Assembly (NCBI GenBank): GCA_001599935.1
Contig: BCIJ01000023.1
Span: 1-64,000 of the forward strand
Direction: 5' to 3'
Source: Holtermannia corniformis
Lineage: Eukaryota; Basidiomycota; Tremellomycetes; Holtermanniales
Length of the DNA stretch: 64,000 nt
The notes under the pieces are model-generated. The model saw only the letters and a list, made by a program, of their open reading frames with translations, had not been told where the DNA came from and did not search any database. The position numbers and the translations under genes were made by a program. Below are positions 1 to 64,000 of this stretch, one piece after another. How positions within the stretch are numbered: the first letter of the stretch is position 1; each line of letters opens with the position of its first letter.

Positions 1-33
1 CCCTAACCCCCTAACCCCCTAACCCCCTAACCC
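1..33. repeat. Telomere repeat, chromosome end
   Basis: About four head-to-tail copies of an 8-base unit, CCCCCTAA on this strand and TTAGGGGG on the other, open the window. The C-rich strand running 5' to 3' from position 1 is the orientation expected of a left chromosome end. A TTAG(4-6) repeat is known from Cryptococcus and relatives, which supports a tremellomycete origin. The array is short, so the assembly probably ends inside the telomere. Confidence 0.95.
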
Positions 34-3000
34 TCGACCCAACGTACCCATCGTTCCCGATGTGCCATCGTATCAATCTTATGCAGCGAGTAATGTGACG
101 CGGTCGAGGCAATGGATCGGGCTGGACACCATCAGTGTGAGCTCGGCCTCGCAAACCCCGACTCACCGTCAGATCTTATCATCGCCCATACCCTCCAGAA
201 CCTAAGTGTAGACCACCCCTGCTCTGGACGACTACCATAATGCCCGTCGCCCTCCTACATATCAGTCTGCCCCGATCAGCATGCAGTCAACGCCGACGCA
301 GTACACGCGATCCATCTGTCGAGGATCCTTTGGCGTCGTTCGGACTTTCTGCAGGGCACCAAGGCAGCAATTACGATGTAGGTGAGACTACAAGACGTTC
401 TTGATGGCGGGGTATGTCCCGGCAAACATGCAGACAGGGTGCAAGTCGAGACACTGGACGTGCTGGCAGCGGGAAGCCGAAGAACGGCTAGTTTGTCGCC
501 CGCAGCGTCGACGGCATCACACACGATCTACGCAGTATCAGCGACATCCAGTATGCTGCGCAGACATAAAAAGCTAACCATGACCAGGTGGACGATGGGT
601 GAAGGTCGTACCGAGCCAAGTGTGCCTTTGCTGACCTCGTGTCCCTATGCATCGCAACTTGGTATGCCAGCCTCTCACACGGTGAGTGTAGATCAGCAGA
701 ATTTGGCAGAGCTGATGCCTTGGCGCTTACAGCTCGGAAGACAACATAGAGACCGGAACAGACCAGGACGCTCAAGTCCGACACGGCGACAACCGTCCGC
801 AATACAACCGCTCTCCATCAAGCTCGCATCCACCACCATCGGCTGCGAACATCACCCAAATCGCCCCTCCAAAGACCTTTTGGAAGTCGCTGGATACGCC
901 CACAGCACTATTGAAGGCAGTTCACCAAGCGAGAGCCCGTCAACCACCACCGCGGCCTGCACGAACCGAGTGACGCCATGTAGATGCACCGCGACTGCAT
1001 ATGCGACTTCGACATTCTGGCGATTGGACGCATCCTGGAAGCTCCCAGAGAGTATTCAGGCGCTCCCTAGGCCACCATATCGCCGCACATCAGGTGGATG
1101 CGCGGTCGCCGTCTTTACCTCGCGCACGGACCCGCTCCCGCCTACTCACGCACATCGACGGGCCTCGGCGTCTCTCAACATCCACAGTGAGTGCTTCTCA
1201 GTACTGCCATGCTTTTCATCAGACGCGGTGCCGAACGATCGTGCTGACTCGTGCCCAGAACCGCTGACCGCCGTGTCCCTCCGCCGACCGCGTTGTGCTC
1301 CACCGATTAACCTTCATCGACATCTACGGCTCGCTACCTGATAGCGTGGGGATCAGACGACACCATGTAGGCATCGTACGGGTGGAGTATCGGGATACGG
1401 CGTCGATCGGACAATGGTACGCCGTGCTCGCCCGTCCACGCTCTTCTGACGCTCTCGGTGACTGACCGATGTTTGTAGCTCAGTTCGGTCCAGCCTCCCA
1501 GCGTCTAACCTTGCGGCCGCTCACAATAACCATCGCGTAGACGCCCTCGCCCTCTGCACCCTCCCACGTCGCGTGCCATTATACACCACACCGCTTGCAC
1601 CACCCGATCTCCTCGTCAAGATCTTGAGATGGTAGTACTAGAGAAATATATGAGCGGGTACCGGGACTAACATGTGAGTAGGCTCGGCCCGACGTCCCTG
1701 CCTCTCCTAGCCTCCCTCTTTCGCCCGTCCCCATCCTGTCTGTTGCTCAATCTATAGCGGCCCGCTGGATCCGAGTCATCTTGGATATACAGGGATCGTC
1801 GTGGATGATCCCTGGCTTCCCAACTTCCTTCTGGATACTTGCTCGCTCGTCTGCTGGACGTCAGCTGCTTGCGGTAGCGATGCACCCTGCTACCTACACG
1901 CCCGCGTTCTGCTCTGTGGCCTCGTCTACAGCTGCGACAAGCTACAGATAAAGTCCTCGAGCATGCCGGCCCAGCGTAGGACAGCCATCGCGGCTGATCA
2001 GACGGGTCTCGTGGGTCAGCACGCAGCATCTATCGGTCGATGCACGCAATGTCCGTCAGACGTTGGGCGGTTGACGGCTTGCGGCTGAGCCCATGGTGTA
2101 CCCGCGGTGATAGCTATGCATATAGTAAAGCTATCGGTGCTGGGATCTACGGCGATGAGCCGCGAGAACGGTCCCAACTGCTGACGATTGTGGCCCGTCA
2201 CCGTCGTGGCAGCACCCTCATGCACGCCGGGCGTTGAGGTCAGCTACCGATGACTCCAAGGGGCTGGACAGACGCAGCGTGCTTAGGAGGGCGCAGAGCT
2301 GGTGACGGCTCAGGCGTCACCGGGCTACGGCGGACAGACAGTCCAGGTGGTACAACACGGGTGCAGGCTTGGTATCGAGCTTGGTGCAGACAGGATCGGG
2401 CTGCGAAAGGCGACGTGCGCTGGTCAAGCGGCTCATCTGCAGCCGAGGTGACGTGCGCACGCCTCAGCCTCAAACTGCTTCCACTGAGCGTTCTCGTAGT
2501 TGTCTACGTCTCGGATGCGGATAAGTCGACACTGAGCGCCAGAAAGCACGTACCAAGAGACGAGAGGTGCGCAGTACTCATAGGCGTCTCGTCGCAGCTT
2601 GAGCGGCTATCCCCTCATCCCCTTGGGTGCAACCGGAATGTCTGTAGTACAACGGGACAGACTCTGTACCGTTGGCGTTTTGCTGCTCCTTTGCACACGT
2701 ACATTGATGTGCGCACAGGTATACAGGCTTCCTGATTCGATGGTGCTCTAGAGATCACTCCGACGCTCGCCATGGTTCCCGGTGATGGTCAAGCCGCGTT
2801 GGATGGGGCCGAGCGACAGACTGCGAGCTGCCCAACGTGCAATTCTTTAGCGTCAAGGGCCGATGCGTCGTTCGAATCGTGTTGCAGAGGATGCATAGAG
2901 ACTTGCTCGATCAGCTGCAGGCCGTGTCCAAAGCGATACGGCAGCCCGAGAGCTGAGAAGTCTGGCGGCTTCCCAACATCATAGAGCAGCGACAGGGCTT

Positions 3001-6000
3001 CCAAACGCTCAATTATGCGCCCGGGATCTACGCACTTCCTCGCACTAAAAGCATGGACTGACAGCGGCAGCCAGTCGCCTGCAAATAGTGGTCGTCTTCG
3101 GTGACTACGTCGTCATTTCGTGCAGTGACGGCCAACGCTCGACTTTGACTGAGTGATCAGCATACCGTGAGGCTCCCAATCCCAGTATTCGTGAGGCGGT
3201 CCGAGGCTGAAGCCGCGGGAGAGCTCAGATGCTCATTGTATCGCGAGTAGCGGGATGCCATACAGACCTCTGATCTTCTAACCGACGCCGCGATTGTCAC
3301 GGATCCCAGAGTCTATAGACTGTACAGAATACATCCCGAGATGCACAGGTCTACCTGTAGCCCATAAGACGGAGAACGCTAGTCAAAGTCCCGGCAGAGA
3401 CCGTCGGGGTGCCACCTCCGTACGACTGCACTGGTCAACCCATCGACGACCACCAACAAACATGTCGACTTTGTCCCGTATGCGAAGGTGAGCCCACGGC
3501 GGGGTGCTAGACCGATTCTGACAAGGATTTAGGCAGGGGTTTGGCGGTATCTAGCAGGGAAGCAAGACCCAACCCGCACGGCCCTCCCGTCGAGAAATTC
3601 TCGCGTCAGAACACTCGACACTGTACAGGAGCATTCCCATTCGACATACAGGTGTGTACAGTGCCCCAAGGCTCGTGGATGTACGACTAACGACACCAGA
3701 CGCGATGACCCGTGCTGTCCAATGACCCCTGCTGCGACGCCGCGACTTGCATCCACCCCAATTCGTCTCTCTCGCTCCCGAACCCAGCAAGACGGCTCTC
3801 TACGGATACCAAGGGCTCGCGTCGCATGTTGAGAGGCGCTGGGAGGTAGGAAGCTATCGGTAGGCCACGTCAGACCGCCCATGATCGCAGACATCAGCAC
3901 GATCCTTCAACCCGACCCCTCCAGCCGCCTGGCCACTCGCTACCGCACCATGCACCATGACACTCTCTGTCTGACGCCCTCTGCTCCCAAAGAGCCGTCA
4001 GTCAGTCATAGCAGAGACCATCGCGCTGACTGACATAACCTCGGTGGCTTACCGGGCCGTTCTCGCGCATCTCTGCGGTGTCCTCGACGCTGCATACGTC
4101 TTGGTGGTTGCATGCGGGCTCTTGTCGATGACGATGAAGTGATAGGAGGCAGCTACGGTGGAGCTCGACGGTCGGCGGCTAATTCCTAATCGCTTACGGA
4201 AGATGGTTAATCACTGCGGCAAATCAATGCAAGATTAAGAAATGCCCTGCCGTGATGTGTCCTGTGCAGAGATGCGATTGACATTGTCCCCGAGCAGCAT
4301 CAGCCGTGTGAGAACGTATCAGCCGGAGGGTCGTCAGTGAGTCACCATAAGCGCCGTCACCATAAGCGCCAAGTGACGCTAGACTTTCGTCTCGTGCGGA
4401 TCGTCGCTGGTTTGGTGGCCATGATGGCTGGCAACTGGTGGAACGCAACGTTTGGTCTTGCATGGTGCTCAGTCAGACCTGGAGACGTTGAAGGATGATG
4501 CCACACACACTCAACCAGTCAGCAGAGCTCGTAATCACTGACCACCAGTCTGGAGACTCACCACTTCTTGCCGGTTGTCTTTAGTCGAGCCGGCTAGTCC
4601 CTACGCACATCAGCAGCGTCTGTGCAAGCGCGCAGATGGCGCATCTTCATCTATGAAACATGGGGCAACCCGTCAGTGTTGTCTCAATCAGTGATGCGAT
4701 TAACATTGTCAGCAGTGTGTAGAATGTAAGATAGACCGACCCAAGCGCTGCCTCAGCCTTCCCCACCGAAGACACACCAGCAGCTCCTCGCGAGTCTGAC
4801 AATGTGCGGTGGTGATGGCCTTGATGTATAGATTCACGGACAGCGGGAAGCGGGGACGACGTCGACAACGCTGTGACAAAGGTAGGGAAGGTTGCGGATG
4901 TGTGGGACGCGAATCATTAGTGCTGCACCGGATCACCATTTCAGGTGTCGACGGGCGCAGGCATGATTGAGTCCGTGGTCCCTTGAGATGCCATCAAGGC
5001 TCAGCCTCACTCGGGGTTGTGGCATCTCTGGCCAAGCCGGTGCTGACGATCAGACTAACTCGAACTCCTCGAGGTCAGCCGCAAGGAAAATCGCAAGCTC
5101 ATAGATTATCTCACGATCTTGAGCACTCGTTGAAATGTGCATGTGGGTTCTGCGTCGATATCGCGAAGATCGCCGGGCGCGAGCTAGGCAATGTGCAGCA
5201 GGGAAACCCCGTAGGGTCTGACCCATCAGACCTGTCTATATCACAGCATGCACCACATGCTCACCCGGGACGACGTCATTCTCACCGGGACACCGGGAAC
5301 TTGCTCGTCGACACAGACGCAAGCACGCGCAAACAGGTCAGCGTGCGATCACATGCCCAGGGGTGTCAGACTCTGACTGAGCTCCAGTGACGTGGGAGCA
5401 AATGACGACCCACGCAGACTCGCAGACGCGATGCACTCTTGAGAATAACCACAGTATGGAGATCACAGTGAGCATGGTCATCGGGTCGAGTGATGAAAAC
5501 GCGCGAGGCAATCAAATGCATACGGTCGAAGTGAAAGTGGACGCACCCCAACGGTTGATGACGACTCGATGAAGTGTATTGTTGCTGCTGTTCTGAGAAG
5601 ATGTCTCGGTGCCCGTGTCAGCTGAGGAAGACCAACGTGGTGTGTACTGACTGATGTGAAGCGGTGGTTGCGGTGCAATCACCCCGCGGAGCCTATTTGC
5701 TGCGATAAGGAGACACGACGATGTAACTGGGACGTGGAGCATGGGCAAAGCAGAGCTAGAGTGGTCAGTCACATCACAGACAGCAAGGGGTACATACGTG
5801 TGTTTTCGGCGTCACTGCAGCGAGGTTGCACAGTGCTGCCATTTCAATCGGAATCTCCATCGAACTCGCAGGTCGCTCATGCAGGCGAGGACGCTCCGAC
5901 AGGGACGGGCACAAAACGTGCTGGGGTGCGTACATGTCTTCGGCTGGGAGCTGCATGCTTGACCGAGGACCGCTGACCGAGTACATATGACGCAAGGCGG

Positions 6001-9000
6001 CTCGGCGTGAAGGAGAGCGGTCTCGTCTCGAGGATAGTTGACCGGCGAGGAAAGGCTGCGACTAGATCCTGACAGCCGGAGAAGGTGCAGTGTGACATAC
6101 CACCCGCACACAGTCGGCGTTCCCTGCGGAGCTGTAGGGTGAAGGTAGACGCAAGACCTCGGGTCTCGACATGTGGCGAGGTTCCAGGAGGATAAATGCC
6201 AGTATCGGTCAAGGGCCGCTGCGTCACATATGCGTCAAGCCGATTGTGGTGTATGAAGCCCTCGAGTAGTATGCACAGAAGGGTGTGACGACCGCAGACA
6301 CGCGTCACACGACGACAGGCTGCATTCGGACGATACGTCGGATACGCGCCCTCATTCTGACTGAAGATTGTAGGACTCACGTTTGCCCACGCCTACAGAT
6401 AGCCCTCTTCCGCTGTTCCTCAAGTCCTGACCTCAGTTGACGTAGCGTTCGGGGGTCATCGTGCACGATGCGGACGAGTCTGTATAGTGTGCAGTGGTCA
6501 GTGCAGTCCATCGATACTGCTGTAGTTGCCCACCGCGTAGCTACGAAACAGTCCAGCCCCTCGTTCCATGATTCCAGCTTTCACAGTCGTCGACAAAGCT
6601 GAGCAGCTGGTGGTACAGTGAATGACGGCTGAACACACGAGGTCAGCTCATCTATCTGCTACATCAAGCCGTGACAGCTTCACGACGTACACATTAGCTG
6701 CCTCCTGTGTCATCGGAGGCGTCGTTGAATGGTGTTCATCTGCTCATCCCATCCCTGGCGCGAGGATGACGATGCTGACGTGGCCAGGGCGTACTGCAGA
6801 GTGTCAGCAAGTGCGAACGGACGAATGCACATTAATGGACTCGGCAGTCCATCATCGACCCTGCTCAGACGCAGGATCATGCTCCTAGAGACCGTGCAGC
6901 AGGGAGCTGCACGGGCATGAGCGGCAGTTGAGCGGCAGTTCTGGCCAGAAACAGCGAGACGAGGTGCACTGACCCACACTTTGGCGCACTGACATGCAAA
7001 AGACGTCCGACCACCTTCACTCTGCGACGTCCAAGACACACGGCAAGGTCCGCAGATTGTCGATGGACAGGACGGGCTGATCGGGTCAGGTGGCACTGGC
7101 GATGGCTATAATGTCGATGTAATGAATTACGGATTCACAGTCGGCATTAGCATAGGTTCTCAACCAGCTTGTAGCGAGCGCAGAACGCTGTAATGCACCA
7201 TATCACGTGTCAACATAATTTAAATGGCTTAAATTGGCAAGCCTATGACCAGTCTCAGGGGGGGCCTATGCTGCCCCTTTCTGGTCCCGTGCGATACGGC
7301 GGCGACGTACAACGCCGCAGCGATGTAATGCTCGACGGCGTCGAGTGCACTCGATGACCTAGGGGTCTCCACCAGCTCAATGCTTGTGGTCTTGGTAAGT
7401 CAATATGACGCCCGTACACTGATAGCTAACGACATCGTACATCAGAAGCCTGCCCATCATTGAACGGCTTTTGCCGACCACCGCACATCATCCTCGGACG
7501 CTTCGCATCATCGTTGTGTCTGCGTGACTGACGCGTACGCGGATCTCCCACGCTTTATAAGCTTGGATCTTGTGGGAGAGCTGTGTCAAGGGTGAAAAGT
7601 CCTACCGGTATGTCCCCTGTCTTGTTTAAATGCGAGGTCGTGGGCAGCTGCACCCAGGCCATTGCCGGCGACCGCGACGTCTCCTTTAGCACCCGTATCA
7701 TCACAGGCTCAAAGGTGGCGTTCGGCAGTGGTCGTGCTAGTATCCCAACCCATCTCTCACTCGCTGCACACGACATCCTTTCATCGCCCTTCTTACTTAT
7801 CGGCAACACTGAGCTGACATGCCCGTAGCTGGATCATCTCGGAGCACCTGGACGTCACCTCGCGCTTTCAAGGCGTACATCTACACCGCAGTGGCCGCCA
7901 TTCGTTTCGCCAGATCCGGAACACTGTCCGCAAAACACTGCGCGGCCGGTATCGCTTGAGCTGAGGGTGAAGACGGACATGAGCGGTGAGTGTTGAGCGC
8001 TCTTTGCTTGTCTGCATGGATGGTAGTGGACCTATGCCTTTCCTGTGTACTCCTCCGACTGGCTGCAGACTGTAATTCGGCATATGCCCCTGCTCGGAGC
8101 GATCCTGCTATGCGCTGCTGTTGCCTCGTCGCGCCGCTCATACTACAGTCTTCCACAGCGAAGCAGTCATGTCAGTCAGCTCTGACGGCGTCGGGCTCTG
8201 ACGACGTCGAACTCATGTGTCTCGTCGCGGGAGTGCCATGTCCTGGCAGGCGGTTCAGTCGGCGTTATCACTTGGTACGGATCACCCGCTCGGGCCAGTT
8301 ACTACGCGACCTGGGGTCCTGGCATTGGACAGTCCGCCCGAAGTCGGAGCAAATTGGACTTGATACCGGTACATTGGAGGTCATTAGGCTGCCGAGATGT
8401 CATACGCTATTGCACCTGCGAGATCCCTCGACCATGTCAGGACGCCTGCCCACTTGCGTTAGCCCGCCTGTCGTCGGACGCTGCGGCTTGCCTGCGCTTC
8501 AGGTTCTGGGCACATATGCAGTTGAACGAGCTTGACTACAGACCACTGCGTGCCGTTCCTTTACCGCCGTGCATTCGTCATCCGAGCGATGCGTTCGACC
8601 GATTCACGTCATAGTGTTATCGCGACAGCAGCCCCGTGTACGCTGAATATGTGCGCCTTGCTCACGCCTTGCTCGTGTCGAGCAGTCCACCGATTGCGAT
8701 AGGTCCGAATGTGCCAGGATCAGAGACCATGTCGGCTCAGGCGACGCGCTGCTGTCTGTTGTCGAGACCAAGCTTTGATCTTCGACTCTCGCAACGCCGC
8801 GGGTCTGCTGGGACTTTGACCCTGAAGATCCCTGAGCAGTGACCCAAACAATTGCGAGAGACGAACGCGGAGCCGGATCCTTGTTGGAGAAGCGGACAAG
8901 ACACGGGACATCGCAGGAGCCGACTGATAAGCCCAACGCTCGACAGAAGTAGTTTTGGCTGAACTGCCAGTGCCGATGCTGTGCTCTCGAACCCCGTTCA

Positions 9001-11199
9001 GCTATGACATCTAGTCGCTTGCTATGCGTGTTCGATCGCGTGAGCCCTCATCGCTGCCTCGCGGATGTCGCTAGCCAGTGAACCTGTTCTGTCCTACAAC
9101 GTCGTTGTCTGTATATGATCCTACACAGGCCAAAGCACTTCGGAACTGCATGCACGTTGATGCATTTCGGCGTGGCGCTTGGCCGAGAATAGTGCGATGT
9201 GCATTTGGTATCTGGCTCAAGGCAATCGTCTTCCCAGAGGGGTGGACCAATCACCTGTGCGCCTTGCCGCCGACCTGGCGTAGGCTCTCATCTGGAAAGC
9301 GTGCAGCGGAGCTTAGGAGGCCCGGTCTGTATACCACGTTACAGTCTCGGGCGACGGCCAGGCAGCCATTCAAATTGCCCTATCGTGAGAGCGAATCGCG
9401 AATGGGGGTGGGCGATGTGCTACTGAGAGTATCAGCTATGTTATCCATACATGCGCTGCACCTACGCCGACGTGGGCTACAGTCATTGGCCTCTTTCGGT
9501 TACATTTGCCTGCGCGAACCGCAACCCTACAACGCGAGTGTCGGTTTTCTGTCGGCACACCGCATCGTAGTCAGAGCCTGCGTCAAGTCGCGGGCGACCT
9601 CAGGCAGACGTACTGCTGACTTATTCGCTGAATCCCTGTTGTTACCAATGTCACGATGCATCATCTATACAATCACCTATGCACTCTGTCCACCTAGTAA
9701 CATACTACAAGTCGCTCAAGGCCTGAATCCAGCGCTAACCCGAGACGTCAGATGGGTCATGCGCTCGTCTGTCACGCTCGTAAGCCAGATTCAGTCTTGT
9801 TGTACCTGCTGGTCTCTGAGCTCGATGGGGTCCTTGGTGCGGGAATTCAGCCCGTGGAAGGGAGCCCATGTCACACGGACTACACGAGCGGTTGCCCGGC
9901 ATTCCCCTTGGCAATGCGGTGTGACCAGACGGCGGGAGATTCTAGGACACCAGCAGCACGTAGGCTAGTGCCTCGACTATAGCTGGTTGCGCCAGCTGGT
10001 GCGCCACCCATCCCGACTGTCCACCAGGATTCGGTTGCAGACGTTCGCACGGGTCACACTGGTCAAGGCCAGATGAGCGGTACCAGCGCGACGCAGAGCA
10101 AGACGCACCGTCCGCATGCATGAGCCATCGCCTCGACCGACCTCGACCGACCTCGACCGACAGGACTGCGCCCGCTGTTGCTGGGACCAGCGCGGCGTGT
10201 GGCCGTACGGGAGCTGCCAATTAGCGGACAGTGTCGCGACTTGGCTGGAAGGCATCGAGACCTGAGGTGAAGGGGTCTTGTTCCGGATCAACGATACAGG
10301 CGCCGCGGTGAACGCAGACAGAATGCCGGGTTGTTGAGGTTTGCAGAGTCGACCGGTAACGTCGGCTACAATCGACTGTGGTATAACTCGAGGAGATTCG
10401 AGGCGGTTTGGCTTGGTCCGATCCGCAGACTGGCTTCCGAGGTGGACGAGCGTAGACCAAGCCACTGGCAGAAATTTTGTGATGATAGTGATGCGTGTGG
10501 TTGTACAGAGGCTTTTTAGAGACTACAGAGTCAGCCCCAGCGCGCAACCCGGTGATACCTGCTCACCTGGCGCCAGATAAGTATGACATTCCCCTCTAAC
10601 GCCACCATGCTTCAAGCCATGCGATCTCCTGGCAAGGTCACAGGTCCAGCCTCAGCGTTTGAGCTTCTGCGTTCTGGCCTCGTGGACTGGTGGATGCGGT
10701 CGGGTGCACCCGTCACGGCGGACGGATGTCGCGTTCACGGCCGATGGACAGGGCTGTCAAGCTTGCTATGTCAAGCTGGTACCAACACGTCAAGCGGGAC
10801 TCGCGGCGTTTGGTGGCTACAAGCGATTCGTCAGCCTTGCATAATGCAGAAGCACGGAATATCTGGTCCCAATACTGAGCTGACAGCAAATTACTCACGC
10901 AGTGATCATCGTACAAACCAAACCGTCCATCACTATCCACGGCGGCTGAAGACAAGCCTGACGCTGCGCAGAACCGATAGAATAACTGATTCAGTTGATC
11001 TTGCTGGCCGAGTGCAAACTATACAAGAGGTCGAGCTTTGCATGGTGATCTCTACATCTTGACCCAGACGCATCGCTGATTTTTACTTCTTGTTCGCCAG
11101 ATTTGCTTCCGCCCAGTCGCTGGTGGAGGCTGGCCGAGGCGGGCTGAGCTGCTACAATTTCAGCATCGTAGTGACACTGCTGCTCTCCTGAAAGCCTGA
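34..11199. other. Subtelomeric DNA without a supportable gene
   Basis: I find no protein family, no clean intron-exon chain and no RNA gene here. Open frames are short, occur on both strands and have the Arg/Ser/Cys-rich composition typical of chance frames in GC-rich DNA. The longest, 9078-9968 on the plus strand (296 codons), shows no motif and no splice context. Splice-like motifs (GTGAGT, GCTGAC, CAG) do occur, so very old gene remains cannot be excluded. A 10-base direct triplet (CGACCTCGAC type) lies near 10134-10165. Confidence 0.6.
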
Positions 11200-11929
11200 C
11201 ATGGGCACCAGACCACATGATTGGCGCGGGATGAAGGTAATGACCTAGTCCCGTTGACAATGAGAAAGAGTTGCCCAGCCGGTGTAGAACATAAAGCTGA
11301 CGCCGTGTTCAAAGCGAAGCTGCCTTTCAGTGCATGTACGCACTCCACCTCCCTTTTGACTGCCGCAGCCATTACCAGCCCGATAGCAGCCGTTACATTC
11401 ATCACCGACACGGCCGATGCCACCCCCAACGCCGCCACATGGACCGTGCACGACACTTCGCCTTCACTCGATCACTGTCGACTAATACGAACGCCTGCAC
11501 CGATGAACAAGATGGACGCCAAGTAGAAGCATCTTGCGACGCTGTACCAGTATCTTGCAGTCCTATGGTACGATCTACTTGCCTCGGGAAGCAAGTCGCC
11601 GCGGCACGAGATGGCGGCACTGACACGCACGGATCACCCCTCTTGCGCACGATTTGCTCTTTCGCCTCACGGACATCGTACGTGGTTCAGTCCAGGCAAG
11701 GCTCGTACTGACCTTCCTAGCTTGCCAAGAATGGCGGAGACGCATTGCACGACGCGGCCTGCTCCGCGATCCTCGGTCACTTTTCTGGCTGGTACGAGTC
11801 ACAAGCCGTGAAGGAGCTGATGCCGAGACTCCTGGCATTCTGGTATCTTCTGATGACTGACAGCCCATCACTACCGTCTACATTTTCCCGCAGCAAAGCC
11901 GATATACGAGACGAGGAGCGACGTTGCTG

Positions 11930-12870
11930 ACGCACTGCAGGTCCGACTACGACTTCGCCCCGACCCTTGTCGCAACACGCCTTGTCTTGGAATGCATGTA
12001 CGACTTCGGATGGCAGGGCCGTTACGAGCCTACAGCACACACCAATGTACAGTTCGTAGTCTTCCAAAAATCGAACCACATCAACGAGAAGACTATCACC
12101 AACAACGGGTACGTGCTCAGTGGAACCAGCTATCGTCCTGGCATGAGCAGACGCGACTGAGTTTGGCTCCTGGCAGAGCTGACGACTCTCCACGACATTG
12201 CCAACGCTATCACTGCGTTTCATCAACCGCTACACAGACCCAGCGCGTGCGTATTCAGAAGCAGCATCCTGAGTCCCGAATGTAACGCACTACCTGGGAT
12301 GCAAACCGAGCCGATGAGATCCGTCCAATAGTCCATGACTTCTGGTATTATTACAATCGGTACGTCAACGTGGCTGACGCATGAGCCCACCTCTCACAGT
12401 GACAAGCGGGTGCTGGTACCGTTTGGAGAGCAGCTCTTTGCACTCGACACTGACGGTTCTGCGTGTGAGATCTCATGGGTCAGTACAGGCCAGGGTCGCG
12501 CCGGTACTGACAGATTCGGCAGGTCGACAGGCGTATCTCTATCATCCCATTCTCGGTCGACAAATTACACTCGAGTGTCACGCACAGACGCCAAATGCAT
12601 ATGGTTCGTACCCTGCAGCAGAGCAAAATCTGCCCGCTCACTGGTATCCACAAAGCTGACACCGACAGTCATCATCTTCTACGATATACCATTGAATACT
12701 CGTTCGTCGACCTAGCGAACCCTTCGGACGCTCACGAGGGCGATCTCATCCACGAATTGCTGATTGAGATGGTAAGTGACAAGCACACCGGCAACGCAAA
12801 CGACGACGGACAGGGGGCTGGAGATAAGGTCGAGTTGCCTCCGGGACTGACGTGATATCAAGCCGTCTAT
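11930..12870 (+). pseudogene. Decayed relative of gene D
   Basis: Several exon-like stretches joined by plausible short introns read as protein and run parallel to gene D at 27823-30432. One exon begins with a segment containing ELTTLHDIANAIT and matches ELSNLGDVLAVVQ of gene D, and in both genes the exon starts at the same Glu-Leu. The next part reads DEIRPIVHDFWYYYNR, then VLVPFGEQLFALD and CEISW, against LIIAHTEGFLALD and VSDLSW in gene D, again ending at a splice site. One frame jump near 12290 between these stretches shows that the copy is broken. I infer a degenerate paralogue by similarity seen by eye; its limits are approximate. Confidence 0.5.
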
Positions 12871-12919
12871 TGTGTAGTATGCATAGCTGTCAAGTAAGAC
12901 AAGCGGTCATCAGGTGATT

Positions 12920-13930
12920 CGGACGGCTACGTTCCATCTTGGTCAATGCGCTTCTGACCCGCTGCACGAGGTATCCCGAGCGATTGGAGCTTGTAAACTC
13001 GGCCGTGATCCCCAAGGGATAGATATCAGCACAGGGGGTCTGATCCCACGAGCAACATGATCAACATCAGTTCGGCATCGTAACGAGCTCAGTGACTCTT
13101 TCGACAAACAGGTTCGACGTGCCGCCGCCACCTTCGTGTCTTGCAACATCATGTCTGTTCTGTTCGCATCTTCGACAAGGACCAGCGTGCACGGGGGAAG
13201 TCACACCCAAGCCGCTCCGGCTTGGCTCACCCTACTGATGTCGGTGAGTACTGACGCCGCGTGTCAAGCACCTAGTACAACTGGCCTTCGAAAACCCCCA
13301 GCCACACATCGTAAACACCGTCGCGGCGAAACTGATAATCTGGTACGTCGACAGCATGTGCATATCGTGAAGGGGCTCATAGCATACCCAGCTAGGCCTG
13401 CCAGCGCACCATCACATCAAACCCACGCGCGCTGCAACCCGCGTCGCGGTGTATTAATTGAACAACTTCGACGGTAACAGCGAGCGTGGGCACGACACTT
13501 GCCTGCCAACCTTACTGTCTACATACGTGAACAGGTTACAATCCCGACCCGGTGCGTAGTCAGAGCACACCCGAGCTCATAGGCAGGGATCATGGTTCAC
13601 CTCATTGAAGAGCAATCCCAACGCTCCACAAAGTTGCAAGGGGCATCACTGGGTACATCCGTCGCTCCGAGAATTGGACTGCTACTTGCGAGCAGGCCAT
13701 ACCGCAACGTGTGCTGTGCACCACCCTGAAAGGCACGAGCCTGCGTCCCAAGGTGATCACTGTGGAAGGTGATAAGGTCGTCGTCTCATCATTCCAAGCC
13801 ACCGGTCGTTCAAAGCCACAGATTCAAGCACTCAAGCTTGGCTCTTGCATGGTGGAGAGGCAGCAGGGCGACCGAGGCAGCAACACAGCCGCAGGATTGT
13901 CGGCAAAGACGTCACCTTCGTGAAGATGGT
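12920..13930 (+). pseudogene. Decayed relative of genes A and B
   Basis: Exon-like segments on the plus strand parallel the C-terminal half of genes A and B. A stretch with VVQLAFENPQPHIVNTVAAK then LIIW aligns with the segment of A and B that contains a conserved Pro, a run of Ala and a final Trp just before a splice donor. Further on, VLCTTLKGTSLRPKV followed by an acidic VEGD matches the Cys...RPL...DG signature, and LGSCMV matches LGDCIV (B) and LGNCVV (A). Several in-frame stops and frame changes separate the pieces, so I call it a pseudogene. The order D-like then A/B-like in one orientation differs from the intact block. Confidence 0.5.
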
Positions 13931-14129
13931 GTTTTGAGAATGCTCAAACAAGCGCAACAGGAGCTGTAGGGTTGCCGTTCAATGTACATGGTGCTAAGCG
14001 CCGCTACTTCCACGAATGTAACTCAGAACCAATAGTGTAGGCTCGCCGCACATACGCGGGCGTTGTGCACCACATCACTGTCGTATTGCCCTTGACAATC
14101 GCTTCATCCAGTTACGATCAGCTGTACAC

Positions 14130-15660
14130 GCCATGGGCAAATCTCTTGAGCAACGTGTGATCCATTGCCCGTCAGAGCTGGCCTACAAGCCGCCGATCTT
14201 GGCTCCAGCGAGTACAGAGATATTTTGTGTGCGGAGGTCACCAATTGCTCCGCGGAGAATGTCTGGATCTGGTCCGTTCGACTGTATGGTCACTTGCTTC
14301 CATCGCACGGACCTGACGAAAATCGCGAGCCGCCAAAGATCGCCACCGACGTCGCCATTACTATCCTTGTAACAGCGAGTCCGTGGTGATCAGCAGTGTT
14401 CTCGACAGCGAGGCGCGTCTGCAGACCTCGAGTGCCAGACGTCGTGAGTCGTTAAGTCGAAAAGTCACAACTCGGCTGGCATGGTAGTGGAGGCATGATT
14501 GCTCTGATGTCGCGGCTCCGCACGGTGCACAGCGTCTTCAAGGATGCCGTCGCACACCTCGCCAAGCAATCGGACTGGTGGAATACCGCAAAAGCTATGG
14601 CTATGCTTCCTTCCGAGAGCCAGCCTGAGATGGTAAGACGATTGGGGTTTGTAGCCGCTCCATCTCCATCACTCTTGGCGCCAATTGGCGTCTCGAGCGA
14701 GTGATGGCCCTCTGCTTATATGACTCATGCAGAAATCTTTCTGAGTGACCTCGACAACTCACTCTTTGCAATTGTACAAGAAAACCCATGCAGATTTTGC
14801 CTCATGGGCATCGCGACGACGAGCTCTTCAAAGCGAGGTGCTGATCACTATAAGATTGACTCTTGTTCATTCTCTGCGAATCGTGTCCACTGACATCCCG
14901 GCCAGGAGTGCATCGTACGCAGACTTGAACTCGGCTGACGATCACTATCGCACTCGACGGCGCTAGCACAGACTCGCTCGTGGATGAGCACGTCGAACAT
15001 ACCGCCAAGTGGGTCAAGAGGGTACGCGTTGCGGTCATCATCGGATAAGGCTGATTTTGAAGATCTGCGAGAAAAAAAGCGTTGTACCTGTCGCGAGACT
15101 GATGCAAGCGACGGCCCGGTGTATGGTGTGCATATGCAGTCAAGATGACGGCTGTTCCCGGCGCAGCCTTGATCACTCGGGTGCGTACTGGTGACACTAG
15201 AGGCTTTCCGCAGGCGCGAGGGTAGTACCCGACTGGTCGTCACAGCTTGGCTAATTCGAGCGAGCTTCCACAGGCAACCTGTCCGCTAGAGAACGGTACC
15301 TATCACAACTGATCACTGCTGTCGGCGTCGCGCTCAGACAACGCCAGGAAAAGTCTCGCCGCGGGACGCACGGCATCATGCGGGTACATCGAGCATTTCG
15401 GACGTGACTCTGGGCAATTCGAACTGAATCTGGGTCCGATGATCTCTGAGACGTGGCATCCTGTTAATGAGGATCATCACACCATTCAGCTCGCCCACCC
15501 AGGGCCGTGTGACTTGAGGCAGCAGGGCGTCACGGGAGCGCTGGAACGAATGGCAACAAGCCAACGAAAAGCTCACGAGCGAGGGATTCAGGATGCCTCA
15601 AAGAACCCCGAACACTCATGTCTGGTCGCCAGACGCCAAGGGCAGCCATCCCTGTAGTCC
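14130..15660 (+). pseudogene. Exon-like remnants resembling genes H and E
   Basis: A segment near 14200-14370 contains SSEYRDILCAEV, similar to SPEDHRDLLYATL of gene H at 26903-27292. A segment starting at 14495 contains MSRLRTVHSVFKDAV, similar to MSVKTLRAVHEYLHALV of gene E at 26125-26886. A third open stretch, about 15390-15657, is helical and charged and reads as protein but matches nothing I can name. The pieces are in different frames. The resemblance to H and E is weaker than that of the two preceding remnants; together they suggest that a whole copy of the module decayed here. Confidence 0.35.
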
Positions 15661-18600
15661 CATGCATGCGGCGGTCCACCAGACCTTCGGCTGGGCTGCG
15701 GGCAAAGGATAGCAGGCACGCATACGTACTGATACCGTTTCACCTTGACACCGCTAAAAAGCGACAAGTACAGAACATGCGCCACCGTTGGCTGGACATC
15801 GAACTGCGAGTGACTGAAGCAAATGCTACGCGAGTTGCCAATGTTGTCACACAACGCCATGCCGAGCAAAGTACGAGCTCGAGCGTAGCTGCACTTTGCA
15901 GCATAGGCGTGCCGCCGTAATCGGATAAGAGTATGGCGCCGGTGGATGCGGTGCCAGAGCAGGCTTGCTTTCGTCATTGCACCGTCACAGAGACGAGACC
16001 ATCCATAATGGTCGACCGACGCCAGTTGCCACCTCACAGACGGTCCACATAGCACGAACGAGGACTGAAGTCAAGCTACTCACGGGCGGCACGAGGTCCT
16101 CTTCTTGTATCAAGGTCACGAGAACGGGCTGAGTCGAAGTGGTCGAAGCTTGGTGCGAAGGTAACTGCAACGTGCGATTGGACGAGGATAGCAACGAATG
16201 CTGCTGTGGTTGTTAGCCCTTCGACGAAACGGAATCGACAGACGCCAAGGCAGACTCCGCAAGCTCAAGTGGGCGTGACGACAAATCTGAAGTTGTATGC
16301 GGTGAAGCGCGCGATTGAGAATACGAGCATGCGAATACGCGGCACAGATACCTGCCAACCAACTACGTAGCCCGATGTTGTATGGAGGGCCACGAAAGCC
16401 CCGGCATTGCCGAAGCCACCACTTCCACGGAGACAGCCCTTGCTACATGTATGTCGTACATGGCTGGTCTACATCACAGCGCCGTCAGCCGAAACGCTCG
16501 ACGTACCACAGATCTCGTCGGGCACTGTTTACGAGCGGTACGGATGATAATCTTTAGTTGCCACAACAGCTGCCGTCCTCCGGCCTTAAGCTAGGATGCG
16601 GCGACCTTCGCTTAACTTACCCTGGCGGACATAACTGGGCCAGAAAAACGCTGACGGTCCGCAGAGGCCCCCATAGCCTTCATCACCCCGTATCGGCACC
16701 AGAACGCCATTGCGGCGTCTCCCAAGTGTGGATCATCGGGAGAAGTAGCACGGAATATGGGCCTCGGGTCTACATCTACACAGGCTGTAGCGCCAAAGGT
16801 CGAGCACGACATTCACCCGGTTAGACAGGATCAGGCAGGCCAGACACCAAGGAATGGTCGATACCGATCCGTGTCAGGCAACGAGGGTTGCCAACGACTC
16901 GTTAGGATGGTCCAAAGAGCACGCGAGGTATCGAATCGAGCGCGAGGGGACCGTAGCGAGCTGCTCGAGCTTGGTTATTAACCCTGACGAAGTGCGCGAT
17001 ACGATGTCACTGGAGACCGCTCGCCTGGGTACCTACGCATTGTGCAGCGTGGCGTCGCCATGCCCATGCAGTGGTAGGAGGTGGTCTCAGGATCCCGCCA
17101 TTACTTCGCGGAACGCAGCGACGTCTGGCCAAGGAGCGGCGGCTGCATACTACGAGACTTGGCGACAGTATCGTCAAACCCGGACTTGTACCAAGCGGGT
17201 CCTCGGACGTAACAGCGCCTCCAGTGCCCGCACTCGGTCCCTCGTATGACTAAGCACTAGACAGGCAAAGCGAGCTGGGTTACCCGCAACAGATGTTGCA
17301 ATGAATACGGCTGTCCGCAGACAGTCACGGCGCCCAAGTGGGTTGAGCATGTGACGTCTTCGCGGCGAATGCGTCATCAAGCACCAACAGTATACACCGT
17401 GCCAAATATCCGATAAGCTGTTGCCATTGCACAAACCGAGCAAACGACCTGCTCGTTATACGCGCGAAGAGAGTCAAAGGTACACGACAAGTGAGAAGCG
17501 CAGACTTCGTTCGTGGCAGACACACACGCAGCAAAAGCAGGAGACGGACTACTCACGGGCGCTCCCGGTGTACTACTCCTTGTGAATGGACACTAGGGAT
17601 TGGCCGACGTGGCTTGGTGCGGAGTTGACGCAACGTGAAGGCTGAGTCGTGGGATATTGATGCTGCTCTAGGAGTCAGGTCCCGTGCAGACACCAAGAGA
17701 GTCCACTCACAACCAGTGCAACCCGACCACCATAATAATTCCTGCTGCCCTGGACCGGGGCCTAAGCCTGTGAGAACATGGTAACCTTGGATCGCTGTTG
17801 AGACGAGGTTTGGCCATGCTGTGAGTGCTGCAGAGACCATGGCGATTTCGCAGATGTAAAGTCTCGGATGTCACGCAAGGAGGGTATCACGCAGGGTGTC
17901 ATTTGTTGACCTGACACGAGCTGCGGCGCATTAAACTTCACTGCGGCAATCCTGGCTGCGCGAAAAAGACCCACTCTTCCTCTTCGCAGTGCTCTCAGCC
18001 CTGTTCGCCGAGGCATACGTTCTTGTTGCGATACCGATGTAGAGCGACGCGTTGCTGCGGGCGTGGAACGGAAGGCGTATGGTCGAGTTTTCGGGGTTCT
18101 GACACTATAAAGAGTATGATCAGCACTGACCAGTCGACACCGTCGAAATCTCGCAGACAAACTCACCATGTGCTAAACTGACACCAAACAGGCTTGTCCC
18201 ACACCGAAGCACACACCCGTCGCGCAGATGGACCTCCGCTCCGTCCTGCAGTAGTACTGGGAGATGTTGGGATCTTGGGCGACGTCAACAGGTTATCCAA
18301 CTTGGAGTCAACACTATCGCGCGGGCGTAAGTCCAAACAGAAAGCGGTAAGAATAGGCTCCTCTATGGAACTGATCATAGGCATGCGAATTTTAGCCGCT
18401 TAAATTACCTCGACTCGCGGGCTAGTGCATTATAGAGCCTCTAAAAAGCGTTCTGCAGTGGTCGTTTTGTTGCATCGAGGCTCGCCCGAGCTAATGTAGT
18501 TTCGTGCTGCCTGCCGATGACACTAATAACGCCGCTGCTAACGCCAGAGAGCTCTCCACTCAACACGCGGAGGTGAGGGAAGCTGACGAGGACGCACGCG

Positions 18601-21480
18601 CCGGCTTGACCGACGCGACAAGGACAAGTCGGTCAGTTTGCGTCTCCTTGCCCTGATCTTCCGGTAGCAGCTCGGTGGAGGTGCGGAAGGATCATGGTGG
18701 TCGTCTGTTGTGAGTGATTCGAGAGGATAGAGTGATTCGAGAGTATAATTAGCACCACTTTCAGTCTCTTCGAACATCGCGACTGCCAAGTCTCAAAGCC
18801 CGTTTTGACCGTTTCTGTCGCTTGCACTGTGTCGGCCGAGGTCGTAGCTTGCTTACAAGCCGAGGAAGAGCCAGCATCAGCTGACAAGGATGGTCAGCGC
18901 GGTCCCGATGCCGGCGCACGCCGCGCAAGCCCAGCGACCTCGATCCACTCATAAAGGCAAGCGATCTTGCCCTTAACGGGTACCGCGGCTCAAGTGGATG
19001 CCGCAGAGTGGAACGAGTCGTACACCCTCTGCGGGCTTATAGTGGCAACCACGGGTCTTCCACTGCGATTATTCATGAGCAATATCGAGTGATTATGCGC
19101 AACCCGCCCCCTCGCACCGGTGAAGGTCCCTCAGCTTGGCTTCTGCGGCCACGGAACGCGACGAGGCGAGCCACAGGCCATGCTCACGGCAAACAGAATT
19201 GAGGGACGCCGTTGCAGAAGTGCGCCAGATGACACGTATAGCCGCTCACATGGCTGCTGGTGCCGTTTGCCCAGAGAACAAGATTTCACAAGCATAGGAA
19301 CGTCATAGCGGTCGTCGACAGCAAGCTCAACGCAAGCCGCGTTTGCCAAGACCGTCGAGGTCAGGCTAAGCTTGGTAGGAGCTGACGGTCGCCGTCTCTC
19401 GGATCAACGACAAAGCAGGATGAGGGATGCCGGGCAGCCACAGCCGCGGAGCAAAGGACAGAGGCACCACGCCAAGTATGCACAGAGTGTATCCGCCCGT
19501 ACGCGTCACACGACCCGTGCAGTTCGTGTGGGCGTCCCCGTGTTGAAGCTTCAGCAGCCCACTCCAACCCTGACAAAAGTGCCCCAGCTCATAGCGCAAG
19601 CCAAAGTGGGAAAGCAGGCACGACTCGTCGACCCCTAGTAAGGTCGGTGTTCGGCACTATCCTTGCATTTGCTGTTGATCCTCAGACACTCGAAAAGTCC
19701 GCAGAGCAGGCTCACGCCGAGCGACTCGCGTTCCAGGATTATCCGGTGGCCGTGAGTTGCTGACTCAGCCCGAAAGCAAGGTGCACACACATGACACGGC
19801 GGAGTCCAAAGCACAATATACTGACAGCATCGACATCACTCAAGACTTGGCGAGACCGTACAGAGCTGGCGCCCACACTAAATCGCGCAAGCCAGATCTG
19901 AGCCGAGTCATATGCCTGATGACGCCGGCGTAGAGGCGCACATCGCGGGCAGCCCATCGCCTTGCAAAGGGGTGTTCAGCAGCGCAAGATAGTCACTTGA
20001 ACACATGGGAGTCATGCTGGCGAAGTGCGCAGAACGAATGCAAGCGCCGGTGATGATGCCTGCCCGCGTTCCGCAGACGTGACGAGTCCATGACTCGAAA
20101 GCGGCTCTGTGCCTCCGAGTCGGCAACCCGATCACAAACACTCACCAGTAAACGACTCTGTCTCTGGCATCAAGCGGCCTTGCCTGTAGCTTTGTCGGTT
20201 GGCTAGCAAGAGGCGAAGATGCACGGGCAGATTTGGGACGAACGGTGTTAGCGAAGTCGGCTGGCGGTGACTGCTACACGGTTGATGATCGTTCTGGATG
20301 AAGGCGACTAGGTGAGGCGATGTTGCCGAATGTAGAACTTCCGCCGGCGAGGTAGATCCAGTACGGCCTGAACCCTGTAACGTTAGCTGGCCAGTGACAA
20401 CAGCAATCCGGAGACATGGTGCTGTGAGCGTCCGCGTCCGATAGCGACGAGTGTGTTAGCAATGAGCTGCACAACGATGCGGGCGTCGCACAATGCACAG
20501 TGGCATCTCACACGGGATGGGACCAACGTTCAGCGCACCTTCGCCACCATCAGAGGATAGGCAGAGAGCAGCACAGGCGCTGTAGCCCTACTGGCTCCGG
20601 GTTTTGCATACCAGCTCTTGTGATGCGATGGGACGGCGATTGCAGACCTCAACTTGCTTCCCGCAACTGAACGCATGATCATAGGCGAGAAAGGGCCGAG
20701 CTGCTCTGCGATGGGCCGGCACGACGCTAAGCGACTCTAGTCCGAGCATGCAAAACGACTGGCTGCTGCCCACGGCGATGTGAAGATGCCGGCTGTGCCC
20801 TGCTTGCCGAGCACTATCCAGGCCACCGGAACCCAAGGGAGGTAGCCAACTCACATCATAGCCTGACCATCTGTTTAATACGCCGCTTCAAGTCTCAGGA
20901 ATGTCTTTCCGACGTCGATGTGCTGTCAGCAAGGCTGCGAGGGGAAACCGCGGGCTAGGCATCCCTGCAAGATGTAAGCCTTCACCGGATGTTAGGGCGG
21001 ACGTACGGTACAAAGCCAAGCTGACAAGCGGCCGACATCATCACTGACATCACGTCAGCTCACGAGATGCAACATCGATGACTGCAGACGCTCACCCGTG
21101 CTGCCGCACCCTTCCATTTCAGCTCGTTGACCTTGAAATATTGGCTGACATTGACGCGGCTCCAGGGTATTCTAGTCGTCGAGCGGATTTCGACCGTCGT
21201 TGGTCGCAAGCTGGATACCGAGAAGACTGCCGACGCGTCTAAATGATCAGTCCCATCATGAATGGCTCGGACCCAACGTGCAAGGAGCATCTCTGAGAGT
21301 CACACATGCGTAGACCTCACAAGCCGGCCGCACCGACGCAACGCAGTGCGGCCTACACGGCCGGAACACGGGCGGACAGCAGACCGCGTAAAGGTGCTCA
21401 CCGTTAAGCCAGAGCCACTGCAAAGCGAGGTCGTCGATACCGAATTGTCTTGGTTGAAGCAAAGGCGGCGATCAGTCAAA
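15661..21480. other. Subtelomeric DNA, no recognised gene
   Basis: No gene can be defended. Between about 16380 and 17250 a few plus-strand frames look more protein-like than background (for example a helical Thr/Ala-rich stretch at 16382-16560), and so does a basic stretch at 19372-19638. None forms a consistent exon chain, and none carries a motif I recognise. They may be further remnants of the neighbouring gene family. Confidence 0.5.
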
Positions 21481-22262
21481 GGACCACATGCGAACATCAT
21501 GGTCAGACATCAATCGGCATTCTGAAGGCGTGGCACGAATCGAGCTGGGTCGGAGCGGCAGGGAATGATGCTGAAAAGGTGAGTACATCACAGTATGAAC
21601 ATGAGCCAGACGCCTTGCTCCCATCGTTTCTCTCTTCAGTCCGCTCTCAGCCTTGCTCTCACCAGCGCCGTATACCTGACCTCTGATACCCCTCGAACGC
21701 ACGCGGACGCCACGCACGGTACACCTCCAGGTCGAAACTGTGCGAACGCTTGGTGCCGTGCAGGATGCTAGTCGGCGATATCGGGCTCGAGGCCGGGCCG
21801 ATGCACATGGATGATTTTGGCGTTGGAATATGGATCATCTCGCAGCTGACGAGGCCAGGGAAGTCGTATTCGAATGGAGGGATCGGGGGTCGCTCTGGCA
21901 GCTTTGGCCTTTCGGGCTGCACGGTGTCAGCAGCAGTCACTGTTGGAGCCGAGCACTGACCATCTTCTCGTGAATCCACCAATCGAAGCTTGGTTGGAAA
22001 CGCGGTTGCTTATCTGTCTGGGCCGCGGGCTCTTGTTGCCCATGCTCTTCAGACTGCGTCTCGGTGGCTTGCGAGTGGGGTACGTCGACACCCCACGCTC
22101 GGATTCAGGGGTCGGGACAGGCGACGAGCTCGAGCTGGGAGCGGAGACAGGTATCACATCGCGCGTGAGCTCGACACGATGCAGGTCTAGGTCGTTTGGT
22201 GACAGAATGGATGCGCGTGGAGCGAGACGAGCGGATGTGTGGGCTTTGTCGTCGTTGGTCAT
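21480..22262 (-). CDS. Possible Pro/Ser-rich protein (J), frame unresolved
   Basis: An ATG at 22262 opens a clean minus-strand frame of about 100 codons to 21961, Ser/Pro-rich with a basic stretch, ending at a good donor. A good acceptor at 21917 leads into a second strongly protein-like stretch (PERPKLPERPPIPPFEYDFP, then about 50 more residues) that ends at a GTGTAC donor. The splice as read joins the two parts in the wrong frame, so there is either a one-base indel, an unrecognised splice site or a pseudogene. The function is unknown. It lies 653 bp from the end of gene A, on the same strand. Confidence 0.4.
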
Positions 22263-22915
22263 GATTGATAGGTGGCGGTCGCCGCAGACGCCAGTTACCA
22301 TGGCTAGTATAGTCACAGCGATCCTCGCTGAGACACAATGCTGGGCAACAATGGCAGTTGATGGTGCAATGGCACCGGGTCGGCTCGCCTTGAAGTCCGT
22401 GGTCTCTGAAGATAAACGCGGCCGTGGTCGATGGCAACCTCAAAACACAACACACAGACGGGCTTCCTAACGGACTCTACCCTGCTCTCTGGGACTCTAC
22501 CCTGCTCTTTGCAGCTCGGCAGCAAACTATGAACCCTACAACTGTCCGTGATGCGGTTGATGACACCTATTGCTCTGGCTGGACGCCACTTGATTCGGGA
22601 CACTTTGGCCCACTGCGGGTCTGATGAGGCATTGCTGTGCTGCTGGTATCGAGAATCCCGACAATGCGGTGCTTATGAGGTGGGCCAGACTGCACCCAAG
22701 CTGCTGGGCCAGGCTCCATGAGACCATTCGGCATCTCGCAGTACGACAGCTGTGCTGTTAGCAGACGCACGCATAGGTCTAGCAAAGCCGGAGCAAGCTC
22801 GCAGGTAGCGACACCAAGCAAAGTCGCACGTATCAACTTGGATGCATTTCACCGCACTTTCCCGTCTGCAATAAAGCACCGGTCTACCGTCTCGCTACGG
22901 AACTACTGCTCTCTT
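22263..22915. other. Spacer between genes J and A
   Basis: This 653-bp stretch holds no supported gene. It should contain the 3' end signals of gene A and the upstream region of gene J. A 13-14 base direct repeat (GGGACTCTACCCTGCTCT type) occurs twice near 22472-22508. Confidence 0.5.
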
Positions 22916-25198
22916 TCAACGCAATGCTGCTCGGATCAGCGCACGATAGCTGCAAGCCACCCGCTTACCTCTGATCACCGTCTCGCCCCACGTGTTCGGG
23001 CCTAAGTCCCGTCAGCTTTGACCGTCGCGCCAGTGATCGTGCTAGCCGTCACTGACCGTCGTAATGCGCGTCGCCCAGCTTGTGTGCGGTCGGCTTGCAG
23101 TTGTCGTGCGTCGGGTTGCCGACACCCTCTACGGCTTCACACCCCTCTTGACAGTGAATGTGGTACTTGACGTCGACCACGCAGTTGCCGAGGGACTTGT
23201 CGTCTGGCAAATGTTCTGGGATGCTGCATGTTCAGTCCACGTTCAATCCCTCGTTGGAGACTCACATAGTCTTCCCAGCTCTGCTGACGTTCGAGCACAT
23301 CGTATTCTTGTGCGGGCGCCCGTCCATACCGATCAGTGGTCTGCAACAGCCAGGCATTGCACACAGCTGTAGCTGTCAGCACAGTCACAGGTGTGCGGCT
23401 GAACTGACTTTCCACGCCTTGGCAAACTGCAGGTCAGCTCTGGCGACGTCGCCAGATTGCATGGCAGGAGCGTCATGCTTGGCGTAGACCGCGCAGACGC
23501 CTGCATGCGGTAGCTTGAAGAGCACCGTGACGAACAGCGGGCGCAAGCTGCATGAGACTTCGTCCTGCGTGAACAGGTACTGGTCATCGTCAGCAAAATT
23601 GTGCAGAAGCGCGTGGGGAAGACACTCACCTTGCGGTACAAGTCCACCCACAGTGCCCTAATCGCGGCAAACACACTGCCAGGACGCGAACACTCGAGCG
23701 CCTTGTTGAGCAAAACGACAGTCGCAGTCCAGGCGGGTCGAATCTGGTCGAACATCCACGCTCCCTGACCGACTTCGTAGTGGTCAACCAGGGCATTGAT
23801 GACGGTGACGTCGTCAATCAAGTCACGCAAACCGTAGCTGCGCTCGATCAACAGCCGCCATACAATTCACGTATGTACTCACCGAGGGCTGTAGCCTTGC
23901 TGGTTTTTGACAAAGTCAATGCGCGAACCCTTGATCCCGTCGGTACCGCAGTAGACGTCCTTGAGCGACTCGGGCTCAGCTTGCCCGGCTCGTGCGCGAA
24001 GATTGAGGCACATCGCGATCCTCTGCTCCAGCTCCCTGAGACTGATCCGCCGGAAGACCTCCAAGTCTAGCTCGGAAAGCTCGTCGTCTTGCGGAAGGAC
24101 GTAGTCCTCGAGAGAGTTCATGAAGCTCGAGAAATCGACCCGGGGAGCGTTGGGGTTGCCGGCCGGTGCTTCCTGCTGAAGGGACGCGACGAGCCTGGGA
24201 AGGGATGCGAGCCGAAGATCGCTGGCGTGCGGCGAGGGCGGTACTGTGTCAATGTGCCGGCGAGGGATTGGCTTTGGAGCTGGGTGCACTTCAGGGAGCT
24301 GCTACCGTCAGCGCGGACAGAACCCAACACACCTCAACACCACTCACCGGAAAGCGACCGGCTTTCACTGCCATCGAACCCAGTCTCCTCATAGCACCGA
24401 AGACAAACTTGCCGCACAGCGCTCGCCCATTCTCATCGCGCACCGTTCTGTCTTTGTCAGCTAAATCGGAACGTATTCGTCCGGTCGCACGCACCCATAG
24501 CCCTTCGAGCTCTGTAGGTTGGATGACTCCAAAGTGTCGGCAGCGATCGTGACAAGGCGGTTGAGTGCCGGGAACAGCTCCTCATCGACGCATTGGCCGC
24601 CGACGATGCCTGCCAGTGGCGCCTTGCCGCTCGCCGTAATCGCTTGCAGCAGTGCGATCTGACTCTCGGTCATGTCCTTGCGCAGCTTGTTATCCGTCAT
24701 TTTCTTGATCTTGCTCTGGAGGACGTCGATATACTGCGTGTGCTCTTGGCGGCGGATCGCGCCTTCGACGGCAGCGACGGTGTTGCCATCTTCGCAAGTC
24801 CACCCCGCAGCGTCAACTCCATGGAGCTCCTTGAAGTGGTACGCGTACTGGGGTGACCAGCGGAAGATCAAGCTCCAAGCATGGTGCTGCATCGCCGAGG
24901 GTGAGTCGGCCTTGGCCCAGTTGATCCCAGTCCACAGCTGCTCGACACAGTGTTGTCGAAAACCGTGACCAGTGACGTCGACTGGAGCGGGTTGAGTCAA
25001 AGGGAACTGTGTCGACTCGGAGATTTGTGTCTCCGCGTAGTTGATCACGGCGGCTTGACGCTCGGGGTAGCCTGCCAATGTCAGATCACAAAGCTCAGAT
25101 CTGAGACTGCACGTACGTCGTCCGGGAGGAGCTGGTAGCCGCTGTTGGACGGGTCAGAGAGCTGTACCGTGACACCGATTCACACGTACAAATGCCAT
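22916..25198 (-). CDS. Subtelomeric family protein A, unknown function, Cys-rich tail
   Basis: A multi-exon gene encoding about 617 aa if it starts at the ATG at 25198. Consistent exons are 25077-24495, 24447-24348, 24298-23883, 23837-23630, 23579-23409, 23372-23266, 23223-23057, 23001-22969 and 22926-22916; their phases all agree and end in TGA. The first two small exons are less certain, and the donor near 25120 is weak. It is clearly a paralogue of gene B: the last five exons have lengths 171, 107, 167, 33 and 11 nt against 162, 101, 167, 42 and 23 in B, with the same phases. Shared signatures are a Pro...Ala...Trp segment before a donor, LCAMPGCCRPL (B: VCNFPDCGRPL), and LGNCVV followed by spaced Cys and His. 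The tail could bind metal. No signal peptide or membrane segment is seen. I recognise no known family. Confidence 0.8.
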
Positions 25199-25569
25199 GA
25201 CGGGCTGGCTTGACACGGGATACGTGAGAACGACGTTAAGAGCGCGCGAGCCTGGGCAACACCGCATCAGCACAGATTGCTCTGAACGGTACCATCCCAC
25301 GTACGGCCAAGTTATCAGAGTGTTGCTGGATCAACTGTATACTCGGGCTATCGACGGCGCTGCAAGGGGCTCAGAGTCTGCTCAACAAAAGATGTTCGAA
25401 GGTCGAACGATGTACCGCACAGATCACCCCCTATCGCGGAAAGGGGGTGGTCGACACCGATCCGCCTTGAGTGGTGGACCTTGGATAGCATCGCCAAGGC
25501 AAGCCCTTCTTCACAGACATGTCAAAAAGAAAGTATTCCGACGATGGCTTTGAAGGCTTCGGGGATGAG

Positions 25570-26086
25570 CTACTCGTACAGAGTAGGCTCGGGAGGGAGT
25601 ACAGGGGCGGGAACGGTGAAAAGGTCTCCCTCTTGAAGTCCGATGAGGTGGGTAGCCGTGCCGAGTGGGTCCACTGGTACTGATCCAGTGTAGAGTACGC
25701 TGAGAGCGCGTGCACGAAAGCTCTACGCCGAAGTCGGGAACGAGCTCGATGAAACCCGTGTCGAGGTCAGCGATAGGATCAGACCACACCTTGAACAGAG
25801 CTGACGCGGTCTTCACTCACGTCTGTAGCTGGTCCGGCGCCGCTATGTATGTACTCGGCTGCATTCAAGCCATCACGCTGACTTGCTATAGTCTCAGCTA
25901 TCTAGACTCGCCGCTCTCGTCAGCACGGTATACATGATTGCACGGTTCACTGACCAGCTCAGGTCGATCCATCGCTGTCCATCGATGATGCGCTCGTCAA
26001 AGCCGAAATCATCATATTGGTTCGTCCGGCTGTTCCGCAAGCTGTAGCTGACCCTCACCAGGAGGCCCGGCAATCTGTGAGCTCAT
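25570..26086 (-). pseudogene. Fragment related to gene D (I), probably broken
   Basis: Minus-strand stretches read FDERIIDGQRWIDLSW up to a good GTCAGT donor, which parallels the exon of gene D that ends ...VSDLSW at a donor. Downstream, a strongly protein-like stretch (LDTGFIELVPDFGVEL) continues as RARALSVLYTGSVPVDPLG to a stop at 25570, but only after a one-base frame change in a TTT run near 25755. The pieces between do not assemble cleanly. The best reading is a truncated, frame-shifted paralogue of the D family; a real short gene with an unrecognised splice pattern is the alternative. It is divergent from gene E, with about 38 bp between the starts. Confidence 0.35.
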
Positions 26087-26124
26087 GCTGCCGGCCGTCG
26101 CGTAGGCTCACCTTGTAGACCACG

Positions 26125-26886
26125 ATGGGCCAGGATGAGACCGAGGTTGAGGTGAGTTGAGCTACTGCTGACGTCTTGTGCCCCATTGACGGCTTTCAGC
26201 GGCTCAAGCAGCAAGTCTCGTCACTCGAACGCCAGCTCAAACAGGCATCGACCTCTTCCTCCTCAGCGCCGCGGACGGATGCGGATCTTGCCGAGCGTGC
26301 CCGGGAGTCCAGCCTAACCAAAACGCTGACGGCGGAAGCCAAAGACTACGCCAGGCAGCTGGTATGTCGTCTCTCACCAATGCTGGAATGCTCTTATACG
26401 CACAGGCGCGACTGTTGCAGGTGCGAGCGGAAGGAGAAGACGATGACCAAAGCACGCTGCGTATTGCCCTCGACCACATCGAAACGCTTCACTTGTACGC
26501 CGCGCAATACTGGGACGAGCTCCAGGAGTCGGCGGTCTTGATGCGCGACGGGCTCGATGAGTGGGGAAAAGAGCGGGTGCGTCACCCGTCTGCAGGTGTC
26601 AGCGAGCTGACAACCCCAAGGCTATGAGCGTCAAGACGTTGCGGGCTGTGCACGAGTACCTTCATGCGCTCGTGTCCGATGCCGAGAAGTTCAACGGTCT
26701 CGCCGAGGACCTTGGTTCTACCCACCTCACTTTCCTCAGCATGCTCGGCGAGGTCCTCGGGAGTGCCCATGTGAGTCTCCCAAACGCTTTGGAGGACGCC
26801 ACTGACAGCGGCAGGAGCACAAGAAGATCGCTCAGAAGAAGGACGCCCCCGGAGCGACAGAGGACGGCGCGAGCGAATCCGTCTGA
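26125..26886 (+). CDS. Small coiled-coil protein (E), unknown function
   Basis: Five exons joined by four introns of 48, 44, 44 and 44 nt give an uninterrupted 193-aa protein. The total exon length is a multiple of three, and all four introns have GT-AG ends; the clearest carry CTGAC just upstream. The protein starts MGQDETEVE, has a Leu/Gln-rich heptad region (about residues 10-30), a Ser-rich linker and then amphipathic helices rich in Leu, Glu and Asp, and ends in a Lys/Glu-rich tail. It has no signal peptide, membrane segment or catalytic motif. The third to fifth exons resemble gene G (a shared LxD...LxEDxG...KKIA pattern), so E and G are probably paralogues. Its stop is only 16 bp before the start of gene H. 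Confidence 0.7.
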
Positions 26887-26902
26887 CCAGGTCGAGGTTG
26901 AC

Positions 26903-27292
26903 ATGCATCGCATACCATACCGTTTCAGACTGGCTCAGCACGCTGAAGCGTACAGCATACCGGAATTGACACGGAAACTAGCTTGGGTGCTAACCTCACC
27001 GGGCGCCGTGACTCAGCAGAGCGATGCACATGATTGATCTCCTAGCAATCCCTTGCAACTCAGCGGCGCACTCTCTCATACGGATACAACGTTTCTGCCC
27101 TCAGCCCGGAGGACCACCGTGATCTCCTCTATGCTACCCTCACTACGCAAGTCTTCGGCGTCCTCGACGATTTTGTGCCCTTTGCGCTCGGTCCGCCTAG
27201 TGGATGTCAGTACGCAATTCGGACTGCACGATGAACGGACTTGAACGCCAGTGAGCATGACGCGACCGCGGGTTGTGATGACGGCGAGTTGA
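26903..27292 (+). CDS. Possible small protein (H), unknown function
   Basis: Three exons (26903-26986, 27046-27205, 27252-27292) joined by GT-AG introns of 59 and 46 nt give a 94-aa protein. The phases agree, and an in-frame TAG just before exon 2 requires the first splice. The middle exon is the convincing part (SPEDHRDLLYATLTTQVFG then an aromatic, acidic stretch), because a similar segment recurs in the remnants at about 14200. The first and last exons rest on splice motifs only. It starts 16 bp after gene E, so it could instead be a downstream part of that transcript. The function is unknown. Confidence 0.4.
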
Positions 27293-27423
27293 TCGACCGA
27301 AGATGAGCGAGCTCGGGCGGAAGCGACGGCATACGGCGGGTTGGTCTTGCGCGAGCGAGGTACGCTTCGATTCGAGATGCCGCCCCGTGATACCGGTCGA
27401 CGGCAGCGGTCGGCTGTATACAG

Positions 27424-27702
27424 TCAGCCGCAGGTCAAGTGAACATTGCTGATGGCTGTGCTGACCTCCCGCGCAGGCTCTGCCTCTCGCAATTTCTTCT
27501 GCGTCTCCTCCTGCCTCACCTGCTCCCTTGGTTGATGCTCTCCACCCGCTTGGGGGTTGTCCGACAGGCTGCTTTTTGGGACTGCGGTCGGGCAGATGAC
27601 CGCGACCAGCGCGTCGGCTCGGTAGCGCCCCATCGAGGGACGCCACCATCCTGCAGCCTTCCCGCTGACGTCCGTGGTCGAGTGAATGTTGTAGCGAGGC
27701 AT
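27424..27702 (-). CDS. Weak single-exon ORF (K)
   Basis: An ATG-started frame of 92 codons with a basic, Trp-containing first half and a Glu/Gln/Arg-rich helical second half. It fills the gap between H and D on the opposite strand. No homologue is recognised, and the plus strand is also partly open here, so this may be a chance frame. Confidence 0.25.
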   Translation of the reverse strand: MPRYNIHSTTDVSGKAAGWWRPSMGRYRADALVAVICPTAVPKSSLSDNPQAGGEHQPREQVRQEETQKKLREAEPAREVSTAISNVHLTCG

Positions 27703-27822
27703 TATACTGTCCTACATAGGTTGGAGGAAGGTGTTGATGGCGATGAAAGCCGGACAACTCGGTGTCCTTTGACGCGTCCCCTGCCACCTTCACTCTGAGC
27801 GACCACAGCAACGATACACAGC

Positions 27823-30432
27823 ATGTCTTCTGTGACTGCCTTCCTTAGCTCTCAGCCCTCAGCCGTTAGTGCGTTTTTGAGCTATGCCTGGAACAATGTG
27901 GTAGACTCAGTCAGTCACACGACGCATCTGGTGTGTTCATTGACGGATCCCTAGGTCAAGAGCCCCGATGACCGTCAACTGGCAAAGCTGCGAATCCAGG
28001 ATTGCGTCAGTGCCATACTGCATTCACCATCAAGCTAACAGCTGCACAGCTCAACTTATTCCGCACTGTGGATACTCAGTGTCTGTCGTGGCTGGCAGAT
28101 GAGATGGTGACGCTGGTCGCCGGTCAAGAAGTGGGCGATGGCTTGAGCGCCGACGGGGGTGTCGTAGGGGACATCATGCGGATCTGGTAGGTCTCTTGCT
28201 CTTTGTACACCTGAGTAGTCCACTGATATGGCAGCTCCGCCATGGGGACGGTAGCCGGTCCCGTCTTGGCACGCTGGGCACTGTCTACAATCCTGGCGCG
28301 CAAAGTCAACACCGACCTTCGGTTGCTTGCAGCTCAGTTCTTCCGTGCATACGCTCCCATCGAGCACGATCTCGTTCACAGCATGGTGACGGATCTTCCC
28401 CAGTGCGTTCCCTATCGAAGTGTAGGACGACGCTAACCCACGCAAGGTTTGCATTCGACACGATGGAGGAGCTGTCGAACCTTGGAGACGTATTAGCCGT
28501 TGTGCAGTGCTACTTGCGGATCGTCAGTGCTTTCTCCGACCCTGTGCAAGTTGCAACACGCCTCTGGCGGCAGGCAGGATCACGACCCACGGCCCTCTTC
28601 CTGTCCATCTTGCACGCTGGCGATGACCCACTGCTCGCTACGTGCAGCTTGGCGGATTACCTCTGGTGCAGCAAGTCAAGGTATGCTTAGTCGCAAAGGG
28701 GCAGGACGTCGCTAACTGCACAGTGGTCGGCTCATCATCGCACACACTGAAGGGTTCCTCGCCCTGGACAGAGGCAGCTCCGCCGTGTCCGATCTGAGTT
28801 GGGTGAGGTTCACGGTTACCACCTCTATCNTTTACTGACAGGCTCTCAGTCTGATCACGGTGTCCAAACCACCACATACCCCGCGTCGACCATGGACGTG
28901 GACGCCAGGATGCCTTGCAAGTCAGACCTCAGCCGCGGCTCAGCTAATGATTTCAGGTGTTCGATTCCTTCGCGACGCCGTGCTTCAACATGCCGTCGAG
29001 ATGTCTACCGAAGGGATTGCTCAGGTGATGCGGTGGCAGGTGAGTCCAGAGCTACATCATACCATTGCGTCTTCTTATCCACGCCAGACTGGGCAGTTGG
29101 CCACGGAACCGCCTGCGACGCCAACGTCCTGGGCTGATCCTCGGCTCACACAACATTCCACTCGCCTCGAGCCGATCAACGCGCATAGTACAACCCAGCA
29201 AGAAACGCAACTCAGCCCTCAATTTGCTCCACTCCCTCCACCCGAGCCGTCGGCGCATCGGCGTCCACGGCCGCCTCAACAGGCTATGCCTCGTCGTGTG
29301 CCGCATCAGCTGTCACGACCATCACCCCCAGCCCTACCGATCCCTCATATTGCTTCTGCTTCATCACAGCCACAGCCACGGGGGCAACAGCTTTCAAATC
29401 CTCCGCCGAGACAGCAACAGCAGGCTTTGCCGCATCAGCAGCAGCAGCAGCAGCAGCAGCAACTGCAACCACCGCCGCAACTGCGACCACCGCCGCAGCT
29501 GCAACCACCGCCGCAACTACAACAGCAACTGCCGCCACAGCAACCGGATCAACCACCGCGTCAACTGCAACGGCAGCAGCCGCAACTGTCGATGCAACTG
29601 CGTCCACCGCCGCAACTGCAACCACCGCCGCAACTGCAACAGCAACTGNCGCCACAGCAACCGGTTCANCCACCGCGTCAACTGCAACGGCAGCAGCCGC
29701 AACTGTCGATGCAACTGCAACAACCGCAGCAGTCGCAGCAGCAACAACCGCAACAGCCCCGTCAACCCACCCCCGTGGACTTTAGTCCTCAAGCTGACCC
29801 GGACCTACACGGCGACCTCGAGGCTTATATCGCTGCTAGTGGCTTGCTGGAGGGCGAAAATGTATGTACAGGCACCGCGCAAGCCCAGCTGACGTCTCCA
29901 GACGGATGTGGCGGTTCCCACCTTGAAGATGGTAGACGTGTTCAAGTTCATGGAGGACAACCACATTAAGCCAGGGGAGACTGAGGAGGTGACTACGCCG
30001 ACGTACAATGGGTTTTACCTGCCACACGACGACATCCTCCGCGGCATCAAGGTACGTTTTTGCGTTTTGAACGGGCTGACGAGACAGAACGCAAGCGACG
30101 ACCTTGAAGATGCGCTCGAGATCAAGCCACAGTCGACCAACCCGCTGTTCCAGTTTGCCACGGTCGCCGGCAAGTCGTACCAGAGACCGACGACGCCGTC
30201 GACTGCGTACTGCTTGTTTATTCTCAAAGTCCGAGACGACCTCGCGGATCTCAAGGCGCAGAAGCGGACCCAAGGCCAAGTGCTGAGCGAACCCATGGCG
30301 GCGGTGCTGCAGGCACTCTCCAAGTACAAGTCCAGGGATTACGGGTGGCTGAAGCGACTCAAGGAGGATGCCAAGAAGGAGTATAAAAAGGGGCAAAAGG
30401 CCGCGTACAACGCGAGGACTCGTGCCAAGTAA
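27823..30432 (+). CDS. Subtelomeric family protein D with Gln/Pro tract, unknown function
   Basis: Eleven exons (27823-27909, 27955-28005, 28050-28186, 28235-28421, 28469-28680, 28724-28802, 28842-28920, 28957-29039, 29088-29861, 29902-30051, 30088-30432) give exactly 727 codons plus a stop with every phase consistent. The introns are 36-48 nt. Residues 1-305 are mostly helical and resemble the remnants at 11930-12870. Residues about 420-530 are a Gln/Pro tract containing a perfect-period duplication. Residues 564-727 form a conserved-looking basic C-terminal domain ending in a Lys/Ala/Arg-rich helix. The fourth intron (28422-28468) has its branch site unusually far from the acceptor but is placed by analogy with the remnant. 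No signal peptide or membrane segment is present. The function is unknown; the low-complexity tract and basic tail would suit a nuclear or scaffold role, but that is speculation. Confidence 0.75.
29481..29714 (+). repeat. 117-bp tandem duplication in the Gln/Pro tract of gene D
   Basis: Two direct copies, 29481-29597 and 29598-29714, each 117 bp (39 codons), encode near-identical Gln/Pro/Leu-rich units beginning LRPPPQLQPPPQL and ending QPQLSMQ. Copy 2 carries both ambiguous bases (29648, 29668), the usual sign of collapsed or mixed repeat copies. The period is a multiple of three, so copy number can vary without breaking the frame. Confidence 0.9.
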
Positions 30433-30714
30433 TGCATCATTTGTCAAATTTGATCTGCTGCAGGTCGTGGCGAAGCACTAGGAGATGGATCTGTCGTCAG
30501 CGCAGCCGAGGCAATTAGACGCACCGTGAGCTTTTGGACAACCATGCCGAAAAAGGGGCAAAAGGCGGCGTACAACGCGAGGACTCGTGCCAAGTGATGC
30601 ATCATTTGTCAAATTTGATCTGCTGCAGGTCGTGGCGAAGCAATAGGAGATGGATCTGTCGTCAGCGCAGCCGAGGCAATTAAACGCACCGTGAGCTTTT
30701 GGACGACCATGCCG
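30385..30714. repeat. 165-bp tandem duplication joining the ends of genes D and G
   Basis: Two direct copies, 30385-30549 and 30550-30714, differ at about five positions. Each holds the last codons and stop of gene D (TAA in copy 1, TGA in copy 2), and on the other strand the last intron, last exon and stop of gene G. Gene D uses the stop in copy 1 and gene G the tail in copy 2, so each gene is left intact and one spare end of each lies in between. Confidence 0.9.
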
Positions 30715-31350
30715 AGAACAATATAGAGCTCGGTTGACTCGATGCCGACGGACCGGACGCAGCGAGGGGCAACGGCATAGTCGGGGCGATTGAGGACACG
30801 ACGAAGACCTTCGATTGTGATGGCAATGTAGTGCTGGCGTCAGCCGAGTTGATATGCAAAGACTTACTCTTTCCTCTGCCCACTGCCGTACGACCGTGCT
30901 GTAGCAGCTCTCACGGTCTTCGGCAATCTTCTTCCAACTTTCTCCCCATTGTTGAAGCGTGGTGATGGTACTGTCCAACGTTTCAGAGCGGGCCTGCAAC
31001 AAGCCGTAGTCCTCGTCGAGCTGCTGGTATTCAGTCTGGGAATCCTGCAGTAGAGCCTGCGAGTCAGCGAGATCAACACCGAGGGCGTACCTGGTGGTGC
31101 TCGGGAATGGCCATGATCGCCTCGACCAGCGCACGGGTGTGCTGGATTTGGACATTGCCGAGCAAGGTGTTTCGGATCGAGATCTGTCGGCCGTGCTCCA
31201 GTCTTTCTTCCAGCAGCACAGCTTAAGTCGGGCGTTGTCACGCTGCACAATGACGAAGCGGACGAACAGTGTCTTGCCAAGCTGGCGGAGCACATTGCTG
31301 TAACAGACGGCTGTCGTGCAGCCGGTCGTCGGACTTGTGAAGATGTACAA
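30602..31350 (-). CDS. Small coiled-coil protein (G), 5' end unresolved
   Basis: Exons 31056-30868, 30833-30690 and 30655-30602 are certain: introns 31057-31090, 30834-30867 and 30656-30689 are each 34 nt with GCTGAC before CAG, and all are phase 0. The protein is Glu/Gln-rich and helical and ends KFDK. In the first exon the reading changes frame near 31220, between ...QRDNARLK and LLEERLEHGRQIS, both protein-like. No short intron explains this, so there is either a one-base error or a real frameshift, and no ATG is certain. It is a probable paralogue of gene E. It is convergent with gene D, with which it shares the duplicated 3' region. Confidence 0.5.
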
Positions 31351-31509
31351 AGATGCATGAACAAAGACGAGCAGTGTCGGAATTAGCCCGCAACTCTAGA
31401 TGCGCCCCGTAATTAGCAATTTGCGCCGCGCCGCGCCGCAGAGCGGCGCGCGCCCGTCATGTAACACTCACTGCCATCTCAACAAGCAGGTGCTGCTTAG
31501 CCTCGCAAG

Positions 31510-34253
31510 TCATGTGATCTCATCGCAATTGCGGTCCGTTTCCAAGCTGGCGACGCGCTCGAGTCGGAGTCGATGCTGTTTGCGCTCGGCACAAACGATT
31601 GTATCGAGGTCGGTGATGGCCTAGCGTTAGCTCGAACAGGCGAGGCGGCGTACCTTTGCAAGATCTTTTGCGTCAACCTTGGCAATGTTGCCGAGCGCAC
31701 GCAGGGCACTCTGCACCTTTTCGTCTTTCGACTTGACATCGGTTTGGTTGCGCTTGATGAGCCCCGCGACAGCCTCGACAGCCTGCGGTCAGCTTGATCT
31801 GTCCGACTCTGCCCACCTTGTGCAAATCCTGCGAGGTCAGCGTGGCCTGGATATTTGCACTCACAATCGCCTTGCCGTCCACATCCATCGCATCTGCGCC
31901 GACAAGGTTGTCCAAGGCGGTTGCGGCAGTGGAAACGGTAGTCTCCAAGCCGTCGCGCTCGGCGGAGAGGTCCTTGACCTGGGATCGTGCGGTTCTGAGA
32001 TCCTTGGCATTGTCCCGCAAGAGTGCGACAACGCGGTCGACGAGCCCGATGAACGCGCTCTTGTGGCTGGTCGCGGCCGGCGTGGCGGCAAACTCATTCA
32101 GCTGCTTGATAGCGTCCTGTTGCTCTTTCTGCAGCAGCTCGCGCTGCTTTTTGTTGCCGGCGAAAGAGTCTTGCACGCGCTTTTCCGACGCGGCAAGCTT
32201 GGTCGCTTGCGTCTTGTAGGCGGCTGCCACCTTTTCGACAGCCTGTTCAAGACTGGGTTTATCGTCGCCGGGCAAAGCGCCAACCGAGGCCGAGGAGCCG
32301 ACCGTCTTGCCGCCCAAGCTTTTCCTGACCGCCTGTCGTCAGCCGAGCTCGGCCCGTACGACTCACAATGATCTCGAGCAAATCTTTACCGGCTTTGCTG
32401 CTGATCCGCGCGGCCGTGACTGCAGCCTCTTCGAGCTCCTTGACGCGCGTCGCCGCGGAGGCCTGTCGTCAGCGTTGCATACCGACCGAACCCACCTCGA
32501 CCTGTTCCACACGATCGGCACGTGCTTGGATCGTCTTGACGCTCTCGATCATGCCTGCAATGAGATTGATGAGACTCGTACAGCTCGCCGTGACCTCGAC
32601 ATTGGCCTGCAGGTCAGCTCGGTCGAAAGGCAAGACCGACCTTGACAATGTCCTCGACAGCCTGCCGTCAGCCGCGTCCAGACGTAGAGACATACCTCTG
32701 GCACGGTCGTCTTTGCAATGTCGATGGGCTGTCGTTAGCGTGCTCGCACAAAGAGTCTTACCTTGACCTTGTCGACGACGCCGCCGAGCACAGTCGACAG
32801 GGTAGCACAGTTGCTTTCGAGGGAGCTCGTCTCGAGCTGAACGACAGCAACATCTCGCGCTTGAAATGCGCCGACGATTTGCCCGCTTGCAGTAGAGAGC
32901 TGGGCAAAGGCACCAGGCGTGTTCCACGACACCTGACGTCAGCCTGCTCGTGAGCACACGACGCACCAGCACGGCATCGACCACCTTTTTTGCCTCGTCA
33001 AAGTCGTCTGTCGCCGTCTGCTCGAGCTCCAAAAGACGGGTGGTCATCTTGCCCAAGTCATCCGTTTTGAACTCGGTGTCGCGCTCGGCCTTGCATCAGC
33101 CCAGTCGTGTAGGCCACACTCACGATGCGTTTCAGAATCTGCGACTTGGCGGCGTCGACTGCAGTGTGGAGCGATGCATCTTGACCACTCGCAGTGACAG
33201 TGGCGGCAACGACATCTTGCAGAGCAGTATACTTGATCTGGCGCTTGTCCTGCAGGTCAGCTCGGTCGCGCGCAGGGTACCCACCAGAGCGCTCTTGAGC
33301 TTGTCGGTGATCCCATTCAGCTCCGACTGCATCGCTTCGGAGCGCTCGGACATTTGCTCTACAGTCTTGGTGTGACGGGATTCGAGCGCCTTGCGACTCT
33401 CTTCCATCTTCTTGATGCGTTCATTCAGGTTGCGCACAACCGTATCGTGTTGTTGGACCGCTGCACGGTACTTTGTCTTTTGATCCGTGCAGGCGTTCTC
33501 TGCAGCCTTGACGCGATTGTTGAGATCTGAAACCGATGCATGCGTTTGCTCCATGCTTTGGATGCGCTGGTTGAGCTCGTTGATTGTGGTTTGATCCTTG
33601 CTGAGCGTCGCCATGACCCGCTCGTTCTCCTCTTCGAGCCGTTTGACCTTGCCCTCGAGCTCGGCGACACGAGGATCCGCGGCAGAGACGGGTTGGCGAG
33701 CCTGTCGGTCAGGCCGGTCACTCTTTCAGACCCACCTCGAGCTCGGCTATCCTCTTCAGACCGTCGGCTTCGGCATCCTCGAGGTCCTGAACGGTCAGTC
33801 GGAACGAGCGACCGCGACTTACGTGGAACCTATACTCGATCTCGAGCAAGCACTCGACGGGATCTTCAAGAAGCACCTCGGTCTACCGTCAGCACGAGCT
33901 AGGGTTGGACGACTCACCGCAGTCATCAGCGAGCAGATGCACGTCTGCTGTCAGTTTGGTCGGGTGAAAAGACCCACCTGCACATCGACGAATTCCTACA
34001 GGTCAGCCCAGTCACGCTAGCTGTACACACCCGACGCAGCCAGTCCGCGTCCTTGCCTGCCCTTGCCCTGTTCAACCGCTCGCCAATGGCCCAGTACGCC
34101 TCCTATACGGATCAGCACGGCCGAGCAAGGGTCACTGACCCTCTTTTCGAGCGCGTCGGCAAGCCCTTGCTCGTCCTCCACAGCCCTGAGCGAACTGTGC
34201 AGGCGAACCAGGGCATCGATATCGGCTTCGCACTCGGTGACAATCTCGGACAT
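31510..34253 (-). CDS. Long coiled-coil protein F with 16 tiny introns
   Basis: An ATG at 34253 starts a chain of 17 exons ending in TGA at 31510, about 730 aa. All 16 introns are 33-37 nt, GT-AG and phase 0, and nearly all have GCTGAC or GCTAAC two to four bases before the terminal AG. The protein is almost entirely helical: an acidic N-terminus, a long Glu/Lys/Gln/Leu heptad region (around LEEENERVMATLSKDQTTIN), then Ala/Val-rich helical blocks that mostly begin with Ala at an exon start. There is no signal peptide, membrane segment, ATPase motif or Cys cluster. It could be a structural or tethering protein. It is head-to-head with gene B. I recognise no family; a general likeness to cytoskeletal or nuclear coiled-coil proteins is all that can be said. 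Confidence 0.75.
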
Positions 34254-34570
34254 GGTCGTTGACCGGGTGGCCACTTTGTTCGCAGCGATCTCTTCCACGA
34301 AAGTTGATCCCTAGTCTAGATCTGTAGTCTACCTCTGTAGTCTACACTCTGTAGTCTACAAGCTATCAAGACGCTTCGTTGACGCTTCGTTGACGCATAC
34401 GGACGCATACGTCGACGCACGGATCGACGACGTGCTAGACGTGCCGGACGTGCTGTGTGCACGCAACGACCACCGTGCTCGATTCCTACTCGTCTAGTCT
34501 AGCCTTCGTACACACTGGGACTGGCCCATACAGGGTACGTACGACGCTCAGAGCAACCGCAGAGTCGCTA
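34254..34570. promoter_or_regulatory. Shared promoter region of F and B with short tandem repeats
   Basis: This 317-bp spacer separates the divergent starts of F and B. Between about 34312 and 34430 it holds three copies of TGTAGTCTAC, two of GACGCTTCGTT and two of GACGCATAC, followed by more CGACG-rich repeats. Such clustered repeats are not seen in the other spacers. They could be binding sites acting on both genes; that role is inferred from position only. Confidence 0.55.
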
Positions 34571-36828
34571 ATGTCGGTAGAAGCGCACAATCTCGACTTG
34601 ACCCGTCTCCGCACAGACCTCATGTCCAAACGTCCCCTCCAGATGCCCAAGGCGTCAGCCGCGAGGCCAAAGGTGAGTGCCAGCACCGCATCGTGGCCGA
34701 CCGTATCTGCAGCGTGTCGCCGCCCTCGCCGCCATTGCCCCCTTCGCCAGACAGCTCGAATCCGAACCGCCTTCGACCCAAGAGCAAGAGCGGATCAACC
34801 CCCTCGAGTTTGCAAAGCCTGGCACGCCCGCGTTCGACAAGCAAGTCAAGAACTGGGTGTTCAAAGGCGAGTTCCTGACGGGCGGCAAGCTGCTCGCGGT
34901 GCAAGCTGCAGTCTGGCCCAAGCTGCTCGGGATGACGGAGCGTGCAACCGCCCACATGATCCAAACGTTTGGCGTGAGCAATCACCCAGACGAGTGGCAG
35001 TGGAGTGACCGCGTCAAGGAGGACATTGAGACCAAGATCCGCAACGGCGAGGCCGCCAAGCACCGTCGAGGCCTGCGGGTCAAGATTGCCGCGCAGTACA
35101 CAAAGCGGGGAGCTGACGAGCGTACAACCGACTACCAAGAGTATCTGATCAGTCTGTTCGGCATCTACCTCTCCCCTGCTTGGTACGGCCCGGCGCAGAT
35201 GGCTGGCTTGGACAAGGACGGCGCCGTGCTCGATCCCGACGAGGAAAAGTGCCCTGTGCTCTCAATCCTGCTCGCAATGGGCAAAGACTTGCTTCAGGGT
35301 CTGCCGCTCCCGCAGTGCCGTGGCTACCTGGCGCTCAAGACACTCGACGGCAAGCCGTTGAACGCCAAGTTTGTGCTCGGCTGCGTTAGCGCTCTGGCGT
35401 GGCTGGGCCATCAGAACTCGGACCTGCTCGAATACGCCGACATCGACGGCTTGTTCCACACAGAGACCCCGGTGGTGAGTGCGCTCGTCTGACGTTGCTG
35501 ACGATCAGAACTGGGATCAACAGAAGAACCGCGCGCTCCCAGCCATCCGACATTGCGCGAAAACCGAGCCGAATGCGCCGTCCGCCGCGTCAAAGGGCGT
35601 GTTCCACAAGAAGATGAGGGTCATCGGCGACAACATGAAGGCGCCAAGCTCGATACCCGGCAAGCACGCTCTCGCGACCGACTTCGACTCGTACATTGCC
35701 TCTGCTCGCGACTACATGAACGGCGCGTTTGACGAAGAGGCGTATGCCGAGGTGTCGGCGAGAGACATGGCCCGACTTGTCGGCACGTCGCTTGGCGTGT
35801 TTGCGAGATCTGGCGAGGTCGGGCCATCGCCGGTGCGGCCGGTGCATGCAAACGTAGAGGCCGACGATGGGGTGGTCGAGGAGGAAAAGGCGGACGGGCC
35901 GGTCAACAAGACGTCTGGGTATGTCCTCGATCACGGCGACGCTGACGCCAGTTTCGGCATGCTCTCATTTGTCGACTCGGTCGCAGCGGTAAACGACCAG
36001 CTCCACGTCCTCGAACAGGCTCTTGGGAGCCGGTTCCCGAGCTCGCTGCGGACGACGTGGCAGCGTACCGTCTCACTCTTGGTCAAATCGACGCGCGCGT
36101 CTCGCCCGGGCACGGTTGCGTGCGTGGTCAAGGCCATGTGGATCCACGAAGAGTTCAAGGTGGGTAGCAAGCAGCAACGAGCCAACCGCTGATGGCAGTA
36201 CATCGCACGCTTTCACAACTACTCGCACGCCCTCCAGCCGTTTTTCACGCTCGTGGCCGCCAAGCTCGCTGTCATGGGCGAGGCGACGACGTTTGCGTGT
36301 CACGCGATTGAGCCAGTGTCGCGCGCAGAGGGCCGGCAGAACCTTGCCGAGGCGTATTCGGTACGTCTCGTTACGCAGCGGCGCTGACGATAGGTGTGCA
36401 ACTTTCCAGATTGCGGACGGCCGCTCGTCAAGCTGGACGGCGAGGCTTGCGAGGTCACGGCCAACACGCACCACTCGAGGGCGGGCACGTACATGTGAGT
36501 TGCTTGGCGTGGCCTGGCTGACATTAGCGTGAAAACCGCGTTGCCAAACGACCACAACCTCGGCGACTGCATCGTGTCGGTGCAAGACAAGATTACCTGC
36601 TACGAGGCGGCCGAGGCGAGCGGCTGTTACGGCGACAAGGTCCACAAGACGTGCAAGATCAAAGGCCACCGCCACAGCAGAGGCGTCTTTGATGGTGAGC
36701 GCTTTTGCGTTACGTCGCTGACGACAGCTCCTCTGCGGCTGATCGAAAAGCTCGTTCGAATCTTGCGAGGTAGGTCGAGCGGTGCAAACCTGGCTGACTG
36801 TGCAGCGCCGCGGTGGTGTGCAGCGTAG
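34571..36828 (+). CDS. Subtelomeric family protein B, unknown function, Cys/His tail
   Basis: Eight exons (34571-34672, 34713-35474, 35509-36159, 36199-36360, 36394-36494, 36528-36694, 36728-36769, 36806-36828) give exactly 669 aa; the introns are 32-40 nt. A second in-frame ATG at 34622 is possible. The N-terminal half (about residues 35-290) is soluble, mixed helical and Trp/Tyr-containing. From about residue 560 comes a Cys/His-rich tail: VCNFPDCGRPL, a THHSRAG segment, LPNDHNLGDCIV, then spaced Cys and His (CYEA, SGCYGDK, HKTCK, HRHS). The same tail is found in gene A and in the remnant at 12920-13930. Metal binding is plausible but not shown. I see no transposase triad, helicase or polymerase motif, and I assign no family. 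Confidence 0.85.
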
Positions 36829-38979
36829 CGGTATCAAGTATGCATCTGTACTATGAGCTAAATGGCGTAAAACACCGCTTGGCACGACTCGACTTTTCGT
36901 CGGCTGTGAGCATTATACAAACGCAAACTTGTTGAATTCGCGAGCGTCGTAGACTTCCCTAGCTGGCCTGAAAAGATGACGGTGCAGAGAGGGAGGTATC
37001 AACGCGCAAATCGAAGCAAAAGTCGCGGCAAAAGCCACCGTCTTTCGGGCTGTTTAGCAGCGGATCAAGTAATCCGACCCGTTTCCGTCTTTCAAGACGG
37101 TGTAGCCATCGGATCGACCACTCCAAAACGGCCGTCGATAGCACGCCAGTGTAAGATTTCGATTTTTCACCGACGACGGCGCAAAGAGGTTTGCCACGGA
37201 GGTTTCGGGCGGCGACTGAAACGCATCGGCATGTGATTGCGACATTGACTGGCATTGACAAAGGTGTCCTGGCCGAAATGTTCGGCCGCTGGCGAATGCA
37301 ATGCTGCGTGCCGACGTAGACGCTGATGGTGGGACGGCGATCATCGACAAGTGGTCGAACGAGAAGTGGTTGGCGAACAAGTCGTTGCAAGCTACAAGCA
37401 CGTCAGCCTCGCAGTGGCGATAAACATCTCGCTCCAGTCGGACACACCAGATCATCTCGCTCGCAGCCAGAGTCTTCAGCCCAAGCATCCCTAGCCAGGC
37501 TCCATACTGACCACAAGGCAGCGTAGGCTGTCGTGGCGGGCGAGGGAGAGCGGTTGTCTGGACGGCTTGAACGCGCGGGAGGTGAAGAGGGACATAGATG
37601 TGCTGGGAGGTGTGCTTCGATGTTGAAGAGGTACGAGTCAGTCGATCCAAACGGACGACCGAGTTCGCCCTCGACGCTGTCGCAGTGCTGTGATCATCGA
37701 GTTGACGTCGAAGGACGCCTGTGGATCGTCAGGCAGTCGGCAAGTCGAGCACTCCCTCGTGAACTCGCAGAGTGCGGTGTGACGCCGTTCTAGCCCGGCT
37801 TTAGCACGATGCAGTCGAAGCTTGTTCCAGCTTGTCAATACCGACGCTATCGTCTTGAGCACTAACCGGCTATTCCTCGTCAAGCGTTGCGACGGGACAC
37901 TTTGCACTCGTTTGCTATCGCATGAGCGAGCTCGTACACTGGTGGAAACGAATCGGTCCCAGGCCATCAGTCGGTGCATGTGGCGGTCGCCGTCTAAGAA
38001 TCTGATGGGATGGACGGCCCTGCTTTGACGTTGCGGCTTGTGGTGGAAAGAGTTTGAGATGAGGATATTGGCCTGTACAAGGTCGACATCAGCCCACGGG
38101 ACCATGCTGTAGATTGCTGTCAACGCTCTGTTTCGACGTGAACAGGCTCTCGATGTAGAAGGGTGGTCTCGACCTGTTGGCCATAGACCTGGCAAGCACT
38201 CACCGCACCTGCTCCGGCTCCTCGCAACATCCCTCAACAACGATCCTCGAGATCCGATCATACGATATGCGTGAGGTCCGAGCGGTCCAACGTCTGCGGG
38301 TTGTCAGCACCAACTACGCAGCATACTCTACCGTGTCCACGCACTGTATGATACCCTGATGCGAGCCTGGAGACGAGGCAAGTGTAAGAGTTGATATCCG
38401 AGTAGCTGGTCGAACAACGCAGCACGAGCTGGCGTCGAGCCAAGCGAGGACGCTCTTGATCTTGCGTCTTCACCTCGAGTGCTGTGCTGATCTAGTGGAG
38501 TGAGCAAGGCACTGCGAACAGGATGGTTAGCTAGAGATCGCACAGGCGTGTTCGACATCCACGACGCAGCCACGATGCATCATGTCCACAGCGACACCGC
38601 CGCGGCAACATCCGTGAGTAACTCCGTAGTCACCGAGCTCACGATGCAGGCGGCCGACCCTATGAGCTCGGCGGCAGCTCGACAGTGTCAATCGCGTACG
38701 GCGGGTGCAATGGTGGGTTCGCAACGTGTCGAGATCGTGTGGATCGCAAGTCTCGGGGGATGAGTGGGAGGCAAGGGTTGTTCGAGACGCGGTCAAGCGA
38801 TAGTCGATTCACGGCCGTGGTGGCTGTAGTGGCGGTTACAGGCGAGCATCATACCAGCGAGACGAGACGATCGCGGTCCCACAGACGTGTCGTGGTCTTG
38901 TCGGTCGATATGTTCTCCGCATGAGTGCGCGGCGGATGCGTGAGGCTGTATCGAGGTGCATAGCATGATCTCTGCAGGG
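36829..38979. other. Spacer without a supported gene
   Basis: About 2.15 kb between gene B and the amidotransferase pseudogene. Minus-strand frames at 37054-37650 (198 codons) and 37638-38261 (207 codons) are open, but they lack splice-linked neighbours, motifs and a plausible composition. This marks the inner edge of the A-to-B block. Confidence 0.5.
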
Positions 38980-39850
38980 TCAGCCTTGCCCAACCACGCC
39001 CCACTCACAGATAAACTCACAGATAACGCCTAGCAACACGTTCCAGATGGCCCAGCCGAGCCTCCCGTCGCTCTCGGCAGTTACATCCTTGACCCTTTGC
39101 CTGGCTTCGAGCTCGGTCGCGGCGTCAAACACGCCCAGCTCGGCGCTCGACGATCAATCAGGTGCGCGACGAGGCGCGGGGTGAACTCGGGATGGCCTTG
39201 GAGGCTGAAGATGTGGGTCTTGCCGGTTGGGTAGCGGTGTACCATGCCTTGCTTTGCGTAGCGGGGAGAGGAGCCGAGGTGGGAGTTTGGACGTGACGAC
39301 GTCGCGGTGCTGGCGAGTGTTAGTGCGAGCAGAGAGCCAGGCCAGACCCACCATCTGCTGGATAGACTGCCTGTCAGCTCAATCATACACTATCACCACC
39401 CGGTGTCCCCACCCAGCACCTTGACGCCCTCCTCGCTCAGATCGACACCATACACACCGACCTCCCATCCGTCGCTCCTCGCACACTGCCCGCCGAATGC
39501 CAACGCCAATTGTTGATGGCCAAAGCAGATGCCAATCTGCTTGACATGCGCCGTCTCGGTCGCGAGCGTGCGCAGAAACTCGCACAGGGCGGGACAAACG
39601 TCGAGGCAGGGTCGTAAGCCGTGTGTGCGGCACTGTCAGTGTCGGACGGGGAGGCCTGCCTTGGTGAGCATGACGGCGTTGTAGCTGCGTTTGGATACTC
39701 GCGATCTCGAGCTCGACATCAGGCCGTGGGTGGGGATACGACTTGAGCGAGCTCTCGAGCAGCGTCTGGAACACTGGCAGGTCTGCATCGTCCATGAGCG
39801 GATCGTGTCGACGCACAGGTGGACGGTATCGATCCGACTGTCAGCTGGAT
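38980..39850 (-). pseudogene. Class I glutamine amidotransferase pseudogene
   Basis: The type 1 glutamine amidotransferase fold of the GMP-synthase-like fungal family is readable in order on the minus strand: an N-terminal region with LPVFQTLLESSLKSYP, VMLT, HTAYDP, the nucleophile elbow IGICFGHQQLALAFGG (catalytic Cys), MHRDVV after a short intron, and IFSLQGHPEFT (catalytic His and Glu), then a tail with DGRLGWAIWNVLLG. Consecutive blocks lie in different frames at no fewer than four places (near 39800, 39610, 39280 and 39140), with no introns that could explain them. Neighbouring genes have clean frames, so this is a decayed gene and not a region of bad sequence. The intact enzyme would have hydrolysed glutamine to supply ammonia. 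Confidence 0.75.
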
Positions 39851-40675
39851 GATGCTGATCCACTCACTGGCGTACGCACCGTCTTGGCTGTGATTGTTGA
39901 GATCGCAGGGTGCGGTATAGCGGTGACATGACCTTTCACCGAGTGCAAGGATACACTGATGCGTCTACTGACAGTTGACTGACAGATGGTCACTCTCGCC
40001 TAGCATCCCGGCAGCACACGCCGACTCCAAGCCGACGTCCATCCGGCATCGTCAATGCATCACAAGGTCGGCACCAGCTCGCCAATCGTAGAGACCTCTG
40101 CCCGAGCTGGCCAACTGTGGATCGACAGTGTCGTGAGTACTTGCTCCAGTCGATCCCCTGCCGTCGCATCCCTGCACCATCCCCTCACCACGCCGAGTTC
40201 GATTCACGCCCACTGCACTCGACTGCACTCGGCCGACTGCACGTCAAACGCTATCCTTGGGCTGTGCGTAGCTCTGCTTCACCTTGGGTGCGGCCCTCGC
40301 CAAGGCTGCGCACGGTCCGTCGCACTGGGGTTGTCTGACCATTCGCATGCATCTTTCGCGCCGTTTCTTGATACCATCGTGTACGCCTGCCTCTTCTCTT
40401 GCGTTCTGTACCACCCACCGCGTCTCTCGCTGCACCCACACGATTCTATACCGTGTTTGATCACCAGCTGTCCTAGGCCCGCTCATTCAATTCCGCATAC
40501 AGCAATTGACTTTGACGTTTCACCGGGCGCGTGCGATTGTTTGTTGTTTGCCAAGCGACAACGACCATCCTCAAGAACCGACACCCGACCGCACCACACT
40601 CGCTCAGCACCCACACTCGTTCACGCCCTTGACGATCCTCCAACTGCTCTTGATCACCCACTACACGCAACCGAC
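39851..40675. promoter_or_regulatory. Upstream region of the LysM gene
   Basis: An 825-bp spacer with no supported gene, lying upstream of both the LysM gene (plus) and the amidotransferase pseudogene (minus). It becomes rich in C and T tracts towards 40675, as is common just upstream of fungal start codons. Confidence 0.4.
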
Positions 40676-42553
40676 ATGCTCGCCGCTGTCCTTTTCGCCG
40701 CCTTGCCCCTTTTGACCGGTTAGTATCTCGAGGTGGGCTAGTGTTTCTGGGTTTGCGAGTGGTGAGCTGTGAGACTGCGGTTGGATGTGGATGCTGCACG
40801 GGATGTGGATGCTGCGACGGGACGGCGAAAGGGGGTGGTGCGGATGCAGGTGTCTTGTTTCCTGCTCGTCCGCTGGCTGCAGTGTACGTAGACTGCATAA
40901 ACTGCAGTCTGTTCTCGACTTGCAGCCGTGCATCGCGCACAGCATCAATCAGGACGCAGACAATGCAAACAATGGCATCGCCGCTCGGTCCTTTCGATAG
41001 GGGTCCGTGCGCCTTGGCGTGAGAGCCGGTACCAACCTCGGCCTGCAGCTGGGCTAGCTACAGTCAGACGCTCGTGCCCGCTTTGACGAGGCTGCGGAAC
41101 ACAGTCGTGATAAACGGCATGTGCGATAGCCACCGGGAGCTGGCAAAACGAGTTCCTGCGGCTGCACTCTATTTACCGTGCAAGATCAAGTGGCAGTGGC
41201 GAGCGCCATTGAAGCTGTACGAGGTCGACACTGTATTTACAAAAGCCTCGCCATCATCGGCTGTGAGAGCACCAATTGCCGACAAGGCATCTGCAACTGG
41301 GACACGGTTGCACGCTTGGCGCCGAGTGCACCATATAACCGCATGTAGGTCTCGAGAGCGCCGTCTTGCAGCGCGCTGGGGAATTAGAATGCCAACCCGT
41401 CGATCTGTACGCAGACTCGTGACAAACGCGCCAGGCAGTGATGACTGTCAAGGTGCTTGAGCGCATCAACCGCGTCCTTGAGCAGATCCAGATAGTACAG
41501 CTGACCAGCTGCGTCACTCGGCTGCTGCTCATGATCGGACGATTGGGTCAGATCATCGCAGGGTGGTATCGGCAGGCTAGCCGGCGGCTTCTGCCAATCC
41601 GGATGCGACGTGTCGACGGCCACTTGTATCAACGTAGGCTTGGCACGGTCCATGATGCACCACGGGGGGCAAGCAGCAAACAGCTGGCCGGTATCGTGAA
41701 AGCCGAGTAGCTACGCGATCTAAAGGTGCTATCGACCACTTGTTGACGAGGTCTAGTTATTAGTGGAAGGTACAGATCAGCTCAGAGCAGCCGCGGCTGG
41801 CGTCCGCCGCCGTCCCTTCCGGACCAGCCGCGTCGAGATAGACCGAAAGGCAGTCAAACGGTGCATTCTCACCGTGAATGACCAAGCTGAGCCGCGATTG
41901 GCTGTATTCGGACACGGCGTCCAGCGCTACTGCCGGCCCGTGCTCCGCCTGCTTCGCCTGCCTCCACCAAGGCTCGCTGATGAGGGCCCTTACCCTCTAC
42001 TCAACGTTCGCCAGCCCACGCTAACGCCACAGGTGCCCTCGCTGGCGACTGCACCCGCTCGGCCGTTGTCGAACAGGGCGACTACTGCGACACGATCTGT
42101 AAGTGACCCCCCTGCTGCACCGCTGACAGCAGCGCGCAAATACGGCGTGTCGACGTACCAGCTCGCCGTCGTCAACGACGCTACCATCTCGGCCAACTGC
42201 GACAACCTGCCCGTCAACGGCACCGTCTGCCTCGGGTTGACCGGCCACGACTGCACCAAGGTCTACACGGTCGTCGAGGACGAGTGAGTCGCGCTGACAC
42301 GACGGCGCTGACGTCAGTACGTGCGACTGGATCCAGCAAATGTACGGCATCTCCAACGAGACGCTGTGGAGCAACAACCCGCAGATTGACGCAGCGTGCT
42401 CCAACATTTACATCGGCGAGGTCCTCTGCGTCGACACGGCCAGCTACACGTACCCTTCTGTCGACTCTGCTCTCTACGAGGTGGGTTCGACTCGCATGAC
42501 GGCGCTGACGGCAGCAACTCGCCTACACCTACCTCCCCTACTGCGACGAGTGA
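40676..42553 (+). CDS. Secreted protein with two LysM domains
   Basis: Exons 40676-40718, 42033-42098, 42130-42283, 42318-42480 and 42515-42553 join in consistent phase to give 154 aa. Exon 1 encodes a signal peptide (MLAAVLFAALPLLTG). Two LysM domains follow, one from about residue 22 (VVEQGDYCDTI...) and one from about residue 70 (VYTVVEDDTCDWIQQMYGIS...), each with the Cys pairs usual in fungal LysM proteins and a closing LCVD or similar. LysM domains bind chitin or chitin oligomers, so the protein probably acts outside the cell, in the wall or as a chitin-masking effector; which of these is not visible from sequence. The first intron is 1314 bp while the other three are 31-34 nt. The gene ends 54 bp from the convergent transcription factor. 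Confidence 0.85.
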
Positions 42554-42607
42554 GCGCGATCTGTTCGGACACTTTGTTATTCGATGCATGCTTTGACAGC
42601 TGCGCCG

Positions 42608-45600
42608 CTACTGCCCGGCGCCATCCAGAGGCGCAATGTCCACGCCAAACGTCGCCGAGAGCTCTTCCCACGAAAACGCTGGGATCCCACTGATCGCCGA
42701 GCGGTCGTACACGGGCGTAGCCTCCTGCACGGGCGCCCACATTGTGCTCTGCGCGTCAGCACGATCTAGCCGAGCAAGACGTACGAGAAAGTTGAACGCG
42801 TCCGGGTCGACTTGCATGTCCATCGCTTGTCGACTATTGCTTGCGCCCTGGTCGCGGCCGTACACTGCGGGCGGAGGGTTCGCGATTTGCGCAAGGTCAT
42901 AGTTGAACATCTGCCGTCAGCGCGATCGCATTTAGGGTACTGACCGAAACGTTGTCCAGACCAGGTGGCCAGGCCGGGAACGAGACGGGACTCGGGGATT
43001 CACTCTGCTTGACAGGGACGTGCGAGTGGTTGCGCACGATCCGCGACTGGGCGCCACGGTTCACGCGCTCGATCAACCGGGTATGCAGCCCGATCAAGTG
43101 CGCCGACTCTTCGTCGTCTTCCTTTTCAGTCGGTGCCCACGGCAGCGTGTTGCCCATGACGCTGCAAAACTTGTTCGACGCCGTTTGGCGCAGTCGCAAG
43201 AGCAGCGCGAGCGACGTCATCGACGCCTTGGACTCGTGCGCGACTTGGGAGAACAGGTTGCAGGCCGTCTGCAGCTGGGACCAGCCGAGGAGGGCAAGAG
43301 GCGAGTTTGGGGCGACAATCACGAGCGAGGCCATGCAAACGGCAGCCGAGCATGCGTGGTACTGCTGTCAGCGGGATCACACGACGAGACTCACCCAAAA
43401 GAACCACTGCCGGACGGCCGCGCGCCGGTGCAGAGTGTGCAAGCTGACGGCGATTGAAATCATCGACTGACGTCAGCCGCGCCAACGCTGATCAACTCAC
43501 CACGCAACGCTCGGTGATAGCCAGAAACGCTTCGCCATACTTGCTCTTACTCGGGTTCTCTGGACACTCGTGCAGCGCGCGCGCAAAGAACGGGCGGAGG
43601 AGAAACATGACCATCTCGCCGAGGTTGAGCTCGAGCGTGTGCTGTTGAAACGCAATCCGGATCGCCTTTTTCTCGTGCGCAGGCGTGTCGGCCCACGAGA
43701 CGCGCGATTCAGGGCGCTGGCTCGGCGAGGGCACCTTTGCAAACTCGACCTTGAGCGATCCCGGGACCGTCTTTTCAAACTCGACGCTGCGGGTGAGCTC
43801 GTGCGGACGCGGGTCGACTTACACTTTTTGATACAGCTGCAGGACGGTCGAGTACGACGGCGGCTTGGCACTCATAACCTCGTCGAGGATCCTGCTGTCA
43901 GCTTGGTACCACGAGCGCACTCACTCGTTGGAGACCTTGACGAGCCTGAATTTCGTCTGCGACCACGGCACGGCCTCGAGCTCTTTCGGAAACTCGACGT
44001 CGAAATGCTTGGTCGCCATGCCGCCGCTGTCGTCAGCGAGTGCCAACGGGATCGCACTCACGGCCGGCCAAAGCAGTGCGACTGAAACGTGTCCTCTGCG
44101 CGCGTCTCCCAAAAGATGCGCCGTCGGTCGTCTAGGATATTCTCGGGCAGGCCCCACTTTGCGCCATCGCGGTGCATGCCCATCTGCTGTCAGCTCGGTC
44201 GAGGCATGTCGACTAACCGCTTGGATGATCCGCTGCGACAAGCCCCAGATTGGCCACGACGAGTCGCCGCCTTTGACCCGGTCTTCAAATCTGACCAGTC
44301 AGCACGCACGCAACGTAGCACGCACGCACAAGTGATAGTTGACCATGATGTGCTGCCGTCAGCTCGACCCTCGATGCCGCACTCACCAGAGTCTGCAAGC
44401 ACGCCATCGTGTTCTCGCCCATAAAGTTGACCACGCTGAGACACGCCGCGGCCGCTTCATAGTAGCGTTTCGCGCTCTTGAGGTCTGGCGGCTCGACGTC
44501 AATGTTGGAGATGGCGCCCATGGCCAGGGTGATGAAGACTAGCGCGAGTTTATGCGGGTGCGAGTCGTTTGTCCATGGCTTGGACGGGTAGGCTGGCGTG
44601 TGGAGCGGTCGCGGCGGGTAGAAGACTGCGAGGTAGGATTGGAGTTGAGGCTCGGGGCAGATGTCGTAGCTGGCTGTCAGCGATCAAGCAGTGGGTTTAG
44701 GTTTCAAATGGGCGAGACCGTACACTTGACGCACCGCCGGTTGGCAAGTGCGTTCGCAACAGCATGATTCACTAGCCGCCACGCAGCCACGGCCGTCTCA
44801 TCGCAGCAACCACTCACTTGTAAGCGTACAGCTCGTAGAAATACGCCACGAGCGCCCTCGCGTCCTCCCTGGGCGGCAGCTGCGCTCGGAGGGTATCATA
44901 TGCCGATGGATGCAAGTGGCCAAACGGGAACGCTTGAGGTGGAGCGAATGCGTGATCGTTGTGTGGGTTGGAGAGCGGGAGGGATGAGGGCGGTGGTGCG
45001 TTGGGTTCGGGGAGTGAGTGTGGGATATCGGACTGTGGGGTGAGCTGCTGTGGAGGGTGGACGATGTGCAATGCTAGGGTCTGACGGCACGGACAAGCCG
45101 TTGCAATCGTGCCGACTCGGAGCTGTGCGATAGGCGCCAGCACCAGCCGTTCGACCAGCTACCGCCTATTATGCAAGCACGACCCAGCAACCCACCTGGT
45201 TCAACCACTCGCTAGCCGCGGCCGGTCCCACGAACCGACTCTTGCCCGCTTCACCTATCACGAGCGTGCCTAAACTCGGGATCCAATCTTCCTCTTGCGG
45301 CGGCGGTGGGATGCTCCGCCGTGGTGGTGGGTAGGGGCTCTCTGGGATCGCGATGGCCGAGGAGGACGGGATGGGGATCGAGTGTTCTCGTAGGGTGGAT
45401 TCGAGGAGTGCGATGCGTGCTTCGAGTGTGTCTTTGGCGGCTTCGAGGCTGGAGGCATTAGCGTCGGGATGGAGCCTAGCGTCGAGCGAGGACACGGTAG
45501 CGGCGGTCACAGTGTTGGTCGACTGCATCAACGGCAGCAGCCGAGATGATGCAAGAGTCGGATGGGTAACCGCAGCTGCGTAGCCGCACAAGCAGCGAAA

Positions 45601-45918
45601 GGAGCCAGGCCGTGCCTTCGATCGGAACGAGACAATACGCCGACTAGCACTCACTTTGCGTTTTTCGACGGCAAGACGCCGTCCGGACAGAGCTCTGCGC
45701 AACCTCGTTTGATGCAGCTCGTGCATGGGACTGTATTCCTCAGCTCGGCTCGGGGTCGTTCGGGTGGGAGACTGACCTCGCTTATCGCATTTCAGTTTCC
45801 GACGCCTGCATTCTATCCCGTGTCAGTGGGTTGTGGGCAGAGAGAGCGACCGACCTTTACAGCTTGTGCGGAGTTCTGGACTGCCGGGCTCTCGTTTGGA
45901 CGGGGCGACGTGGGACAT
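42608..45918 (-). CDS. Zn2Cys6 transcription factor with fungal-specific TF domain
   Basis: The ATG at 45918 starts exon 45918-45855, followed by 45812-45777 and 45730-45655. Together they encode a canonical zinc cluster, C-x2-C-x6-C-x5-C-x2-C-x8-C (SCKECRRRKLKC then CTSCIKRGCAELC), near residues 20-45. A coiled-coil linker and a Pro-rich stretch follow. The large central domain then contains the signature of fungal_trans regulators: MGAISNIDVEPPD, YYEAAAACLSV, an AWPIWGLSQRII-like helix, MHRDG, and RRRIFWETRAEDTFQ (43900-44530). The last exon ends at TAG 42608. At least nine introns are present; the one after exon 3 and the end of the linker are not fully resolved. It binds DNA in the nucleus; its targets are unknown. 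It is convergent with the LysM gene and divergent from the monooxygenase. Confidence 0.85.
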
Positions 45919-45985
45919 TGCCTGTTGTCCGTGATGAGCGACGAGTGGTAGTGCGGCAACAGGAAGAAGATGATGATGACGAAGG

Positions 45986-46012
45986 TGAAGAAGAAGAAGA
46001 AGAAGAAGAAGA
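45986..46012. repeat. (GAA)n trinucleotide run
   Basis: About nine uninterrupted GAA/AAG triplets just upstream of the transcription factor start (45918, minus strand). Seen directly. Confidence 0.9.
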
Positions 46013-47024
46013 GTCGAGATGCGAAGGCAATCCGCCTTGTTTGGTTGGTGGCCACCCGCGCGCCTATCGAGATTAGGCTTGCCCTCATCAATCACGTGAA
46101 AGTGTTTGGCGGTGTTAAATTGCAAATAGGCGCGCGCAGACCCGCGAGCGGAAAGTGGCACGACGGGGTGGACGTCTGTACCGGTGCTGCTCCAACGAAA
46201 GAACATACGTGTTGGGCGAGGTAGACAGCATACGATGAGCAGGCAGGCAGGATGGCGGTCGTGTGTAGTGTCAGTCGTGTGAGTGTCAGTCGAACAGCCG
46301 GTCGTACAGATGCATACCATGCCGTCCAGCAGCACCACCCTCTTCCAGTCCCGCTCTGACAAAGTGGAGACTGCCAAACGGCCTCGACATCGCCTTGACA
46401 GCCTGTCCCAACCGCGTGCACCGCGTTGGCAGGTAGCCGATGCAGTACGGGGTGACGAGCGCCGTGAGCGGGATGCCAAGTAGATGAACGACCCTGTCAT
46501 GTTTCGATTGATCCCATGGCACGGACCAGTCTTGCGATGCGAGGTAGAGGCGAGAACGGCACAGACACGTACGCCTTGGATGTGGATGCTGCGTGCGAGC
46601 TCGCCGACGCGGGGACGGTAGGAGGGATGAGGTGTACGTGACGGTCGACCCGGCGCAGTGGTGAGGAATGAGTTGATGACGACGACGGCGACGGCAAGAT
46701 AGAGTGAGTCGGACGTAGTGAATGCCGGTGGGTGGTCGCCAGCTCATCCGTTGCCAGCTGCGACCGTGCACCGTGCACCACCGAGCTCCGAGCTGGCCAC
46801 GCCGTCACCGAGCTGAACAGTGCTAGCATCAAGACTGCGACTGGCTCGAGCGTATCATGATGTGGATGCTCGCTGTCGACCGGTACAGGGTGGATGCCGA
46901 ACGGTGCACAAGACGGATGGTCGACTCGGCAACTCTCGCCCGTGCTCACCGCCGTTTGCTCTTTCGCATCCGACAGTGACAACGGTACTGACTACGTCTC
47001 AATACTGACACTATCACGACCGCG

Positions 47025-47080
47025 ACTGACCACACTGACACTGACACACTGACACTGACCACTGACCACACTGACCACCT
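47025..47080. repeat. CACTGA-type microsatellite
   Basis: Imperfect tandem CACTGA/CACTGACC units in the spacer upstream of the monooxygenase gene. Seen directly; the unit length varies between 6 and 8 bases. Confidence 0.85.
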
Positions 47081-47696
47081 GATGGATCCCGACGGCGTAT
47101 GCTGACCCCAGCCCGCTCGAAACAGGGCGTCGACCCCCTCAACCGAACCCAAGAGCTTACACTTTGCTTCTCGCAGTCGGACAGCGGACAGGCGACGCCG
47201 ACGTCGACCTGACGACCAGGGGGATCGCCCTTGTGCCGAACGAACAGGGGGCCGAAGGAAAAGTCGTGCTCAAGCCGTCGGCAAGACGAGGGTACAAGAC
47301 GTCTGCATCGGCTCGCCGTCTGCATCGACCGCTGTCTCCCGCCTCGACACTTGCACCATCCGAACGACCAACGCCGACACCAACTTGACCAGCCCACGCA
47401 GCTCGGACCGACCCAGCTCGGCCGACCCAACCCAGCATTTGTATTTCCAGCACCCTATCGTGAGTTAGGTTCCCATCAGCCCGTGCTTGCCAACGTCGCG
47501 TTCTGGCGCTGATGCTCTAGACTAGACTCTTTGAACGGCCCAATTCAACTCACACTAGACGCTCCACTCTTTCTCGACCTTGTTCGTGCTCGCGGTCCTG
47601 AACTCGACAAGGACGCATCGCCTCTCCCTCTAGCCTTGATCACCGTCCCATTCACTCGCTCACTACCCTCCCGCCTATTCCACCCCACCCCCACCC

Positions 47697-49249
47697 ATGA
47701 TCGAGACCCACGCAACCGGACTACCGCACCAAAAGCCGCGCAAAGTCATCATCGCCGGCGCCGGTCTCGGCGGCTGCATGCTCGCCGTCCAGCTCGCCAT
47801 GAAAGGGATCGCGTGCGACATGTACGAACTGAGAGAGTACCGGGGCGACGTCGGTGGCGCGATCAGTATCGCACCGAACGCGGCCAGGGTGCTGGATCAT
47901 GTCGGCGTTTGGAACGAACTGAGGGATCGGGGGTATGAGTACGAGGTGAGTGGTGCGTGCGTGGGTTGGAGCGAGAGACGCGGCTGGGCGGCTTGCTACC
48001 TTGGCCAAGCGGGGAGCCAAGCTGCTGCATGGGTCCACAGGCCGACGCATCGTGGCAAGCTTGCGATTTTCAACCAAACAAGCTCTAGCGTCGGCTCGTC
48101 GCCGCCGACTCTCGCCGCTCTCGCTTCGCTCGACGCTCCGCTGACAACCAGACGCTCCACATCCTCACCCAAACCGGCGGCTCGATCGGCACGTACACCA
48201 ACGGCAGCACCGCTCGCTTTGGCTACCCCGCGCTCCGCATCCGACGCTCCTACGTCCACACGGCGCTGATCGAAAAGCTCGTGTTCCAGTACGCGTCCCT
48301 GATCAAGATCTACTACCGCTGCAAAGTGCTCGCCGCGTTCAACTGTGCGCCGCCTCGACACGGCGCCGCGGCCATCCTGTCCAACGGCAAGACCGTGTAC
48401 GCCGACTATGTCGTGGGCGCCGACGGCATCCATTCGGCCGTACGACACAGTGTGCTCGGGAACGATGCGCCCGCGCCCGAGTACACTGGCATCACCAACA
48501 TTGGGTGCTATACCGATTCAGCGCACGCCGTCGCCGCCGACGCGACCCCGCTCCGCCTCCCCGCCGTCGTGTGCGGCCGCAGCGGGACGATGGTGCTGAT
48601 GCCGTTTGGCGCCGCTGGCGAAAAGGAAGACATTGTCTCGCTCTCTGCATCCTGCGAGTTTCCTCACGATCTCGGGCGCGCAGGCTGGTCGGCGTTCCTC
48701 AAGAGTGGCCAGGCGGCTCAGCGTGTGCGCGATCAGTTTAAGAAATGGGACGACCCGGCAAAGGGCATCATCCGTGATTTCGACGAGGACGAGCTCGTGC
48801 TCTGGCCCCAGTACCGCATGGGCGACATTGAGCGCTGGACTCACGGCAGGTTGATCCTGATGGGTGACGCTGCGCACGCCGTGCCACCGACGGGTGAGTC
48901 TGATCGTTGAGAGCAAGCTGACCGCAGGCGGCCAAGGCGCGGCTCAAGCATTCGAAGACGCCGAGACGCTCGCGCTCGTCCTCTCCCACCCCATGCACCT
49001 GCCGCTCCAGGTGTATGAGAAACACCGCCGGGAACGCCTCGCACTCGTCTCGCGCTTCACGGCGACTGCAGGCAACCATCGCCGTCCGAGCGCCAACAAG
49101 CTTGCACACATGTGGAAGACGGGCGGCATGGCGTTCTACTACAAGCTCTCGGCGGGCGCAGAGGCCGACGAGATGTATGGGTATGATGTGTTGAAGGTGG
49201 GTCCGACGGGTGCTCGGCCGGGGCTGATATGCAGGCTGGCATTGTGTGA
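47697..49249 (+). CDS. FAD-dependent aromatic-ring monooxygenase (salicylate hydroxylase-like)
   Basis: Exons 47697-47945, 48152-48893, 48928-49196 and 49235-49249 give 424 aa, the usual length of this class. The FAD-binding GxGxxG motif is VIIAGAGLGGCMLAV (about residues 18-32), followed by the Glu (YELRE) that binds the ribose. The DG motif is VVGADGIHSAVR, and the second FAD-contact GD motif is GRLILMGDAAHAVPP, followed by GGQGAAQAFEDAETLAL after an intron. The enzyme should use NAD(P)H, O2 and FAD to hydroxylate a small ring compound; the substrate is not predictable. There is no signal peptide or membrane anchor, so it is likely cytosolic. The first intron is 206 nt and the others 34 and 38. 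A methyltransferase gene starts 79 bp downstream on the same strand. Confidence 0.92.
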
Positions 49250-49328
49250 GGCTGTAAAGCTGTGGAATAGATGGACGTATGCATGTCTGGATGCCATCGC
49301 AAGGACCGACGCCGTCGCCGCGCCAACC

Positions 49329-50027
49329 ATGCCGCCCGACTTTTCGTCGTCAACCTACTGGGCAACGCGCTTCCAAACCGAAAGCTCGTTCGAATGGCTC
49401 GCACCGAGCTCCGAGCTCGTCCCGATCGTGTGCAATCTGATCAAGCAGCAGCTGGCAGCGACGATCGACGAGTTCAACGTGCTGCATTTTGGTGCGGGCA
49501 CGTCGAGCTTGGGCTGGGATCTGGTGCATGCTCTCAACGCCGATGCGGCCGAGATCGCACAGAAGGTGGGTAGGATCAATGTCGTTGATGCAGACTATGT
49601 CGAGGTGCCGGCGGTACCGAGAGACGAACCTGGCAAGTTGATGCGGTCGTCCAAGTCTGCGGCTGATCGATCAGCACAAAGCATAGCCCACCACTCGAGC
49701 GTGACATTCGACGTTCTCACCTCGTCGTTCCCAAGCCAGTCGTACCACTTGGTGCTCGACAAGTCGACCGCCGACGCCATCTCGTGCGGTCCACCCTGTT
49801 CGATCCCGACGCTCTGTCGCAACCTCGCACTCGGGACCGTCCAGGGCGGCATCTGGGTCTGCATCTCGTATTCTTCGACTCGGTTCGATGGGGAGACCAA
49901 TGCATGGACGGTGAGGGAGAAGAGGGCGTTGAAGGTCGTTGGAGGAGAACGGGTCGGACAGCATGGCACGACGGTGTGGGAGCCGCAAGTCGTCGCCGTG
50001 TGGATGTATGTGCTCGAGAGGGTGTGA
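49329..50027 (+). CDS. Class I SAM-dependent methyltransferase, METTL13/EEF1AKMT-like
   Basis: A single exon of 232 codons. It begins MPPDFSSSTYWATRFQTESS, followed by FEWL, the N-terminal signature (F/Y-W-x-x-R-F...FEWL) of the METTL12/METTL13/EEF1AKMT4 group, which supports this ATG. Motif I is VLHFGAGTSSLGWDL, motif II contains VVDADY, and the group's LVLDKSTADAI motif follows. Members known elsewhere methylate lysines or the N-terminus of elongation factor 1A or mitochondrial citrate synthase; which target applies here is unknown. The frame is open upstream through the end of the monooxygenase gene, but a clean intron and stop there (49247-49249) separate the two genes. It is cytosolic by appearance. 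The C-terminus is near the end of the fold, slightly short for the family. Confidence 0.8.
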   Translation: MPPDFSSSTYWATRFQTESSFEWLAPSSELVPIVCNLIKQQLAATIDEFNVLHFGAGTSSLGWDLVHALNADAAEIAQKVGRINVVDADYVEVPAVPRDEPGKLMRSSKSAADRSAQSIAHHSSVTFDVLTSSFPSQSYHLVLDKSTADAISCGPPCSIPTLCRNLALGTVQGGIWVCISYSSTRFDGETNAWTVREKRALKVVGGERVGQHGTTVWEPQVVAVWMYVLERV

Positions 50028-50164
50028 GGAGGGTATGTCAGTCGGCAACCGTCGCATGCTGACTCTTAGCTGCGCCGGCAGTCTTCAGCTGTAGCATCCT
50101 TCACCGTCGGCGTCGGCGCAACAACATGCATAGATCTGATACTCAATGTCCACCCCTTGCGCAC

Positions 50165-52585
50165 TCACGCACCCGACCCACTTCCAGCATTGCCAGCGTA
50201 CGCTGCTGTCGTCGTCTCGGCCGGGTTCTCGCCGTTGAGGGTGAGAGCCCACTGTTGCGTCGGGTTCGGGAGCTCGGTAAGGGTCGCAATGACCGTCGCG
50301 GTCGGTACGGCTGTGGGCGTGAGCAGGCTGCAGGAGAATACGATGAGACGCACGAGGCTCGGTGTAGTTGCCTGGCTTTTGCGCGGCGGGGTAGATTGGG
50401 AACAGGGGTGACTGCCGTGTTGTGAGTGACGGCTGGCACGCAAGACTGCACGTACCTTGGCGTACACCTGGCCGTGAAGAGTGTTCATGAAGATGAGGGT
50501 AAAGCCCTCGCTATTGGGATCAGCACTGTTATGGGAAAGCTATTGGGCTCGCGGTGGATGGCCTTGCGAATTGCTGATCACGCTCATCAGACTTGCGCAT
50601 GCCGACGTCGAGCAGCGACGTAGGAACGTACGAGCCAGAGCAGGATGCGCGCCGGCAGATTGTTGCCTGCCCACAAAGAGCGCTGAAGCCAACGGCTCGT
50701 CACTGGCACATGCAAAACTCGAAATAGGCGAGTGGCACCTATCTCCGACATAGCAGCTCTTGGATTGCCTCGAGGTAGCTCGACAAGCAAACAGATCTGC
50801 TGGCACATGCAGCAGCTCGTTCAATAATCTGCCAGCTAGCAATCAGCTGCGACTTTGAGACGATAAACCAGCTAACAATCTTCGCACGGCGCTACGCGGT
50901 GTACACACTGGTGTTAGGGCACGCGCAACGTAGGAGACACCGAGAGCCGCGCTGAGGCGAAACCCGCTCGTGACACTAGAGCATGCTATCGGACGTCGGT
51001 AATGACAGCTGTGCTTCCTCGCCGAGCTCAGTACATGACCAGGACGAGGTAGAGTACCCAACTGCATGCGAGCGCGTTCCAACCGACTTTAGTTCAGCGC
51101 GTGATATGATCCGACCGGCATGATATATCCGTACCCTGAACAATCAAGGTGACAAGACACACCTGTGCGCCCTGCATATGAACGCCTGAGACGGTCATAC
51201 GATACATGATCAATACCTCGCACGATCGATGCTTCTTGGGTGCCGAGGCTCTGCAGTTGCGATAGCTATGGTCGGTCGAGACACGGTCCGAGCTCCTGAA
51301 GACCGCACCTCGCGCCGGATAAGACAGCGCAGCAGAAAACCAGTGTGCAGCTCGCAATCTTGCACGTCGGTTCCGCATAGCCACAGAGCACTGTGATGTG
51401 CCAAAAGTGCAGACGCAAACAGTCTGCGTCGTAAAACTTTCTCCAGCTGGGTACGCTGGACGTTTACGAGCGGCCAAACGGCTGTGCTGCAGCGGATTAT
51501 GTGCGTTTCAATAGACGGGGCGTCCATGATCTACACAACGTCCCGACAGGTTCAGCTGTGCAGCAACCGGAGACGTCCATCGGACGTGAGGGTGCTCGAA
51601 GCGACGTTCTCGAAAAGCGAGCGATGCAAACGTCTGCAAGAACGAGTCGTGCCTGCCGTTCTGACGACCGACACGACTTGCAAATCATAGATGCACTCGA
51701 TTGACGTATACGCTCAAACTGCTGGTCACCCGTTGGACTCGGCCACTGATGATTGACCGAGGTAGGCAGACAGCAATGAAAGCAGGCGCGTATCGAGCGC
51801 AGGTGATGTCAGCCCGCCGGCTCAGTACACCCGATCATAACAATCACACTACGACCAAAGCAAGAATGTTCATAGGACAGTGCAGTGCGCGATAGTCTCG
51901 TTGCCGGCTGGCCTCGTCTCCCCAGCTGCACAATCTCGTCGCGAGCAAACGAGGCGTGGATACAGCTGCGTCCACCAATCAAGTCACGCGTTGAAGCCCA
52001 TGATCACCGTCTGTTCCACAGTCTACTCAAGACGTCGAGGTCCTGACAAGCCGGGAAGATGCACAAGCGATAATGTGGACTCGGCTTCTGTCTGGTGCAG
52101 ACGTCGAGGCAAGCGTCGCGCCAGAACCGAAACATGGCCAACACTCGCATTCGAGCGCATCACAGGCCTTGCGAACCGCCAATCCCCGTGCCGACCCAAG
52201 ACCAAACGACTCACCCGGTCGGCATGTTGTCTCCCAGATCGACCTCAATCTCTCCTCCCCACTGGCCCTTGTTCTCGCCCACGGTAATCTTCTCCATCGG
52301 GACACGCAGCGCGATCGGCAAAAAGCCCGTCATGATCGTCCGGTTCTTGTTGTGCAGCTGAATGTCAAACACTTGGATCCCGGTGCCGCCGCCCGTCTTC
52401 CACAGCAGGTAGTTCTTCTCGCCAATGACCCAGGGGTAGTTGATGGATGGTTGGAGGATCGGCCAGTAGATTGAAGAGACCGAAGCTGAACGGTCAGCAT
52501 CACCACAGGTCGAGATGGGACAGGACGAACCCGAGATGAACGGAAGGAACGGGAGCGCGAGGCTCAGCACCGAACCGAGCTTCAT
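50165..52585 (-). CDS. Secreted Kre9/Knh1-like protein, interrupted by a 1.7-kb intron
   Basis: Exon 1 (52585-52215) encodes a signal peptide (MKLGSVLSLALPFLPFISG) and most of the beta-sandwich domain found in many basidiomycete secreted proteins: YPWVIGEKNYLLWKTGGG, then DIQLHNKN, VPMEKITV and GGEIEVDLGDNMPTG. Exon 2 (50525-50456) continues it as EGFTLIFMNTLHGQVYAK, and the phase joins exactly across a 1689-nt intron (50526-52214). Exon 3 (50411-50350) follows a 44-nt intron. The Thr/Ala-rich tail ending at 50165 needs either a 22-nt intron (50328-50349) or a one-base frame change. Total about 221 aa. The protein is likely extracellular or in the cell wall. Kre9/Knh1 relatives act in beta-1,6-glucan assembly, but the basidiomycete group's role is largely unknown. 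Confidence 0.8.
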
Positions 52586-53050
52586 GGCGTCCTAGGCGAT
52601 ATCAGGCTCGTTCGGTAGCTATCGTCTCTCTGGTCGTCCTCGTGTCGTCAGAATGTCGTCCGGTCGCGGTGGTGGGAGTGAGAATGGGCGTTGAAGATGT
52701 CCAAGAGCGAAGGAGCACAGCACAAACACGGCTTCGGCGTTTCGGCGTTTGGATCGCGGGGTTAACGAGTCGACTGTGGCGAGTGGCTGTACACCATGGT
52801 CGGCTGCAGCGAGCGAAGAACAGTATGTACCACGAGGAGTGTGCAATCAGGAGGTTCACTGTTCACCATCTGGTCGATCAGTCTTATCAACCTCTATCAG
52901 GAAAACCGGCGGACAATGGGCGCCTTCCCTTGGAAGCGCCGTGTGGCAGAATCGGCCTCCTTTGTCATCGCCGCCTGATGTGCATCAGCCAACGCGTATA
53001 AGAAANCTATCAACTCCTGAGCGTCTGCATCATCCTCTCGTGAAGACACA
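52586..53050. promoter_or_regulatory. Divergent promoter region
   Basis: A 465-bp spacer between the start of the Kre9-like gene (minus) and the small ORF at 53051 (plus). A GTATAAGAAA stretch near 52996 lies about 55 bp upstream of the plus-strand ATG and could be a TATA element. One ambiguous base is at 53006. Confidence 0.45.
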
Positions 53051-53281
53051 ATGTCGGTAGACTACCAGTCCCTCGCAAGCGCGCTCGATCAAGCGCACCA
53101 GCTCGCCGAAGCGCAACAACGCGCGGCACTCGCCAACCCGCCAGAGACGCACATGACGGCTGTTCAAGACAAAGAGCCGCAGGGTGCAGTAAGCAACGAC
53201 GCGGTGGATCACTGGATGGCGCAGCAAGAGGTCATGATCATTTCGTGGCCGGCACATTTGGCCGCGACGGTGTTTCTGTAG
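53051..53281 (+). CDS. Small hypothetical protein, 76 aa
   Basis: An ATG-started frame with protein-like composition: an Ala/Gln-rich amphipathic helix (LASALDQAHQLAEAQQ) and a C-terminal hydrophobic stretch (MIISWPAHLAATVFL). A possible TATA element lies just upstream. No homologue is recognised. The final residues may be replaced if an unrecognised donor precedes them. It ends 123 bp from the convergent 446-aa gene. Confidence 0.5.
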   Translation: MSVDYQSLASALDQAHQLAEAQQRAALANPPETHMTAVQDKEPQGAVSNDAVDHWMAQQEVMIISWPAHLAATVFL

Positions 53282-53404
53282 ATGCATGCATCCATCACCC
53301 TGCACTGCGACGACTGCCTTGCTAACGTTTCACTGCCAAGCGTACGGGGTAGCGCGTGTCAATCAGAAAGATCGGACCAAGAGCTCAAGCAGCATACATA
53401 CATC

Positions 53405-54745
53405 TCACGCAACCGACGGCATCGCCTTGCCCACCGGCACTGGCGCTACCCCCGCCCGATCCATCTTGCGCCTCACCTTGCGCAGCTTGGCTTCGACGTC
53501 GCGCCCAAACTCGCGATAAGGCATCTTGATCCACGACAGCCCGTCGGCGTGGCGGATCGCGCGCAGCTCGTCCCCGATCGCGGTCGGGTACGCGGCGTAT
53601 GGCATCTGTAGCCAGGATAGCCCGTCGTCGGATTTGACCCCTACAGGTGCGGCGGGCTTCTTTGGCAGGTGCGAGGGCGGAACTGGTGCCGAGCGCTCTG
53701 GCGGGGATGCTTGGAGGTCTTTGAGGAAATCAACATTGACGTCCGACGTCGACGACGCGTTGCTGGCGGGCTTGGCGGGACGAGAGTGCGAGCGCCCACG
53801 GACCGACTTTGCCGGGTGCGACGCAGCCGACTGCCTGCGCGACCGGTGCGAGTGCTTTGACGAGATTGCCGACTTGCGCGCATCTGCAGGCTCTGGAAAG
53901 TTGACGAGCGCAAACCTAGCCGGGATCTCGACGTTGACCTGCTTGGGGATCAGCCGGCCCAGCAGCTGCGCGACATTCTTCTCGATCGGGCCGTATGGCA
54001 GCTCGCGCAAAACGGGATGATGCTTGAGCGCATAGTCGAGGTTTTGCGGGCCGACGATGCGCTTCTTGAGTTGCGGGCCGTGAGGGCCAAACGGTGATTT
54101 GCTGGCCGCACCACCCATGTGCCTGCGCATCTCCATCTCAAACATAAACGTCCACGAATCTTCCAGCCCGGCCGGGATCTGCTTGAGCATCTTGCGCGCC
54201 TGCTCAAAGTCGCGCACTTGCTGCTTGGTCAGTGGGCCAAACTTGACGGGCCGGACCCAGAGGTGGAGCGCGGCCAGGCGCTTGACGTCGTCAGCTTCAC
54301 ACTCGGCGCGCGTCTTGGGACCGCTGAGCGTCTTGCTGACGATTGGCGTCACGACCGACGGGAAGCGGTCGAGTGATTCTTGAGCGCGGCGGACGCCATC
54401 GGCCTCGTCCTCGAGCGCTTCAATCATCTCGGTATAGTTGCGGTAGCACGACCACCCGCGGCGATAGTCGGCGCGTTCCTTCTTCATCCGGATGATGGTC
54501 GACTCGAGCGCGAGCAGATGGGTCGCGCGAAGCAGGGCGATCGGGCATGCAGGCAGCTGGTGAGCAGGCGGGCTTTCACTCTTGGGTGTGGTAATCGTCT
54601 CGTTCTTCGTCTCGGCTTCTGCGACCGCCACCTCGGTCGGCGGCGTCACAACCACTTGGACCTTGTCTGGCGCGATGAGCAGTGACGCCGCTCGGGGCGG
54701 CTTTTGCGTCTTGTGCGACTTTTGCGAGAGTAGATCGACAGTCAT
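53405..54745 (-). CDS. Protein of unknown function with C-terminal DGLSW repeats, 446 aa
   Basis: A single open frame. I start it at the ATG at 54745 (MTVDLLSQKSHKTQ), the first in-frame ATG with protein-like sequence after it; an upstream start at 54910 would use a non-ATG codon. The middle (about residues 95-310) is helical and well ordered, with KFGPLTKQQVRDFEQARKML and a HHPVLRELPYGP segment. The region around 310-370 is Ser/Arg/Pro-rich and probably disordered. The last 65 residues hold two tandem copies of a motif, DGLSW-x2-MPY followed by a charged helix with LRxxR. It has no signal peptide or membrane segment. I recognise no family. The gene lies downstream of, and on the same strand as, the TBL1-like gene, with 279 bp between them. 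Confidence 0.7.
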   Translation of the reverse strand: MTVDLLSQKSHKTQKPPRAASLLIAPDKVQVVVTPPTEVAVAEAETKNETITTPKSESPPAHQLPACPIALLRATHLLALESTIIRMKKERADYRRGWSCYRNYTEMIEALEDEADGVRRAQESLDRFPSVVTPIVSKTLSGPKTRAECEADDVKRLAALHLWVRPVKFGPLTKQQVRDFEQARKMLKQIPAGLEDSWTFMFEMEMRRHMGGAASKSPFGPHGPQLKKRIVGPQNLDYALKHHPVLRELPYGPIEKNVAQLLGRLIPKQVNVEIPARFALVNFPEPADARKSAISSKHSHRSRRQSAASHPAKSVRGRSHSRPAKPASNASSTSDVNVDFLKDLQASPPERSAPVPPSHLPKKPAAPVGVKSDDGLSWLQMPYAAYPTAIGDELRAIRHADGLSWIKMPYREFGRDVEAKLRKVRRKMDRAGVAPVPVGKAMPSVA

Positions 54746-55024
54746 TGAAACGTATACAGCGGAAGAGCTTGTACTTGACACGGTTGGCGTCGGTCCAAAC
54801 AGCCGACGGAAGAGGTATATGGTGGGCGATGCGGCGACGACACGCCCAAGGCTTAAGTGGCTTCGAATGGAATCGCAGCGTCGCACGTCTCCTTTCAACG
54901 CCCGACTCACCTTTGAACCCCGTCTCCGCCTAACCCTGCCATGGCGTCCTTTCTCACGTCAAGGGATGTGTTGCGAGGGACTTGGCACAACGGCGCATGC
55001 GTTGCATCGCTCGATACCTTACAT

Positions 55025-58000
55025 TCACTCCTTGCGGCCGACATCGCCAACGTAGATTGTCCGCAGCGTCTTGTCCGCCACCGCCACGGCCAGTTGCTGC
55101 CCGTCCTCTCGCCAAGACAGGTGGTTCTGCTCGTCAGCAGTGCTGGGATGACACGACTTACGATCGCCACATCGCCTGCTTGATATTGCTTGACCTCGGT
55201 ACCGGTCTGAGATGTCAGCGTTGGCAGCGGCAGGACTACCCACCTCGACGTCCCAGATCACGACCCGGCCGTCCCAGCCGCCGGTCGCGAGCTTGCCCAG
55301 CCCTCCGCAGAGTCCCCGCGGGCTAAACGCCATGGCCGACACGCTCTCCTCGTGGGCTTGCAGCACATGCAAGCACTCGCCGGTGGCTGCATCGTACAGC
55401 CGAGCGGTCGCGTCGTAGGAAGCACTGAGGTCAGCCAGGTCAACGATCACCAACTCACGTTGCAACAATCATCCGGCCGTTGTCGAGCGCCGCGTTTGGA
55501 CTCCACTCGACCAGAGTGACCCCTTTGGTGTGCCCGCGCAAAACGTGTTTGCAGTGCCGCGCCGTCTTGCCGTTCGCCACGCCCACCTCCTCCTTGACCG
55601 GGGACGGCTCGCGCTCGGAAAAGCTCCAGATGCGAGCGGTGCCGTCGTCGGATGCCGAAGCGAGCAGGCGTGTGCCCGACTTGGCGCCAGGGGGTGACCA
55701 CCGGATGTGAAAGACCTCGTCGGTGTGTCCTTTGAACGAGCGGATCGGCGTGGTCGACTGGGTGCGGTGCACATAGATGGTCGAGTCTTCAGACGATGAC
55801 GCAAACGTCTCGTTGTCGAGCCAGTCGACGTCGTGCACTTGTTCTGCCAGTCAGCGCCGTCACGCTAGAGCAACTCACGGGAATGGCTCGTATACAGCAT
55901 GCGGTTCTTGGCATTGTTCAGCTCGGCGGCGAGCTCCCACAAGCACACGGTCGCATCGTTGGACGCCGTGATCAGATGGCTCCCACTCTCGTTCCACTTG
56001 AGCACGTTGATCGGACCGGAATGCAGCGTGAGGGCGATTTCGAGCTCGCCAGAGGACATGAACACGCGCGCGACGTGGTCGAGCGAGGCTGGGCGTCAGC
56101 CGTGTCAACCATCGGCCCACTCACAAGTCGCCAGCATCATGCCGTCTGGGTGCCATGAGATTGCCGTCACGTCTTTGCTCCCCTTCTCCACCGGCACATG
56201 CTTCATGACGATCGGCGACTCTTTGAGCTGCATCGCGTTGCTTGCGGACGGCGGGTCGAATTCCCAGATGCGGGCGGAAGCGTCGGCGCCGCCTGTAGCC
56301 AGCATGTCGGTGTTCTTGGGGTTCCACGCCGTGCACAGCACCTGAGGGTCAGCATCGTCCAGTCGACCCAAACCCACCTGTCCCGAGTGCTCCCGCCAGA
56401 TGCCAACACCCTTCTCTGCCGCCTCCTTGCGCTCCTTTTTCACCTCGAGCAGCGCCTTGCCTTTGGCCGCCTTCTTTGCCGAAGCGACCGTCACGTCCGA
56501 CGCGGCAGAAGCTTTGCGCGATGCACTCGCTTCCGACGCAGTCGGCAAGCCCTTGCCGACCTTTTCCTTGCTGCTCTCCCTCTCTCGATCCTTGCGCTTG
56601 CCGTCTTTGTCGACCCGATCCGCCTCAAGCTTGCGCTTCTTCTTTGGCGCATCGCTCGCCGAGTCCTTTTCTCGCTCGCGATCGCTCGACTTGGGCTTGG
56701 CCGACTTGTCGCTGGCAGGCTGGGGTGATGTCGCCTTGCTTGCAGGCGCCTTTGGCTTTGCCTTTGCTGACCCATCGTCTGCTTTGCCTTCGGTTGACGC
56801 CGAGGTGGGCTTGTCGGGTGAAGGTAGCACTGTCGGCCGTGGCCTCTTCTTTGTCGCCGGTGGCGCTGGTTCGGCGTCTGCCATCTCGACATCGCCAGTG
56901 TCCTCGGTCAAAGCCTTGCCCCTGCCTTTCGGCGTTCCATTCACGCTCGTGCTTGCGCTAGCGTCGGTAGCCATCTCTTTGCCTTTGCCTTTGCGCGACC
57001 CATTGGTCAGTGGGGTCGTAGCGGCAAACCGAGTCGTCGATGGACCGGCGGTAGGAGGCTCGAAGATGGCGGATCGTCTAGAAGGAGCAGCATCGTCGTC
57101 AAGAAACGAGGGTGATAGAAAGGCGCTGGTAGGCTGAGAAGGGCCGGCGGAGCACCGATGCCGTTGCAGCAGGTTGACCGAGCCTGAGCACGGGATCGTT
57201 TCCTGCCGAGTCAGCCTCATCCGGTGGTCCGCGCACCACTCACGCCATGGTCGCCGATATGCCGCTCGGCCTCGGTCCACAGCAACGCCTTTTGCATATT
57301 GCGGATCAGCTCGCCTCGTGGGATCAAGCCCTCGTAGCCAAGCTTGTTTGGCTTGTCTGGCGATTCTCGCAGGTGCGCGTACGCGTCCGAGTCGAGCTGG
57401 GCTTCATTTCGAAAGGTGTAGGCGGTGTGAGGAAAGGGCGACTCGAGTAGGTACTGCAAAGGGTGAGTACGGTCCGGGATTGGGAAGTGATTGGTAAGAT
57501 ACAGCGCACTATTCTGCGAGGTCATGATCACAGACTTCCGACCGTATCAACGCTACCAAGCGCAAGCACGCAGCAGTCAAGTACAGCTGCGCATAGCCGT
57601 TTGCGTTGCGCTCGACACCGACCATGTACGATCGCAAGCCTCTGCTGCTCGCGGCAGCAAGCAGTACACTAGCCGCGAAGTAGCAAGGTCGATGCTTAGG
57701 AAGAGACGGCAGATCGCCCGTGCGTTGAAGATCACACAGCATCAAACGTACGCGTTCCTCCGGCTGCAGCGCGGACAGTTCGCCAAGTCATCAGCTGAGC
57801 GGTCGACTCGGCTGATTCCGCAATGCAACCGAGCGTCGACCCAACGGTAGACTTTGAAAGGACTGCATCTGATGGTTGATAGCGTCCTAGTGTGTCTGCA
57901 AAGCTGAGTAGCTCATGGCCATACGTCTCGGTGTTTGAGACGTAGTCCACAAGGTAGATCCAGCTGATCATCGAGCGACGGGACGCACCCCAATGTAACG

Positions 58001-60212
58001 ACTGACAGGCTCGAGCGTCGAACGCCAGACCCATCCCAGAGGCCTAGCTTCGATCATATTGCAGCTGTCCGTGTCCGTACACAGACGTACAGTAGAGCCA
58101 AGCTGGAAACATGCTACAGACTCCGGGCGCAGACTATCGTAGACGTTTTAGTCTGTCTGGGTTCGCAGGTGTCGATGGCAGCGATCTATACTCAGCTAAA
58201 CAGAGTCGGAGCATGGGCGATGCGCTTCGTTGCAGCCCATTCTAACAGCCAAGTCTCCGTCACGAAATCTATCGGCCGGACAGCAGAGCTGAGCGTCGGA
58301 GGCTGGCATTTGCGAACCGAGTGTCGTACAGCCACCTTAACTGCATTATTCGAGCACAAGAGTGCTCGCTGGTAGACAGTCAATGACCGGCTGTCGACTC
58401 ATCTCGGCTCGCGATAACGCATGACTGCGAACCAGGGCCGAAGTGATCACACAGTCGTATCAGAACCATGGTACCTCGGGGGGAACTGATGTCGGACCGC
58501 GCCGTGTGTACTCGTCCATGGATCGCCGCTCCGACCATAGCACCCATGTACTGCTTCGCGGCTTGTACGGTATGTGGCAGCTCATCAGAGCTAACCGTAC
58601 CGGGCAAAACGCGACATAGGTTTGTCATATCACACGACAAGTCGGGGACACGTAGACGCACATTGAATCACCTGGCTTTCCCAGCTCTCGAGAAGCTGTG
58701 TGATCACATAGGTCAGGTGGATACGCATGCGCGCACAGTGTCCCGTCATAACGGTTTCCGGAGACTGTCAAGTGTTGCACTCAATCACACGATCGCTCCT
58801 ACACATGGCAGCCCAAGGAGCTGGACAAGTGCAGTTGTAGTTCATACGCGCCAGGCGAGTAGCGACGTCTTCATACGGTTTCTCCCGTGCCACCGGCTGG
58901 CTCTGGCAGCTAGCTGTAGTGTTGAGGCTGTATGCTATGACGCGCTCGTCGCGCAGCACAAGGAGACCACAGACGTCGGTCCTATTGTAGCCGAGTCTAC
59001 GGCTGAGTGCGACGTAAAGTCGTGTGGTCACCCCGGTTGTATGCTTGGCAAGACCGGTAAGACCATTCCAGCTTGCCGAAATAGCTTGGATCAGCTACAA
59101 GCAAGCGGGAGTGTATGGTCATTGAATGGTCGTTACAGCCTGCCAGCCGCGGGCGAGATCATGCTACGAACGCCAGCCTCTGATCTAACGAGCAGCTGGT
59201 CTCTGTGCGAGCCGCCTGATCCGTGCAGCGAGCCCGAGGAAGGTCTCGGGCTTCACTGCAATAGGCGGACATTCACTACTCGCCAAGTAATGTACGCACA
59301 CGACTTGTTCCTGCGTCTGGCTGACGACAAATCGACCCGCCCGCTTGCGACACTCTCCACTGAGGCGGATGAACGCCTCTGACGGCGTCGAAGAGCGTGC
59401 GGGTAATGACTCGGTCAGAGATAGCGGCACCGAGCCCCATACCAGCAAGTCACCCAAGCGCGCTGTCGAAGAGTTCCTGAGACCAAGTCCAAAGGATCTC
59501 GACATGCCAGTCGGCGAACAGCCGTCTAGAGAGCTGAGATGTAGCGTAGACGAGCGGGTGAGCGGTTGCACTCTGCCTGCCCACCACCACGAACAACGCA
59601 GCTCGTAGCATCGACGCATCCTACACTCACTGCGCCGGAAGGGTACATCCAATGACACCTGCATAGCTCGCATCGTTCGTGTTGCACTGCCAGCGTACCA
59701 CATCGATCGTGAACAGTCGCATGCAGACGAGCAGAGTCAATGCAGCTCAACGCAGGTCCTGGACCTTGTACTGATGATCACTTGCTCGTCACGGAACGAC
59801 GGATCATTGAGCAAACCCGCTATCGGCAACACTGATGCGCCGTGATCCTTGACGCCAGCACGAACACGGCGTCCATACCAGCAAGACTTGGAAGCACGGC
59901 ATGCAGACGATGACCAAGCCAACAGCTGCGTCTCTCTTCCGGTCTACGCAGCAGTCGACCCTCATCGGACACCCATGGCAATGTTGGCTCATGTCGACCG
60001 ACCGCGCACAACCGTGGTGACAAGAGAACAGCTCCTGATGCAGCTCCACCTTGCCATCCCCCTCACACCACCGACATCCCCATCCACCCAACCGCACTCA
60101 CACAGTAGATCAACACATTGATCTCCTCGCTCGTGACCGGTCCCACCGTCGCGCCCGACGGTCGCAACTGCGGCTCGTCGTCTTCCTGCGGTTGCTGCTG
60201 CGGTTTCGCCAT
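55025..60212 (-). CDS. TBL1/Sif2-type LisH-WD40 corepressor subunit
   Basis: Nine exons (60212-60102, 57453-57244, 57202-56378, 56341-56125, 56088-55879, 55843-55459, 55424-55244, 55206-55162, 55126-55025) give exactly 761 aa. Exons 1 and 2 together form the LisH motif (SEEINVLIYC joined to YLLESPFPHTAYTF), which only appears when the 2648-nt first intron is removed; the others are 34-41 nt. A Lys/Ser/Ala-rich, probably disordered insert occupies roughly residues 130-360, with basic runs (PKKKRKLEAD) suited to nuclear import. The rest is a WD40 propeller (VLCTAWNPKNTD, HLITASNDATVCLW, LLASASDDGTARIW, LATGGWDGRVVIWD). Relatives are subunits of the yeast Set3 and animal HDAC3-NCoR/SMRT histone deacetylase complexes. 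It shares a 326-bp promoter region with the TMEM115-like gene. Confidence 0.88.
58468..59382 (+). other. 304-codon open frame inside the TBL1-like first intron, opposite strand
   Basis: An uninterrupted ATG-started frame within intron 57454-60101. The composition is mixed, with a local Cys/His stretch (CGHPGCMLGKTGKTIPAC). No splice sites, domain or homologue can be recognised. Its length is unusual for a chance frame but not impossible at this GC content. It is either a nested gene or chance. Confidence 0.25.
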
Positions 60213-60538
60213 CCCTGCACGCTCTTGGACGCAGTCTAGACGACTGTTTGCTATGCGATCCAGTGCGGGATGCGGTTTGCTGCTGATCTGCGTGTTTTTG
60301 CTAAAGATGGATGCCAAACCCTCTCTCGGCGTTATCTCAAAACGCCGGCGGTGTTAATCCGCCGTAACCCCCCTCCCGGTTCCGCCCCTGTGCTCTTGCT
60401 GCCCCGTCGCCTGTCCTCCTGTTCGACCGCGTCTTTCTCCCCCATCGCCACGTCTCGACGCGTATCGCCAGCATCCAGTGTGAGCGCCAGTCCGCTAGCT
60501 GTCGATCGATACCCATATGACCCTACTGACCAACCCAG
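60213..60538. promoter_or_regulatory. Shared promoter of TBL1-like and TMEM115-like genes
   Basis: A 326-bp spacer between divergent ATGs at 60212 (minus) and 60539 (plus). It is C-rich towards the plus-strand start. No clear TATA element is seen. Confidence 0.55.
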
Positions 60539-61493
60539 ATGCCGGCCATCTCCTTCCTCCCGTTCCTCCAATCCGTCCCGCTCGCGACCCGGCTCCTGAC
60601 TCTCACCCTCGTCCTTTTCTCTCTCTGCTTCTTCCTACTCGACAGTCTTGCGCGACAGAATACTCCGTTGGGCGCGAGCGAGGCGGACAAGAGGACGCTG
60701 GTGCCGTGGTTGGTCTTGGTGCCGGGAAAGAGCCTGTGGTATCCGTGGACGCTGGTCACGGCCGGTTGGGTCGAGATTGGCATTGTCGAGGTGAGTGGGA
60801 GATGGTGATGTGGTGGGTAAGAATGGCGGACAGTGCCAGCAGGGCGCATGCCGGTCATGGTCGTGTGATGCACTCACTTCGGGATGGTCGTGTGCGATCC
60901 CGCTGCAGCACTCTACCAGGCTGTCTCTCACCACATCTGCACGACTGTCACAGTCGTCTGCGCTTGGCTTCGATCAGCCGCCAGTCGTGGTCTTTGCAGT
61001 CGATCACACCCGGCCTCAAATCCCTGACAGCGAGCGTTATGCGACATGTGTCGAGTGATGTGCGTATCATCACCCGTCGACATGATGCTATACGAGTACG
61101 ACCTGTAAGAATCGAACGCAACGTCTACAGCGCGGCCTTTGTCGGACGAAGCGTGCGAGGCATCGCACGTCATGTCGCACCGTGTGCAGCCCATCAATTC
61201 CACTACGCGCTTGCGCTCCAGTACTCTCATGACAATCCCATGACCAGTCTTCTCGCTTTCTCAACGTTTCCGCTATCGCCTTTCCCATCCCCCACCATCC
61301 CAATCACCGCGCTAACACCCCAGTTCATCATCTCACTCATCTCCCTCCCCCTCGCATCGCGCTACCTCGAGCGCATCTGGGGTCCCAAAGAACTGCTCAA
61401 ATTCTGCGTCATTGTCGTCGCGGGCAGTAACCTGATCGCCGGCGGGTTGAGCTGGATCGAATGGTTTGTCTTGGGTAGGGAGGAGCTGTTTCT
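60539..61493 (+). CDS. TMEM115-like Golgi membrane protein, 5' exons only
   Basis: Exon 1 (60539-60790, 84 codons) has a first membrane segment (LLTLTLVLFSLCFFLLDSLA) and the family motif WYPWTLVTAGWVE. Exon 2 (61324-61493) continues with a second segment (FIISLISLPLASRYLERIWG, then PKELLKFC) and a third hydrophobic stretch, and ends at a GTGAGT donor in phase 2. This order (membrane segment, PWTLVTAG-x-VE, RYLExxWG) defines the TMEM115/DUF1751 family, rhomboid-like multi-pass Golgi proteins implicated in retrograde transport. The next expected segment (YG..YxGM...GFLVAxxQxxPEH) is not visible in the remaining 2.5 kb. The gene is therefore either truncated or interrupted by an intron that runs past the window. 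The first intron is 533 nt. Confidence 0.75.
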
Positions 61494-64000
61494 GTGAGTA
61501 CCTCTGGCTTGGATCTGTCGTGTTGTGTAAGATTGCGCGTGGCCCGGAGGAGGATTCGCTGGGAGTCTGGTAGATGAAGGCAGGCCTGCCAAAAGGATGC
61601 CGCTGATGACTCCCTGCTTTGATCGGTGTGTTCAACACCTCGTCGAGTCGTGTGTCCATCGGTCGGTCAGCCGGAGTCTGAACGCAATCTAGTAGAAGTT
61701 GGCCACAGCGCTCGAGACCCTCGAACGCAGCTGGCGTGGACGCTAGCTTGACTTTGGAGACTTTGCTGGCCGGTTTGCAATGCGCTCGATCTCGAGGATG
61801 GGTCGAGTGGCCAGTTTCAACTGGGAAGAGCACGAATCGTGTTGGCTTTGCTGAACTTTGCATGGGAATGCTCGTGCAGCTGAGACGGGGTGGTAGCAGC
61901 ATGCAATACAGTCCTGCAGAGCCGTCTATGGCTGCCATGACCCCTCCTCTGCGCCGTGTTGGCGCTCGGAACACGTTGGTGTCAGCCGCGCGAGACGCTC
62001 ATGGTCTGCTGCGGGTGCTTTGTTGGTCGTGGGCAGCGCCAGCTGCATCGCCGAGTGATGACGGCGCGAGACAGCCGCGCAGCTGCCTGCAACGCGGTAC
62101 CTCGGCCAAGCGTACAAAGCTGCTCCATGTCAGGCCTTGGTACGCGTTAGTGCCAGGAGCTACGGCATGATCAGCTTCGCGTACATGGTAATGCGCCTAT
62201 CGCGCTGAACATTCATAACGCCCTTTGAATGACGTTCTGGCGGTGCTACCGCTCGCTCTCCCGTCGGTGACCTTGTCCCTCGCACCATCGAGCGTGAGCG
62301 TTTCGAGCTGAGATGGTGTAGTCCGCCTGAGGCAACAGGTCATCCTAGCGCACGAAGCTGACCAAACTGGGAACCTTGGCAGTGCCATGGCCCACGGGGT
62401 GAATGGCTTTGCTGCAGCTCCGATGCACCTGCCGCACGGTCGAAGAGCTAAAGTGGAGGTTAGTCAGAGCTCTACCAAGCTGTCAGTGTCCTGTTACTCA
62501 GCTCGCGCGAGTAGCCACTCTGGCGCTCTCGTGGTACAACGGCGTGGCGCGGCAGTCTGATACAGCTAGGGTGTGACGCGTGCCAGCGGCCGATACTGCG
62601 CCGTGGTGTGGCTCAGTTCGCTCCAGCTGTGTTCGAGGTATCACCGCGAGGCTACCTGGTAGGAACGTGATTTTGGGCAATTCTACGAAGCGCCCGTGGA
62701 CATTGCACTCCATGATCAGACGCCCTTGCCCGGCGTTTGCGGTGACGGCAGTGAACGCTTCAATATCGACCTAGCCAGCCACGCAAATGCTGCTTTGCAG
62801 ATCAATGCTAGCTTGTATTGTAGAGAGTTTACTGCCGTGCTGTGGTGTTATGTTTGCCAACTGCGTCTAGATGAAGAGATGCACCGTGGGCGATCTCGAC
62901 TGCTCGCTTTCGGTTCAGGTCCAGACGAATAGGCCTGTTCTCTGGAACCACGCCGAACAATCGCCATCAACTTGCACCTGCATTCTTCCCGCAAAGTGAT
63001 CAGCTTGGCTGCACAGCCTCAATTTGCTTGGTCACGTCGTGCATTATGCGCGCGTCTCATCGGATTCGAGCTGAAAGGCGGCACGCGCTTCGCGGGACTG
63101 ATTTGTACATGGGTGGTACGCGACACCCGTTAGCTTTGCGAAGCTAAACGATTTTGGCGAGCCAGCCATAAGTGTGGACCGTTTAGCGATCTCGCGTCCG
63201 CTGAGAAGGGCTTGTAGCTAAAATTGCTCTCAACGCATCGCGAAACGGCGATGGGTCAACTCGCAACTCAGCTAGGGCATCTTCCTCATCGCCGCGAGTG
63301 AAAGCTGGACTCGTCGGCTAGGCTGTCGTGCGATCAGCCTTTCGAGGCTGCAAAACCCCCAGCAATGTCCAGGACGCCTTGGGCGGTTGCGCTCCAGTGT
63401 CGTGGGCTCGAAATAGGTCCACTTCTGCGAGCAAAGCTATATCTGAGAACTGGTTGCATTGCTCTAGCTTTGCAGCCCGCCCCGACGCGATTGTCAGTGA
63501 TGTTCCGTACGAAGCGGCGGTATCATGCTCTGGCTATCTCGAGTGTACGTCGCCGAACTTTGTAAAGGCTCGATAGCCTTGCACTTGTAGCCTGTCCGAT
63601 ACCCATTGACTCCTCCCGTTCGGCCTTTCCAGAACATTGCTCGAGTCAGACACGTTCCGGTGTCGCCAAGCTGAGATCAGCCCGTCGGTCGCTGGATTGA
63701 TTCACAGTCGAGCGCTCGCTCAGCAGAGACTGTCGCTACATCAGAACACTCGCGCTGTGAATCAGTCAAGCTGATCCAAGCTTGCATGTCATCTGGGATC
63801 CCGATCCGTCTCCTGTTGTCTCCAATCTGCGGACGCCATGCTTGGAGGTGAGGAAGTGCTATTGACTACTCAGCGCGGTTGAGCTAAGCTATTCGGATGT
63901 GACGTGTTGGGCATCGTGCCCGCGCTCGGTACCACCGATCAGCTTGAGACTTCGCCGTGGTCGGTCAATCCAGTGGCACGAATCACGGTCGAGTCCTGGC
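61494..64000. other. Unassigned end of the window
   Basis: No gene is supported. It begins with the donor that follows the second TMEM115-like exon and may be one long intron of that gene. A minus-strand frame at 61333-61974 (213 codons) is partly protein-like but overlaps the TMEM115 exon on the other strand and has no ATG-splice context. The last 1.5 kb has only short frames. Confidence 0.45.

What the first reader, a model, noticed from the sequence alone, without database searches (positions are those of the whole stretch)
22916..36828. Undescribed multigene block bounded by two divergent paralogues
Genes A and B, clearly paralogous, sit at opposite ends of a 13.9-kb block and point outwards. 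Between them lie D, F, E and G, which I cannot place in any known family and which have clean exon chains. Inverted paralogues at both ends, tandem duplications inside and decayed relatives nearer the telomere suggest a unit that amplifies in subtelomeres. It could be a mobile or formerly mobile element, or an expanded host gene family. No transposase, recombinase, polymerase or helicase motif was found, so mobility is only an inference.
Basis: partly seen in the sequence, partly recalled or inferred. Interest (0 to 1): 0.85.

Follow-up and report, generated by a model that had tools for sequence, protein, structure and literature searches.

The report
Subtelomeric cluster of orphan fungal genes
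Near one chromosome end of a fungus, in a stretch with almost no other genes, sits a small island of apparently intact genes of unknown function; diverged and mostly broken relatives lie at other chromosome ends of the same genome, so this looks like an old chromosome-end gene group and not a proven mobile element.

Summary
A (22916-25198, minus, 605 aa, 11 exons) and B (34571-36828, plus, 669 aa, 8 exons) are uninterrupted, outward-facing paralogues, 28% identical, with five shared intron positions. Between them lie D (676 aa, Q-rich), F (719 aa, coiled coil, rough model) and weaker models C, E and G. The flanks 1-22900 and 36829-42300 gave no gene model of note.

The window is the telomeric end of contig C23 of a 20.2-Mb genome. 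A/B relatives occur on 6 of 55 contigs, in all six within 37 kb of a contig end. A D relative lies beside an A/B fragment on C36. Coiled-coil genes diverge from the A/B relatives on C12 and C4, as F does from B, though F itself resembles them only weakly. So the genes tend to recur together at contig ends, as diverged, partly broken copies.

No terminal inverted repeat, no mobility domain in the seven models and no A/B remnant nearer the telomere were found. Best reading: a lineage-specific subtelomeric gene module spread by exchange between chromosome ends; its molecular function is inferred, not shown.

The parts
1..33 (.). telomere repeat, 4.1 copies of CCCTAACC (TTAGGGGG on the other strand)
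22916..25198 (-). gene A, 11 exons, 605 aa, no internal stop; C-terminal zinc-binding-like pattern C-x4-C ... H-x2-C-K
   Evidence: exon model with GT-AG introns; family alignment
25519..26886 (+). gene C, helical/coiled coil; 193 aa from 26125, 5' part uncertain; diverges from A
   Evidence: found only here by search at E <= 0.1
27076..27633 (-). G, weak open-frame pieces, may not be a gene
28104..30432 (+). gene D, 8 exons, 676 aa (further 5' exons possible); helical N part, Q/P-rich middle, helical C part
   Evidence: homologue of the C part on C36
29477..29732 (+). 117-bp tandem repeats inside the Q-rich part of D
30385..30715 (.). 165-bp tandem duplication, two copies 97% identical, overlapping the 3' ends of D and E
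30602..31114 (-). gene E, 4 exons, 121 aa, weak model
31510..34253 (-). gene F, 18 exons in the model (some very short), 719 aa, coiled coil; diverges from B
34571..36828 (+). gene B, 8 exons, 669 aa, no internal stop, paralogue of A

Best explanation
The block is a cluster of lineage-specific subtelomeric genes of the host fungus. Its core is a module: an A/B-type gene transcribed away from a coiled-coil gene (F type), with a D-type gene nearby. Shown: gene structures, paralogy of A and B, intron sharing, restriction of A/B relatives to contig ends, and A/B relatives with a D-type or coiled-coil neighbour at three other contig ends. Inferred: copies spread by duplication and exchange between subtelomeres, where most then broke, while this end kept an uninterrupted pair. 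Also inferred: A and B carry a C-terminal zinc-binding domain, and with the coiled-coil protein and the Q-rich D protein they form a nuclear, nucleic-acid- or chromatin-associated complex expressed from divergent promoters. The molecular activity is not shown.
For: A/B relatives on 6 of 55 contigs, all within 37 kb of a contig end; P <= 6.5e-5 if the six were placed at random, with the distance chosen after the fact; three of those six ends carry telomere repeats (C4, C15, C23). Five introns shared by A and B in phase and within one alignment column; 0 of 100,000 random placements did as well. In the 8-sequence alignment, read by eye, C-x4-C is in 6 of 8 rows and H-x2-C-K in 7 of 8. D homologue beside an A/B fragment on C36: z 14.6, 0 of 300 shuffles. 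The coiled-coil genes diverging from the A/B relatives on C12 and C4 are homologous to each other: N parts z 12.3, 0 of 300. Host-like GC3: 0.72-0.79 for A, B, F and the 3' part of D, 0.75-0.80 for five genes at 42.6-57.5 kb. Third codon positions differ most and second least in both pairs tested; pN/pS 0.77 and 0.76.
Against: F of the window resembles the C12 and C4 coiled coils only weakly (F 1-140 with C12: z 3.1, 4 of 300 shuffles; with C4: z -0.2, 169 of 300; profile comparison probability 2.6%, P 0.018), and coiled coils match easily. The D likeness on C12 rests on its N part only (z 4.3, 0 of 300); its C part fails (42 of 300). The N parts of D and its C36 relative do not match (34 and 240 of 300). 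Genome searches do not link these genes: the C36 D relative finds only itself, the C12 coiled coil finds only C12 plus a weak C37 hit. C4 has a kinase-like gene where D would be expected. Both fold predictions were too poor to assign function. pS is near saturation, so the selection signal is rough.
Confidence: 0.6

Rival explanations
1. The block is a decayed or domesticated large mobile element or endogenised viral segment that targeted subtelomeres; A and B would be end-proximal element genes.
For: Outward-facing paralogues at both ends here, and an A/B gene plus a decayed, oppositely pointing A/B piece on C15 (1054-2102 minus, about 6900-7240 plus); neighbours recurring at other contig ends; no homologue found for B in Pfam, NCBIfam, PHROGs or the protein search.
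Against: No terminal repeats; no mobility domain in the seven models; introns with ordinary splice signals, five shared between A and B; host-like third codon positions; relatives only 20-57% identical to B; no match for B in viral contigs with the six short patterns used.
Confidence: 0.15
2. Only the A/B genes are a real subtelomeric family; D, F, C, E and G are unrelated neighbours gathered by random subtelomeric rearrangement.
For: F, both conserved parts of D and C give no second copy in direct genome searches, apart from a marginal F hit; the C36 D relative and the C12 coiled coil likewise find no relative elsewhere at E <= 0.1; the C4, C15 and C43 neighbourhoods differ from the window.
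Against: D relative beside an A/B fragment on C36 (z 14.6) and homologous divergent coiled-coil neighbours on C12 and C4 (z 12.3).
Confidence: 0.2
3. The genes are accessory products of the subtelomeric OrsD-RecQ helicase genes and move or recombine with them.
For: Helicase matches on 10 of 55 contigs, all within 26 kb of a contig end; on C4, C36 and C43 the A/B genes lie on the inner side of the helicase; an OrsD-like piece lies between A/B pieces on C43.
Against: No helicase match on C23 (the window's contig), C12 or C15; helicase pieces on C2, C10, C21, C28, C30 and C36 are 97-98% identical to the C43 query (others, on C4 and a second C36 copy, 64% and 52%) while A/B copies are far apart.
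Confidence: 0.05

Closest known systems
Subtelomeric unknown-function gene sets with RecQ helicases, as reported for Agaricus bisporus var. burnettii (PMC7473861, passages read)
   Same: Genes of unknown function concentrated at chromosome ends; RecQ helicases at chromosome ends of the same genome.
   Different: Here a recurring neighbour group (A/B, coiled coil, D) is described; the passages read report no such module. No sequence comparison was made.
Telomere-linked helicases of Ustilago maydis, UTASa and UTASb with OrsD (PMC10532341, passages read)
   Same: OrsD and RecQ-like genes near contig ends of this genome too.
   Different: The block itself holds no helicase; the A/B profile has no hit in the helicase reading frames of L032 and L033.
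Clusters of unknown genes in subtelomeres of Sporisorium scitamineum (PMC4466345, passages read)
   Same: Clusters of unknown-function genes at the edges of subtelomeres.

Membership tests
Lineage-specific subtelomeric gene family | several paralogues in one genome | tested here: met
Lineage-specific subtelomeric gene family | confined to chromosome ends | tested here: met
   6 of 6 contigs within 37 kb of a contig end; telomere repeats seen at three of these ends, the other three are contig ends only
Lineage-specific subtelomeric gene family | no relatives outside a narrow lineage | tested here: inconclusive
   no hit for B (E <= 0.001) or the A/B alignment (E <= 0.01) among 7997 scored candidates each; the set holds some fungi, but relatives sharing no 5-residue words would be missed
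DNA transposon | terminal inverted repeats | tested here: not met
   (1500 bases outside and 300 inside each border; exact matches only)
DNA transposon | target-site duplication | tested here: inconclusive
   exact borders unknown; longest direct match 13 bases, as in controls
DNA transposon | transposase, integrase or recombinase gene | tested here: not met
   no such Pfam hit in B, F, D, C, E, A and G models; the uncertain 5' part of C was not scanned, and an unknown enzyme type is not excluded
Telomere-linked helicase element | RecQ-type helicase gene | tested here: not met
   no match on contig C23
HMG-box protein (idea for D) | HMG-box fold at the C-terminus | tested here: inconclusive
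   no Pfam or PDB sequence hit; single-sequence model with mean pLDDT 64

The most novel reading that the evidence does not exclude
The A/B - coiled coil - D group is an undescribed, self-contained selfish or domesticated module of fungal chromosome ends, whose A/B proteins bind DNA through a new zinc domain and help it persist there, with this window holding an uninterrupted doubled copy.
Probability: 0.12. Interest if true: 0.75.

Novelty: new member of a known kind. Interest (0 to 1): 0.42.

Why it matters
Chromosome ends of fungi hold many unknown genes, usually listed one by one. Here several unrelated orphan genes seem to keep company at separate chromosome ends, so they can be studied as a group, and the A/B alignment gives a seed for finding the family elsewhere. 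If the group has a role in telomere or subtelomere upkeep, or is selfish, gene removal would test it directly.

Tried and rejected
HMG box for the D C-terminus: suggested by eye, not borne out by Pfam or PDB sequence searches or by the fold, a low-confidence three-helix model; the 50 Foldseek rows and 50 VIA-align rows shown name no HMG box and are mostly common helical arrangements. A/B N-terminal fold: mean pLDDT 45, not searched further.

C and E as a second inverted paralogue pair, and the start of C as a relative of F: not supported by shuffles (37 of 400 and 249 of 400). L031:288-1161 was first taken as D-like, then read by eye as an A/B N-terminal piece of C43 followed by an in-frame stop. 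L027:2444-3590 as D-like: not supported (z 1.4 with the D C part, 2.7 with the D N part); its last residues are a short repeat found on other contigs.

Viral origin: no viral-contig match for B, no PHROGs hit for A or B. A/B alignment against PDB: best E 0.38, no sensible relation. B against NCBIfam: none.
Full report
What was checked. The window is contig C23, bases 1-64000, of a 20,211,851-base genome in 55 contigs, and it starts with telomere repeats. Spliced genes with short introns, and WD40 and FAD-binding genes further in, fit a fungus; no tool names the species. The telomere unit TTAGGGGG is recalled as a basidiomycete form; a paper listing shows that word in Cryptococcus and Tremella papers, which I did not read.

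Genes. A simple splice-aware gene finder plus hand-built exon chains give A, B, C, D, E and F; G is weak. All introns of the A, B, C and D models start GT and end AG. F comes from the gene finder alone and has exons as short as 12 bases, so its model is rough. In 1-22900 the strict run gave one model of 24 bases (score 0.8) and the relaxed run none above score 7; in 36829-42300 neither gave any. The block is therefore a gene island in a gene-poor subtelomere. The finder is crude and was trained on this window, so genes may be missed.

A and B. They align over 593 positions with 164 identities and share five introns in phase and within one alignment column; 0 of 100,000 random placements did as well. 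The A/B profile built from 8 sequences (four partial, one with X for a stop, one joined over a frame break) finds pieces in 6 of the 11 stretches fetched and in the window, but those stretches were chosen because of earlier hits. The whole-genome searches (counts there are lower bounds) place the family on C4, C12, C15, C23, C36 and C43: 6 of 55 contigs, all within 37 kb of a contig end. At most 20% of the assembly lies that near an end, so P <= 6.5e-5 for six random placements; the distance was chosen after seeing the data. C4, C15 and C23 carry telomere repeats at that end. I found complete open models only for A and B; the copies on C4, C12, C15, C36 and C43 look interrupted or truncated to my simple methods.

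Neighbours. On C36 a D-like gene with its own stop is followed on the same strand by a 5'-truncated A/B piece; its likeness to the D C part has z 14.6, 0 of 300 shuffles (16.9; BLASTP of the pair E 1e-5), while the N parts do not match (34 and 240 of 300). On C12 the A/B relative (minus) is followed by a coiled-coil gene (plus) and then a gene (minus) whose N part resembles the D N part (z 4.3, 0 of 300), while its C part does not resemble that of D (42 of 300). Read backwards, the window has the same order and strands: B, F, (E), D. On C4 the A/B relative is also followed by a diverging coiled-coil gene, homologous in its N part to the C12 one (z 12.3, 0 of 300), but then by a kinase-like gene. 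F of the window against these: F 1-140 with C12 4 of 300, with C4 169 of 300; F 250-719 with the C12 gene 0 of 300 (z 4.8), with its second piece 52 of 300, with the C4 second piece 12 of 300; a two-sequence profile gave probability 2.6%, P 0.018. So the arrangement recurs, but homology of F is only suggested. Direct genome searches with F, the D C part, the D N part and C find no second copy apart from a marginal F hit on C6 (E 0.076). The C36 D relative finds only itself, and the C12 coiled coil only C12 and a weak C37 hit (E 0.25), so these links rest on pairwise comparison and position.

Homologues elsewhere. B and the A/B alignment have no hit at E <= 0.001 and 0.01 among 7997 scored candidates each. 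Pfam has nothing for A, B, D or G (the 3' part of D alone gave two sub-threshold matches) and only weak, sub-threshold coiled-coil-type or chance matches for F, C and E. PHROGs (A, B) and NCBIfam (B) have nothing, and PDB shows no relation. As a control, the helicase of C43 finds 12 proteins, some from Schizosaccharomyces octosporus and Paraphaeosphaeria, so some fungi are in that protein set. The search depends on shared 5-residue words, so distant relatives are not excluded.

Mobility. No terminal repeats were found, and no mobility domain in the seven models. Composition and introns are host-like. The copies are diverged: identity to B in the alignment is 20-57%. Helicase pieces at the contig ends behave differently: those on C2, C10, C21, C28, C30 and C36 are 97-98% identical to the C43 query, although C4 and a second C36 copy are at 64% and 52%.

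Mechanism. The most likely reading is a subtelomeric host gene module. A/B have a helical N part (a low-confidence model) and a C-terminal pattern, C-x4-C in 6 of 8 rows and H-x2-C-K in 7 of 8 (read by eye), which I infer to bind zinc. F is a coiled coil; D is Q-rich with a helical C part (low confidence). I infer a nuclear complex with nucleic acid or chromatin, expressed from the A-C and F-B divergent promoters; nothing here tests this. Spread by exchange between chromosome ends is inferred from location and decay. pN/pS of 0.77 (A-B) and 0.76 (C12-C4), with the third codon position varying most, fits loose protein constraint, but pS is near saturation.

Literature. Six paper searches were made. 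Passages were read in three papers (PMC7473861; PMC10532341; PMC4466345): subtelomeric helicases and unknown gene sets are known in basidiomycetes. I saw no description of this module in these searches, which do not cover most subscription papers.

Verdict. A, B and D are good gene models, the A/B paralogy is real, and the co-occurrence at contig ends is partly shown. Mobility is not shown. The finding is a new example of a known kind, of moderate interest.

Noticed in passing
L032:5676-9494 (C43) and nine other contigs (C2, C4, C10, C21, C28, C30, C32, C36, C53): OrsD plus RecQ-type helicase matches on 10 of 55 contigs, all within 26 kb of a contig end. Their middle part shows residues like those of tyrosine recombinases (R..E, YHK, R, H..Y) in most of 8 aligned sequences (the reading as a recombinase is recalled, and the 60 PDB rows shown matched the helicase part).
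   Followed up: partly
L027:6900-7240 (C15): A decayed second A/B copy on the plus strand facing away from the A/B copy at L027:1054-2102, like A and B in the window.
   Followed up: partly
window 14456-14701: An open frame similar to a five-exon model at L030:5477-6126 on C43 (E 1.2e-4), perhaps a relic of another subtelomeric gene.
   Followed up: no
L031:6160-6500 (C43): A fragment like the OrsD domain lies between A/B pieces (E 7.2e-5, below the curated cut-off).
   Followed up: no
L029:3876-6018 (C4): A kinase-like gene (Kdo/APH Pfam hits) and an unknown neighbour next to the coiled-coil gene of C4.
   Followed up: no
L032:1110-1260 (C43), with matches on C15, C21, C32 and C33: A short repeated DNA stretch rich in TTACGGG-like words, seen and as a shared peptide end.
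   Followed up: no
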